From contig NZ_JAMHFY010000035.1 of the NCBI RefSeq assembly GCF_023897015.1, positions 1-46,280 on the forward strand: a DNA stretch of 46,280 nucleotides. The letters run 5' to 3'. The notes beneath the pieces were generated by a model. The model ran no database searches and was not told the DNA's origin. It worked only from the letters and a program-made list of their open reading frames with translations. Positions 1 to 46,280 of this stretch are shown in pieces. Origin of the DNA: Desulfosporosinus nitroreducens (GTDB taxonomy: Bacteria; Bacillota; Desulfitobacteriia; Desulfitobacteriales; Desulfitobacteriaceae). The translations under genes were made by a program, and so were the position numbers. How positions within the stretch are numbered: the first letter of the stretch is position 1; every line of letters begins with the position of its first letter.

Positions 1-150
1 GTGGAATCGGTGAGCTATTCCCAGCGTACAGCCAACAGGCTGGTGCAGCTCTTTGAAGAATATGGAGATAAACTGTTCGCTTCCGGCGATGACAGCGGCA
101 GCTCAAATTCGTCAGCGCTGACGAATTTGACCTACAGTACGGTGATAATC
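1..150 (+). pseudogene. DUF3102-type protein, 3' remnant cut by window edge
   Basis: The reading frame from the first base encodes ESVSYSQRTANRLVQLFEEYG and then ALTNLTYS, which resembles the conserved block of DUF3102 proteins of Firmicutes. Family members normally continue after this block, but here the similarity stops near base 150. The frame then runs on as apparently random sequence into the 3' end of the reverse-strand flavoprotein gene. I infer a truncated remnant whose 5' part lies before the window. The family assignment rests on remembered family sequence and no function can be given. Confidence 0.4.
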
Positions 151-186
151 TCGTCCGATTATTGGCCTCCAGGGTCGAGATGCATT

Positions 187-864
187 TTAACAATAAGGTT
201 GCTTGTAAAGATCCTTTTTTTTCAATCCACTTTTTCGAGCCATTGTAACCCAGCTTCTGTTGCCAAAGAACATGAAAAGTTGTCTGGAAAACGTGAAATT
301 GAGGCCAATATAGATATTATCCGTCCTTGTAACGTGCTCATGGTTTAGGGTTTCTGCAATTGTTGAAAAAGCATTATTGAGCTTTTGGATAGGTTTTTTC
401 ATAAAAGGTGCATCCTTAGCGGCAAACATCATGGGGCCTGCTCCGATCAGCAGGCCGAAACAAAATTCGGCATTGATATGTTGACTGAAACTCTTGATTA
501 CTCTGACAGCCTCAAGGTTCAACTCTGGTTCGGGAAACCCGCAGTTAATAATAGCATACACTTTGACTATGTTTCTTACCCCTTTGTTTTCAGTATAATA
601 ACAATAGTAATCTTGTAAGAACCGTGTTAAAATACCCGGCAGGCAAAAAAAGTAGAGAGGAAAAGAAATAATGATAACGTCAGCCTTTGAAAGTGTTTCG
701 AAAGCCTCAAGCAATTGATGGTGTGAAATGCATTGTCTGACGTCTATAAATGTTTTATTGAAGGCATTTGCGTCAATTCGGTTGCCAGCCATTTCTAGGA
801 GTTTCGTAGAGACAGATTGATCTTTCATCTTAGGACTGGCACTGATTAAAACGATATTTTTCAT
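187..864 (-). CDS. Flavodoxin-fold NAD(P)H-dependent oxidoreductase
   Basis: The 225-residue protein begins MKNIVLISASPK, the beta-strand plus phosphate-loop start of flavodoxin-like FMN reductases. Near residues 60-80 it has KADVIIISFPLYFFCLPG, the typical 'PLY...PG' flavin-contact loop. Its C-terminal 60 residues are basic and lack a recognisable domain. The ATG overlaps the stop of the upstream gene by four bases (ATGA), so the two flavoproteins are co-transcribed and probably translationally coupled. The TetR gene on the other strand is the likely regulator. The substrate cannot be told; quinone or xenobiotic reduction is a common role for such pairs. Confidence 0.7.
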   Translation of the reverse strand: MKNIVLISASPKMKDQSVSTKLLEMAGNRIDANAFNKTFIDVRQCISHHQLLEAFETLSKADVIIISFPLYFFCLPGILTRFLQDYYCYYTENKGVRNIVKVYAIINCGFPEPELNLEAVRVIKSFSQHINAEFCFGLLIGAGPMMFAAKDAPFMKKPIQKLNNAFSTIAETLNHEHVTRTDNIYIGLNFTFSRQLFMFFGNRSWVTMARKSGLKKKDLYKQPYC

Positions 865-1421
865 AATAGATTATCCACCCTTCCAAGCTCCATTTTAGTC
901 AATGCCTCAATGATGGTTTCAGGTGTTTCATCGTAGATGATAACCTCAATATTTCTGCGATGTTTTTTTGTAATATCAATAAAAAGCTGTTTATCATCTT
1001 CGGAAATTATGCTACCGTAGCCAATAATAACTGACTTGGGGTATGTGTCATACCTGGGCGGATGCATCGTTGAACCATCTGGTCTTATTTCAAAAAACGG
1101 CAACATATTGGGCAAGTATCTGTCGATAACATTTTTAATGTTTGCACTGAACTGTCCAAAGATTATGGGGTTTAGATAAATGACCACGTCGCTAGTCATA
1201 ACGTTTCGGTTGATTTGGGCCATTTTGTCGTTGATAACACATTCCCCAGGTTTTTTGATCCAACAACCAAAGCAACCCATGCAAAAGGCCAGGTCATCCG
1301 TTCCAACCTCTAATATCTTGATTTCCAAACCCTGGGTATTCAGAAAAATTTCCAGGAGACTTTTCAGATTCTGATAGGTTTTAGTTTGAAACTCCTTATC
1401 CGAAATCAATAGGGCTTTCAT
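861..1421 (-). CDS. Flavodoxin family protein with CxxCxxC motif
   Basis: The 186-residue flavodoxin-fold protein carries CMGCFGCWIKKPGECVINDKM near residues 48-68. This is the compact cysteine motif of the NADPH-dependent FMN reductase / iron-sulfur flavoprotein family. It is followed by DVVIYLNPIIFGQFSANIKNVIDR, the flavin-binding strand-loop-helix. The start is ATG with GAGGAG about ten bases upstream. It is the first gene of a two-gene operon divergent from a TetR gene, and two 19-nt operator-like palindromes lie between them. In classical iron-sulfur flavoproteins the cysteines bind a 4Fe-4S cluster; here I see three closely spaced cysteines plus a fourth (GECV), so a cluster is possible but not shown. 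Confidence 0.72.
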   Translation of the reverse strand: MKALLISDKEFQTKTYQNLKSLLEIFLNTQGLEIKILEVGTDDLAFCMGCFGCWIKKPGECVINDKMAQINRNVMTSDVVIYLNPIIFGQFSANIKNVIDRYLPNMLPFFEIRPDGSTMHPPRYDTYPKSVIIGYGSIISEDDKQLFIDITKKHRRNIEVIIYDETPETIIEALTKMELGRVDNLL

Positions 1422-1445
1422 TTAACTCACTCCTCAATCCCAACA

Positions 1446-1497
1446 ATGTTTACGATGTCAACATTACAATAACACACTATGTTTCCGCTGTAAACAT
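1446..1497. promoter_or_regulatory. Tandem 19-nt palindromic operators
   Basis: Two imperfect inverted repeats of equal length, ATGTTTACGATGTCAACAT (1446-1464) and ATGTTTCCGCTGTAAACAT (1479-1497), lie between the divergent flavoprotein and TetR genes. Their centres are 33 bp apart, about three helical turns, so two dimers would bind the same DNA face. The second copy abuts the region upstream of a TATAAT box at 1514-1519. TetR-family repressors commonly bind such sites in their own divergent promoter, so I infer autoregulation and control of the flavoprotein operon. Confidence 0.6.
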
Positions 1498-1513
1498 ACC
1501 TATTGTTTTGTGG

Positions 1514-1519
1514 TATAAT
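1514..1519 (+). promoter_or_regulatory. -10 box of TetR gene
   Basis: A perfect TATAAT is present, with no convincing -35 hexamer; the operator occupies the -35 region. Transcription would start near 1526. An ATG at that position would be almost leaderless, which supports the downstream TTG start of the TetR gene. Confidence 0.45.
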
Positions 1520-1552
1520 AATATTATGTTTTTGGAGAGGAAGTATAACCCC

Positions 1553-2158
1553 TTGGTAAATGAGAGTTATCATCATGAAAATTTAAAATCGGAATTGATT
1601 AAGAATGGTTTAAAGCTTTTGGATGAAGAAGGGTATGAAAACTTTTCACTGCGCAAAGTGGCAAAAGCTTGCGGTGTAAGTCATACTGCACCGTACAGGC
1701 ATTTTAGAAACAAGGATGATTTGATCATTGCGATTACACTTAAGGCTGAGCATAAGTTTAACTCGAGCCTTCAGGAAGCAATTAATAGCTATCCGAATGA
1801 CATTAAAAGCCAAATCAAAGAAATGGGTTATACCTATGTTAAGTTTTTTGTTGAAAACCCGGAATATTTAAGGTTGCTGTTTCGAAGCGACTTAAAAAAA
1901 CATTTGAATAATGAAAATTGTAAAATCCTTAAAGATAACGTGCAGCCTTTCGGGACATTCTATAATACTATTGTGCGCTACCAATCGGAAAATCAAAGCA
2001 ATGATGCAGGCAGTATCACTGACTTAAATGCGTTAGTATTGGCCTGTTGGGGTTTGGTACACGGTATTGCGGTCTTAATTTCCACAAAAGATTTTGTCTA
2101 TGAAGGCGATTATCTAGAACTTACCCGAAAAATACTTTGGAGCGAAACATTTTTATAA
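1553..2158 (+). CDS. TetR/AcrR family transcriptional regulator
   Basis: The 201-residue protein opens with YHHENLKSELIKNGLKLLDEEGYENFSLRKVAKACGVSHTAPYRHFRNKDDL. This is a textbook TetR N-terminal helix-turn-helix, with recognition helix around SHTAPYRHF. The C-terminal part is helical, with a WGLVHGIAVL segment typical of the TetR_C ligand domain. The frame is open further upstream (ATG at 1526). I prefer TTG at 1553 because GGAGAGG lies 12 bases before it and the likely transcription start is near 1526. The gene is divergent from the two flavoproteins and probably represses them and itself. The ligand is unknown. Confidence 0.85.
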   Translation: MVNESYHHENLKSELIKNGLKLLDEEGYENFSLRKVAKACGVSHTAPYRHFRNKDDLIIAITLKAEHKFNSSLQEAINSYPNDIKSQIKEMGYTYVKFFVENPEYLRLLFRSDLKKHLNNENCKILKDNVQPFGTFYNTIVRYQSENQSNDAGSITDLNALVLACWGLVHGIAVLISTKDFVYEGDYLELTRKILWSETFL

Positions 2159-2285
2159 TTATAGAACGTCTCTCTTCGAGCCATGGTAAGCGCGCAAGTT
2201 CAACTAACACGACCGCCTGGCCTGAAGACTTGGGCGCGTGCAGTTTTCTTTAAAGACATCAACTAAATCTGTGAGGAGAAACCAA

Positions 2286-3875
2286 TTGATTAAAATTACT
2301 GGCTTAAAAGTAGTGCTTACGTATGATTTGAAAATGTTGGAAGACATTGTGGCAAAAAGGTTGAATATTGAGTATAGCCGTATAGAGCGCATCAGTATTG
2401 CAAAACGAACGGTAAATGCTCGCAACAAACAGGACATTCATTTTGACATGACCGTTGTCGTATGTGTTTCAGGAGATGAAAACGAAGTAATTTCAATGAA
2501 TAAGGACAAATTTATCTCCAAAGAAATAGAGTTGAATTATACCGTTCCAAAGGATAGAAAACTTAAAGAGCGTCCTGTAGTTGTCGGTTGCGGCCCGGCA
2601 GGGATGTTCGCAGCATTGATTCTGGCCAAAGCGGGAGCAAGACCCATTCTGCTAGAGCGGGGCCTCGATGTAGATAGCCGCAAGAGAAAGGTTTTAAAGT
2701 TTTGGGGGACCGGTATTCTTGATACCCAAACTAATGTGCAGTTCGGTGAGGGAGGAGCAGGTGCCTTTTCAGACGGTAAGTTGAAAATTGGACAGAAAAA
2801 TCCACGTAAGATGAAGGTGCTCAGCGAACTTGTGCAGGCCGGTGCGCCGCCTGAAATTATGTATTTAAGCAAGCCGCATATCGGTACTGACCGTTTGAAC
2901 GAAACTGTTAAGGGAATTAGGGAGCAAGTGATACGCTTAGGGGGCGAGGTGCGCTTTAACGCAACCGTAAAAGAAATACTGTTCAAGGATGCACAGGTAA
3001 CAGGTGTGCGTTTTGAAGAAGAGGGTAATATAACTGAAGTTTCTACAGACAATGTTGTTCTGGCCATCGGACATAGCGCACGTGATACATTTGAGAGCTT
3101 GCTGAATAGCGGTGTTTATATGGAACAAAAATCCTTTGCAGTGGGAGTACGTGTTGAACATTCCCAAGAGATGATAGATAAAATTCAGTACGGCGACTTC
3201 GCCGGACACCCTGAGCTTGGCGCAGCTGATTACAAAATGGTAGTGCATCTGCAAAACGGAAGGGGCGTATATACTTTCTGCATGTGCCCAGGGGGGACGG
3301 TAGTTGCGGCAACTTCAGAGGAAAACGGTCTGACAACGAATGGAATGAGCGAATTCGCTCGGGACGGTAGAAATGCCAATACTGCGCTCTTGGTAACCGT
3401 CGAGAAGGAAGATTTCGGGAGCGAACATCCACTTGCTGGTTGCGCTTTTCAGCGCAGGATAGAGGCAGCAGCATTTACAGCGGGCGGCGGAGGGTATAAA
3501 GCACCGGTACAAAGGTTGGAAGATTTTCTCCAAAAGCGCAAAACAACGGCATTCGGGGATGTACTCCCTACCTATTTGCCAGGGACAGAGTTCGCCGTGT
3601 TGGATTCCTTTTTACCGGAATATATCACTGATTCACTAAGGCAAGGTATTTTGGAGATGGGCGCCTGGATGCCTGGCTTTGCCTATCCGGATGCATTGCT
3701 GACGGGGGCCGAAACTCGCAGCTCTTCCCCCGTGCGCATAACAAGAGGGGAGAGCTTAGAAGCCATTGGCATTAAAGGTCTTTACCCCTGCGGAGAGGGA
3801 GCAGGATATTCTGGAGGGATCATATCGGCTGCGGTGGACGGAGTGCTTTGCGCAGAACAAATACTGGGCAGTTAA
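2286..3875 (+). CDS. NAD(P)/FAD-dependent oxidoreductase (COG2509-type)
   Basis: The 529-residue protein has a small N-terminal alpha/beta domain (about residues 1-95). An FAD/NAD(P)-binding Rossmann motif, VVGCGPAGMFAALILAKAGA, follows near residue 100, ending in LLERG. Other marks are the flavin loop FGEGGAGAFSDGKL, AIGHSARDTFE, and a C-terminal GLYPCGEGAGYSGGIISAA, characteristic of uncharacterised FAD dehydrogenases related to HI0933/COG2509. The start is TTG at 2286, 7-8 bases after GAGGAG; the open frame extends upstream without a ribosome site. It stands alone between the TetR gene and a strong terminator. The reaction is not known; a role in flavin-linked redox metabolism is all that can be said. 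Confidence 0.8.
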   Translation: MIKITGLKVVLTYDLKMLEDIVAKRLNIEYSRIERISIAKRTVNARNKQDIHFDMTVVVCVSGDENEVISMNKDKFISKEIELNYTVPKDRKLKERPVVVGCGPAGMFAALILAKAGARPILLERGLDVDSRKRKVLKFWGTGILDTQTNVQFGEGGAGAFSDGKLKIGQKNPRKMKVLSELVQAGAPPEIMYLSKPHIGTDRLNETVKGIREQVIRLGGEVRFNATVKEILFKDAQVTGVRFEEEGNITEVSTDNVVLAIGHSARDTFESLLNSGVYMEQKSFAVGVRVEHSQEMIDKIQYGDFAGHPELGAADYKMVVHLQNGRGVYTFCMCPGGTVVAATSEENGLTTNGMSEFARDGRNANTALLVTVEKEDFGSEHPLAGCAFQRRIEAAAFTAGGGGYKAPVQRLEDFLQKRKTTAFGDVLPTYLPGTEFAVLDSFLPEYITDSLRQGILEMGAWMPGFAYPDALLTGAETRSSSPVRITRGESLEAIGIKGLYPCGEGAGYSGGIISAAVDGVLCAEQILGS

Positions 3876-3987
3876 TTCTCTTTCTCATGCATTAACCGCA
3901 TGGTGGGTGGATGTGGCTCGTCGATTACTCATCCTGCGACGGCGCTAAAGTACGTCACTGGAGGTTGTCATGTGTGACACAATGCTG

Positions 3988-4036
3988 GCTAAAGCAAAAA
4001 AAACTATCTCTAACGAGGTAGTTTTTTTGCTTTAGC
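3988..4036. terminator. Long bidirectional hairpin terminator
   Basis: A near-perfect inverted repeat with arms GCTAAAGCAAAAAAACTAtCTC and GAGgTAGTTTTTTTGCTTTAGC around a TAAC loop. The A-run and T-run let it act on either strand. It closes the FAD oxidoreductase gene. The rest of 3876-4266 holds no gene I can support. Confidence 0.75.
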
Positions 4037-4205
4037 GATACTTTGTAATGAAGTTACTGGGCCACATACTTTCGATGGTAAGCGTTTAAACTACAGACAG
4101 AAGTATTGATAAAAAGTGAAACCCCATATTTAAGTTGATTATTGGCAACAAATGAATGAAGATTTATTAAATAATGATTGATCAGAAATTTATCTAGACA
4201 TGGAG

Positions 4206-4233
4206 GAATGATAATTGGATTATTAGTTATAAT
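4206..4233 (+). promoter_or_regulatory. Possible forespore or vegetative promoter of the spoVA-like operon
   Basis: GAATGA (4206-4211) and TATAAT (4228-4233) are separated by 16 bases, 30-60 bases before the first gene of the spore operon. The -35 resembles the sigma-G TGAATA class only loosely. Because spoVA operons are sigma-G controlled, a forespore promoter is expected here, but the match is weak. Confidence 0.3.
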
Positions 4234-4266
4234 AAATAAAGTTGCTGATAAACGGAGGTGGATAAT

Positions 4267-4473
4267 ATGACAGTTGCTTCTCAAGTCAAACAAACTCTAG
4301 CAAGTTTGAAAGGGGCACGTGGAACTTTAAGAGTGTATAGTACCCAAACGAGAGAGGAAGAAGCAAGGTCTATGTATACAGATGCAATCGTAGTAACCAG
4401 TTCAATCATCGCGGATCTGGAAAACAGATTACAGACTCTTGAATTTGAGGAGCCCCAATATAAAGGAAACTAA
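4267..4473 (+). CDS. DUF1657 small spore-operon protein (first copy)
   Basis: The 68-residue protein MTVASQVKQTLASLKGARGTL... ends with FEEPQYKGN. The pattern (MTV..QVKQTLASLKGA...TQT...EEARSMY...ENRLQTLEFEEPQYKG) is that of DUF1657, small helical proteins found with mobile spoVA operons. ATG at 4267 has GGAGGTG upstream; an in-frame GTG at 4258 lies inside that ribosome site and is rejected. It is the first gene of a six-gene operon, and the last gene (7244-7447) is a paralogue ending in the same PQYK motif. Its biochemical role is unknown. Confidence 0.8.
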   Translation: MTVASQVKQTLASLKGARGTLRVYSTQTREEEARSMYTDAIVVTSSIIADLENRLQTLEFEEPQYKGN

Positions 4474-4489
4474 AAAGGCAGGTATACTT

Positions 4490-5347
4490 ATGAACGAATT
4501 GACGCAGATAATATTGAAGTCAATCGCTTTGTTTTTTTTGGTTTGGGCGGCAGTTAGGCTAATGGGTAAAAGAAATATGAGCCAGATTAATCCTTTTAGC
4601 TTTATTAGCTATATTGTAATAGCGATCGTGGCGACTTTAATGTCAATAAATCTCATTAATCTAGCTACTGGTTTTATCACATTAATCGTTTGGGCTGCGT
4701 TTCCAATTGCTCTCGATTATCTCTCAATCAAAAGCAGATTAATGCATCAGTTAATCAATGGAAAAGAAGCCGTGTTGATAAAGCATGGCAAGATAATGGA
4801 AGAGAATCTCATGCGTGTCCGAATGACGGGAGAAGACCTTTTAGCGCAACTTCGCTCTAAAAACGCTTTTAATATGGCGGATGTAGAATTTGCGGTAATG
4901 GAGACTAACGGTACTATAAATCCCTACTTTAAATCTGACAAAAAACCAGTTACAATGCACGATCTTGAAAAAATGTCCGCTCCTCAAGCTGAGCCTCAGA
5001 CTGTGGTTTTAGATGGAAATATGTTAGAAGAGCCTCTGGCGTCCTTAGGTCTTAACCCGCAGTGGCTAAGTACTGAACTTGATAAAATGGGTGTTTCCCT
5101 AGAGAACGTATTTCTCGGACAAGTTGACTCATCGGGCGATTTATATGTAGACTTCTTTGACGATGCAGTGGAACTCCCTCAACCGAAGGTGAAAGAAATG
5201 CTCTATGCTACCTTTGAAAAAGCCCAGGCGGATCTATTAACTTTTAACCTCCAAACAGAAGATGAGAAAGCTAAAGAAATGTATTCTAAAAATTACCAAA
5301 GCCTTGAAGATCTTCTTAATAAATTACGTCCTTACTTATTGCATTAA
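4490..5347 (+). CDS. DUF421 (YetF-like) membrane protein fused to a DUF1657 domain (2Duf)
   Basis: The 285-residue protein has two or three N-terminal membrane helices (residues 6-75), then the cytosolic DUF421 fold with KEAVLIKHGKIMEENLMRVRMTGEDLLAQLR. The last 45 residues (FEKAQADLLTFNLQTEDEKAKEMYSK...) align by eye with the DUF1657 proteins at both ends of the operon. The protein is therefore a DUF421-DUF1657 fusion, the architecture called 2Duf. In Bacillus, 2Duf from spoVA2mob elements raises spore wet-heat resistance, probably at the inner membrane. It ends 10 bases before spoVAC. The function here is inferred from architecture and context. Confidence 0.82.
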   Translation: MNELTQIILKSIALFFLVWAAVRLMGKRNMSQINPFSFISYIVIAIVATLMSINLINLATGFITLIVWAAFPIALDYLSIKSRLMHQLINGKEAVLIKHGKIMEENLMRVRMTGEDLLAQLRSKNAFNMADVEFAVMETNGTINPYFKSDKKPVTMHDLEKMSAPQAEPQTVVLDGNMLEEPLASLGLNPQWLSTELDKMGVSLENVFLGQVDSSGDLYVDFFDDAVELPQPKVKEMLYATFEKAQADLLTFNLQTEDEKAKEMYSKNYQSLEDLLNKLRPYLLH

Positions 5348-5357
5348 GAGGTGCTGT

Positions 5358-5837
5358 ATGTCAATTAAAAAGAAAAAAAAGCTTACACCTATCCAGCAAG
5401 AATACCAGCAATTTGCCCAAGAAAGAGAGCCTAAACGGCCGATCCTTTTTAACTGTGTTAAGGCATTTTTCGTAGGGGGATTTATTTGTACTCTAGGTCA
5501 AGCGATACAAATGATTTTTGTAAAGTATTTCCATTTTTCTCAAGAAGGTGCGGCAAATCCTACGGTGGCCGTAATCATTATCATTACGGTCTTGCTAACA
5601 GGGTTCGGTGTTTTTGATCATATTGCCCAATATGCCGGGGCAGGCACTGTTATTCCAATTACGGGTTTTGCCAACACTATGGCTTCAGCTGCTATCGAAC
5701 ATCGAACCGAAGGTTTTGTTCTGGGAGTAGGGGGTAATATGTTTAAACTTTCAGGCCCGGTCATCGTTTATGGCGTCTTCTCTGCCTTTGTCGTTTCTTT
5801 ATTGGTTATAAGTTTAAGAGCATTGGGTGTGATGTAA
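5358..5837 (+). CDS. spoVAC: Stage V sporulation protein AC
   Basis: The 159-residue membrane protein has a basic cytosolic N-terminus (MSIKKKKKLTPIQQEYQQF) and four hydrophobic segments. The conserved block GFGVFDHIAQYAGAGTVIPITGFANTMASAAIEHRTEG...GGNMFKLSGPVIVYG is the SpoVAC/SpoVAE family signature. SpoVAC is a mechanosensitive channel component for Ca-dipicolinate movement into the forespore and out on germination. ATG at 5358 follows AGAGGTG; the frame is open upstream but overlaps 2Duf. Its stop TAA abuts the spoVAD ATG. Confidence 0.93.
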   Translation: MSIKKKKKLTPIQQEYQQFAQEREPKRPILFNCVKAFFVGGFICTLGQAIQMIFVKYFHFSQEGAANPTVAVIIIITVLLTGFGVFDHIAQYAGAGTVIPITGFANTMASAAIEHRTEGFVLGVGGNMFKLSGPVIVYGVFSAFVVSLLVISLRALGVM

Positions 5838-6842
5838 ATGTTAAAAGGTCATCAAACATGGGTTTTTGAGACAAAGCCAACGATTATTGCTTCAGCCGCG
5901 GTAGGCGGACCCTCTGAAGCAAAAGGTCCCCTTGCTTCAGATTTTGACCTCCTTCATGGGGATATCCGACTCGGCCAAGACAGCTATGAAAAAGCAGAAC
6001 AAAAGCTTCAAGAACAAGCCTGTGAGACAGCCATCAAAAAGGCCAATATGAAAAAGGAAGATGTTCAATTTTTACTGAGTGGAGATTTGATCAACCAGAT
6101 AGTTCCCAGCAGTTTTTCTGCTCGTACTTTATCTGTTCCTTTTCTAGGGCTTTATGGTGCTTGTTCAACTTCCATGCAAGGTTTGTCACTGGCTTCTCTT
6201 CTCGTGGATAGTAAATTTGCTAAGAATGCTTTAGTCTGCGTTTCAAGTCATAATGCAGCTTCGGAAAAACAATACCGATATCCCACAGAGTATGGTTCCC
6301 AAAAACCGCCTACAGCCCAATGGACTGTAACGGGGTCTGGTGCCGCTCTAGTTTCTGACCAAGGAGAGGGTCCTAAAGTAACTGCATCGACCATAGGACG
6401 TGTGATAGATATGGGCCTTTCTGATCCTTTCAATATGGGTGCAGCAATGGCTCCTGCAGCGGTAGATACCCTTGAGGCACACTTTAGGGACTTGGATCGA
6501 GACCCTAGTTACTATGATCTTATTGCCACAGGTGACCTTGGAAGAGTGGGACATAGAATTGCAGGTGACTTATTAAAGAAGCATGGCCTTAACATACCGG
6601 AAGAGATCTTTACAGATTGCGGCATCTTGATTTACAACAAAGATCAACCAGTTGTTATGGCAGGAGGAAGTGGATGTGGGTGTGCCGCAGTAACGACCTT
6701 TGGGCACTTTCTTAATCGCATGCGCAAGGGAGAGCTAAGGAAGATATTAGTCATTGCAACAGGTGCTTTACTTTCTCCGATGTCCTACCAACAGAAAGAA
6801 AGTATCCCTTCTGTTGCCCACGCTGTATGCATCGAGATTTAA
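5838..6842 (+). CDS. spoVAD: Stage V sporulation protein AD
   Basis: The 334-residue thiolase-fold protein contains GHQTWVFETKPTIIASAAVGGPSEAKGPL, LGLYGACSTSMQGLSLA near residue 110, GAALVSDQGEGPKVTASTIGRVID and VMAGGSGCGCAAVTTFG. All are typical of SpoVAD, a soluble dipicolinate-binding subunit of the SpoVA channel. It starts directly after the spoVAC stop with little spacing, so translation is probably coupled. The length is normal for the family and the protein looks intact. Confidence 0.95.
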   Translation: MLKGHQTWVFETKPTIIASAAVGGPSEAKGPLASDFDLLHGDIRLGQDSYEKAEQKLQEQACETAIKKANMKKEDVQFLLSGDLINQIVPSSFSARTLSVPFLGLYGACSTSMQGLSLASLLVDSKFAKNALVCVSSHNAASEKQYRYPTEYGSQKPPTAQWTVTGSGAALVSDQGEGPKVTASTIGRVIDMGLSDPFNMGAAMAPAAVDTLEAHFRDLDRDPSYYDLIATGDLGRVGHRIAGDLLKKHGLNIPEEIFTDCGILIYNKDQPVVMAGGSGCGCAAVTTFGHFLNRMRKGELRKILVIATGALLSPMSYQQKESIPSVAHAVCIEI

Positions 6843-6857
6843 AGGAGATGTGTTTAA

Positions 6858-7211
6858 ATGGAAAAATTTATGTGGGCTTTTATTGTGGGCGGCATAATTT
6901 GTGTCATTGGACAGTTAATGCTCGACGGATTAAAGCTAACTCCGGCCCATACTACCAGCACATTAGTCGTTATGGGAGCGATACTTGGAGGTCTGGGTCT
7001 TTATGAACCACTAGTGAAATTTGCGGGTGCTGGAGCTACTGTACCTATCAGCAGTTTTGGCAATTCTCTGGTAAAGGGTGCTTTAAAAGAATATGAATCC
7101 TCTGGTATTATTGGGGTCCTAACCGGTATTTTTCAGATAACCAGTGCCGGTATATCTGCTGCCATAATTTTTAGTTTCATGGGGGCGCTGATATTTAAAC
7201 CAAAAGGTTAA
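6858..7211 (+). CDS. spoVAE: Stage V sporulation protein AE (SpoVAEb type)
   Basis: The 117-residue integral membrane protein opens MEKFMWAFIVGGIICVIGQLMLDGLKLTPAH and has about four membrane segments. FAGAGATVPISSFGNSLVKGALKEY is the SpoVAE signature, similar to SpoVAC. AAAGGAG lies 11 bases before the ATG. With SpoVAC and SpoVAD it would form the minimal dipicolinate channel. The short, single-domain form matches SpoVAEb of mobile spoVA operons. Confidence 0.92.
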   Translation: MEKFMWAFIVGGIICVIGQLMLDGLKLTPAHTTSTLVVMGAILGGLGLYEPLVKFAGAGATVPISSFGNSLVKGALKEYESSGIIGVLTGIFQITSAGISAAIIFSFMGALIFKPKG

Positions 7212-7243
7212 AATCCCGAATGAAGATGAAAGGAGGTGAAAAT

Positions 7244-7447
7244 ATGACTGTTGGAACACAGATGCAACAAGCTATCGCTACAGTTCAAAACGCAGCTGCC
7301 ACTATGAAGACATTCTCTTTAGAAACTCAGGATCAACAAGCCAAAAAAACATTTGAACAGCTCGCCCAAACGTTTGATACTGCTCTTAATGACTTAAAAG
7401 GCAGAGAGCAATACATTCAAAATCAGGAACCTCAGTATAAACAATAA
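7244..7447 (+). CDS. DUF1657 small spore-operon protein (second copy)
   Basis: The 67-residue protein MTVGTQMQQAIATVQNAAATMKTFSLETQDQQ... ends QNQEPQYKQ. It is a paralogue of the first gene of this operon and of the C-terminal part of the DUF421 fusion: 'KTFSLETQDQQAKKTFEQL' matches 'LTFNLQTEDEKAKEMYSKN'. AGGAGGTG precedes the ATG at 7244. It is the last gene of the operon, followed by hairpins. Its role is unknown; the family occurs almost only in spore-formers. Confidence 0.8.
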   Translation: MTVGTQMQQAIATVQNAAATMKTFSLETQDQQAKKTFEQLAQTFDTALNDLKGREQYIQNQEPQYKQ

Positions 7448-7463
7448 GGAACATACTCTTTAG

Positions 7464-7490
7464 TAAGAGCAGTACTTTTTTCTGCTCTTA
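7464..7490 (+). terminator. Hairpin after the spore operon
   Basis: TAAGAGCAG (7464-7472) pairs perfectly with CTGCTCTTA (7482-7490) around a T-rich loop. The U-tail is poor (TTAGTTTATA), so termination may be partial. Confidence 0.5.
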
Positions 7491-7575
7491 TTAGTTTATA
7501 TTGTAAAATAATAAAATCGAGTCGATATGGTCATCAGATTCAGGTAGATAAGGGCTGTGTTTTAGATTGACGAGA

Positions 7576-7649
7576 AAAAGACGATCAGCGTTATATGCTC
7601 CTCCTACGGGGGAGCATTTTCATGTCTAAAAGAAACGTGACCGTCTTTT
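7576..7649. other. Nested hairpin element in the spoVA-cysK gap
   Basis: An inner stem TGCTCC...GGAGCA followed by TTTT (7595-7620) looks like a terminator. It is enclosed by an outer imperfect stem in which AAAAGACGaTCAgCG (7576-7590) faces CGTGAcCGTCTTTT (7636-7649). The two-level symmetry could be a structured RNA or a decayed small mobile repeat. I recognise no known riboswitch class. No gene is visible in 7448-7756. Confidence 0.4.
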
Positions 7650-7756
7650 GGAGCTTTTGGGTTTAAAGTGGCAGAACTTGTTAATATCAGAACAAGGGTA
7701 TTGAGAATATATTGAAATAATTGTAAGATTAATTTGAAATAAATGAAGGAGTAGAT

Positions 7757-8662
7757 ATGATGATAATTGAAACCATTCTGGATATTATTGGGAACACGCC
7801 AATGGTTAGTCTGAAAAAACTTACTGCGTTAAATATTTTCGCTAAGGCAGACTATCTAAACCCTGGTGGAAGTATTAAAGACAGAGTTGCCAAACATATG
7901 ATTGAACAGGCGGAAACTAGAGGGGTTTTGAAGTCCGGTATGACAATAATAGAACCTACTTCGGGTAATACGGGGATAGGCATTGCTTTAGTCGGTGTTC
8001 AAAAAGGATATAGGGTAGTCATTGTTATGCCGGAAAATATGAGCGATGAAAGAAAAAAGATTATTTTGGCATTAGGTGCAGAGCTAATCTTGACCAAAGC
8101 GGAAGAAAGTATTGGCGGATCAGTTTTGGAAGTTAAACGACAAAAAGAAAAAGATCCCAATATTTTTGTTCCTCAGCAGTTTGAAAATCCCGATAACCCT
8201 CAGATTCATTACCTTACGACAGCTACAGAAATCTGGGAACAAATGGAGGGCAAAGTGGATGTTTTCGTCTCTGGGCTGGGTAGCGGAGGAACTCTGGCAG
8301 GAGTGGGAAGATTTATTAAAGAAAGAAACCCAAAGGCTAAAATAATTGCAGTAGAACCTAAAAATGTTTCTGCACTACTGGGTCATGAGCCGGGATTACA
8401 TAAGATTCAAGGAATTGGTGACGGCTTCATCCCAAAAGTGCTCGATGTAAATCTAATTGATGAAGTAATTGAAGTTACAGACGATGACGCGATTAGTACC
8501 GCTAGAGACCTGGCCAGAGTTCAAGGTATACTGGTAGGGACTTCTTCAGGCGCCAATGTTTGGGCTTCTATCAAAATGGCTCAAAAGTTTGGCGCGGATA
8601 AAAACATAGTGACTGTTTTGCCTGACAGAGTTGAAAGATATTTTAGTACCTCGCTGATATAA
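7757..8662 (+). CDS. cysK: Cysteine synthase / O-acetylserine sulfhydrylase family
   Basis: The 301-residue PLP enzyme of fold type II begins IIGNTPMVSLKKL. The Schiff-base lysine is in NPGGSIKDR (about residue 41), followed by the substrate loop PTSGNTGIG and the phosphate loop SGLGSGGTLAGVGRF, with SSGAN near the C-terminus. It would make cysteine from O-acetylserine and sulfide in the cytosol. ATG at 7757 is chosen; ATG at 7760 has better spacing from GAAGGAG and is equally likely. It stands alone between hairpins. Related enzymes such as cystathionine beta-synthase-like proteins cannot be excluded. Confidence 0.85.
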   Translation: MMIIETILDIIGNTPMVSLKKLTALNIFAKADYLNPGGSIKDRVAKHMIEQAETRGVLKSGMTIIEPTSGNTGIGIALVGVQKGYRVVIVMPENMSDERKKIILALGAELILTKAEESIGGSVLEVKRQKEKDPNIFVPQQFENPDNPQIHYLTTATEIWEQMEGKVDVFVSGLGSGGTLAGVGRFIKERNPKAKIIAVEPKNVSALLGHEPGLHKIQGIGDGFIPKVLDVNLIDEVIEVTDDDAISTARDLARVQGILVGTSSGANVWASIKMAQKFGADKNIVTVLPDRVERYFSTSLI

Positions 8663-8742
8663 AATCCTTAAGAATCTTTATTCACGCTAGAATCTTGCAG
8701 TTCTCCATTTCTAGGGAGAGCAGTCTATTATGTTCGAAATCG

Positions 8743-8780
8743 AAAGCCGGGAATTGATTTAGCTCCAATTCCCGGCTTTT
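8743..8780 (+). terminator. Rho-independent terminator after cysK
   Basis: The stem AAAGCCGGGAATTG / CAATTCCCGGCTTTT has a 9-nt loop and ends in TTTT. Confidence 0.8.
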
Positions 8781-8832
8781 AGTTCCCTTTGACAAGAACA
8801 TATGTTTCATATTATAGTATTATTGTCAGGGG

Positions 8833-10143
8833 GTGTTGATCATAGATGTTTATAATAAGCTTACAGTCTTGTCTGATTCAGCTAAATATGATGTGGCTTG
8901 CACCTCTAGCGGTGTAGATAGAAAAGGGAAATTTGGCAGTATCGGAAGTGCGGCGAAAGCGGGTATATGTCACAGCTTTTCTGCTGATGGACGGTGCATA
9001 TCTCTATTGAAAGTACTCATGACCAATGTCTGCATCTTTGATTGCAAATACTGTGTCAATCGCGTGTCAAATGATATTGAAAGAGTGGCATTTACACCTC
9101 ATGAACTAGCAGAACTTACGATTAATTTCTACCGCAGAAATTACATTGAGGGATTATTTCTAAGCTCTGGAGTGATTAAAAGTCCCAATCATACGACGGA
9201 ACAATTAATTAAAGCTCTAGAATTATTACGCAGTGTTTACCATTTCAACGGCTATATTCATGTCAAGGCTATTCCTGGAGCAGATAGCGAGCTTATAACA
9301 CGCTTAGGACTTTTAGCCGATCGGATGAGTATTAACATTGAGTTGCCTTCTCAGGAGAGTTTGACGCTGTTAGCTCCTAACAAGACAAAGGAATCAATCT
9401 TGCGTCCGATGGGACTAATTACTGCTAAGATCCAGGAAAACTGTACAGATCTTGTGAAATACCGACATGCTTCCAAATTTGTGCCCGCTGGTCAGAGCAC
9501 ACAGCTTATTGTGGGGGCAACTCCCGATACTGACCATAAAATTTTAACACTCACTGAAGGGCTGTACAAAAAATACCATCTTAAAAGGGTTTTTTTCTCT
9601 GCTTACATGCCAGTCGCAGAGAATTCATTATTGCCTTCTATGGATACAAAACCGCCTCTCCTGCGAGAGCATCGGCTTTACCAAGCTGATTGGCTGCTGC
9701 GGTTCTACGGTTTTGAAGCTAAAGAGCTGCTTGATGAGCAAAATCCCAATTTCAATTTGCAAGTAGATCCCAAGTGCAATTGGGCTCTCAATCATCTGGA
9801 GAAATTTCCGTTAGAGATTAATAAGGCACCTTTTGAGATGCTGTTACGAGTACCGGGAATCGGCGTGACCAGCGCCCAGCGAATTCTTATGGCCAGGAGA
9901 AATAGTCCCATTGATTTTTCGGGTCTTAAAAAGATTGGTGTTGTACTGAAACGTGCGCAGTATTTTATAACCTGTAAGGGAAAGATTATGGACGGTCTGA
10001 AAGTGACTTCTGATGGAACTATTAGAGCGTTGATGGCCGATCAGTATAAGCTCCCGTCACCATACCCTGAGCAACTATCATTTTTTAACGAACCTTTCAT
10101 TACTAGGGAGGATGTGCAACAATGCTTGACGGGACAGATTTGA
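8833..10143 (+). CDS. Putative DNA modification/repair radical SAM protein
   Basis: The 436-residue protein has the radical SAM cluster motif NVCIFDCKYC (Cys67, Cys71, Cys74) in the N-terminal third. Near residues 335-365 it has a helix-hairpin-helix, APFEMLLRVPGIGVTSAQRILMARR, which suggests DNA contact. This matches the TIGR03916 / COG4277 family, paired in many bacteria with a DUF4130 protein, as here: the next ATG lies inside this gene. The start is GTG at 8833 (or TTG at 8836) after CAGGGGG. The substrate is unknown. Spore photoproduct lyase is a distant radical SAM DNA repair enzyme, but this is a different family. Confidence 0.85.
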   Translation: MLIIDVYNKLTVLSDSAKYDVACTSSGVDRKGKFGSIGSAAKAGICHSFSADGRCISLLKVLMTNVCIFDCKYCVNRVSNDIERVAFTPHELAELTINFYRRNYIEGLFLSSGVIKSPNHTTEQLIKALELLRSVYHFNGYIHVKAIPGADSELITRLGLLADRMSINIELPSQESLTLLAPNKTKESILRPMGLITAKIQENCTDLVKYRHASKFVPAGQSTQLIVGATPDTDHKILTLTEGLYKKYHLKRVFFSAYMPVAENSLLPSMDTKPPLLREHRLYQADWLLRFYGFEAKELLDEQNPNFNLQVDPKCNWALNHLEKFPLEINKAPFEMLLRVPGIGVTSAQRILMARRNSPIDFSGLKKIGVVLKRAQYFITCKGKIMDGLKVTSDGTIRALMADQYKLPSPYPEQLSFFNEPFITREDVQQCLTGQI

Positions 10144-11009
10144 TATATGCTTATGACGGTAGCTTTGAGGGACTAATGTGTTGCGTCTTTGAAAGCTACC
10201 AGCGAAAGGAAATTCCCAGCGTCATTAGACCCCCTAGTGTTCAAGAGACTCTTTTTGATACGGCGAAATGGATTGAAACAGACGAACAGAAGGCAGACAG
10301 GGTTTATAACTCGATTCCTATGAAGATATCTCCTCAAGCCCAGGAGTTCGTGAAACTGGGTTTTTTAACATGTGATCCCCACAAAGAAATGCTAATCTTT
10401 CGCTTCTTGCGTTTGGGGTTTAAGCATGGAGGCAAGGTTATGATGATGCTCACCGATGATACGGTTTGTTCCCTCCAAAAAGCAGTACGCCACTTGACGT
10501 CAGAATCTCATAAGTTCAAAGGCTTTGTGCGCTTTTCCGTCTACGGTGAAGTACTTATAGCGGTAATTGAACCCAAAAACTATGTTCTTCCCCTTTTGTC
10601 ACCGCATTTCTGTGATCGTTACCGTAACGAAAGGTTTATGATTTATGATAAAACCCATGGGATGGCCTTGATTTTTCAATCACAAAAAGCAGAGCTGATT
10701 TTTGTCGAAGAGTTAACCTTGCCGGATGTTGATTCGGCAGAGCTTGAATACCGTCGTTTATGGAAACAATTCTACAAAACGATTGCCATTGAAGGCAGGA
10801 ATAACCCCCGGTGTCGAATGACTTTTATGCCGAAGCGTTATTGGAGTCAAATGACCGAATTTGACGAAATTGTTGGGTTAGCACAATGGCAAGTGGCGGA
10901 AACAGGAGCAAAAGAACCACAAACTTCACTTTGCACTCTGGATGCTCGATCTACCTATAAAATTAGCCCGGATTATAAGGTCACAAAAAAAGATTTATTT
11001 CATGTTTAA
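10122..11009 (+). CDS. DUF4130 putative DNA metabolism protein
   Basis: The 295-residue protein starts MLDGTDLIYAYDGSFEGLMCCVFESYQRKEIPSVI and ends in a region with RNNPRCRMTFMPKRYWSQMTEF. Both are hallmarks of the TIGR03915/DUF4130 family, which is co-inherited with the upstream radical SAM family. The gene overlaps that gene by 22 bases in another frame, so the pair is surely one operon. Some relatives are fused to a uracil-DNA-glycosylase domain; no such domain is visible here. The function is inferred only from the pairing. Confidence 0.85.
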   Translation: MLDGTDLIYAYDGSFEGLMCCVFESYQRKEIPSVIRPPSVQETLFDTAKWIETDEQKADRVYNSIPMKISPQAQEFVKLGFLTCDPHKEMLIFRFLRLGFKHGGKVMMMLTDDTVCSLQKAVRHLTSESHKFKGFVRFSVYGEVLIAVIEPKNYVLPLLSPHFCDRYRNERFMIYDKTHGMALIFQSQKAELIFVEELTLPDVDSAELEYRRLWKQFYKTIAIEGRNNPRCRMTFMPKRYWSQMTEFDEIVGLAQWQVAETGAKEPQTSLCTLDARSTYKISPDYKVTKKDLFHV

Positions 11010-11186
11010 TCGCTCAAAAGAACACCTTGCACGTTTTTAATGTGTTAAGGTTTTTTGTTTGCCAAAAATCCTTGAAGACGAGGGGATAAGTGAAAAAATT
11101 GGCAAATTAATTCCTGACCAAAACAAGGAATTTAACGAGTTTTGGCGAAATTATAAACTAAAGTATTTTTAAGGGGTTTAAGTTAA

Positions 11187-12368
11187 ATGAAAAGGATTAA
11201 CTCTCTGCATAAAACAACCTTAATCAGCATTATCGGAGTCTTCCTGTTAGTTGCGTCATCGATGCCTGCGCGGGCAGACAACTTACAGCAGCAATTAAAT
11301 CAGTCTCAACAACAAGCCAATCAGTTAAATGGGGTTTTGAAGGCTCAAAAAGAAAAAGTTGCCGGTGCAACGACAGAGGTTATGGCCTTAAAACAATCCG
11401 TTGAGGTTTTAAATGACAGTATCGATCGGGAACAGGCAAAACTCACGGAGGAACAAAAGAATCTTAAAGATCTGGAAGATCAACAAAAAAAATTAGAAAC
11501 TAAACGTCAGGAACACATTAAAGCTTTGGGACAAGTCTTAAGAAGTAACTACGAAGATGGAATGACTACATATCTGGCTGTCTTGTTTGAAGCCACCAGC
11601 TTATCGGATTTTATCGATCGGGCAGACAAGATTCAGATGATTGTCAGTAATCACGGTAAGCTTCAAGAGGAAATTATTAAGTTGAAAGAGTCCATGAATA
11701 GTCAAATGGGACTAATCGAAGAAAAAAAGGTAGCCATTCAGGCTTCAATTGAGGGTAAGACTGAAACACAGCAGGCTGTACAACAAGTTCTATCTAAGCA
11801 GCAAGCGGTACTTGATCAATTGAGCAAAGAAGAAAAAGCAGCCCTTAATGCTTCCTTATCGGCTAAAGCAAAGGTTAACCGAATACAACAATTAATTGAA
11901 CAGGAAAAACTTGAAGCTGAGTATGCAGAAAAAGAGAAGAACTCCCCGGGAACATCATCGGGCGGAGGGGGAGTCGCTGGTACTGTCACTGTTTCGGGCG
12001 GAGCAAAACAAGTACTAAACTATGCTTCTCAATTTTTAGGAATAAAGTATGTTTGGGGCGGAACGACCCCCTCACCGGGTTTTGATTGTTCGGGATATGT
12101 GCAATATGTATACCGTAATAGTGGCATATCACTGAGTAGAACTTCAGAACAACAGTTTAAAAATGGAGTTTCGATTTCGCGATCAGATCTAAAACCAGGC
12201 GATTTAGTGTTTTTTGCCACATATTCTTCGGGAGCTTCCCACGTTGGAATTTACGTTGGAAATAACACGATGATACATTCGTCTTCTGGCGGGGTTTCCT
12301 ACGATGACATGACTAGTTCTTATTGGGCAAAACGTTATCTTGGAGCTCGGCGTGTTATCGCTCCTTAA
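11187..12368 (+). CDS. Secreted NlpC/P60 peptidoglycan endopeptidase with coiled coil
   Basis: The 393-residue precursor has a signal peptide (basic MKRINSLHK, hydrophobic core, cleavage near PARA-DN). A long Q/K/E-rich coiled coil follows (about residues 35-250), then a Gly/Ser linker (SSGGGGVAG). The C-terminal NlpC/P60 domain has catalytic Cys301 in FDCSGYV, His352 in SHVGIYV and a polar third residue, His364, in MIHSS. Such enzymes cleave D-Glu-meso-DAP bonds in the cell wall during growth or spore germination, and the coiled coil usually controls activity. It is a single-gene unit with its own hairpin downstream. Confidence 0.92.
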   Translation: MKRINSLHKTTLISIIGVFLLVASSMPARADNLQQQLNQSQQQANQLNGVLKAQKEKVAGATTEVMALKQSVEVLNDSIDREQAKLTEEQKNLKDLEDQQKKLETKRQEHIKALGQVLRSNYEDGMTTYLAVLFEATSLSDFIDRADKIQMIVSNHGKLQEEIIKLKESMNSQMGLIEEKKVAIQASIEGKTETQQAVQQVLSKQQAVLDQLSKEEKAALNASLSAKAKVNRIQQLIEQEKLEAEYAEKEKNSPGTSSGGGGVAGTVTVSGGAKQVLNYASQFLGIKYVWGGTTPSPGFDCSGYVQYVYRNSGISLSRTSEQQFKNGVSISRSDLKPGDLVFFATYSSGASHVGIYVGNNTMIHSSSGGVSYDDMTSSYWAKRYLGARRVIAP

Positions 12369-12426
12369 CAATTAAATCAACTTTGGAGGTTTATATTTGA
12401 ATGGGCTCAACTTATAGTACTTGAAG

Positions 12427-12475
12427 GAAGGCGTTTCCTGCGTGATATTGTATCAGCAGGATCGCTTTCTTTTTA
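12427..12475 (+). terminator. Hairpin terminator after the NlpC/P60 gene
   Basis: TTCCTGC pairs with GCAGGA around a loop that itself contains TGATA/TATCA, flanked by weaker AAGGCG/CGCTTT pairing. TTTCTTTTTATC follows. The remainder of 12369-12747 holds only the buk promoter. Confidence 0.6.
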
Positions 12476-12684
12476 TCTTGAATTAGAGAGATAACTATAA
12501 AAACAAGGCACTCTTCTGTCTAGGAAAGAATAATTGTCGTTACTTGAAAGTATTCATTCGAGTAATTGTATTGTATTGATTGGATTCGAAGATAATATTT
12601 ATATTTAAGTAATCGACGCAGGTTTTGTGTTAATTTTAGTTTAACCTGTATTTGTTATAAGGGTTAATTGACGTTCCCATTTTA

Positions 12685-12693
12685 TGATATAAT
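12685..12693 (+). promoter_or_regulatory. Extended -10 promoter of the buk operon
   Basis: TGATATAAT is a perfect extended -10. A TTGACG at 12668 is only 14 bases upstream of the hexamer, so the extended -10 probably carries the recognition. Transcription would begin near 12700, about 45 bases before the buk start. Confidence 0.5.
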
Positions 12694-12747
12694 TAAGCAG
12701 TTTATTTTAGATATATCGACAAATGGATTTAAATAGGAGGATGATTC

Positions 12748-13809
12748 TTGAGAGTACTTGCTATAAATCCGGGGTCAACATCCACGAAAATCGCAGTTTA
12801 TGAGAATTATACTTGTCTTTGGAAATATGGAATTGACCACCCTACCAGTGAGATCCAAACATTCTCACACGTAAGTGATCAATATGAATATCGAATCGAG
12901 CACATTTTAAAATTATTAAAAGAAAAAGGAATTCCATTGGAATCGTTTGATGGAATAGTTGGCCGAGGAGGTATGCTGAACCCGCTTGTTGGAGGCACTT
13001 ACTTAGTTGATCAATATCTTGTTGATAGCTTAAAAAATGCGACTAGAGGAGAGCATGCCTCTAATTTAGGTGGTATTATTGCTTTTCACTTGGGACAGAG
13101 GATTAATGTCCCTGTCTATATAGTAGATCCCGTTTCCGTTGATGAAATGGAGCCGGTAGCCAGGCTTTCAGGATTTCCGGAGTTAGCTCGGTTAAGCCAA
13201 TCTCATGCTTTAAATATGAAGGCCGTCGCTCGTAAGGCCGCTTGTATGCTGGGAAAAGCTTATCATGAGGTGAATCTGATTGTTGCCCATTTAGGCGGAG
13301 GAATTTCTGTATCACCCCATCGAAAAGGAAAAATGGTTGATGTGAATAATGCCAATAATGAAGGACCGTATTCTGTTGAACGGTGTGGAACCTTGCCTTG
13401 TTCTCAACTAGTCAAACTATGCTATTCAGGAAAGTATTCGGAAAAGGAAATGAACACAAAAATCCTTAAAGAAGGCGGTTTGTTCGCCTATCTTGGTACA
13501 AAAGATGCTCGAGAAGCTGAGAAACGTATGCATGAAGGAGACTCGTATGCCAAGCTGGTATTAGATGGCTTATGTTATCAAGTTGCTAAAGAAATCGGTG
13601 CAATGGCCACGGTGCTGGCGGGTGAGGTTGATCAAATCGTCTTAACTGGCGGGCTTGCTTATTCAGAGTTCATCACTCGAGAAATCATTCGAAGAGTATC
13701 CTTTATTTCCTCAGTTACAGTGATCCCTGGAGAAGAGGAAATGGAAGCCTTAGCTCTTGGTGCGTTGCGAGTCCTAAATGGCGAAGAACAAGCATTAACT
13801 TATAAATGA
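12748..13809 (+). CDS. buk: Butyrate / branched-chain acid kinase
   Basis: The 353-residue ASKHA-fold acyl kinase starts RVLAINPGSTSTKIAVY, the N-terminal phosphate loop. It has FDGIVGRGG, LIVAHLGGGISVSPH and a C-terminal DQIVLTGGLAYSE, all matching butyrate kinase rather than acetate kinase. It makes ATP from an acyl-phosphate. TTG at 12748 follows AGGAGG. With ptb and iorAB downstream it would recover ATP from acyl-CoA thioesters derived from amino acids (isobutyryl-, isovaleryl- or arylacetyl-CoA), so the true substrate may not be butyrate. Confidence 0.93.
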   Translation: MRVLAINPGSTSTKIAVYENYTCLWKYGIDHPTSEIQTFSHVSDQYEYRIEHILKLLKEKGIPLESFDGIVGRGGMLNPLVGGTYLVDQYLVDSLKNATRGEHASNLGGIIAFHLGQRINVPVYIVDPVSVDEMEPVARLSGFPELARLSQSHALNMKAVARKAACMLGKAYHEVNLIVAHLGGGISVSPHRKGKMVDVNNANNEGPYSVERCGTLPCSQLVKLCYSGKYSEKEMNTKILKEGGLFAYLGTKDAREAEKRMHEGDSYAKLVLDGLCYQVAKEIGAMATVLAGEVDQIVLTGGLAYSEFITREIIRRVSFISSVTVIPGEEEMEALALGALRVLNGEEQALTYK

Positions 13810-13945
13810 AACTTACTTCAGGCGGAGTTTAGCTGAACTTATCTAGGGACTTAGCGCCACTTATCCCCTGACGGCCATGGACGACTGAGTGTCGCTGTAG
13901 CCATCGGATAAATTATTAAAGGGTAATGAAAATGGGGTGTATAGA

Positions 13946-14854
13946 ATGCGCTTTAGCGGGTTTGATGCTTTATTCGACAGAGCAAAGAGTTTAGGTAAGG
14001 CAAAGGTTGCCGTAGCTGCGGCCGCAGATAAAGAAGTCATGGAAGCTATCAAATTAGCGGTGAGAGAAGAACTAATTACTCCTGTTCTGATTGGCGATGT
14101 TGAACAAATCAAACAACTGGCGGTTGAAATCAAATTCAGCTTGGAAAGTGTCGAGTTGATTGATGAGCCAAATGCATTGGAGGCGGCAAACAAGGCAGTT
14201 GACATCATTGTTGATGGAGAAGCACATTTCTTGATGAAGGGGCTTATCAACAGTTCGGATTTTTTACGCGCTGTGCTTCGCTCAGAACGAGGACTTCGAA
14301 CTGGGCGTTTACTTAGTCACTTGGCAGCGTTTCAAGTTCCTGGGTTTTCACGGTTATTGTTTGTTACCGACGGAGGAATGAATATCGCGCCTAGCTTAGC
14401 TCAGAAGAAGGAGATATTAGAAAATAGCCTATTATACTTGCAAGGTATTGGAATGGATTTGGTGAATGTAATTCTTTTGGCTGCCAATGAGATGGTGGAT
14501 TCAAAAATGCCAGCGACAATGGATGCTCAGGCACTAGCTGACATGAGTCGAGCTGGAAAATTTCCAGGGGCAATTGTAGAAGGTCCGTTGGCTCTCGATG
14601 GAGCAGTAAGCGCAGTTGCCTTGAAACACAAAGGAATTAGCAGTCAGATTAATGGCGAGGTGGATTTGTTCTTGACTCCTACTATAGAAGTGGGAAATGT
14701 ATTAGGAAAATCGATGGTTTATTTTGCCGGGGCGACTATGGCAGGGATTATACTTGGAGCTCAGGTTCCTATTGTACTGACATCGAGGAGTGACACTCCA
14801 AGAAGCAAGTTTATGGCCTTGACTATGGCTGCTTTAAGTCGAACAATACCCTAA
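13946..14854 (+). CDS. ptb: Phosphate butyryltransferase
   Basis: The 302-residue protein shows DKEVMEAIKLAVREELITPVLIGD, GEAHFLMKGLINSSDFLRAVL, RLLFVTDGGMNIAPSLAQK and IVEGPLALDGAVS, the pattern of Ptb in the Pta/Ptb family. It exchanges CoA for phosphate, giving the acyl-phosphate used by the upstream kinase. ATG at 13946 has GGGGTG upstream; an in-frame GTG at 13937 overlaps this site. It is separated from buk by 136 bases without a clear terminator. Confidence 0.93.
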   Translation: MRFSGFDALFDRAKSLGKAKVAVAAAADKEVMEAIKLAVREELITPVLIGDVEQIKQLAVEIKFSLESVELIDEPNALEAANKAVDIIVDGEAHFLMKGLINSSDFLRAVLRSERGLRTGRLLSHLAAFQVPGFSRLLFVTDGGMNIAPSLAQKKEILENSLLYLQGIGMDLVNVILLAANEMVDSKMPATMDAQALADMSRAGKFPGAIVEGPLALDGAVSAVALKHKGISSQINGEVDLFLTPTIEVGNVLGKSMVYFAGATMAGIILGAQVPIVLTSRSDTPRSKFMALTMAALSRTIP

Positions 14855-14983
14855 ATTGAACCATTATCTTATTGAGATAATCTGGCCTCTTACATTTTTT
14901 TGTTATCTGAGTTAAAATGCTTACATGGACAAGGTTTAGTAAAATTTTGATCATTTCCACTAAGGGGGGAGACTAGAGAAGGC

Positions 14984-16720
14984 ATGAAAACATTAATGAC
15001 AGGCAATGAGGCAATTGCTCGGGGTGTCTACGAATATGGTGTCAGCGTTGCTGCAGCCTATCCTGGTACACCAAGCACGGAAATCCTCGAAAATATTGCA
15101 AAATACCCAGAAGTTTACAGTCAGTGGTCGCCAAATGAAAAAGTAGCGATGGAAGTAGGAATTGGGGCAGCTATTGCCGGCGCTCGCGCCATTGTTGCCA
15201 TGAAGATGGTTGGTGTTAATGTAGCCGCTGATCCGCTTTTTACAGTGGCTTATACAGGAACGCGCGCTGGCTTAGTATTGGTATCAGCTGATGATCCTGG
15301 AATGCACTCCTCACAAAACGAGCAGGACAATAGACTATACGCGGCGTTTGCCAAGATACCTTTGTTAGAACCCTCGAACTCCCAGGAGGCTAAGGACATG
15401 GTTGGCTTAGCGATGGATATTTCCGAAGCCTTTGATACTCCGGTTATGATCCGGATTACAACTCGCATAGCTCATTCCCAAAGTCTAGTAGAGCTGAACG
15501 ATCCTCTAGAACGACAGGTAAAAACCTTTGAACGGAACCCACGTAAATACGTCATGCTTCCGGCAAATGGACGCGCACGACGTTTAGTGGTCGAAGAAAG
15601 GATGCATAAACTAGCAGACTATACCGAAACGGTGGCCGTCAATTATATGGAACTGCAAGACCCGACTATTGGTATCATCACTTCGGGAATTTCTTATCAA
15701 TATGTCAAAGAAGCTCTTCCCACGGCGTCCATCCTCAAATTAGGATTAACTAATCCCTTACCGTCAGGCTTAATCAAAGAGTTTGCTGCAAAGGTAGATA
15801 AGCTTTATGTTGTCGAGGAATTAGAGCCTTATATGGAAAAGGAAGTCCGTCTTTTAGGAATCAATGTTATAGGGAAAGAACTCTTCCCTCCTTATGGTGA
15901 ACTCTCCGTTCGTATGGTATCAGAAAAGATCAGCGGCCAACCCGGGATAACGGTGGCCCCTGCTTTTGACTCTCCGATTCGTCCACCTGTCATGTGCCCC
16001 GGTTGCCCACACCGAGGAATATTTTTTACCCTGAAACAACTTAAACTCATTGTTTCCGGTGATATTGGCTGTTACACTCTGGGAGCCATGGCTCCACTTG
16101 AAGCCATGGATACTACTATCTGCATGGGGGCTTCAATATCTGCAGGCCTGGGAATGATTAAGGCCCATCCAGAAATGGCAGAAAATATGGTTGCTGTGAT
16201 TGGCGACTCAACTTTTCTGCACTCGGGCATTACCGGACTGATGGATGTAGTTTATAATGGAGCAAATCTAACTACTATTATACTGGACAACTCAATCACA
16301 GCCATGACAGGACACCAAGAAAACCCTTCTACAGGCAAGACTCTCATGGGTCAGCCAGCTCCTCAAGTTGACTTTGTTGCCTTATGTAAAGCCTTGGGAG
16401 TAAAGCGAATTACTGAGGTTGATCCTTTTGACTTGGCAAGAGTTAAGGAGACAATCAAGACCGAAGTTGCCGTTCCCGAACCCTCAGTGATCATTGCCCG
16501 ACGTCCATGTGCTCTTATTATCAAAAATACAGAAAAACCACTCCGAGTCCAAGACTGCAACGGTTGTAAAATGTGCTTAAAGTTAGGTTGTCCAGCAATC
16601 TCCTTTGATCAGGAAAACAAAACAGCCCAAGTTGACCAAGCCCAATGTACAGGGTGTGGAGTGTGTATTAATGTCTGTAAATTTAATGCCTTGCGAAAGG
16701 CGGGTGATGATAATGCCTAA
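14984..16720 (+). CDS. iorA: Indolepyruvate:ferredoxin oxidoreductase, alpha subunit
   Basis: The 578-residue protein begins with the pyrimidine-binding domain (TGNEAIARGVYEYGVSVAAAYPGTPSTEI). It continues through MCPGCPHRGIF and the TPP-binding GDSTFLHSGITG...DNSITAMTGHQENP. It ends with two ferredoxin clusters, CNGCKMCLKLGCP and CTGCGVCINVC. It oxidatively decarboxylates aryl-pyruvates to arylacetyl-CoA while reducing ferredoxin, anaerobically and in the cytosol. AAGGGGGGA precedes the ATG. It shares an operon with iorB and probably with buk-ptb; the 129-base gap contains only a weak hairpin. Here it probably links aromatic amino-acid oxidation to substrate-level phosphorylation. Confidence 0.95.
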   Translation: MKTLMTGNEAIARGVYEYGVSVAAAYPGTPSTEILENIAKYPEVYSQWSPNEKVAMEVGIGAAIAGARAIVAMKMVGVNVAADPLFTVAYTGTRAGLVLVSADDPGMHSSQNEQDNRLYAAFAKIPLLEPSNSQEAKDMVGLAMDISEAFDTPVMIRITTRIAHSQSLVELNDPLERQVKTFERNPRKYVMLPANGRARRLVVEERMHKLADYTETVAVNYMELQDPTIGIITSGISYQYVKEALPTASILKLGLTNPLPSGLIKEFAAKVDKLYVVEELEPYMEKEVRLLGINVIGKELFPPYGELSVRMVSEKISGQPGITVAPAFDSPIRPPVMCPGCPHRGIFFTLKQLKLIVSGDIGCYTLGAMAPLEAMDTTICMGASISAGLGMIKAHPEMAENMVAVIGDSTFLHSGITGLMDVVYNGANLTTIILDNSITAMTGHQENPSTGKTLMGQPAPQVDFVALCKALGVKRITEVDPFDLARVKETIKTEVAVPEPSVIIARRPCALIIKNTEKPLRVQDCNGCKMCLKLGCPAISFDQENKTAQVDQAQCTGCGVCINVCKFNALRKAGDDNA

Positions 16721-17294
16721 AATAATTAATGTTTTACTCGTGGGAGTCGGTGGCCAAGGAACAATTTTAGCCTCCAAAGTTTTAACTCATGTTGCTATTG
16801 CTGAGGGTTACGAAGTTAAAATGTCAGAGATCCACGGTATGGCCCAACGGGGTGGATCAGTAGTAACTCAAGTCCGAATGGGAGAAGGCGTCTACTCTCC
16901 GGTCATTGAACCGGGGGAAGCGGACTTCATCGTGGCCTTTGAGCAGTTAGAAGCTTATCGGTGGGCTCATTTCTTAAAAAGAGACGGCGTCATGATCGTT
17001 AATACTCAAAAAATTGTACCTTTAACAGTACTCATCGGAGCTACAACTTACCCCGAAAATATCCTTGATGACCTTAAAGAGCGAGTAGGCCGTTGTATCG
17101 GATTGGACGGATTAAAATTAGCTTCCGAAGCTGGCAATGCCAAAGCCACGAATGTTGTGCTGATGGGGGTCCTCTCTAAATACATGGATTTCCCAGAAGA
17201 TTCTTGGAGAAATGCCCTTGTGGAAAGAATCCCAGCTAAGCTGCTGGAATTAAATCAGAGAGCTTTTGCTTTTGGGGTTGCCGAGGCAAAGTAG
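16713..17294 (+). CDS. iorB: Indolepyruvate:ferredoxin oxidoreductase, beta subunit
   Basis: The 193-residue protein has NVLLVGVGGQGTILASKVL, MSEIHGMAQRGGSVVTQVRMG and NVVLMGVLSKYMDF, the gamma/beta-type domain of 2-oxoacid:ferredoxin oxidoreductases. ATG at 16713 overlaps the end of iorA by eight bases, indicating translational coupling. It forms the catalytic heteromer with IorA. The stop codon is UAG. In a pyrrolysine-using cell this would allow some read-through when tRNA-Pyl is made. Confidence 0.94.
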   Translation: MPKIINVLLVGVGGQGTILASKVLTHVAIAEGYEVKMSEIHGMAQRGGSVVTQVRMGEGVYSPVIEPGEADFIVAFEQLEAYRWAHFLKRDGVMIVNTQKIVPLTVLIGATTYPENILDDLKERVGRCIGLDGLKLASEAGNAKATNVVLMGVLSKYMDFPEDSWRNALVERIPAKLLELNQRAFAFGVAEAK

Positions 17295-17320
17295 GACTTA
17301 TTAAAAGAATAACAGTATTA

Positions 17321-17366
17321 AAAAAAACGAAGAACTACCTCGTAAGAGATTGTTCTTCGTTTTTTT
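17321..17366. terminator. Terminator of the buk-ptb-ior operon
   Basis: The stem AAAAAAACGAAGAAC / GTTCTTCGTTTTTTT is perfect, with a 16-nt loop; A and T runs allow use in both directions. Confidence 0.85.
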
Positions 17367-17578
17367 ACCTGTGATGACCTACTTTTCCAGGAGCTATGCT
17401 CTGCTCCAAGTATCCTTGGACCTGGAATTTACATTTTGTTATATATTAAGAGTAATTAAAGAGGAATTTGTATTCATTTGTAGAAATTTAGAACATAAAG
17501 GCAGGTACAATTTCGTTTCAAATACTTTTTTGGAGTGAATTCATCTTAGTTATTTCGTTAATAAAGGAGTGGTTATTC

Positions 17579-19606
17579 TTGGCTGGCAAAATAAAAGAAA
17601 TAATTGACAGAATCATTCAAGAAAGGTCAAAAGGTAATCCTGCTATTGCGGAAATGACAAAAGCCAAATTTATTCTAAAAGGGGTTAATCCAAACAAGTT
17701 TAGTAAGTGTTCTGAAGATGATCCGGTAATTATCGAGAAACTTATTACTATTGCCAGACAATTAAATGCAAGAGAAATAGAGGGCAGTAGAAGCAATATG
17801 AAATCTGTGTTTTCAGCGAAATCTAGTGAAGAAGAAGCAGTGTTAGATATTAAAAAGCAGTTAGAAGGTATTGGTGTAAAACTACTAATATATTTTGCTT
17901 CCTCCAACTTTGACCAGGACAGGCTGAGCAATTCAATGCAAAAAGCATTTAAGGACTGTATCGTATTTGGATGTTCTACAGCAGGTGAAATAGTAAATAG
18001 ACATTTTTTAAAAAACTCTGTCGTTGCAATGGCTTTCAATTCGAAAATTTTTTCGGATGCTAAAGTGGAAGTGATTGAACAAATGAGCGAAAATCTAAGC
18101 GTGGAAGCAGCCTTTAAATCATTCGAACAATATTATCAGGAGAGTTCCTATAAAATGGAAGCATCAAGATATGTTGGGTTAGTATTAATTGACGGTATAA
18201 GTATGAAAGAAGAAAACGTAATGGATCAAATTGGTAACAGGACGAATGTCTATTTTATCGGAGGCTCTGCAGGAGATGATCTCAAATATTCAAAAACATT
18301 CGTTTATGCAAATGGCAAAGCCTATACCGATTCCGCAGTCCTTGTTTTATTAAAGATGAACGTTGATGCTGAATTTGGAATTATAAAAACTCAAAGCTTT
18401 AAAGCCTTAGATCATGTTTTAATCGCAAATAAAGTTAATGAAGCAACTAGAGAAGTCATTGAATTTAATAACAGGCCTGCGATATCGGCCTATGCAAGTG
18501 CTGTACATGCATCTTCAGTTGAAGAAGCACAGAACTATTTCATGTCCAATCCTGTTGGATTGGTTATTGGAGAAAATAATATCTTAGTAAGAACCCCACT
18601 ACTAAGGAATGGGACCAGTATACAATTTGCATGCAAAATACTGGAAGGGATGGAGGTTAAATTACTTGAATCAACGAATATTATTGAAGATACGAAGAAT
18701 GCTTTAGAAAAGAAAATGAATGAATTTGGTAAGATAGAAGGAATTATTAATTTTCATTGCATAATGCGTACCCTTGAATTAGAAAAAAAGAATTTAGTTA
18801 AGGAATATGGAGAATTATTCAGCGGTGTACCGACGATAGGTTTTTCTACTTATGGTGAGGAATATATCGGTCACATTAACCAGACTTCAACTATACTTGT
18901 TTTTAAAACTGGTAGCAAACCATCTAATTATCACGAAGTTTTTACCCCCATAGAAACACATAAAAACCTTACACACATGAAACGAGATAACGAAAGATTA
19001 ATTAATGAAAATAGTTACTTGCAAAAGGAGATATTTGGATTAAATCAACAACTAGAGGAGACAACTGCAGCTCTTAAACAGTTTAATATCATACTAGAAG
19101 AAGAAATCAATGAGCGAACAAAAAGAGAGCAAGAAATAACTTATTTAAGCTATCATGATAAACTAACAGGACTTTATAATAGAAGGTTTTTTGAAGAAGA
19201 GATTAAAAGATTAGATAACAATAGAAATCTTCCTATTTCTATAATAAATGGGGATGTGAATGGTCTAAAGCTTCTAAATGATACCTTCGGTCATGATAAA
19301 GGGGATGAACTTTTACAGAAAGCAGCAGCAGCTATTCAAAGTGCGTGTAGGGCAGATGATATAGTTGCCCGTTGGGGAGGAGATGAATTTGTCGTTCTCC
19401 TTCCCAAAACTGACATGGATGAAGTGGGTAAAATAGTTACAAGAATTAAAAACCAGTCCTCAAATGAACACGTTAATGGTATAAGTGTAAGTATTGCATT
19501 TGGTTGGGCAACAAAGATAAGACCAAATGAGAATATCCTAAAAGTCCTAAAAAGCGCTGAAGATTATATGTACAAATATAAGATTCTTGAGAATGAAGGA
19601 ATATAG
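17579..19606 (+). CDS. FIST sensor - GGDEF diguanylate cyclase
   Basis: The 675-residue cytosolic protein has a FIST_N region (about 90-275, with IVFGCSTAGEI and VYFIGGSAGDDL). A FIST_C region follows (about 285-430, with PVGLVIGENNILVRTPL and GFSTYGEEYIGHINQTSTI), then a coiled coil (about 450-515). The GGDEF domain carries RWGGDEFVVLLP near residue 600. The catalytic GGDEF is intact and an RADD inhibitory site sits five residues before it, so it should make cyclic-di-GMP with product inhibition. FIST domains are thought to sense small ligands such as amino acids. TTG at 17579 has AAAGGAG upstream. It is a single gene and the stop is UAG. Confidence 0.9.
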   Translation: MAGKIKEIIDRIIQERSKGNPAIAEMTKAKFILKGVNPNKFSKCSEDDPVIIEKLITIARQLNAREIEGSRSNMKSVFSAKSSEEEAVLDIKKQLEGIGVKLLIYFASSNFDQDRLSNSMQKAFKDCIVFGCSTAGEIVNRHFLKNSVVAMAFNSKIFSDAKVEVIEQMSENLSVEAAFKSFEQYYQESSYKMEASRYVGLVLIDGISMKEENVMDQIGNRTNVYFIGGSAGDDLKYSKTFVYANGKAYTDSAVLVLLKMNVDAEFGIIKTQSFKALDHVLIANKVNEATREVIEFNNRPAISAYASAVHASSVEEAQNYFMSNPVGLVIGENNILVRTPLLRNGTSIQFACKILEGMEVKLLESTNIIEDTKNALEKKMNEFGKIEGIINFHCIMRTLELEKKNLVKEYGELFSGVPTIGFSTYGEEYIGHINQTSTILVFKTGSKPSNYHEVFTPIETHKNLTHMKRDNERLINENSYLQKEIFGLNQQLEETTAALKQFNIILEEEINERTKREQEITYLSYHDKLTGLYNRRFFEEEIKRLDNNRNLPISIINGDVNGLKLLNDTFGHDKGDELLQKAAAAIQSACRADDIVARWGGDEFVVLLPKTDMDEVGKIVTRIKNQSSNEHVNGISVSIAFGWATKIRPNENILKVLKSAEDYMYKYKILENEGI

Positions 19607-19630
19607 CTTTTTCATTGTGACAAGGCACGT
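19601..19630 (+). repeat. Dispersed 30-nt repeat, copy 1
   Basis: ATATAGCTTTTTCATTGTGA followed by CAAGGCACGT matches 24740-24769 at 27 of 30 positions. It begins inside the last codons of the GGDEF gene. It may mark a short interspersed element or one end of a lost mobile element. Confidence 0.5.
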
Positions 19631-19823
19631 TGGCGTTACTTCAATGTAAGTGTTTTTCTGCTAAGTTTAGTGCTGAAAATCGTTGAGTTTAACTAGCTAA
19701 TATCATCCCTCGGGGTGAAATTCCAGTGATTGGGGTAATATGGCTAACCCTCCGCATGGCCTTGGGATCTTTGATTATAGTTTTATAAAGTACATCAATA
19801 GATTAGTAAACTGGTTAAAATAC

Positions 19824-19856
19824 AATGATCACGATTTTTGGTCGTGGTCATTTTCT
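19824..19856 (+). terminator. Hairpin with T-run
   Basis: AATGATCACGA (19824-19834) pairs with TCGTGGTCATT (19842-19852) with one G-T pair, followed by TTC. It may end transcripts from the GGDEF gene, although it is more than 200 bases downstream. Confidence 0.55.
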
Positions 19857-20026
19857 AATAGCTCAAAACGAACGATTTTGGATTTTTTAGAAATATAATG
19901 AACCATGTTATATGATGTACAGTGTACATAAAATGACATATGTACATAGTAGTTTCCAGTTAAATTAAAGTCTACAATTGAGGTACAATTAAAGAATTTA
20001 TTCTAGAAGATTATAGATTATTAATG

Positions 20027-20056
20027 GGGCTCGCCAAAAAGGTGAGCCCTTATTTT
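20027..20056 (+). terminator. GGGCTCGCC hairpin
   Basis: GGGCTCGCC (20027-20035) pairs with GGTGAGCCC (20041-20049) and is followed by TTATTTTA, directly before the decayed recombinase. It could be a terminator or the end of an attenuator. Confidence 0.5.
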
Positions 20057-20071
20057 ATGAGGAGGAATTTA

Positions 20072-20480
20072 ATGATTAACGAGAACAAGATTAATTATCA
20101 GATGAGTTTACATATATTGATGATGCTCAAGGATAGTGTCAATAAATGTTCGCAAAAACCATCAGAATTCCTAAAGGCAGTAGCGTTTTGTTGAACGAGT
20201 ACGGAGAAACGAACTGATTTTAAACGAATGATCGAAGACTGTAAGGCTGGTAAGATAGACATGGTGGTCACTAAGTCCATTTCTAGATTTGCAAGAAATA
20301 CCATGGACTGTTTGAATTAGGTCAGGCAATTAAAAGAAAAGATATTGCAGTATACTTTGAAACTGAAAACATCAATACTCTCGATACCACGGGTGAAGTA
20401 TTGCTCAGATTCTCAGCAGCTTAGCGCAAAATCAAGGATTCTGAGGAAGAAGCTCTGAAAAATAAGTTAGAATAGGAAAT
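20072..20480 (+). pseudogene. Decayed serine site-specific recombinase
   Basis: From about 20185 the + strand encodes [20 protein letters not shown], then [16 protein letters not shown] and, after a UAG, VRQLKRKDIAVYFETENINT. This is the catalytic-domain end of large serine recombinases. A UGA, two in-frame UAGs and loss of the N-terminal catalytic-serine segment and the DNA-binding half show it is dead. GAGGAGG before ATG 20072 may be the original start. I considered pyrrolysine at the UAGs; the UGA and missing domains make decay the better reading. The stretch 20480-20879 shows no further gene. Confidence 0.75.
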
Positions 20481-20879
20481 GGCTCGATTAGATAAATTAA
20501 GCCTTGTGAGTTTTCCCTATTCAGGTCACATCCTGTCCCTGAGGCATGGATAGTGCCAGCCAGAGCCAGGGTATAATGAACATGATAGAAGCTACGACTA
20601 CCCAATCATCGTTCGCGGATAAGAGCTTTTAATCGATGAGTTAACTTCATTGACTGAGGAAGGTATTGTAACCCTTTCTCGAAAACGGACACTCTAGAGT
20701 TAGCTCGTTTTTCTTATCATTGAATTTTCCTCGCATTTATTCCACAAAAAAACCTGTATGGTTAATAAGATACTGGCCTACACAAAATATAGCAGTCGTT
20801 TATGAGACGGAAATATGAAAATTATTCTTTACCGATCGTTCTAAAAATGTTATTATTACTATTAACAGGAGGGAAAGTA

Positions 20880-21458
20880 ATGGGACGAAGCAAGGAATTT
20901 GAGGAAAGTGTAGTTCTCCAGAAAGCCATGGAATTATTTTGGAAACAAGGCTATGAAAAGACATCTTTGAGCGACCTGGTAGAGCATATGGGAATCCATC
21001 GTAGAAGTTTGTATGATACCTTCGGTGATAAGCATACATTATTTTTAAAAACGATAGATTTCTTCGGAGAATTTATAAAATCCAGACTAATATCTGAAAC
21101 TTCACGCGCAGAAACGGCAAAACAAGCGATACAGTATATCTTTGACTTTGTGATTGAAGGAAATGGAGATAGACCATTGGGTTGCCTATTTGTAAACTCA
21201 GCAACTGAGTTGGCTCCCCGAGATGATGTTGTAAATGAAAAGACGAAAGAAGCATTTATGCAAACAGAGCATTTTCTTGCGGAGCTTATTCGCAAAGGAC
21301 AGCAAAGAGGTGAATTTCCTTGTGATTATGATGCTGAAGTTTTGGCAGAAACCTTGAACAATACTTTGATTGGGATTCGGGTACTTGCAAGAACCTCAGC
21401 TAACAAAGAAAAGTTACATCGTATAGCAGACTTTTCCTTAGCAATACTAAACAAATGA
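20880..21458 (+). CDS. TetR/AcrR family transcriptional regulator
   Basis: The 192-residue protein begins MGRSKEFEESVVLQKAMELFWKQGYEKTSLSDLVEHMGIHRRSLYDTFGDKHTLF, a canonical TetR helix-turn-helix. GCLFVNSATELAPRD and the helical C-terminus fit the TetR_C_11-like (AcuR/NemR-type) ligand domain. ATG at 20880 follows GGAGGGA. CGATCGTTC (20833-20841) upstream and GAACGTTC (21484-21491) downstream are candidate half-sites. The downstream dehydrogenase remnant and old-yellow-enzyme genes are plausible targets. NemR-type TetR proteins often control such reductases, so I infer a reactive-electrophile response. Confidence 0.87.
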   Translation: MGRSKEFEESVVLQKAMELFWKQGYEKTSLSDLVEHMGIHRRSLYDTFGDKHTLFLKTIDFFGEFIKSRLISETSRAETAKQAIQYIFDFVIEGNGDRPLGCLFVNSATELAPRDDVVNEKTKEAFMQTEHFLAELIRKGQQRGEFPCDYDAEVLAETLNNTLIGIRVLARTSANKEKLHRIADFSLAILNK

Positions 21459-21557
21459 GGTTTTTTTTTATATAAATTAGAATGAACGTTCTCAAAAACA
21501 CGCTTGGCACCTCCATTAACTTAGACCTCATTAATTGGAGGAAATTTAGATTTCGGC

Positions 21558-21755
21558 GTGTTCAAAGGAATAGCGGCAATGGATGCCGGTGAGATGGTTA
21601 GATACGCAATCAAGGGTTTGAAACAGGATCGCTTTGAGATCCTGCCGGGTTTTAGAAGTACGCTGAAGTTCGTGAGTCGGGTTGCACCCCAGTTTATGTT
21701 AAATCTGCTTAGCAAACCCGTTGTTAAAATGCTGACTCAGACCAAGGGTAATTGA
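21558..21755 (+). pseudogene. C-terminal remnant of a short-chain dehydrogenase
   Basis: The 65-codon frame encodes DAGEMVRYAIKGLKQDRFEILPGFRSTLKFVSRVAPQFMLNLLSKPVVKML. It resembles the last 50-60 residues of DltE-type short-chain dehydrogenases. The Rossmann fold and the catalytic YxxxK are absent, so only the tail remains. It lies between the TetR gene and the first old yellow enzyme gene and ends just before the latter's start region. It is presumably the relic of a third member of a redox operon. Confidence 0.6.
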
Positions 21756-21802
21756 TGCCTGTAATAATGGAAAGAAAAAATTTATGCGTAGGAGCAAGTT
21801 CA

Positions 21803-23023
21803 ATGAAAACAATATATGACCAAACAAAATTAAAAGGAAATAAGGTATTTGAGCCATTTGAATTGGCAGGTATAACATTTCCTAACCGAATTATTAGATC
21901 GGCAACTTATGAAGGAATGGGCGATGAAAATGGCAAGCCTACAGATCAATTATTAAAAAAGTACGAAGCATTAGCTAAAGGCGGTGTTGGTGGAATTATT
22001 ACTGGCTTTATTGGAGTGAGTCAGCAAGGAAGGTCTTCAGGTTTTCATATGTCAATGCTTGATAAAGCTGAAAATGTTGAGGCCTACAAAAAATTAACGA
22101 AGAGAATGCATGAAATGGGAACCCCTATTATTGCACAACTTAATCATTGTGGCGGTCAGACAAAAGAAGAAAGTACCCATATGCCGGTTGTTGCACCTTC
22201 TAAAATATCTGACTATAAAGCAAAAGAAATAACTAAAGCTGAAATTTTAGAAGTAATAGAAGCGTTTGTTCAAGGAATAAAAAATGCAAAAGAAGCAGGT
22301 TTTGATGGTGTACAAATTCATGTGGCGCATGGATACTTACTTTCAGAATTTGTATCGCCCAGAATGAACAGGAGAAAAGATGAGTGGGGAGGAAGTACAG
22401 AAAACAGATTTAGAATTGTTAAATTGATATTTGAAAAAGCTAGGAAGGAAGTTGGAGATTACCCAATCCTTGTAAAATTAAATGGATATGAAACATTAAA
22501 AAATGGTATGACAATTGAAGAGTCTATAAAAATTGCTAAACTATTAGAGCAGGTGGGATGTGACGGAATTGAAGTCTCAAATGGAACAGAAAAAGCTGGA
22601 CTGGCGACAATTCGCGGGCAAGTGCCGTGGAAAATTTTAATAGCCCAAAATAAGAAGTTAAATAAAATGCCTGAATTTATGAAAAATTTCGTTGGTATAG
22701 TCGTAAAAAAAACACTACCACAACCTCAGCCGAAAAACTTATTTAATTTGGAAGCAGCCATGTCAATCAAGAAAGCTGTAAATATTCCAGTAATTCTAGT
22801 AGGAGGAATAACGAAATTAGAAGAAATAGAAGACGTAATTAAAGATAAAATTGATGCGGTTTCCATGTGTAGGCCATTTATAATCGAATCAGATTTAGTG
22901 AATAAATTCAAAACAGGAAAACAGACACAGTCAAAATGTATACAATGCAATTTCTGTATAATCGGCACGCTAAGGGGACCGTTTAGATGCTACTATGGAA
23001 AGCTTCCAGTAAGCAAGTCTTAG
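21803..23023 (+). CDS. Old yellow enzyme family NADH:flavin oxidoreductase (copy 1)
   Basis: The 406-residue TIM-barrel flavoprotein has PFELAGITFPNRIIRSATYEGMGD, the substrate-site block GFDGVQIHVAHGYLLSEFVSPRMNRRKDEWGGSTENRFR, VLVGGITK and SMCRPFI. The C-terminus has four cysteines, CIQCNFC...FRC, like the metal-binding end of 2,4-dienoyl-CoA reductase-type relatives. The C-terminal Rossmann domains of those enzymes are missing, so it is a stand-alone barrel. ATG at 21803 follows GGAG. A close paralogue follows, and a TetR regulator precedes. The likely role is reduction of activated C=C bonds. The stop is UAG. Confidence 0.85.
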   Translation: MKTIYDQTKLKGNKVFEPFELAGITFPNRIIRSATYEGMGDENGKPTDQLLKKYEALAKGGVGGIITGFIGVSQQGRSSGFHMSMLDKAENVEAYKKLTKRMHEMGTPIIAQLNHCGGQTKEESTHMPVVAPSKISDYKAKEITKAEILEVIEAFVQGIKNAKEAGFDGVQIHVAHGYLLSEFVSPRMNRRKDEWGGSTENRFRIVKLIFEKARKEVGDYPILVKLNGYETLKNGMTIEESIKIAKLLEQVGCDGIEVSNGTEKAGLATIRGQVPWKILIAQNKKLNKMPEFMKNFVGIVVKKTLPQPQPKNLFNLEAAMSIKKAVNIPVILVGGITKLEEIEDVIKDKIDAVSMCRPFIIESDLVNKFKTGKQTQSKCIQCNFCIIGTLRGPFRCYYGKLPVSKS

Positions 23024-23190
23024 CATTTACAAGATAATTGATTTTTCATATTTCATCTAGGAGACTCCGTTGTGAACCTTTGAGTAAAAAAATTGGAGAG
23101 TGTATTTATGGTTGTGATTTGTCAGATGTCATGACCCTAAATATAATTTTTAGATATGTTTTAAAAAAATAATTCGAAGGAGCGAGTTTA

Positions 23191-24264
23191 ATGAAAACAT
23201 TATTTGACCAAACACAATTAACAGGAATGAAGCTGAAAAACAGATTTGTCCGTTCGGCAACCTATGATGGGGCGTCAGATAAACAAGGGCACACAACAGA
23301 AAAACTACTACATGGTTATGAAAATCTTGCAAAAGGAGGGGTCGGTACCATTATAACCGGACTAACCAATGTGACTGATGTAGAAAAGTTAGTGCCAGGA
23401 CAAATGGGAATTTACAACGATTCATTTATTGGTGAATATCAAAAATTAACTGACATAGTTCACAAGCATGATACAAATATCATTGTTCAACTCGTTTGCA
23501 ATGGTGCCCAAAATCCCAGTACTGCCGATGGATTATTGTGGGGACCAAGTGCAGTGGCGGATTTGGTATTCGGAACAGTACCAAAGGAAATGACAAAAGA
23601 GGATATACTTGGTATGCAAGATGCTTTTGCCAATGGAGCTATTAGGGCTAAAAAAGCGGGCTTTGATGGTATACAGATTCACGTCGCTCATGGATATCTT
23701 TTGAGCAGATTTCTAACTCCATATTACAATCGAAGAACAGATAAATATGGCGGTAGTATGGAACATAGGACAAGAGCAGTACTGGAAACTTATCGACGTA
23801 TTAGAGAGGCTGTTGGAGTAGAATTCCCTGTTCTGGTTAAAATCAACTGTGATGATTTTATGGACCAAGGAATGACTTTTGAAGAATGCAAGTATGTGTG
23901 CAAAATGTTTGAAAAAGCAGGAGTGTCCGCTATAGAAATAAGCGGAGGCCTCGCATCATCCAGGCATAATGAGGGAACGATTAGGAAAATCACTTCGGAA
24001 ACTGAATCATATTTCAAACAATATGCAGCAGAAATTGCAGAAGAAATCGATATACCGGTTTTATTAGTGGGTGGAAATCGAGACTTTAACAAATTAACAG
24101 ATATTATAAATCAAACAAAAATTGAGTATATTTCGATTAGTAGGCCTTTCATACGGGAACCTGAGCTGATTAATCGTTGGATCAGTGGAAATAGGACACC
24201 TGCGAAATGTATTTCTTGCACCAAGTGTTTTGGTAATGAAATAAAATGCATCTTTAATCATTGA
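23191..24264 (+). CDS. Old yellow enzyme family NADH:flavin oxidoreductase (copy 2)
   Basis: The 357-residue paralogue shares FVRSATYDGASDKQG, FDGIQIHVAHGYLLSRFLTPYYNRRTDKYGGS, LLVGGNRDF and ISISRPFI with copy 1. Its C-terminal cysteines are CISCTKC...IKC. The roughly 50-residue difference from copy 1 lies in the insert before the last barrel strands and in the tail. GAAGGAG lies about ten bases before the ATG. The 167-base gap to copy 1 contains no clear terminator, so the pair may be one operon. It probably acts on a related enone or nitro substrate. Confidence 0.84.
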   Translation: MKTLFDQTQLTGMKLKNRFVRSATYDGASDKQGHTTEKLLHGYENLAKGGVGTIITGLTNVTDVEKLVPGQMGIYNDSFIGEYQKLTDIVHKHDTNIIVQLVCNGAQNPSTADGLLWGPSAVADLVFGTVPKEMTKEDILGMQDAFANGAIRAKKAGFDGIQIHVAHGYLLSRFLTPYYNRRTDKYGGSMEHRTRAVLETYRRIREAVGVEFPVLVKINCDDFMDQGMTFEECKYVCKMFEKAGVSAIEISGGLASSRHNEGTIRKITSETESYFKQYAAEIAEEIDIPVLLVGGNRDFNKLTDIINQTKIEYISISRPFIREPELINRWISGNRTPAKCISCTKCFGNEIKCIFNH

Positions 24265-24461
24265 ATGTGAAAGTAGCTTCGGCTTTGTCATTTCCTAACC
24301 ACCGGTAAGATTTTATCTGTACCCCGGCTTATGGTGCCGTCTGAAACATCTATACCATAGATTTCTCGAAGCAAAGCTAGGTTCATAAGTCAAAATGAAA
24401 CCTTGAAGGAAATTATAAACGCAAATAATTAACGGATATTTAAGCGAAACTCACTGTGTCC

Positions 24462-24497
24462 AAAACCTGCCTATTTTTGCTGCAGGTTTTTATTTTT
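24462..24497 (+). terminator. Terminator downstream of the old yellow enzyme genes
   Basis: AAAACCTGC pairs with GCAGGTTTT around an 11-nt loop, followed by TATTTTTT. Confidence 0.75.
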
Positions 24498-24739
24498 TAA
24501 CAAGAGAAGAAAGAGTGCTTATACTGAGTTGAAATATATCTTGATTTGGTTTTTGCTTGGGTTGTGGAACATTTATAATGATCACGTAGACACTTTAAAG
24601 GTAAAAGGTGGTAGAAAAAACTTTGAGATTGGAAGATGATTATTCAAAAAAAACCCTCCCGGCCATAGACTACCAGCTTCAAACAGCATTATTATTGTAC
24701 ACGCAAGGCACCCTGGTCATGGCAATATGACTATAAAAA

Positions 24740-24769
24740 ATATAGCTCTTTCATCGTGACAGGGCACGT
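24740..24769 (+). repeat. Dispersed 30-nt repeat, copy 2
   Basis: ATATAGCTCTTTCATCGTGA followed by CAGGGCACGT differs at three positions from 19601-19630, all transitions. The two copies flank the region holding the dead recombinase and the redox genes. Confidence 0.5.
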
Positions 24770-24976
24770 GAAGACAGTAATAGCTCTGTAACGGGTTGAC
24801 TGAAATCTTGATATCAGAGAGTTTAGAAGGCATATAGTCTTTGAGTATGTAGCGTATAGGGAAATATATTTGATTTGTATTCGCCAGGGTCTTTTTATTA
24901 CGCTCTGGTATTTTTATAATAATTTGTATTTATAGCAGGAATAATTAGGAAAAGCGTTGAATTCTATGTTTAATAA

Positions 24977-25087
24977 GATGATTGGAACATATTACGATTA
25001 CCAAGTGATATTTTACACGAATTACCAATTGTAAAAGATTGGGATGACAGTTACAATTGGCTAGACATCGGTTTGAGTGACAGTTGA
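24977..25087 (+). pseudogene. Possible short coding remnant, unrecognised
   Basis: A 36-codon frame reads DDWNILRLPSDILHELPIV followed by KDWDDSYNWLDIGLSDS and a stop. The composition is protein-like and no start or ribosome site is present. I do not recognise the family. It may be the tail of a lost gene or chance. Confidence 0.2.
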
Positions 25088-25242
25088 TTTGCTTAGGACT
25101 GATACGGTAGAAACATGAACTTTGGCTCCATCGTATCAAAAAAGGCCAGACCCAGATACATAAAGGGCATTATTTGGTTTTACTTTTTCGATTATTCTAA
25201 ACACAAATAATACGAAACGTTTACAAGGGAGGAGGAGGTGCC

Positions 25243-25821
25243 TTGAATATTGATACCATGACAATCCTATTCAATATATGTTTACTAACGGGGTTTGCTG
25301 TACCAATTCTAAGTCTGTTAACAGGTGTATTCGGGTCAATACTCGATATGGATTTTGACTTAGATACAGATCATGATTTTGATGGACTCGTACCATTTAA
25401 TTTAATGTCTACTTGTTTTGCATTGATTGTTTTCGGGTCACTCGGAAGATTGTTTGCGCCATACATGATCAATACGTTATTCACAGTAGTAATTATTACG
25501 TTGTTAGCGTTAGTATCATTTGTCGCTTATAGAGTGTTATACAAATATGTGATAGTTAAGTTAAAACGTAATAATCCTTTAGCAATAACGAGTGATGATA
25601 TAGTAGGGTCTGTAGGGAAATTAACGTTGAGGGTGACAAAGGACAGTGATGGTGTTGTATCAGTTTTGGATAGTACAGGAGCCTCCATATCCTACAGGGC
25701 TAGGGTATGTGATTTCTATAAGCTTGACGATACTGGGAGGATAGACCAAGGAACAGAAGTTGTAATCACTGGGGTTGATAAAGTTGCAAATATTTATTAT
25801 GTGCATCCGTTATATGAATAG
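25243..25821 (+). CDS. NfeD-like membrane protein (YuaF type)
   Basis: The 192-residue protein has an N-terminal hydrophobic segment, an acidic loop DMDFDLDTDHDFDG, two more membrane helices (about 55-105) and a C-terminal OB-fold domain (DDIVGSVGKLTLRV...VVITGVDKVANIYYVHPLYE). This is the short NfeD1b type encoded next to flotillin. TTG at 25243 follows an unusually strong GGAGGAGGAGG. Its partner flotillin begins 24 bases downstream. In Bacillus the yuaF-floT pair affects membrane fluidity and envelope stress. The stop is UAG. Confidence 0.88.
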   Translation: MNIDTMTILFNICLLTGFAVPILSLLTGVFGSILDMDFDLDTDHDFDGLVPFNLMSTCFALIVFGSLGRLFAPYMINTLFTVVIITLLALVSFVAYRVLYKYVIVKLKRNNPLAITSDDIVGSVGKLTLRVTKDSDGVVSVLDSTGASISYRARVCDFYKLDDTGRIDQGTEVVITGVDKVANIYYVHPLYE

Positions 25822-25845
25822 ACAAATGAAGTGGAGGTAGATTTA

Positions 25846-27435
25846 ATGTTTAGTTCGGTCATTGGGGTTGTAGGGATAATTTTGTTAGGTCTTATTTTGA
25901 TCATCGTGGCGGTATTGAGCACTTGGAAAAAGATACCATCAGACAAAGCGGCTGTAATTGTAGGGTTAGGCAAGCCTAAGGTAGTTACTGGTGGTGGTAC
26001 TATGGTAATCCCGATTATACAGAGAATGGATGTCATTACACTAGAGAACATTATGTTTCCAGTAGAAATCAGACAAACTAAGACGGCATTAGGGGTACCA
26101 CTTAATGCAGAGGGCATCGTTGTAATTAAGGTTAAAAATGATCAAAATAGTATTTTAGCAGCTGTGCAACAGTTTAATTCTGCAAAAGAAGAACAAACCT
26201 TAACGACAATCAGAACCCAGGCATCTGAAATATGTAAAGGTAAGCTTCGTGAAATTGTATCATCCATGAGTGTCGAGGATATCTACAATGATAGGGAAAG
26301 TTTTTCAGCTAAAGTACAACAGGTAGCGGGAACTGAACTGGGTGAAATGGGTCTTGAGCTCAAATCATTTACGATCAATGATATTACGGATGATGAAGGA
26401 TATATTGAGGCTCTAGGTAAAGAACAAATCGCAAAGGTTAAATCAACAGCGGCTATTGCTGAAGCTGAAGCGGCTAAAGAACGTGAAATTCGTACGGCAG
26501 ACGCTCTTAGAGAACAGCAAATTAAAACGGCAGAGGCTCGTAAACTGGGTAAACAGGCAGAGCTGGGGGCAGAGGCCCAAATTGCTGAGGCAGAAAAAGA
26601 TAAAGAGTTAAAAATACTTGCGTACAAGAGAGACCAAGAAACACAGAAAGCCGTAGCGGATGCGGCCTATCAGATTCAGAGTAATATTACATCTAAAGAA
26701 GTTAAGAATACTGAAATGGATGCACTTGTGCTTGAAAAACAACGTGATAAAGAAGTAGCTGAAGCACAAGTACAGGTACTGATCATCACTGAAGAAAAGA
26801 ACATTGAGCTTGCTAAAAAGAGGGCTGAGAGAAAAGAAGCTGAGCTATCAGAGACAGTTGTTAAGCCTGCTGAAGCAGCTAGACAAAAACAACTATTAGA
26901 GGCAGAAGGGAGAAAGTTTGAGCAAGTTAAAGCGGCCGAAGCCGAGGCGGAAAAACTCCGCTTAGAGGGTGAGGCTCAAGCTAGTGTCATTGAAGCTGTG
27001 GGTAAAGCGGAAGCTGGCGCCATAAGGGCTAAGGGGTTAGCGGAAGCTGATGCACTTGCGGAGAAGGCTGAAGCACTTGCAAAAATGAACGAGGCTGGTA
27101 AACTCCAGATGGTTATTGAGAAACTTCCTGAAATCGCTAGAGCAGTCGCTGAGCCTCTATCTAGAATTGATAAAATCACAATCATTGGTGGCGGCGGCGG
27201 TTCAGATGGAACATCTGAAGTATCGAGATACACAGTGGGAGCACTTAAGGCAGTAACAGAGTCCCTAAAGGAAACGATTGGGTTTGACCTTATGGATGTA
27301 ATGAAGGCAAACACATTCGATGCTAAGACAACCAAGAACCTTAACATTGACGTAAAGGGTCTGCCAGAGGGTCTAGGATTAAGCAACGAGACTATAAGTG
27401 CTACTGTAGATAAAGTATTCGACGATACTAAGTAA
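25846..27435 (+). CDS. floT: Flotillin
   Basis: The 529-residue protein has an N-terminal hydrophobic hairpin, then an SPFH domain (about 30-190, with GGGTMVIPIIQRMDVITLENIM). A long Ala/Glu-rich coiled coil (about 200-430) contains repeated EAEAAKE-type motifs. The C-terminus has IDKITIIGGGGGSDGTSEVSRYTVGALKAVTESL. This is the YuaG/FloT pattern. It scaffolds functional membrane microdomains at the inner face of the membrane. ATG at 25846 has GGAGG upstream; the frame begins five codons earlier inside that site. It is co-transcribed with the NfeD gene and ends at a bidirectional terminator shared with the convergent SPFH operon. Confidence 0.93.
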   Translation: MFSSVIGVVGIILLGLILIIVAVLSTWKKIPSDKAAVIVGLGKPKVVTGGGTMVIPIIQRMDVITLENIMFPVEIRQTKTALGVPLNAEGIVVIKVKNDQNSILAAVQQFNSAKEEQTLTTIRTQASEICKGKLREIVSSMSVEDIYNDRESFSAKVQQVAGTELGEMGLELKSFTINDITDDEGYIEALGKEQIAKVKSTAAIAEAEAAKEREIRTADALREQQIKTAEARKLGKQAELGAEAQIAEAEKDKELKILAYKRDQETQKAVADAAYQIQSNITSKEVKNTEMDALVLEKQRDKEVAEAQVQVLIITEEKNIELAKKRAERKEAELSETVVKPAEAARQKQLLEAEGRKFEQVKAAEAEAEKLRLEGEAQASVIEAVGKAEAGAIRAKGLAEADALAEKAEALAKMNEAGKLQMVIEKLPEIARAVAEPLSRIDKITIIGGGGGSDGTSEVSRYTVGALKAVTESLKETIGFDLMDVMKANTFDAKTTKNLNIDVKGLPEGLGLSNETISATVDKVFDDTK

Positions 27436-27549
27436 AAAACCAAAGCTTAATAAAAAGTGTTAATAAGTAGGGTATTCCCTAGGTAATTGAGTATGAAGAA
27501 GCTTGTCAATGTAGAGTAGTTAGTATCATATTATCATATCCGTATAAGC

Positions 27550-27592
27550 AAAAAGAAACTGGAACACTGCTAAGCGCTCCAGTTTTTTTCTT
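27550..27592. terminator. Bidirectional terminator between convergent operons
   Basis: AAAAAGAAACTGGA (27550-27563) pairs with TCCAGTTTTTTTCTT (27578-27592). It lies between the flotillin gene and the convergent ribbon-helix-helix gene and overlaps the latter's stop codon. Confidence 0.75.
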
Positions 27593-27782
27593 ATACCTCT
27601 TTTGACGTCTGCGAATCTTCAGTGCTACTATGCTCTTGTAAACGTCCTGCCCGTCGGACTGCGTCCCGGAGCAAAAATTCGATATGTGCATTGGCACTTC
27701 GGAATTCATCGGCTGCCCAGCGTTCTAAAGCTGCATAAAGTTTAGGATCAAGGCGTAAGGGGAATTGTTTTTTTGTTGCCAT
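27591..27782 (-). CDS. Arc-like ribbon-helix-helix protein
   Basis: The 63-residue protein is [47 protein letters not shown] plus a short polar tail. The [17 protein letters not shown]...[14 protein letters not shown] pattern is the beta-strand/helix/helix of Arc-family DNA-binding proteins. ATG at 27782 is chosen over an upstream in-frame ATG because family members start at MA(T/K)KK. It lies 81 bases downstream of the SPFH gene on the same strand and is probably co-transcribed. It may regulate that gene, but no target is evident. Confidence 0.7.
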
Positions 27783-27863
27783 AGTTATCCACATCCAATA
27801 TCAAGCTGCAAATTCTTTGTACTGTCGGAATGCATAAGTCGCTTAGTGCAGCAAATTTTCACA

Positions 27864-28706
27864 TCAATACATGGTTCCAGTATTAATGACAGGTTGGCTT
27901 GAACGTTCAGAAACGATGGAAACGAGCAGGTTATTAATCATAGCGGCCTTGCGCTCTTCATCAAGTTTTACAACACCATCATTTTCGATTCGTTCAATAG
28001 CCATCTGAACCATACCGACGGCGCCCTCGACAATAATTTGGCGTGCAGAGAGGATGGCAGTAGCTTGCTGTCGTTGGAGCATTGCGCCTGCAATTTCAGT
28101 CGCATAGGCTAAATGAGTAAGACGAGCTTCGGTCACTTCCACTCCCGCAAGTTTAAGTCGTTGTTGGAGTTCGTTCATCAATTCAGTGGATACTTCTTCA
28201 GGATTACCCCTTAAAGAAAAACCTTTACCTTCAAAATTATCATATGCGTAACGCGTTGCTACGTGGCGCAAGGCAGTTTCACTTTGGATTTCTACAAATC
28301 CTTCATATTTCTCAACATCAAGAGTTGCCTTGGCGGTATCAACGACCCGAAAGACGACGACTGCGGCAATTTCAACTGGATTACCTTCAATGTCATTGAC
28401 TTTGAGAGTTTTGCTGTTAAAATTTCGAACCCGTAAAGAAACTCCTTTGCGTATAGCTAATGGAACACTTAACCATAAGCCAGGTTCGCGGAGCGTACCG
28501 AGATAGCTTCCAAAAAAGACCAGGGTATAGGACTTATTCGGTTGAACGACGATAATTCCAGTCGCCAGGAAGAGGGACAGAATAATTAGAGGGATACCCA
28601 CCGCCAATTTTCCCTGGACAACTAAGGCAATTCCACCGATCAGAAGGGCAAGCATAAGAATCAGAGCAAGATAACCATTGACAGCCCATGCTTTCTTTTC
28701 AATCAT
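27864..28706 (-). CDS. SPFH/band 7 membrane protein
   Basis: The 280-residue protein has two N-terminal membrane helices (about 10-55), then a band-7 domain (YTLVFFGSYLGTLREPGLWLSVP...VSLRVRNFNSKTLKVNDIEGNPVEIAAVVVFRV, through ATRYAYDNFEGKGFSLRGNPEEVS). The C-terminal helix is EVTEARLTHLAYATEIAGAMLQRQQA. It differs from flotillin in lacking the Ala/Glu coiled coil. AAGGAGG precedes the ATG. It forms a two-gene unit with the ribbon-helix-helix gene. It is probably a membrane-associated oligomeric scaffold; the function is unknown. Confidence 0.85.
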   Translation of the reverse strand: MIEKKAWAVNGYLALILMLALLIGGIALVVQGKLAVGIPLIILSLFLATGIIVVQPNKSYTLVFFGSYLGTLREPGLWLSVPLAIRKGVSLRVRNFNSKTLKVNDIEGNPVEIAAVVVFRVVDTAKATLDVEKYEGFVEIQSETALRHVATRYAYDNFEGKGFSLRGNPEEVSTELMNELQQRLKLAGVEVTEARLTHLAYATEIAGAMLQRQQATAILSARQIIVEGAVGMVQMAIERIENDGVVKLDEERKAAMINNLLVSIVSERSSQPVINTGTMY

Positions 28707-28827
28707 TTTAATTCCTCCTTGAATTCATATCGATATTAATATGATATCACATTTGTCCAATATGTAAAGTGTTCTCTGTGGTTTCTTAAACTGAAAGATT
28801 TACCATTAAAGGGGAACATGACTTATG

Positions 28828-28867
28828 TATAAAGGACCGAGGCATTATTTCGCCCCGGTCCTTTATA
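28828..28867. terminator. Perfectly paired hairpin in the SPFH-SDR gap
   Basis: TATAAAGGACCG...GGC pairs with GCC...CGGTCCTTTATA over about 14 bp. It has no long T-run. It could be a terminator for either direction or a protein-binding site. The rest of 28707-29198 holds no supported gene. Confidence 0.5.
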
Positions 28868-29198
28868 ATGTTGGTTTTGAATAAAACTAGTTAAAGCAAT
28901 GATAGAAAATGAAAAGAGTTGCTTTTAAGAAGTGACGTTCATTTTGGTTGAATTCTGCCAGAGTATCAAAAAATGCCTTCAGATTGTCTGTAAAACTATA
29001 AAGAATCCCTCGTCTTGAACGGCATCAACGAGTCTTTTTACATACTGGGAAGAAAATTCGTGACACCAATCGGGTGGTAGAAGCCCAACAGTATGAATTA
29101 AAGTATTTTAAAAAGAATGGTATTAGGGAAATATTATGAGTATAAATCCTTAAAAAGGTCATTTTAATAGTGAAATAGCAGAAGAGGGGGAATAACTT

Positions 29199-30062
29199 AT
29201 GCCTAAAATACCTCAACCAACGTTTCCAGCACAACATCAGGAACAACAACCGGGAATTGAATCCTTAATGAATCCTTTACCTGTGGCGGAGGATGTAAGT
29301 TATGTCGGCAGCAATAAGTTAAACGGAAAGGTTGCCATTATTTCGGGGGGAGACAGTGGAATTGGTCGTGCAGTGTCCATAGCTTATGCCAAAGAGGGTG
29401 CCGATCTTGTACTTGTCTACCTGAATGAACATGATGATGCTAATCAGACAAAAGCACGTATAGAGCAATTGGGTCATCGTTGCATTATTATGGCAGGGGA
29501 TATTGGGGACGAACTTTTTTGTCAGCAAGTGGTCAAGCAGACGCTTGAAACCTTTGGGAGACTTGATATCCTAGTCAACAATGCAGGAGAACAACACCCG
29601 CAAAACAGTTTGTTAGACATCACAAGTGCGCAACTCGAAAGAACTTTTCGAACGAATATATTTGGTTACTTTTATCTAACTAAAGCCGCTTTGCCCTACC
29701 TGAAAGCGGGGAGTGTGATTATCAACACTGCTTCCATTACCGCGTATGAAGGGCATGACCAACTCATTGATTATTCTGCAACTAAAGGGGCAGTGGTTTC
29801 ATTCAACCGTTCTCTGTCAGAATCACTTTGTAAATTGGGGATAAGGGTTAATGGTGTCGCGCCAGGTCCAATATGGACGCCATTAATACCAGCTTCTTTT
29901 CAAGCAGACCATGTGGCGACTTTCGGAAGTACTACTCCTATGCAACGTGCAGGGCAACCGAAAGAGCTTGCACCAGCCTATGTATTTTTGGCCTCGGCTG
30001 ATTCCTCTTATATGTCTGGACAGGTGCTTCACATCAATGGGGGTACAATTATAAACAGTTAA
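29199..30062 (+). CDS. Short-chain dehydrogenase/reductase (YhdF/general stress type)
   Basis: The 287-residue protein has a proline-rich lead (MPKIPQPTFPAQHQEQQPGIES), then the Rossmann motif GGDSGIGRAVSIAYAKEGAD, NNAGEQH, the catalytic IINTASITAYEGHDQLIDYSATKGA (Ser, Tyr, Lys) and VNGVAPGPIWTPLIP. The long N-terminus with 'QH...PG.E..M.P.P' is typical of the glucose/ribitol-dehydrogenase-like SDRs found in Bacillus spores and stress regulons. GAGGGGG precedes the ATG. It is a single gene; the substrate is unknown. Confidence 0.87.
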   Translation: MPKIPQPTFPAQHQEQQPGIESLMNPLPVAEDVSYVGSNKLNGKVAIISGGDSGIGRAVSIAYAKEGADLVLVYLNEHDDANQTKARIEQLGHRCIIMAGDIGDELFCQQVVKQTLETFGRLDILVNNAGEQHPQNSLLDITSAQLERTFRTNIFGYFYLTKAALPYLKAGSVIINTASITAYEGHDQLIDYSATKGAVVSFNRSLSESLCKLGIRVNGVAPGPIWTPLIPASFQADHVATFGSTTPMQRAGQPKELAPAYVFLASADSSYMSGQVLHINGGTIINS

Positions 30063-30209
30063 ACTTGAATTTTACTGCTTAGAATAATCTGAGATCTTAG
30101 ATTTATGGAGCATCGTTCACAGGCTGTAGTTTTCGTTATAGTATTGCCTTCTTTAGGGCAGTGAGTCTAAAATGTCGATGGAAGTGTATAAAGCAAAATG
30201 AATTATTTG

Positions 30210-30252
30210 AGTCACGAATGACTGACAAAAGTCCTTCGTGACTTAGTTTTTT
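30210..30252 (+). terminator. Terminator downstream of the SDR gene
   Basis: AGTCACGAA pairs with TTCGTGACT, followed by TAGTTTTTT. The 3' arm carries TGACTT (30239-30244), the half-site also found upstream of the sigma-54 promoters. The stretch 30253-30448 shows no gene. Confidence 0.7.
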
Positions 30253-30448
30253 AAAAAAGATAAATTAAGTGAGACATTGAGCAGAGAAATGATCTTCAGA
30301 AATTTAGAACAAAACGAGTAAAGTTATTTGAAAAAATCCAAAACAAATCAAGAAAAGTTCAAGATAAATGCAGTTTGGCTATCTTCTAAAGAACTTCAGT
30401 TGAAATTATGCTTCAAGAGATGATTTAAGAGCTACTTTAATCCACTCT

Positions 30449-30464
30449 TGGCATTGAATTTGCA
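30449..30464 (+). promoter_or_regulatory. Sigma-54 promoter of pylT-pylSc
   Basis: TGGCATTGAATTTGCA matches the -24/-12 consensus TGGCAC-N5-TTGCA at all critical bases (GG and GC, correct spacing). Transcription would start near 30475, about 35 bases before the tRNA. The same element occurs at 32795, 40813 and 42733. Confidence 0.8.
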
Positions 30465-30510
30465 TTATATCAAAATGTAGTTCATTAGAGACTTGAAGTC
30501 ATTCAAACAT

Positions 30511-30582
30511 GGGGGGTAGATCGGATTGATCGCGTGGACTCTAAATCCGCGTAGGCGGGTGAAACTCCCGTACTCCTCGCCA
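30511..30582 (+). tRNA. pylT: tRNA-Pyl (anticodon CUA, amber suppressor)
   Basis: The 72-nt gene folds as a typical tRNA-Pyl: a 7-bp acceptor stem (GGGGGGT/ACTCCTC with two G-U pairs), one base before the D stem, and a 4-bp D stem (GATC/GATC) with a 5-nt loop. The anticodon stem has 6 bp (CGTGGA/TCCGCG) and the loop is CTCTAAA with CTA at 30541-30543. The variable loop has 3 nt, the T loop is TGAAACT, the discriminator is G and CCA is encoded. It reads UAG as pyrrolysine when charged by PylSc/PylSn. It lies 24 bases before pylSc and downstream of a sigma-54 promoter, so it is probably cut from the pylSc message. Confidence 0.97.
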
Positions 30583-30605
30583 ATTAATTCAGGGGGTATG
30601 CTTTA

Positions 30606-31439
30606 GTGAGCATTACATGGACAATGATCCAAAAACAACGTTTACAAGAACTAAACGCTAGTGAAATATTGCAAGAGATGTGTTTCGAGTCTCAGCATGA
30701 ACGGGATCGAGCCTATCAAGAGCAAGAGCATCTTTTGGTGGTTAGAGGAAAACAGAAGTTACTGGAACTGTTAGAAACTACAAGACGTCCTGCTTTAAGT
30801 GTACTTGAACAACAACTCGTAGAAGCTTTAACACAAAAAGGATTCGTTCAAGTTGTCACTCCAACGATTATCTCAAAAACAGCCTTAGCAAAGATGTCAG
30901 TGTCAGATGATCATCCGCTTTTTTCTCAAGTCTTTTGGCTGGATTCTAAACGATGTTTACGTCCGATGTTGGCCCCTAATCTATATACCTTATGGAAAGA
31001 TCTATTGCGTTTATGGGAAAAGCCAATCCGTATCTTTGAGATCGGGACTTGCTACAGGAAGGAATCCAAGGGTGCCTTACATCTGAATGAGTTTACAATG
31101 CTTAACCTGACGGAATTAGGCTTGCCTGAAGATCAGAGGCATCAACGATTGGAAGAGCTTGCTTCTCTGGTCATGGATACCGCGGGGATTGTCGATTATC
31201 AGTTGGAATCAGAATCATCCGTTGTTTATGGAGATACTTTAGATGTTGTTAAAGGGATTGAATTAGGTTCAAGTGCCATGGGTCCACATGCGCTTGATGA
31301 TCAATGGGGAATTTTTGATCCATGGGTTGGAATAGGATTTGGTTTAGAACGTTTACTAATGATTAAGGAAGGTTCCCAGAATGTCCAAAGCATGGGTAGA
31401 AGCCTTACTTATCTTAATGGTGTGCGGTTAAATATCTAA
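30606..31439 (+). CDS. pylSc: Pyrrolysyl-tRNA synthetase, catalytic C-terminal domain
   Basis: The 277-residue class II synthetase domain has VTPTIISKTALAKMSVSDDHPLFSQVFWLDSKRCLRPMLAPNLYTLW, motif 2 RIFEIGTCYRKES, HLNEFTMLNLTELG, SSVVYGDTLDVVKG and motif 3 GIGFGLERLLM. This closely fits bacterial PylSc. In bacteria the tRNA-binding N-domain is a separate gene, found here at 36178-36501. GTG at 30606 has GGGGG nine bases upstream. It ligates pyrrolysine to tRNA-Pyl. The gap of about 100 bases to the next gene has no terminator. Confidence 0.97.
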   Translation: MSITWTMIQKQRLQELNASEILQEMCFESQHERDRAYQEQEHLLVVRGKQKLLELLETTRRPALSVLEQQLVEALTQKGFVQVVTPTIISKTALAKMSVSDDHPLFSQVFWLDSKRCLRPMLAPNLYTLWKDLLRLWEKPIRIFEIGTCYRKESKGALHLNEFTMLNLTELGLPEDQRHQRLEELASLVMDTAGIVDYQLESESSVVYGDTLDVVKGIELGSSAMGPHALDDQWGIFDPWVGIGFGLERLLMIKEGSQNVQSMGRSLTYLNGVRLNI

Positions 31440-31540
31440 TGAACTGAGAGATACAGATGTAAGGCTTTACGATCGGTGCATTAGAATTGACTAAGTGTTT
31501 TAGAGAAAATTCTAATTTGAATGGGAGGATCAATAATTTT

Positions 31541-32494
31541 ATGACTGAACCAATTATGATCGAACCCTCCATATCGATGGAGCATATCGGACGCATCTAC
31601 AAAATGATCAGTGAAATTCCTTTCTTTAATGAGGGCAGAATTAGTGCAATTGAAATCTTGCCCGGTGGACTAACGAATAGCAACTATAAGGTAACAATTA
31701 GTGAAGTGACCTATGCGGTTAGACTTGCCGGAGCAGGCACTATGGAATACCTGAATCGTCCTGCTGAAAAGCATAACGCACAGCTTATGGCGGATATTCA
31801 AATCAGTGCGCCCATTATTTACTATGATGAAACAACAGGAAACCAAGTATGTAAGTATATAGATGATTGTATTACGTTACATATTAAAGACTTCCAAGAG
31901 GAAGAACGTTATCTTAGTATGGCAGCCCATGTTTTTAAAAAGTATCATGATTGCCAGAAGGAATTTATCTCTGTTTTTAACCCCTTAAAAGAAATTGATG
32001 CTTATATTCAATTATTAGCAGAGAAAAACTTTGAATTTTATGAAGGTGCCGAAACCATGAAGGAAAAAGTTGAAGAAATTAAGTTACTCTTTAAGAATAA
32101 TCCTCCTCCTCAAGCCCCATGTCACAATGATCCACTTTGTGAAAACTGGTTAGACGATAAAAAGAATTTCTATCTTATTGATTGGGAATACGGCGGAATG
32201 AACGATCCGTTGTTCGATTTAGGAGCACTGGCGATTGAAGCAGAACTAACTGATGAGCAAGAACGCTTTTTCTTAAAGGAATATTATGGCGGGGACTTGA
32301 CAGAGAAACAACTGGGCTCTCTTATTATTAATAAATTTCTGTGCGATGCATTATGGTCCTATTGGGCAGTACTGCAAATTGCTATGGGTAAATCTCGAGA
32401 AGAGTATTGGCCATATGGTTTAAACAGATTTAATCGAGCTTACGCCCTAATTCACAATGAAAGCTTAGACCGAGCTATCAAAGCTAATCAATAG
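31541..32494 (+). CDS. Choline/ethanolamine kinase-like phosphotransferase (LicA type)
   Basis: The 317-residue APH/ChoK-fold protein has ILPGGLTNSNYKV (nucleotide loop), YAVRLAGAG (catalytic-lysine position replaced by Arg or displaced), the Brenner motif CHNDPLCENW near residue 198 and DWEYGGMNDPLFDLGALA (metal-binding Asp). This is the LicA / choline kinase family rather than the antibiotic kinases. ATG at 31541 follows GGGAGG. It splits the pyl genes, sitting between pylSc and pylB, and a LicB-like transporter lies downstream at 41054. I infer a link to choline. The stop is UAG, 11 codons before a UGA. Confidence 0.8.
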   Translation: MTEPIMIEPSISMEHIGRIYKMISEIPFFNEGRISAIEILPGGLTNSNYKVTISEVTYAVRLAGAGTMEYLNRPAEKHNAQLMADIQISAPIIYYDETTGNQVCKYIDDCITLHIKDFQEEERYLSMAAHVFKKYHDCQKEFISVFNPLKEIDAYIQLLAEKNFEFYEGAETMKEKVEEIKLLFKNNPPPQAPCHNDPLCENWLDDKKNFYLIDWEYGGMNDPLFDLGALAIEAELTDEQERFFLKEYYGGDLTEKQLGSLIINKFLCDALWSYWAVLQIAMGKSREEYWPYGLNRFNRAYALIHNESLDRAIKANQ

Positions 32495-32542
32495 GTAGAA
32501 TATAGACATTCATTTACTGCATTCCTCTGATATTTATTAATG

Positions 32543-32573
32543 GCCCGGTGTTATTTACCGGGTCTCTTTTTAT
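32543..32573 (+). terminator. Terminator after pylSc and the kinase
   Basis: GGCCCGGT pairs with ACCGGGTC around a 7-nt loop, followed by TCTTTTTAT. It separates the pylT-pylSc-kinase unit from the pylB operon. The rest of 32574-32931 has no gene, only the sigma-54 element and a TGACTT half-site at 32619-32624. Confidence 0.75.
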
Positions 32574-32794
32574 TTGATGAAATGATTAAGTACAAGATAA
32601 GTTGATATGAGTTAATAATGACTTAAGAGGAGTGCTACCCGACTTGACTACGGATGTTTTCGACCTGTCATGAATAAAATGACGCCCGATCCAGGCATGA
32701 ATGAAGCTTTGAAAATGAGAGATATCCGTTATAACAGAAGGCTTCACAGAGTTCGCAAGGATAATGTCAGTATCTAAATATTGCATGCTTATCT

Positions 32795-32810
32795 TGGCAT
32801 AAAACTTGCA
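32795..32810 (+). promoter_or_regulatory. Sigma-54 promoter of the pylBCD operon
   Basis: TGGCATAAAACTTGCA is a full -24/-12 match with the same TGGCAT and spacing as the other three elements. Transcription would start near 32822, about 110 bases before pylB. Confidence 0.8.
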
Positions 32811-32931
32811 ACTATATTAGATTCAAAGCTGAATATTGAATTTATTAAATTATAATGTATCAACTCATAGCCTAACCATAGTAGTACATGACCAATAATA
32901 TGTAATACTCGATGAAAAAGAAGGTGACTTA

Positions 32932-34050
32932 ATGGCAGTGAATTCGGCGACTAACCCAAAATTAGATGAAATATTGATCAAAGCTACTAAGGAGATCCCT
33001 TTAAACCAAGATGAACTTCTTTCTTTATTAAGAGTATCGGATGAAAAAGAATTAACTCAGGTGTTTGAAGCAGCTAGGCTACTTCGGACTCGTTACTTCC
33101 TTAATAAGGTATTCAGTTATGGTTTTGTGTATTTCTCAACTTATTGTCGAAATGAATGCGCCTTTTGTTTTTACCGTAAGTCAAACAAATCGTTGCAGCG
33201 TTACCGTAAAACGGATTTGGAAATTATGAAGACTGCTTTTAGTCTGATAGATTCAGGAGTTCACTTGATAGATTTGACCATGGGAGAAGATTCTTACTTT
33301 TTTCAAAACCAAGGTTCGGGTTTTGCTCATATGATTAGAACTGTGGAAATGATTAAGAAAAGCACAAGTATTCCAATTATGCTTTCAGCGGGAGTTCTTC
33401 CAGAAGATGTTCTATCGGAATTTAAAGAGGCTGGCGTCGATTGGTATGCTACTTATCAAGAAACCCATAACCCCAAATTGTACAGTCGGCTTAGACTTGG
33501 TCAAAGCTATGACGAACGAATGAATAGAAAAACAGACGCGCAGAAGATGGGGTTTCTCCTAGAAGAGGGATTACTTACCGGAGTGGGGGATACGGACGAA
33601 GATTTGGTTAATTCGTTTGAGGAAATGAAAAAGCTGGGGGCAGACCAACTGCGAGTAATGAGCTTTATCCCTCAGAAAGACACCCCAATGCAACACTTTT
33701 CTGCAGTACCTCGAGCGCGCGAGTTACTTGTAATAGCAATCATGCGTCTGGTATTTCCGGATCGTTTAATTCCTGCCTCCTTGGATGTGGATGGCTTGAA
33801 CGGCCTAGCGGAACGTCTAAACGCTGGAGCTAATGTCGTCACTTCAATAATACCCCCTGAGTCTGGTTTAGCTGGGGTGTCTAATCATTCGTTAGATATT
33901 GAAGACGGGAATCGGACAATTAGTAAGATTACTCCCATCCTGGAGAAGTGTGGGCTTGTTATGGCAAGCCGTCAGGACTACAAAGATTGGATTCTTATGC
34001 GTCAGAATAAGTTTAGTATTTCGAGAAAGGAAGCCTGTGCATGCGAGTAG
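32932..34050 (+). CDS. pylB: Pyrrolysine biosynthesis radical SAM lysine mutase
   Basis: The 372-residue protein has a radical SAM motif CRNECAFCFYRKSN (Cys72, Cys76, Cys79). Typical PylB stretches include DLTMGEDSYFF, MLSAGVLPEDVLSEFKEAGVDWYATYQETHNP, GVGDTDED and SFIPQKDTPM. It converts lysine to 3-methylornithine, the first step of pyrrolysine synthesis. GAAGGTGA precedes the ATG. It overlaps pylC by ten bases. Its stop is UAG, and the same frame meets two more UAGs 30 and 45 bases later, a striking feature in a pyrrolysine gene. Confidence 0.97.
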   Translation: MAVNSATNPKLDEILIKATKEIPLNQDELLSLLRVSDEKELTQVFEAARLLRTRYFLNKVFSYGFVYFSTYCRNECAFCFYRKSNKSLQRYRKTDLEIMKTAFSLIDSGVHLIDLTMGEDSYFFQNQGSGFAHMIRTVEMIKKSTSIPIMLSAGVLPEDVLSEFKEAGVDWYATYQETHNPKLYSRLRLGQSYDERMNRKTDAQKMGFLLEEGLLTGVGDTDEDLVNSFEEMKKLGADQLRVMSFIPQKDTPMQHFSAVPRARELLVIAIMRLVFPDRLIPASLDVDGLNGLAERLNAGANVVTSIIPPESGLAGVSNHSLDIEDGNRTISKITPILEKCGLVMASRQDYKDWILMRQNKFSISRKEACACE

Positions 34051-35228
34051 CAATTGTGGGTGGAAAGTTGCAAGGGGTAGAGGCAGTTTATCTAGCAAAG
34101 AAAGCAGGATGGGAAGTTGTCCTTGTTGATATCAACGATTGGGTGCCGGCGGCAGAACTATGTGACGAATTCTGTGTTTTCGATGTCACAAAAGTTGTCA
34201 ACTGGATTCCCTTCTTAAGGGACATAGATCTGATCATTCCCGCTTTAGAGAATCAAGAAGCTTTAGACAGCTTAGTAAGAAGCTCACAATATGCAGGTGT
34301 TCCCATGCTTTTTGATAAGAATGCTTATGAAATATCTTCTTCTAAAATCAGTTCCAACGAAATGTTTGCTCGTACAGGGGTTCCCGCTCCAACCCCATGG
34401 CCGGAGTGCGGTTTTCCTATCATCGTTAAGCCTTCCGGAGCTAGCGGGAGTGAAGGGGTACATAAAGTAAGAAGTGCTGCAGAATTTCAGGACCTATTTG
34501 AAATGGGTTTAACCGACTCAGTGATCGAAGAGTATCTGGAAGGACCTTCATATTCGTTAGAGGTAATCGGTTTCTCAGGAATTTATAAAGTCTTGCATAT
34601 CACAGAACTCCATATGGATGAGAAATACGATTGTAAACGTGTTATCGGTTCAGCAATTCTCCCAGCTCAACTTAGAGAAGAGTTTGAACAGATTGGAATA
34701 AATCTGGCCCGTAACCTCAAACTGAACGGGATTATGGATATTGAGACAATTCTGCATCAAGGCAAGTTAAAAGTCCTAGAAATTGATGCCCGTCTTCCGA
34801 GCCAGACGCCAGTGTCTGTTTTTCATGCAACGGGAATTAATATGCTGGAGATCCTTGGTCAGGCTTTCGTCGAAGGTAAGCCTTGGCAAGAGTTTGAGGT
34901 TAGTGATAAACGTGGAGTGATTTACGAACACATCCATGTCTGGAATGACTGCCTTGAGGTTTGCGGCGAACATATTATGACCGACTCTGGTCCACTCCAC
35001 CTGTATCCGGACTTCTTTGGAGCAGATGAAGCACTTTCCAACTATATACCTGGCAAAATTGATTGGGTAGCAACTTTAATAATTAGTGGAAAGAACCTTC
35101 AAGCTGCCTGGAAGCAACAAGAGGTTGTTATCCAAGCTATTAGGAATGAATGGGGAATCCGAAAATACTATGACAGATGTGAAATGGATGAGGAAACCAC
35201 TGATATAAAATATGCCTCAGGGAGTTGA
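34041..35228 (+). CDS. pylC: 3-methylornithine-lysine ligase
   Basis: The 395-residue ATP-grasp protein starts MRVAIVGGKLQGVEAVYLAKKAGWEVVLVD. It has PIIVKPSGASGSEGVHKV (ATP lid), VIEEYLEGPSYSLEVIGF and MDIETILHQGKLKVLEIDARLPSQTPVSVFHATGINML. It joins lysine to 3-methylornithine with ATP. ATG at 34041 lies inside the end of pylB, and its own stop overlaps the pylD start region, so translation is coupled through the three genes. Confidence 0.97.
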   Translation: MRVAIVGGKLQGVEAVYLAKKAGWEVVLVDINDWVPAAELCDEFCVFDVTKVVNWIPFLRDIDLIIPALENQEALDSLVRSSQYAGVPMLFDKNAYEISSSKISSNEMFARTGVPAPTPWPECGFPIIVKPSGASGSEGVHKVRSAAEFQDLFEMGLTDSVIEEYLEGPSYSLEVIGFSGIYKVLHITELHMDEKYDCKRVIGSAILPAQLREEFEQIGINLARNLKLNGIMDIETILHQGKLKVLEIDARLPSQTPVSVFHATGINMLEILGQAFVEGKPWQEFEVSDKRGVIYEHIHVWNDCLEVCGEHIMTDSGPLHLYPDFFGADEALSNYIPGKIDWVATLIISGKNLQAAWKQQEVVIQAIRNEWGIRKYYDRCEMDEETTDIKYASGS

Positions 35229-35233
35229 TCATA

Positions 35234-36061
35234 TTGACGCGGCTAAAGGTGGAGGATGTCGTTGAAATCCCCCAGACGTTGGAGGAATACAACTTAGAAT
35301 TGATTAGAAAAACAGGTTGCTCTTTAAGAGAAATCTCTGCCCGTGCAGCAGGGCTTGGAGTCAGTGGAGAGTTATCTCATCACCACTTAAAAGTAGCAGT
35401 GATTCCGATGTCCTGTGGTCAAGGAATCATTGAGGGATTCGCGGAGTCCGTAGCAAGTATTATAAGTTATTTAGGATTTAATGTTGTAATTACTCAAAGC
35501 TGGGATGCTGGCGGAGTTGCAGAGGCAGTACAAGGTGGTTCAGAAATCTTATTCATGGCGGATGATGAACGCTTCGTTGCCGTCAATGTGCGTTCGGGTA
35601 AGGTTTCAGATAATGGTGATGCAACAGGAAGAGGGTACGCGACAGGGCTAGAACGGATGTGTAATGGGTTAGAAGGCAAAAAGGTATTGGTAATTGGGGC
35701 AGGCCCAGTGGGACATGGTGCAGCAACAGCCCTTGCCCGTTTGGGAGCTGAGGTTGGTGTTTATGACATTGAGGGATCATCAAGCGAAAGGTTATCCAAG
35801 GATTTAGAGAAACTGGGATATACCGTTGAGATCGAAACGAATTTATATGAGGCTTTAGATCACTATCGCATTTTTCTAGATGCTTGTCCTGCCCAAGATG
35901 TCATTTTAACGAAATATATTACCAAAGAAACTATGATTGCAGCTCCGGGAATACCCCTTGGAGTCGAGGCGTCTGGGGTCGGGCAGGTTTCAGCCAGATT
36001 GCTTCATGATCCTTTGCAAATAGGCGTGTCTACCATGATGTTCGACGTATTACAGAGGTGA
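35234..36061 (+). CDS. pylD: Pyrrolysine synthase (final oxidation and ring closure)
   Basis: The 275-residue dehydrogenase has VIPMSCGQGIIEGFAESVASIISYLGFNV, FMADDERFVAVN and the NAD-binding KKVLVIGAGPVGHGAATALARLGAEVGVYD. The C-terminal IPLGVEASGVGQVSARLLHDPLQIGVSTMMFD is diagnostic of PylD. It oxidises 3-methylornithyl-lysine to the semialdehyde that cyclises to pyrrolysine. I choose TTG at 35234, about ten bases after CAGGGAG and giving MTRLKVEDV; a TTG at 35225 is too close to that site. Confidence 0.96.
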   Translation: MTRLKVEDVVEIPQTLEEYNLELIRKTGCSLREISARAAGLGVSGELSHHHLKVAVIPMSCGQGIIEGFAESVASIISYLGFNVVITQSWDAGGVAEAVQGGSEILFMADDERFVAVNVRSGKVSDNGDATGRGYATGLERMCNGLEGKKVLVIGAGPVGHGAATALARLGAEVGVYDIEGSSSERLSKDLEKLGYTVEIETNLYEALDHYRIFLDACPAQDVILTKYITKETMIAAPGIPLGVEASGVGQVSARLLHDPLQIGVSTMMFDVLQR

Positions 36062-36177
36062 CTTATTAGGGTGGAGTCCTGCTCCCCTAAAGTCTAGTCA
36101 GACTATACAGAGCTTAGCACCGCTTAAACTGTTTAACTCGTATCACATGAATTGCTGGATTGATTGGAGTGGGATCA

Positions 36178-36501
36178 GTGACAGTAGATGCATCAAAAAA
36201 GAAGCGTTTTTATCGCAAGAATGTAGATTTTTTCAAATTCGTTGAGAGGCTTAAGTTATGGCCGTCCAGAAGTGGAATTCTGCATGGTGTTAAAACTATG
36301 ACAATCAGAGGAAATACTGCTGAAATCGTTACGCATTGCAATGAAAAGTTTCAGATCTATAATTCTAAACATAGTCGTGCAGCACGTTGTCTTCGTAATA
36401 AATTGTTTTTTCATGCCTGTACTGCCTGTAAAATCCCAGGGTGGAAATTAGAAAAATATTCCTCAACCCATGTTAATCAAAACTATGGATCGCGCTTATA
36501 G
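36178..36501 (+). CDS. pylSn: Pyrrolysyl-tRNA synthetase, N-terminal tRNA-binding domain
   Basis: The 107-residue basic protein has KKKRFYRKNVDFFKFVERLKLWPSRSGILHGVKTM, EIVTHCNEKFQIYNSKHSRAARCLRNKLF and CTACKIPGWKLEKYSSTH. These include the His/Cys zinc-binding residues of the PylS N-domain. It binds tRNA-Pyl tightly and assists PylSc. GTG at 36178 has GGAGTGGGA upstream. The stop is UAG, after which the same frame stays open for 74 more codons to 36726, through the mttC start. Confidence 0.95.
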   Translation: MTVDASKKKRFYRKNVDFFKFVERLKLWPSRSGILHGVKTMTIRGNTAEIVTHCNEKFQIYNSKHSRAARCLRNKLFFHACTACKIPGWKLEKYSSTHVNQNYGSRL

Positions 36502-36580
36502 AGGTCAGTCTTAGGGTGTGTTTTAACAACAATAATGCTTGTTCTTATCCATCAGTTAAAGTGCAAGCTTTATTATAAAA

Positions 36581-36607
36581 GCCTTACCTATACAGCGGAA
36601 GGTTTTT
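36581..36607 (+). terminator. Weak hairpin before mttC
   Basis: GCCTTACC and GGAAGGT can pair with one bulge, followed by TTTTTC. This could reduce read-through from pylSn into mttC or form part of the mttC leader. Confidence 0.35.
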
Positions 36608-36668
36608 CTCAGGGACTAACTCTTTGTTTATGGTACTTATTACTTGAAAAAGAGGAGGAAATTAAGGA

Positions 36669-37307
36669 ATGTCTAACTATGCGGATCTTGCACAAAGTGT
36701 TATTGAGGGTCAAAAGGATAAGGTAAAGGAACATGTTCAAAATCTAATTGCAGCAGGTAACAGTCCTTTAGAAATCGTAAACGAGGGTTTAATTGCTGGA
36801 ATGAATGTTGTTGGGGTTCGATTCAAAGCTGGGGATATGTACGTTCCTGAAGTTCTCATGGCAGCTAAAAGCATGACAGGCGGACTAGAGATTGTTAAAC
36901 CCTTAATCGCTGCTGCCGACCAAAAAAGCAAAGGGAAAATTCTGCTGGGAACGGTAAAAGGGGACCTGCACGACATTGGTAAAAATCTTGTTGGTATGCT
37001 GATTGAAAGTGGAGGTCTTGAAGTTATTAATATGGGAGTAGATATCTCGGCTGAAGATTTTATTGATGCCATTATTGAGCATGAACCCGATATTCTTGCC
37101 CTGTCCGCTCTTCTAACTACAACGATGCCAGCTATGCAAGATATCATTGAAATGTTACAAGAAGAGGAACTCAGAGACAAAATAAAAGTAATTATTGGGG
37201 GAGCCCCGGTTTCTCAGGAGTATGCTGACACGATTGGTGCGGACGGTTATGCCCCGGATGCAGGCTCGGCGGTTGAACTTTGCAAGAGACTTTTGGCATC
37301 CAAATAA
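36669..37307 (+). CDS. mttC: Trimethylamine corrinoid protein
   Basis: The 212-residue protein has an N-terminal helical cap (MSNYADLAQSVIEGQKDKVKEHVQNLI...FKAGDMYVPEVLMAAKSM). The B12-binding Rossmann domain carries the base-off motif GDLHDIGKNL (Asp99-x-His101-x-x-Gly104), ALLTTTMPAM and IGGAPVS. It carries the cobalamin that accepts a methyl group from MttB. AGGAGG precedes the ATG. In bacteria the methyl group usually goes on to tetrahydrofolate through an MtvA/MtgA-like enzyme, which is not in the window, nor is a Ram-type activator. Confidence 0.94.
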   Translation: MSNYADLAQSVIEGQKDKVKEHVQNLIAAGNSPLEIVNEGLIAGMNVVGVRFKAGDMYVPEVLMAAKSMTGGLEIVKPLIAAADQKSKGKILLGTVKGDLHDIGKNLVGMLIESGGLEVINMGVDISAEDFIDAIIEHEPDILALSALLTTTMPAMQDIIEMLQEEELRDKIKVIIGGAPVSQEYADTIGADGYAPDAGSAVELCKRLLASK

Positions 37308-37423
37308 ATAGGAGCAATAATTGATAAATGGGTATTTAAGGGGGTGATTTCTCCGCGCAATTAGAGTTTCAGGTATACCAAACTTGTATCTTAGAGCTCT
37401 TAAAATATATGGAGGTGATTTTT

Positions 37424-38947
37424 TTGACATTCAGAGGTATACATGCTGGTTCCACCCGAATGGATGGAATCGGGCTGAATATGTTTACCAACGATGAGCT
37501 GTACGATGTCCATTTGGCTACACTAGACCTGCTTTGGGATGTCGGGGTAAAAGTTGAAAGTGAAGAGGCACGTGAAATATTTTATAGTGCCGGATGTACT
37601 CTTGACAGGAACACAAACATTGTCAAAATACCAGCGCACTTAGTAGAGGATGCTATTCGTTCAATACCTAAGACATTTAGAGCTTGTGGAAGAAAGCGCG
37701 AAAATGATTGGCTGAATGAAGGAAATCGGACAGGTTTTGTTAACTTTGGAGAAGCTATCCGAATGATTGACCCTTATACTCGGAAACTGAGAAAACCATT
37801 CAAAAAAGACGTTGATGATGTCACTCGTTTCTGTGAGGCAATGGATCAGATTATTGTCTTTGAAAGAGCTTTAGGGCCCTCAGAAGTTGATCCGGATGTT
37901 GCTCAAGTGCATATTGCAGAATCCTTCTATAACTTTTCGACGAAGCACGCCTATATCGGTATGAATCGCCCTGAAAACATGCGCGCAGTTGCAAAAATGG
38001 GCTATGTTGTTTCTGGTGGAGAAGATAAATTCCGTGAAAGGCCCCTTTTCTCACAAAGTACAGATCCAGTGGCTCCCCTTGTTCATGCTAAGGGTGCAAC
38101 AGATACACTGCTTCAAGCAATTCGCTTGGGCGTCCCAGCTAAAATTAACTCTATGGGTCTTGCTGGCGGAACAACCTGTGTACACCTCGCAAGTACACTA
38201 GTGACACATAACGCCGAAATTCTAAGCATGTTTGTCTTGGGTCAGCTTGAAAAAAGAGGGTATCCGATGGTCTATGGAACTTCCACAACCATGATGGATC
38301 TGAGAACAACCGTTGCTTGCGTCGGAACTCCAGAACTGGCTCTCTTCAGCGCAGCCTGTGCCAAACTCTCACAATTCTATAATATTCCTGTCTGGGTAGC
38401 CGGTGGATAGACGGATAGCAAAGTACCGGATGCCCAAGCAGCTCATGAGTTTACCCTGACCGCTTTATTACCAGCGTTAGCAGGCGCTAACATGATATAT
38501 GGTCTAGGGATGCTCGAAGGTGGCTTAACTTGGGACTACGCTCAAATGGCTATGCAGAATGAAATGGCTCGCATGATTATGCATACCATTAAAGGAATTC
38601 CGATAAGTGATGAGAAAATGGCCTTGGAAGTTGTCCGTTCGGTAGGTATCGGCGGAGAATTCATTAGCCATGATCACACTTACGCACATTTCAAAGAGCT
38701 GTCTAAAACGGAATTGTTAGATCGCAGAAATCGAGAGAACTGGGAAGCAGCTGGCAGTAAGGATATTGTCGAAACTTCCTATGCAAAATCGATTGATATT
38801 CTTGAGAACTACGAAAATCAAAATCCTCTTCCGGAAGATATCCAACGCCAGTTAAAGGAAATTGTCTTAGAAGCAGAAGCAGAAACGACAGAGATTAAGG
38901 CGAAGGAAAAAGAAGCTAGAAGAAGACCGCGAAAACCCAAATTCTAA
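37424..38947 (+). CDS. mttB: Trimethylamine methyltransferase with in-frame UAG (pyrrolysine)
   Basis: The frame runs 507 codons with one TAG at 38408-38410, codon 329. The flanks are VWVAGG-UAG-TDSKVPDAQAAHE, the exact setting of pyrrolysine in MttB. After the UAG the same frame continues with LTALLPALAGANMIYGLGMLEGGLTW and 176 further family-like residues, so this is recoding and not truncation. MttB transfers a methyl from trimethylamine to MttC. TTG at 37424 follows GGAGGTG; an ATG at 37409 overlaps that site. The UAG separates it from non-Pyl MttB homologues such as glycine betaine methyltransferases and argues for TMA as substrate. Confidence 0.97.
38408..38410 (+). other. Pyrrolysine codon (UAG) in mttB
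   Basis: The in-frame TAG lies between GTAGCCGGTGGA and ACGGATAGCAAA. It corresponds to the substrate-binding pyrrolysine of the MttB barrel. It is read by the tRNA-Pyl at 30511-30582. Confidence 0.95.
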
Positions 38948-38951
38948 GCAA

Positions 38952-38990
38952 AAAACAAGGAGCTGTGAGTATTCACCAGCTCCTTGTTTT
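38952..38990. terminator. Terminator of mttB, facing the activator gene
   Basis: AAAACAAGGAGCTG pairs with CAGCTCCTTGTTTT, with a further TGA/TCA pairing in the loop. It lies between convergent genes and can serve both. Confidence 0.85.
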
Positions 38991-39072
38991 ATTAGTTTCT
39001 GCCTCAATATCCAAATCAGACTTTGGGCCGTAAATCCGTGCAAAATCTGGGCTTTCGAGAAATTAGCAAACC

Positions 39073-40488
39073 CTAGTTAAGCTCGCTGTGCGCTGATGGG
39101 CAGTATTTCCGAATCAGACGATTCGCTTTACTTTGACTGATGTCCAGAACCTTAGCCACTTCGTAAGAACTTCCAAAATTCTTATAGGCTTGAATGATCA
39201 AGTTCTTCTCAACATTACAAATGGCATCATCGAGGGAAAGTGGTTGCCTAGGCTTCTGAGGGAAAGTTTCTGCTTGAGGCTCCGCCATGGTTTGGAAGGA
39301 TTGGGGGAGGTCACATTCATCAATGACTTTGTCTTGGGTTACTACAGTAAGACGTTCAATAATATTCTCAAGTTCTCGAACATTCCCAGGCCACGGGTAT
39401 TGTTTAAATAGTTCGTAGCATTTCGAACTGAATTCATGTTCGAGTTTATACTTCTTATTAAATTTAGCTAGAATAAATTGAGATAAGGGAATAATTTCTT
39501 CTCTTCTGTCTCTTAAAGGAGGAAGAGTAAGTTCAAAGATATTCAGCCTATAATATAAGTCTTCGCGAAAAGTACCTTTTTTAATCATCTCTTGTAAGTT
39601 ACGGTTTGTGGCTGCGATTACTCTGCACTGGACTTGCTGAATCTCGCGGCCTCCTACCTTAAAGTATTGGTTTTCATGAAGAACCTGTAATAGTTTGGCT
39701 TGCATTCTTGGAGAAAGTTCGGCAATTTCGTCCAGAAAAAGGGTTCCATCATTGGCTAACTCGATTAAACCTATATTGCCCTTGACGTTGGCTCCGGTAA
39801 AAGCACCTTTAGAATATCCAAACATCTCGGCCTCCATGAGTTCTGAAGGAATGGAAGCACAATTAACTGTAATGAATGGGCCGTCTTTGTAGGGGCTCTG
39901 ATTGTGAATATACTTAGCCATATGTCCTTTTCCTGAGCCAGATTCACCCAGCAGAAGTACGGTTGAATTTACGGCTGAAATGCGCCGGACAAGTTTGAGC
40001 AGAGATTCCATTTTTGGGCTTTGACATATAAAGTCGGGAATGTTCATTTCTTTTTTTCGAAGGACTTCCACTTCCATTTTATAGCGTTTTAGCAACTCTA
40101 TGCTTTTATCTAGTTCATGCTTCATTCCTTCTGACTCTGTAACATCTCTGGAATTCTCAATGATTAGTTCGATGTTACCTTCAGAGTCAAAGACTGGGGT
40201 TGCAGTTGTGAGTAGCGTCTTTCCAGTACATGTTTTTTGTTCAAGGGTTATGCTCATTTTTTTATCAATTGCAATGGGACTAACCCGAGGACCCCAATAT
40301 TTCTTTTCGGATATCTCACGAGATTTTTTACCAATAATTTCAGATGCTTTTACCCCATAATGCTTCTCACAGACATTGTTAACATAAATGACAATACCCA
40401 TAGCATTTGTAACATAGATTTCATCATGGGAATTGTCTAAGATTTTCTTTAAGGTATTAAAATCGAGTTCTGTAGTTCCTGAATCCAA
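39073..40488 (-). CDS. PAS-domain sigma-54-dependent activator
   Basis: The 471-residue protein has a PAS domain (about residues 10-115), a linker, and an AAA+ domain with Walker A GESGSGK (181-187), the sigma-54 contact loop GAFTGA (228-233) and Walker B GTLFLDEI. The C-terminal Fis-type helix-turn-helix (SYEVAKVLDISQSKANRLIRKY) completes it. It hydrolyses ATP to open sigma-54 promoters after binding upstream. TTG at 40488 follows AAGGAGG. It is divergent from the transporter gene and sits among four sigma-54 promoters, so it is their likely activator. The PAS ligand is unknown. The stop is UAG. Confidence 0.93.
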   Translation of the reverse strand: MDSGTTELDFNTLKKILDNSHDEIYVTNAMGIVIYVNNVCEKHYGVKASEIIGKKSREISEKKYWGPRVSPIAIDKKMSITLEQKTCTGKTLLTTATPVFDSEGNIELIIENSRDVTESEGMKHELDKSIELLKRYKMEVEVLRKKEMNIPDFICQSPKMESLLKLVRRISAVNSTVLLLGESGSGKGHMAKYIHNQSPYKDGPFITVNCASIPSELMEAEMFGYSKGAFTGANVKGNIGLIELANDGTLFLDEIAELSPRMQAKLLQVLHENQYFKVGGREIQQVQCRVIAATNRNLQEMIKKGTFREDLYYRLNIFELTLPPLRDRREEIIPLSQFILAKFNKKYKLEHEFSSKCYELFKQYPWPGNVRELENIIERLTVVTQDKVIDECDLPQSFQTMAEPQAETFPQKPRQPLSLDDAICNVEKNLIIQAYKNFGSSYEVAKVLDISQSKANRLIRKYCPSAHSELN

Positions 40489-40712
40489 ACTAATGACCTC
40501 CTTAAACTCGAGTTCATGGTATGGTTATAGAATAGATAGAAAATCTTCTCAAATACAGATAGATAAGTCTGTAATGGATTCTGACAATCTAACATTAATT
40601 TCGTCATAAAATGAGAATATCCTCTTGAATCCTTAAATAATAACTAACATCTCAATTATACAATAAAAATCCTCATAGCATAGCCTGGCATTTTATCATT
40701 CTATAAATAGAT

Positions 40713-40729
40713 TTGACTTAACGAGTCAA
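40713..40729. promoter_or_regulatory. Palindrome, candidate activator site upstream of the transporter promoter
   Basis: TTGACTTAACGAGTCAA has perfect 6-bp arms and lies 84 bp before the -24/-12 element at 40813. A second TGACTT (40733-40738) is adjacent. The half-site recurs upstream of the other sigma-54 promoters. Confidence 0.5.
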
Positions 40730-40812
40730 CCATGACTTGCTATGAAGTAGGCTGATTTCACAAATATCTGATAATTAAGCAGTTTCTCAGGATTTAATAC
40801 TCATGTGAAGAA

Positions 40813-40828
40813 TGGCATGGTTTTTGCA
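40813..40828 (+). promoter_or_regulatory. Sigma-54 promoter of the transporter gene
   Basis: TGGCATGGTTTTTGCA is a near-consensus -24/-12 element. It is followed by a long leader of about 210 bases (40840-41053) with several small hairpins, for example GGGCAATTTTACCC. No known riboswitch is recognised and there is no other gene in 40489-41053. Confidence 0.88.
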
Positions 40829-41053
40829 TTATTCATATAATTATCAATCGGTGTCAGGTAAATGAGAGTAGTGAAGGTGAGGTGAAACCTAATTCTCTAA
40901 CAATGTAAACAAGGGAGAGGGGCAATTTTACCCAAAATAGTCCATGAGATCAACATACTATGATGCGACTATTGTAGTTTACAAGGTGTTAGAACTATCG
41001 TAACGGGCGGGTAAAGGTACGTAATGTATTAATTATGCGTGAGGAGGGAATTT

Positions 41054-42061
41054 ATGGCGTTAAATACTGCGAAAAATGTCCAAGTGATGCAAACAGCTCA
41101 GGAACTTGGTCATGCCAAAAAAGGACTTATCTATGGCGTAATTTCTGGTGCCACATGGGGGCTTGATGGAGTTATTCTTGGAATGGCGTTGGCCATGGCG
41201 CCGTTTACCGGTGGAGCTACTCTTTCTGTTTATGCAGGTTCTTTAGCAGGCGCAGCAATGCATGATGGTTTTGCTGGTTTTTGGCTCTTTTTCTATAACC
41301 TTTTTACCGGAAGAGCAAGTGAATATTTCCGGACGTTGCGTACTCGGCCAGGAAAAGTTGTCGTTTTAGCGGCACTTTTTGGGGGTCCAATAGCTATGTC
41401 GGGATATTTGTTAGGAATAAACATGGCGGGAGCTTCTTATGCCTTGGCTATAACGGCTATGTACCCTGCGGTCGGAGCTATTCTTGCGGTCTTTGTTTTA
41501 AAAGAAAAGATTATCCCAAGAGTTTGGGCTGGGATTATCCTTTGTGTTGGTGGTGCTGTTGTAGTGGGATATGTTCCACCAGCAGGTGATTTCCCTGATT
41601 TCTATTTAGGACTTGCATTCTCTTTGCTTGCTACATTAGGCTGGGGGATGGAAGGCGTACTTTCAACCTATGGAATGGATATGGCAGATCCAGATATTGC
41701 GATTGGAATCCGCGAGGCTACATCGTTTTTTGTTTATCTCATCGGAATATTACCTATTGCGGCTGGGGTTGTTGTTTTTTGGGATGCCTTTAAAGAAGTT
41801 AGCGTTTATTATGTCGCAGTTGCGGGTGCACTGGGGGCATTATCCTATGTTTGTTGGTATAGGGCATTGAATATGACCGGGGTAGGTCGAGCGATGGCTC
41901 TCAATGTAACATACGCCTTGTGGGCTGTTTTCTTTAGCTGGCTATTAATTCCTGGTTTTGAGCTTACTGTTACTCTCGTCGTTGGGGCTGTCATTATTAC
42001 CCTGGGAACTATTTTGGTCACAGCAAATCCCAAAGAGCTCTTGAAATTAAGAAAAGTATAA
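41054..42061 (+). CDS. DMT/EamA family transporter, possibly choline (LicB-like)
   Basis: The 335-residue protein has about ten hydrophobic helices in two EamA-like halves. GLIYGVISGATWGLDGVILGMAL starts the first half, and GLAFSLLATLGWGMEGVLSTYGMD with YVCWYRALNMTGVGRAMALNVTYALWAVFFSWL the second. It acts in the cytoplasmic membrane. ATG at 41054 has GAGGAGGGA upstream; an in-frame GTG at 41039 lies before that site. The DMT superfamily includes the LicB choline importers, and a LicA-like kinase is near. Uptake of choline or another quaternary amine is therefore inferred. It is the first gene of a sigma-54-driven pair. Confidence 0.82.
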   Translation: MALNTAKNVQVMQTAQELGHAKKGLIYGVISGATWGLDGVILGMALAMAPFTGGATLSVYAGSLAGAAMHDGFAGFWLFFYNLFTGRASEYFRTLRTRPGKVVVLAALFGGPIAMSGYLLGINMAGASYALAITAMYPAVGAILAVFVLKEKIIPRVWAGIILCVGGAVVVGYVPPAGDFPDFYLGLAFSLLATLGWGMEGVLSTYGMDMADPDIAIGIREATSFFVYLIGILPIAAGVVVFWDAFKEVSVYYVAVAGALGALSYVCWYRALNMTGVGRAMALNVTYALWAVFFSWLLIPGFELTVTLVVGAVIITLGTILVTANPKELLKLRKV

Positions 42062-42075
42062 GAGGGGGATTATTG

Positions 42076-42357
42076 ATGAAACTACCAATGCGTTTTCGAA
42101 TGCTGCATTTGCTTTCGAAAAATGAGAGCTTATCTGAAATAACCATGCAGGAAGCACTGAGACCAGAGTATGGTCAGGAAGGCCAGTTCAAAGAGGCCAG
42201 TATCGATAACCACTTTCAATCTATGTTAGCAGTAGGTCTTATTGAGATTAAGGAAGTTTCGATTGGTGCTAATGGGAAATTAACACATGAGTATAGAATT
42301 ACGGACTATGGGACTGGACGATTAAGTTATTTGCCCAAAGAGTGGCAAGGAATGTAA
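42076..42357 (+). CDS. Small winged-helix-like protein, unrecognised
   Basis: The 93-residue protein MKLPMRFRMLHLLSKNESL...SEITMQEALRPEYGQEGQF ends with LSYLPKEWQGM. The layout (three short helices, then ANGKLTHEYRITDYGTGRLSYL as a beta wing) resembles PadR- or MarR-like winged helices in miniature. It starts 14 bases after the transporter with GAGGGGGAT upstream, so the two are one operon. It could be a regulator of the BMC/transport locus. I do not recognise a named family. Confidence 0.65.
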   Translation: MKLPMRFRMLHLLSKNESLSEITMQEALRPEYGQEGQFKEASIDNHFQSMLAVGLIEIKEVSIGANGKLTHEYRITDYGTGRLSYLPKEWQGM

Positions 42358-42444
42358 TCCGATTAGATATAGAATCAAGAGAGGTCGGCTCGAGATGGTA
42401 CTGAACAGTCTTATTGATTAGAAGTTTCAAGTGTACATTATTCA

Positions 42445-42477
42445 AAAATGGCTAATGGATGATTCCTTAGCCATTTT
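42445..42477 (+). terminator. Terminator of the transporter operon
   Basis: AAAATGGCTAA pairs perfectly with TTAGCCATTTT around an 11-nt loop. The rest of 42358-42850 has no gene but carries regulatory elements. Confidence 0.7.
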
Positions 42478-42547
42478 GTCAATTTAATGCTCTCCTTCAA
42501 GGAATCTTTTGTTTGATGGAGATGTAGGTGAAAAATTATGGGTAATA

Positions 42548-42568
42548 CATGACTTATTATAAGTCATG
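42548..42568. promoter_or_regulatory. Perfect palindrome, candidate activator site upstream of the BMC promoter
   Basis: The arms CATGACTT and AAGTCATG are perfect inverted repeats around ATTAT. The site lies 165 bp upstream of the sigma-54 element at 42733, a normal distance for an enhancer-like site. It contains the TGACTT half-site twice. Confidence 0.6.
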
Positions 42569-42652
42569 CAGACTCAAGATTCGGAAATTAATTGTGAGAT
42601 TTGGATTCAATCGTGTTCTGATATAGAGGTATTAAGTGAAAATTGGTTCGCT

Positions 42653-42668
42653 AAGTCACAGATGACTT
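42653..42668. promoter_or_regulatory. Second TGACTT pair upstream of the BMC promoter
   Basis: AAGTCACAGATGACTT carries the same half-site in everted orientation, 65 bp before the -24 element. It may be a second activator site. Confidence 0.4.
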
Positions 42669-42732
42669 GATTAAATATGCTTTTTCCGCGGTTTTCTTGA
42701 TCTGATTGGTTTAAATAAGATACTTATGAAAA

Positions 42733-42748
42733 TGGCATAGTTTTTGCA
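42733..42748 (+). promoter_or_regulatory. Sigma-54 promoter of the BMC operon
   Basis: TGGCATAGTTTTTGCA differs at only one base from the transporter promoter at 40813. Transcription would start near 42759, about 90 bases before the first shell gene. Confidence 0.88.
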
Positions 42749-42850
42749 TTAGGATGAGTATGTACTATAAGTACGTAAAAGCAAGAGACGACGCTGAGCA
42801 ACAACGATGTATTCCAAGAGATAATTGATTAGTGAAAGGAGCAAAACACA

Positions 42851-43186
42851 ATGACTATAAGAGCAGATCTTGTAGCACTGGGAATGGTGGAAACCCGTGG
42901 AGTTGTAGGTGCCATCGAAGCGGCTGATGCTATGGTCAAAGCAGCTAATGTCACCCTAATTGGGAAAGTAAAAGTAGGAGGAGCCTTAGTCACTGTCATG
43001 GTCAGGGGAGATGTAGGAGCCGTAAAGGCCTCGGTGGATGCCGGAGCTGCCGCTGCAGAGCGAGTCGGAGAACTCATCAGCTGTCACGTTATTCCGCGCC
43101 CACATCAGGAACTCGAAGCAATTTTACCTAAGCTACCCGTAATCGAAGAAAAAGCTAAAACGAAAAATGTTGATAATACAAAATAA
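42851..43186 (+). CDS. BMC-H shell protein (PduA/EutM type), first copy
   Basis: The 111-residue protein contains one BMC fold: [30 protein letters not shown], then [40 protein letters not shown] polar tail of about 25 residues follows. Such proteins form hexagonal tiles of the shell. AAAGGAG precedes the ATG. It is the first gene after a sigma-54 promoter. A close paralogue lies at 45443-45754. Confidence 0.95.
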
Positions 43187-43233
43187 ACCGTCGGAACTAA
43201 GGAAAATGTCCGGCATTAATAGGGAGGGAAACC

Positions 43234-43881
43234 ATGATAGAGCCCATTAAGCCAAAAGTATTAGCAGTCAGATTAATACCTAATGTGGCCCCTGATCTCG
43301 CCGAAAAATTGGGACTAACTGGCTATCAGCGTTCCATCGGCATGATCACTGCTGACATCGATGATTCAACTTACGTAGCCTTAGATGAAGCTACTAAAAA
43401 AGCTGAGGTAGAGGTTGTCTATGCCAAAAGTTTTTATTGCGGAGCAGCTCGAGCCTCAGGTCCATTGTCTGGAGAAATCATTGGAATCTTAGCCGGTCCG
43501 AACCCAGCCGAAGTGCGTGCCGGAGTTGATGCCTGCATCGACCACCTTGAAAATGAGTGTTTCTTCTACACCTGTGATGGAGGAAAAACCGCGTGGTTTC
43601 CCCATACTGTTTCCCGGACCGGAAGCTACCTGTCTAAAATAGCAGGGGTTCCAGAAGGGCAAGCTCTGTCCTACCTGATTGCGCCACCGATCGAGGCAAT
43701 GTTTGGTTTAGACGCTGCCTTAAAAGCTGCGGAAGTCACAATGCAAGCCTTCTACGGACCGCCAACCGAAACGAACTTCGGGGGTGGACTTTTGACCGGT
43801 TCACAAAGTGCCTGCAAATCAGCTTGTGATGCTTTTCAGAGAGCTGTGATTGATGTTGTTGAAAATGGTCTTAAATTCTAG
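43234..43881 (+). CDS. eutL: EutL-like BMC-T shell protein
   Basis: The 215-residue protein has KPKVLAVRLIPNVAPDLAEKLGL, VYAKSFYCGAARASGPLSGEIIGILAGPNPAEVRAG and a C-terminal FGGGLLTGSQSACKSACDAFQRAV. These are the two permuted BMC domains of EutL. It forms trimers with a gated central pore in the shell. ATG at 43234 follows GGGAGGG. Its UAG stop lies 22 bases before the next start. EutL-type proteins occur in ethanolamine, choline and other glycyl-radical BMC loci, so this gene does not decide the substrate. Confidence 0.93.
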   Translation: MIEPIKPKVLAVRLIPNVAPDLAEKLGLTGYQRSIGMITADIDDSTYVALDEATKKAEVEVVYAKSFYCGAARASGPLSGEIIGILAGPNPAEVRAGVDACIDHLENECFFYTCDGGKTAWFPHTVSRTGSYLSKIAGVPEGQALSYLIAPPIEAMFGLDAALKAAEVTMQAFYGPPTETNFGGGLLTGSQSACKSACDAFQRAVIDVVENGLKF

Positions 43882-43903
43882 CAAGGGGAGGTGCTCCTTG
43901 ATA

Positions 43904-45376
43904 ATGGAACTTGACCGAGACTTGTGTTCCTTACAAGAAGTCCGAAATTTAGTGCGAGCTGCCCGAAAGGCCCAAGAAACCTTGATGAATTTCACTCAAG
44001 AACAAGTAGATAAAATCATTGATATGATGCGTGAAGCAGGGGAAGCAAATGCAGCACGATTGGCTATGATGGCAGTCTCTGAAACAGGAATGGGAAATTA
44101 CAACGACAAATGTTTTAAGAACTATTTTGCTTCACGGACCCTCTATGACTATATAAAACCCATGAAAACTGTGGGCATTATACGAGAAGACCATGACAAA
44201 AAGCTTTGGGAAATCGCTGAACCTGTGGGAGTCATCGCCGGAATCATCCCGACCACCAATCCTACCTCAACCGTTATCTACAAAGCCATGATCGCCCTCA
44301 AAGCCCGCAACGCGATTGTTTTTTCTCCGCACCCAAGCGCCGTACGCTGTACGAATGAAGCGGCAAAAATCATGCACCAAGCAGCCGTCGCAGCAGGGGC
44401 CCCTGAAGGAGCCATAGGATGCATTATGAATCTATCAATGGGTGCCACTAACGAACTTATGAAACACCCAAGTGTTGCCATGATCTTGGCAACCGGCGGA
44501 AGTGCACTGGTCAAGGCAGCCTACAGCAGCGGAAAACCTGCTCTGGGCGTCGGCCCCGGAAACGTACCTGCCTTCGTAGAGCGAAGTGCCGATCTTGCCA
44601 AAGCCGCTGAATACATCATTATGGGAAAAACCTTTGACAATGGAACTATCTGCGCTTCTGAACAAGCTATTGTCGCTGAAGAATGTATTGCCGACGATCT
44701 TATTACCCACCTTAAACGTCAGGGAGCCCATTTCCTCGACCCCGAGGAAGTAGTGAAAGTCTCTAAAGTTGTTATGTTAGCAAACGGGGGAGTAAATCCT
44801 AAGGTTGTGGGGAAAGAACCAAAATTCATAGCCCAACTCGCAGGAATCAACATCCCAGACCAAACAAAATGCTTAATAGCTCCCTTGTCGGGGGTTGGAC
44901 CCCAGTGGCCCTTATCCTACGAAAAATTAACCACAGTCTTAGGCTTTTACCGAGTTGCAGATTGGCATGAAGGATGCGACCGTTGCTTCCAACTCCTGGA
45001 AGCGGGCGGAGTGGGCCACAGTCTCTCTATGCATTGCAACAATGTAGAAATCATTCGTGAGTTTGCCCTCAAGAAACCTGTCAACCGCTTGCTCATCAAT
45101 ACCCCGGCGGCCATGGGCGGCGTTGGAGCGACTACGGGGTTAGCACCATCCTTCACATTAGGGTGTGGAACCTGGGCTGGATCCAGCGTCTCAGAAAACG
45201 TTACGCCCCTGCACCTGCTAAACATTAAACGGGTTGCCTGGCATTTGGGAATACCAGACCGTAAACCTGTCGAACCCATGACCTCTGGGGGATGCAATGA
45301 GAGAGCCCAAACTCAAGTTGATGTCCAATTAGTTCAAGAAATCATTAAACAAGTTATGCAACACTTAAATAAGTGA
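43904..45376 (+). CDS. eutE: CoA-acylating aldehyde dehydrogenase of the microcompartment (EutE-like)
   Basis: The 490-residue protein has WEIAEPVGVIAGIIPTTNPTSTVIYKAMIALKARNAIVFSPHP, ILATGGSALVKAAYSSGKPALGVGPGN and the catalytic cysteine in FDNGTICASEQ (Cys250). It turns acetaldehyde into acetyl-CoA inside the shell. The last 18 residues, VQLVQEIIKQVMQHLNK, form an amphipathic helix after a linker and may be an encapsulation peptide. ATG at 43904 has GGGGAGGTG ten bases upstream. It sits between shell genes. Confidence 0.93.
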   Translation: MELDRDLCSLQEVRNLVRAARKAQETLMNFTQEQVDKIIDMMREAGEANAARLAMMAVSETGMGNYNDKCFKNYFASRTLYDYIKPMKTVGIIREDHDKKLWEIAEPVGVIAGIIPTTNPTSTVIYKAMIALKARNAIVFSPHPSAVRCTNEAAKIMHQAAVAAGAPEGAIGCIMNLSMGATNELMKHPSVAMILATGGSALVKAAYSSGKPALGVGPGNVPAFVERSADLAKAAEYIIMGKTFDNGTICASEQAIVAEECIADDLITHLKRQGAHFLDPEEVVKVSKVVMLANGGVNPKVVGKEPKFIAQLAGINIPDQTKCLIAPLSGVGPQWPLSYEKLTTVLGFYRVADWHEGCDRCFQLLEAGGVGHSLSMHCNNVEIIREFALKKPVNRLLINTPAAMGGVGATTGLAPSFTLGCGTWAGSSVSENVTPLHLLNIKRVAWHLGIPDRKPVEPMTSGGCNERAQTQVDVQLVQEIIKQVMQHLNK

Positions 45377-45442
45377 AAAGCTAACGCATAAGCCACGAAC
45401 CACGAACACCGAATATCGAACTACGAAATGGGAGGGAATAAA

Positions 45443-45754
45443 ATGGCACAAGATCGAAGTGTAATAGCACTAGGAATGATAGAAACCAAAGGACTAATCC
45501 CGGCGATCGAAGCAGCTGATCAAATGTTAAAAGCGGCCAATGTCACATTGTGCGGAAAAGAGCACGTCTCTGGTGGATTGGTCTCAGTCATGGTGCGAGG
45601 GGATGTTGGAGCTGTCAAAGCTGCCGTCGATGCCGGAGCTGCAGCAGCCCAACGAGTCGGAGCACTCCTCAGCGTACATGTTATACCGCGCCCTCATCAG
45701 GACGTTGAGTACATTCTGCCAGTCGGTGATAACAAAAGTTATGGAGATAAATAA
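45443..45754 (+). CDS. BMC-H shell protein (PduA/EutM type), second copy
   Basis: The 103-residue protein is very close to the first BMC-H protein ([28 protein letters not shown]..., [39 protein letters not shown]) but has a shorter tail. ATG at 45443 follows GGGAGGG. The 66-base gap before it contains short repeats of the CACGAAC type, and the gap after it contains a hairpin (AGCCAGA/TCTGGCT). Both probably adjust expression of single operon genes. Confidence 0.95.
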
Positions 45755-45841
45755 GTAAACGTCAAACGTTCGAGCCAGAAGTAAAAGGAAATATTCTGAT
45801 CTCTGGCTTCTGACCTCTGACTTCTGTAATGAGGTGAGGAC

Positions 45842-46280
45842 TTGATCGTCACAGAGTATGAACTAAGAGCTAATTGGCATAAAACCAAGGATAAGCTGAT
45901 CATCTTGCCGCCCGGAAGTGTAATTACCCCATCTGCAAGGGATTTTATCCGTTCTAAGGGAATCGATGTTCAAATTGAAGGGAACGGTCTTCAGGACATT
46001 CATAAGAAAACCTTTTCCAGTGCAAACCAAAGCATCGATAGAAGCAACAGACTGCAATCCTTTCAAGAACCAAATGTACTTCGTGAAACTCGAACCCAAG
46101 CTATTGCTCAAGCTCAAACAAGTATTTCTTCGGGCGTTAAACCCGAACACATGACCCATTTGCGTACTGGGGCCTTAGTTGCCAAGACACATCCGGTGAT
46201 TGCCTACCGAGGGCAATTGGACCTGTTTCAATGTGAACTTGTCGAAGCCCAAGGCTTTTTCCTGCAGGCAGGGGAAGAGG
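45842..46280 (+). CDS. eutT: EutT-like corrinoid adenosyltransferase, cut by window end
   Basis: From TTG 45842 (GAGGTGAGG upstream) the frame is open to the last base, 146 residues. It begins IVTEYELRANWHKTKDKLIILPPGSVITPSARDFIRSKGI. After a variable Q/S-rich linker it has HMTHLRTGALVAKTHPVIAYRGQLDLFQCELVEAQ. Both blocks resemble EutT of ethanolamine operons (family: 'ITE..LR...P.G..LTPSAR..L' and 'THL....LV.K..PRI.FRGKLD'). EutT adenosylates cobalamin for ethanolamine lyase. Homologues also occur in BMC loci without that lyase, where their role is unclear. Confidence 0.75.
   Translation, partial: MIVTEYELRANWHKTKDKLIILPPGSVITPSARDFIRSKGIDVQIEGNGLQDIHKKTFSSANQSIDRSNRLQSFQEPNVLRETRTQAIAQAQTSISSGVKPEHMTHLRTGALVAKTHPVIAYRGQLDLFQCELVEAQGFFLQAGEE

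Follow-up and report, generated by a model that had tools for sequence, protein, structure and literature searches.

A candidate sigma-54 regulon joining pyrrolysine decoding to an amine pathway and an ethanolamine-type microcompartment in Desulfosporosinus nitroreducens

The pyrrolysine locus of Desulfosporosinus nitroreducens raises the question of whether the reading of UAG as pyrrolysine can be placed under the same switch as the pathway that needs this amino acid. Promoters of the sigma-54 type are closed without an activator. The initial annotation of the window (the whole stretch analysed here, 46,280 nucleotides of contig NZ_JAMHFY010000035.1) had proposed such a switch, and the reading reached here, to which we assign a probability of roughly 0.87, is that four promoters of the window belong to a single sigma-54 regulon controlled by the PAS/AAA+/HTH activator encoded nearby. 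This protein would bind AGTCA-N4-TGACT palindromes 79-239 bp upstream of the promoter elements and would open RNA polymerase-sigma-54 promoters before the tRNA-Pyl-pylSc-kinase genes, pylBCD-Sn-mttCB, a transporter and an ethanolamine-type microcompartment operon. The amber-decoding capacity from this locus would then be made together with the amine pathway requiring pyrrolysine.

The sequence TGGCAT-N5-TTGCA was found exactly four times in the window (30449, 32795, 40813 and 42733), always on the forward strand, against 0.07 expected, and none of 100 shuffled windows reached four sites; the same-spaced elements first reported at these positions are thus confirmed. All four fit TGGCAY-N5-TTGCW, with the GG and GC cores and the exact spacing of sigma-54 promoters. 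Genome-wide, the -24/-12 pattern gave 35 matches and the reversed pattern one, and a single RpoN gene is present (contig C66, 197 bits). The predicted transcription starts in Table 1 were obtained by arithmetic, about 12 bp 3' of the GC core. It is highly improbable that the elements are chance or A/T-rich look-alikes and that the true promoters are of the sigma-70 type: at 30448 and 32794 weak sigma-70-like sites do overlap the elements, but such sites occur at chance level (9 against 10.0 expected), conservation lies on the -24/-12 letters and drops at the position of the overlapping -10 box, and reversed-pattern controls were zero both at tRNA-Pyl genes and in the genus genomes.

Table 1. 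Features of the window; positions are counted from its first letter.
Feature	Position	Strand	Evidence or remark
Paired enhancer (UAS) before tRNA-Pyl	30210..30243	.	AGTCA-N4-TGACT 30210-30223 (exact) and AGTCC-N4-TGACT 30230-30243 (1 mismatch), 20 bp apart
-24/-12 element, tRNA-Pyl/pylSc/choline-kinase-like operon	30449..30464	+	exact; predicted +1 ~30475
tRNA-Pyl (anticodon CUA)	30511..30582	+	
pylSc, pyrrolysyl-tRNA synthetase catalytic part	30606..31439	+	TIGR02367 374.6 bits, cut-off 178
Choline/ethanolamine-kinase-like protein, tRNA-Pyl operon	31487..32494	+	PF01633 2.5e-17
Intrinsic terminator-like hairpin, first operon/pylB boundary	32542..32564	+	3 terminator-like sites in region vs 1.9 expected
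Enhancer before pylB	32610..32623	.	AGTTA-N4-TGACT, 1 mismatch
-24/-12 element, pylBCD-Sn-mttCB	32795..32810	+	exact; predicted +1 ~32821
pylB, methylornithine synthase	32932..34050	+	TIGR03910 497.9 bits
pylC	34041..35228	+	PF21360 PylC-like_N 28.5 bits, cut-off 27
pylD	35225..36061	+	PF21455 PylD_N 7.5e-36
pylSn, synthetase small part	36160..36501	+	TIGR03912 125.9 bits
mttC, corrinoid protein	36669..37307	+	PF02310, PF02607
mttB-type methyltransferase, in-frame UAG (residue 334)	37409..38947	+	TIGR02369 627.6 bits, cut-off 525
PYLIS_3 element, from UAG codon onward	38408..38507	+	Rfam RF02510 92.3 bits
Sigma-54 activator: PAS, Sigma54_activat (AAA+), HTH_50	39073..40488	-	domain matches
Enhancer before EamA transporter	40724..40737	.	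exact
-24/-12 element, EamA transporter	40813..40828	+	exact
EamA/DMT-type transporter	41039..42061	+	PF00892
94-aa protein beside EamA	42073..42357	+	no family match; also in L066, L105, L110
Enhancer before microcompartment operon	42654..42667	.	exact
-24/-12 element, eut-type operon	42733..42748	+	exact
eut-type microcompartment operon	42851..46280	+	cut by contig end
EutM-like shell protein	42851-43186	+	121.5 bits, just below cut-off 133
EutL	43234-43881	+	355.7 bits, cut-off 300
Acetylating acetaldehyde dehydrogenase	43850-45376	+	676.4 bits, cut-off 620.1
Second shell protein	45428-45754	+	

The genes named behind these elements (tRNA-Pyl, pylSc, pylBCD-Sn, mttCB, the EamA transporter of the DMT group and microcompartment genes) were all identified, and the split bacterial pyrrolysine system is complete, with tRNA-Pyl(CUA), pylSc, pylSn, pylB, pylC, pylD and a target gene carrying an in-frame UAG. 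The choline-kinase-like gene of the tRNA-Pyl operon was missing from the initial annotation; it is present in 14 of 15 type-A loci, and in L068 it does not lie between pylSc and pylB.

The PAS/AAA+/Fis activator described in the middle of the region was recovered with its three domains and an intact GAFTGA (39790-39807). It has the features of a bacterial enhancer-binding protein, namely an AAA+ domain with Walker motifs, GAFTGA and a DNA-binding HTH, and its putative targets carry a conserved upstream enhancer. Its best NCBIfam match, the proline-reductase activator PrdR, was rejected as an identification (397.8 bits against an equivalog cut-off of 795).

The candidate enhancer AGTCA-N4-TGACT is common to all four promoters. 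Allowing one mismatch, it occurs seven times in the window against 1.41 expected, five of these sites being no more than 300 bp from one of the four promoters; a second copy before pylB, 21 bp further on, is weak (three mismatches). The motif was chosen from these window sites themselves, so that the argument depends mainly on the tests made in relatives. The enhancer sites did not appear among the features first listed. Within its own genome, the enhancer-plus-element pattern occurs only in this window.

Comparison of 15 Desulfosporosinus loci showed, before tRNA-Pyl, majority identities of 0.95 and 0.97 for the enhancer arms and 0.99 for the element over a background of 0.53; before pylB the values were 0.95 for the arms and 0.99 for the element, over 0.51. 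The pylB element is exact in all 15 loci and the pylB enhancer has at most one mismatch in 13, none within that limit being found in L068 and L071. The arrangement enhancer-N60-90-element was present in 14 of the 15 genus genomes that have the activator cluster and in 0 of the 14 that lack it, and enhancer-N165-195-element in 11 genus genomes, all among the 15 with the cluster (reversed control 0 in each case); the genomes so compared are not independent samples. In 10 relatives' loci an additional promoter, absent from the window, lies between mttB and the activator gene (seven exact elements, three with one mismatch); its enhancer has at most one mismatch in eight of them and was not found within that limit in L057 and L059. 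Some enhancer-plus-element matches of G016, G021 and G034 do not share a contig with the pyl locus, so that the regulon would be wider there.

The initial annotation had suggested searching related genomes for the element before tRNA-Pyl, and it was found at 22 of 80 distinct tRNA-Pyl genes (reversed control 0). The enhancer accompanies 18 of these 22 and none of the other 58; L049, L103, L104 and L151 have the element, and no enhancer of the AGTCA-N4-TGACT type was found there. In two close relatives, L064 and L067 (pylSc 86% and 84% identical), both the element and the enhancer are missing from the region before tRNA-Pyl, and their fetched pyl loci are without the activator. Sporomusa acidovorans and Ca. 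Formimonas warabiya have the same wiring, with an activator 65-68% identical. S. malonica (L105) has the activator and no element within 300 bp of its tRNA-Pyl, which lies directly 3' of eutC.

It might be argued that the elements are sigma-54 promoters and that different activators serve the different operons. The genome contains 48 PF00158 matches, 40 of them strong (E 1.6e-43 or better), another of which could bind the palindrome, and in the type-B pyl cluster found elsewhere in this genome the -24/-12 elements are accompanied by another activator and another shared upstream motif (recognized by eye). Such a division is nevertheless unlikely, since each of the four promoters has the same palindrome, whose distribution matches that of this activator cluster. 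The claim of one activator for all four promoters, that of tRNA-Pyl included, is thus well supported by the common palindrome, the 15-locus footprint and the co-occurrence with the activator cluster. In this single regulon the protein presumably binds the palindromes, its PAS domain would sense an amine or a derived signal, and transcription would be off without it.

The further claim, that amber decoding is switched by sigma-54, holds in part: this tRNA-Pyl has both element and putative enhancer, but two more tRNA-Pyl genes (C30, C23) have no -24/-12 element within 300 bp, so that UAG decoding in this genome need not be wholly conditional. In four near-complete relatives this tRNA-Pyl is the sole one found, and in relatives with a single tRNA-Pyl the decoding could be wholly conditional.

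The microcompartment announced behind the fourth promoter is present and is probably of the ethanolamine (eut) type, to judge from its EutM-like protein, EutL and acetaldehyde dehydrogenase. The contig ends before the operon does, and EutB is on C38 and C41; in the complete relative G014, EutB, EutC and EutA lie within the matching operon. A choline TMA-lyase (cut) microcompartment was considered and rejected: CutC is on another contig in this genome and, in G014, 2.9 Mb from the pyl locus (contig coordinates).

The substrate had been given as trimethylamine. By sequence the assignment to the MttB family is sound, the score lying above the curated cut-off (627.6 vs 525) and the Gly, Pyl and Tyr residues named in the available text of the TMA-enzyme structure paper (PMC9842639) being kept; Glu at the Thr111 position is common in other Pyl-MttBs and uninformative. 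Trimethylamine itself was an assumption, in view of the eut-type operon, the kinase and HAD-hydrolase genes and a more TMA-like Pyl-MttB elsewhere, and because the microcompartment appears to be of the eut type, choline or a methylated ethanolamine is about as likely. There is close to an even chance that the regulon dismantles choline or N-methylated ethanolamine. A kinase would phosphorylate the amino alcohol. Methyltransferases, one of them a pyrrolysine enzyme, would pass methyl groups through the corrinoid protein and MTII to tetrahydrofolate, and a HAD-type hydrolase would free ethanolamine for cleavage by the eut microcompartment. This route is consistent with the EutBCA genes of G014 and with a further enhancer-plus-element in G014, G017 and G027, immediately beyond genes for another kinase-like protein, a relative of MttB and a corrinoid protein; in G014 it precedes genes for a pterin-binding methyltransferase (MTII-type), a HAD_2 hydrolase, RACo and MTHFR on the same strand. 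In L183, L186, L187 and L188 further sites occur some 0.85 kb ahead of a gene of the amino-acid-permease type, and the one permease scanned (L186) scored best with the ethanolamine permease model (219 bits, under the cut-off of 381.75). In Sporomusa (L105, L110) the Pyl, kinase and eutBC genes have stayed together, and another Pyl-MttB of the D. nitroreducens genome is nearer the solved TMA enzyme (431 bits, against 347 for the window protein). The kinase-primed demethylation of choline by a non-Pyl MttB relative (PMC12155760) also favours this route. Against the route stand the family score and retained residues of the window MttB, and no candidate enzyme was found for the secondary-amine step. 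We know of no pyrrolysine enzyme acting on an amino alcohol.

Alternatively, the regulon may serve trimethylamine, eut being co-regulated only because trimethylamine and ethanolamine both come from choline and phospholipid head groups. The profile matches of MttB and the trimethylamine-dependent pylTSBCD expression of Acetohalobium arabaticum (in the available text of PMC11467909) speak for this possibility, whose odds are appreciable though somewhat short of even; however, no dimethylamine or monomethylamine methyltransferase is among the identified locus genes, eut and kinase genes are kept with the locus in two bacterial classes, and the second Pyl-MttB is the more TMA-like. It is tempting to speculate, though only tentatively, that in single-tRNA-Pyl species UAG turns from stop to pyrrolysine when the activator senses a choline-derived amine and that the Pyl enzyme acts on N-methylated ethanolamine (or its phosphate), feeding the microcompartment. 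To our knowledge, N-methylated ethanolamines are not a known substrate class of pyrrolysine enzymes.

The proposed regulon resembles the sigma-54 regulons of Clostridiales described by Nie et al. 2019 (PMC6615313), where the consensus is TTGGCAT-N5-TTGCT, the activator usually lies beside its targets, enhancers, often more than one, generally lie 100-250 bp upstream, and regulons comprise one to six operons. It differs in that two of four enhancer distances (79 and 89 bp) fall slightly under that range and in its palindrome, fifteen groups there using TGT-N10-12-ACA; Table 1 of that paper, as available, has 39 groups and no pyrrolysine, methylamine, choline or ethanolamine regulon. In A. arabaticum (Prat et al. 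2012) pylTSBCD is reported to be sufficiently expressed only with the methylamine substrate; neither a sigma factor nor a promoter element nor an activator is named in the available accounts (PMC11467909, PMC8318568), whereas a specific sigma-54 wiring is proposed here. In Sporomusa sphaeroides KIAC a SigL-dependent betaine cluster has sigma-54 promoters at mapped starts and includes genes for a transporter, for betaine and trimethylamine methyltransferase and reductase, and for sigma-54 activators (PMC12456013); the words 'pyrrolysine' and 'pyl' are absent from its text. COG5598 (MttB) is among the sigma-54-regulated groups of Clostridia (PMC12316311), the available text of which lacks 'pyrrolysine' and has tRNA passages about matters other than tRNA-Pyl. 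Kinase-primed choline demethylation is described for MthKBCA of Eubacterium limosum (PMC12155760), where a choline kinase lies, as here, beside an MttB-superfamily methyltransferase, a corrinoid protein and MTII; that MttB is non-Pyl, the endpoint is N,N-dimethylaminoethanol phosphate, and the available text mentions no eut genes.

In the literature searched no promoter-level mechanism for substrate-dependent pyrrolysine decoding was found, and a concrete one is offered here, with activator, enhancer, promoter and predicted start, which would explain on/off control of the code change. UAG ends 9 of 36 window genes checked, so that a mistimed suppressor tRNA could read through ordinary stops, and a sigma-54 promoter would be a sensible lock on it. 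The wiring recurs in Desulfosporosinus, Formimonas and Sporomusa, and the type-B clusters have a second sigma-54 version that is wired differently; these data suggest that sigma-54 control of pyrrolysine was recruited more than once. To judge from the eut, kinase and HAD-hydrolase genes, a pyrrolysine enzyme may here have taken on a new role.

The -24/-12 element of sigma-54 promoters, TGGCAT-N5-TTGCA, occurs four times in the window against 0.07 occurrences expected in a pattern scan, by which the four promoters of the initial annotation were confirmed and strengthened. Across the 5.46-Mb draft genome the scan gave 35 matches to the element and 1 to the reversed pattern, and a single RpoN was found. 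The gene content was as first stated, with the addition of a choline-kinase-like gene in the tRNA-Pyl operon. The PYLIS_3 element (Rfam) begins at the UAG codon of mttB, and the nearest named relatives at the pyl locus belong to Desulfosporosinus (among the best 80 of 358 confirmed relatives).

A second motif, the palindrome AGTCA-N4-TGACT, was recognized by reading the DNA upstream of the four promoters. With one mismatch at most, it has seven copies in the window versus 1.41 expected, a number reached in 0 of 100 shuffles. Five copies lie 239, 219, 185, 89 and 79 bp upstream of the four elements (start to start). The tRNA-Pyl promoter carries a pair spaced by 20 bp, and a weak second copy (three mismatches) follows the pylB enhancer site by 21 bp. 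Since this putative enhancer was picked from the window's own sites, it was tested on the relatives.

Coordinates of the promoter elements, enhancer copies and associated features (window positions unless a locus is named)
Feature	Position	Strand	Remark
Element	30449	+	before tRNA-Pyl/pylSc/kinase
Element	32795	+	before pylBCD-Sn-mttCB
Element	40813	+	before EamA transporter
Element	42733	+	before eut-type operon
Enhancer	30210		tRNA-Pyl promoter
Enhancer	30230		tRNA-Pyl promoter
Enhancer	32610		pylB promoter
Enhancer	40724		EamA promoter
Enhancer	42654		eut promoter
Enhancer	11700		
Enhancer	39315		within activator gene
Activator gene	39073-40488	-	PAS/AAA+/HTH
UAG stop	32492-32494		kinase gene
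UAG stop	34048-34050		pylB
UAG stop	36499-36501		pylSn
UAG stop	39073-39075		activator
UAG stop	43879-43881		EutL
Terminal 77 bases	46204-46280		also at end of contig C38
Symporter-like gene	L060:11498-13201		Pfam SSF

Of 45 family genomes, 27 scored above the cut-off with the PylS model; their pyl loci were fetched and marked for genes, elements and enhancers. Fifteen loci including the window (type A) share tRNA-Pyl-pylSc, pylBCD-Sn, mttCB and an activator with 83-91% identity; the set includes L068, a 4.5-kb contig ending in pylC, and L061, cut inside the activator gene. The initial annotation had proposed a search of related genomes for a -24/-12 element before the tRNA-Pyl gene, and an exact TGGCAY-N5-TTGCA was found to start 52-64 bp upstream of it in 15/15 type-A loci, at least one enhancer copy (one mismatch at most) being present in all of them and both copies in 13. 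The pylB promoter has an exact element in 15/15 and the enhancer, at the same tolerance, in 13/15. In the aligned type-A loci, the majority identity upstream of tRNA-Pyl is 0.53 for the background, 0.95 and 0.97 for the enhancer arms and 0.99 for the -24/-12 letters; upstream of pylB the corresponding values are 0.51, 0.95 and 0.99. Two further loci from close relatives, L064 and L067 (pylSc 86% and 84% identical), have a tRNA-Pyl with neither element nor enhancer, and no such activator or kinase was seen in the fetched stretches.

Ten type-A loci possess a further element between mttB and the activator gene (seven exact, three with one mismatch), accompanied in eight by the enhancer with one mismatch at most. 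The gene behind it is sodium:solute symporter-like in the four loci read (L060, L057, L065 and L069), the Pfam SSF assignment being confirmed for L060 only. The window and locus L066 have no symporter-like gene at this position; the activator separates this position from their EamA transporter. Nine of the 36 window genes checked terminate in UAG. The UAG stop of the activator itself was considered as a conserved feedback and rejected, UAG being found in only 2/14.

Within the genus, an enhancer followed after 60-90 bases by an element was found in 14 of 29 genomes, that is in 14/15 with the activator cluster versus 0/14 without it, and the reversed control gave 0; the one activator-cluster genome missed, G010, has an element that reads TGGCAA. 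A gap of 165-195 bases gave 11 genomes, all among the same 15 (control 0). In the window genome these searches match only the enhancers of the EamA, eut and pylB promoters, the two gap ranges leaving out the spacing of the tRNA-Pyl site. The comparison of tRNA-Pyl genes covered 80 distinct ones, drawn from the family genomes and from a named-genome scan in which the best 80 of 358 confirmed relatives were kept; 104 genes had been reduced to this set by dropping 20 duplicates and 4 with less than 80 bp upstream. An element lies within 300 bp in 22/80, with no one-mismatch-only version and none in the reversed control. The enhancer lies within 400 bp in 18 of the 22 genes with an element versus 0 of the 58 without (Fisher P = 2e-14, uncorrected for kinship), and the activator within 13 kb in 12/22 versus 1/58 (Fisher P = 1.2e-7), a count which is too low for activators in truncated loci or farther than 13 kb away, and in place of which the genus-wide motif search and the enhancer comparison are relied on. 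The enhancer footprint and its co-occurrence with the activator cluster indicate that the locus is very probably under the control of one sigma-54 activator, as had been claimed from the window.

The same arrangement extends beyond the genus. In Sporomusa acidovorans (L110), a member of the Negativicutes, Desulfosporosinus belonging to the Clostridia, the enhancer (one mismatch) and the element precede tRNA-Pyl-pylSc-kinase-mttC, pylBCD-Sn and EamA-EutM-EutL-dehydrogenase-EutQ-EutB-EutC; its activator is 65% and its mttB 85% identical to those of the window. Ca. Formimonas warabiya (L106) has both motifs before tRNA-Pyl and a kinase-EamA operon, with an activator 68% identical. Both also precede the tRNA-Pyl of L108, on a contig which ends about 5 kb further and holds no activator. 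In S. malonica (L105), eutC lies directly upstream of a tRNA-Pyl with no element within 300 bp, and element and enhancer stand before EamA-eut. Four other loci (L049, L103, L104 and L151) have the tRNA-Pyl element without the AGTCA-N4-TGACT enhancer. Two tandem UAG-containing mttB genes, divergent from the sigma-54 tRNA-Pyl promoter and with two activators nearby, were observed in Sporomusa sp. KB1 (L103).

The window stops inside the eut operon. Its final 77 bases are found again where C38 ends, probably as a repeat that broke the assembly. C38 (L192) carries a second eut operon of this genome, in which a scan found neither element nor enhancer. Another contig, C41, opens with EutQ-EutB-EutC-EutA-PocR-corrinoid-kinase-MttB in the gene order of the relatives; although the window contig or C38 could both precede it, we infer that it follows the window, because C38 already carries its own EutB and EutC before EutM. 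EutQ, EutB, EutC and EutA come next in the operon of the complete relative G014, followed by a regulator of the AraC/PocR type, a corrinoid protein, a kinase-like gene and an MttB relative that lacks UAG. The reading of the microcompartment as a cut (choline TMA-lyase) compartment was rejected, CutC being located elsewhere and the operon running on into eutBCA in a relative. The next enhancer and element in G014 precede genes for an MTII-type pterin-binding methyltransferase (whose mechanical start overlaps the element, the true start lying further in), a HAD_2 hydrolase, RACo and MTHFR. Sites past the kinase/MttB/corrinoid set are also present in G017 and G027, the genes beyond being identified in G014 alone. 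Additional sites occur in some relatives about 0.85 kb upstream of a permease (best model ethanolamine permease, 219 bits, below cut-off), before hydantoinase/oxoprolinase-like genes in loci L181, L182 and L185 (Pfam for L181 only) and, in one relative, before a chemotaxis receptor gene. A DUF1638 protein follows the hydantoinase/oxoprolinase-like genes in L181, with a look-alike in L182.

Demethylation of TMA had been assigned to this system, and the MttB of the window does exceed the cut-off of the TMA model. Against the solved TMA enzyme it scores 347 bits versus 431 bits for the Pyl-MttB of the other kind of pyl cluster (type B) in this genome, which is likewise above the cut-off. On these scores and the regulon genes, TMA and choline or a methylated ethanolamine appear roughly equally likely as substrates. 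The replacement of Thr111 by Glu was rejected as an active-site sign of altered specificity, Glu being common among other Pyl-MttBs.

Published accounts deal with sigma-54 regulons of Clostridiales (PMC6615313), with MttB as a class of sigma-54 targets (PMC12316311) and with betaine metabolism driven by SigL in Sporomusa (PMC12456013). Both PMC11467909 and PMC8318568 cite pyl expression that depends on TMA in A. arabaticum. The passages that concern Ca. Formimonas (PMC9768040, PMC6778437) mention Pyl proteins and their genes, and no sigma-54 control. None of the matches listed from the open-licence literature reported that sigma-54 controls tRNA-Pyl or PylS, a weak absence; the same literature yielded no paper joining pyrrolysine with sigma-54 and trimethylamine, or with ethanolamine ammonia-lyase.

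The proposal that sigma-54 switches tRNA-Pyl very probably holds for the window copy, but the draft genome (contamination estimated at 4.61%) has two others, on contigs C30 (type B) and C23, without an element within 300 bp. An exact element lies about 760 bp upstream of the C30 gene, the sole frame of at least 40 aa wholly inside the interval on that strand having 55 aa; no type-A enhancer was found there, and L050, L051 and L055, the further type-B loci inspected, show no element at this position. Type-B clusters (L050, L051, L052 and L055, that of C30 included) have elements before mttCB and between activator and pylB, and none within 300 bp of tRNA-Pyl/pylSc; their sigma-54 promoters share, by eye, another upstream motif of the TGTAAT...TTACA type, and their activator is 33-35% identical to that of the window. 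A tRNA-Pyl of a third type, with 76-78% identity to that of the window, occurs on C23 and in G014, G013, G011, G018, G019 and G010, near pylB, pylD, pylSn and corrinoid-protein genes in L170 (G014), L172 (G013) and L173 (G011); G014, G013, G011 and G018 have one pylSc above cut-off each despite it. Other members of the genus (G027, G019 and G010) likewise combine pyl types. Among 17 genomes searched, six with the window's type have a single tRNA-Pyl, namely G015, G016, G021 and G034 (98-100% complete), G029 (85%) and G030 (67%), and in these its expression would have, as far as was found, no close route other than the sigma-54 promoter.
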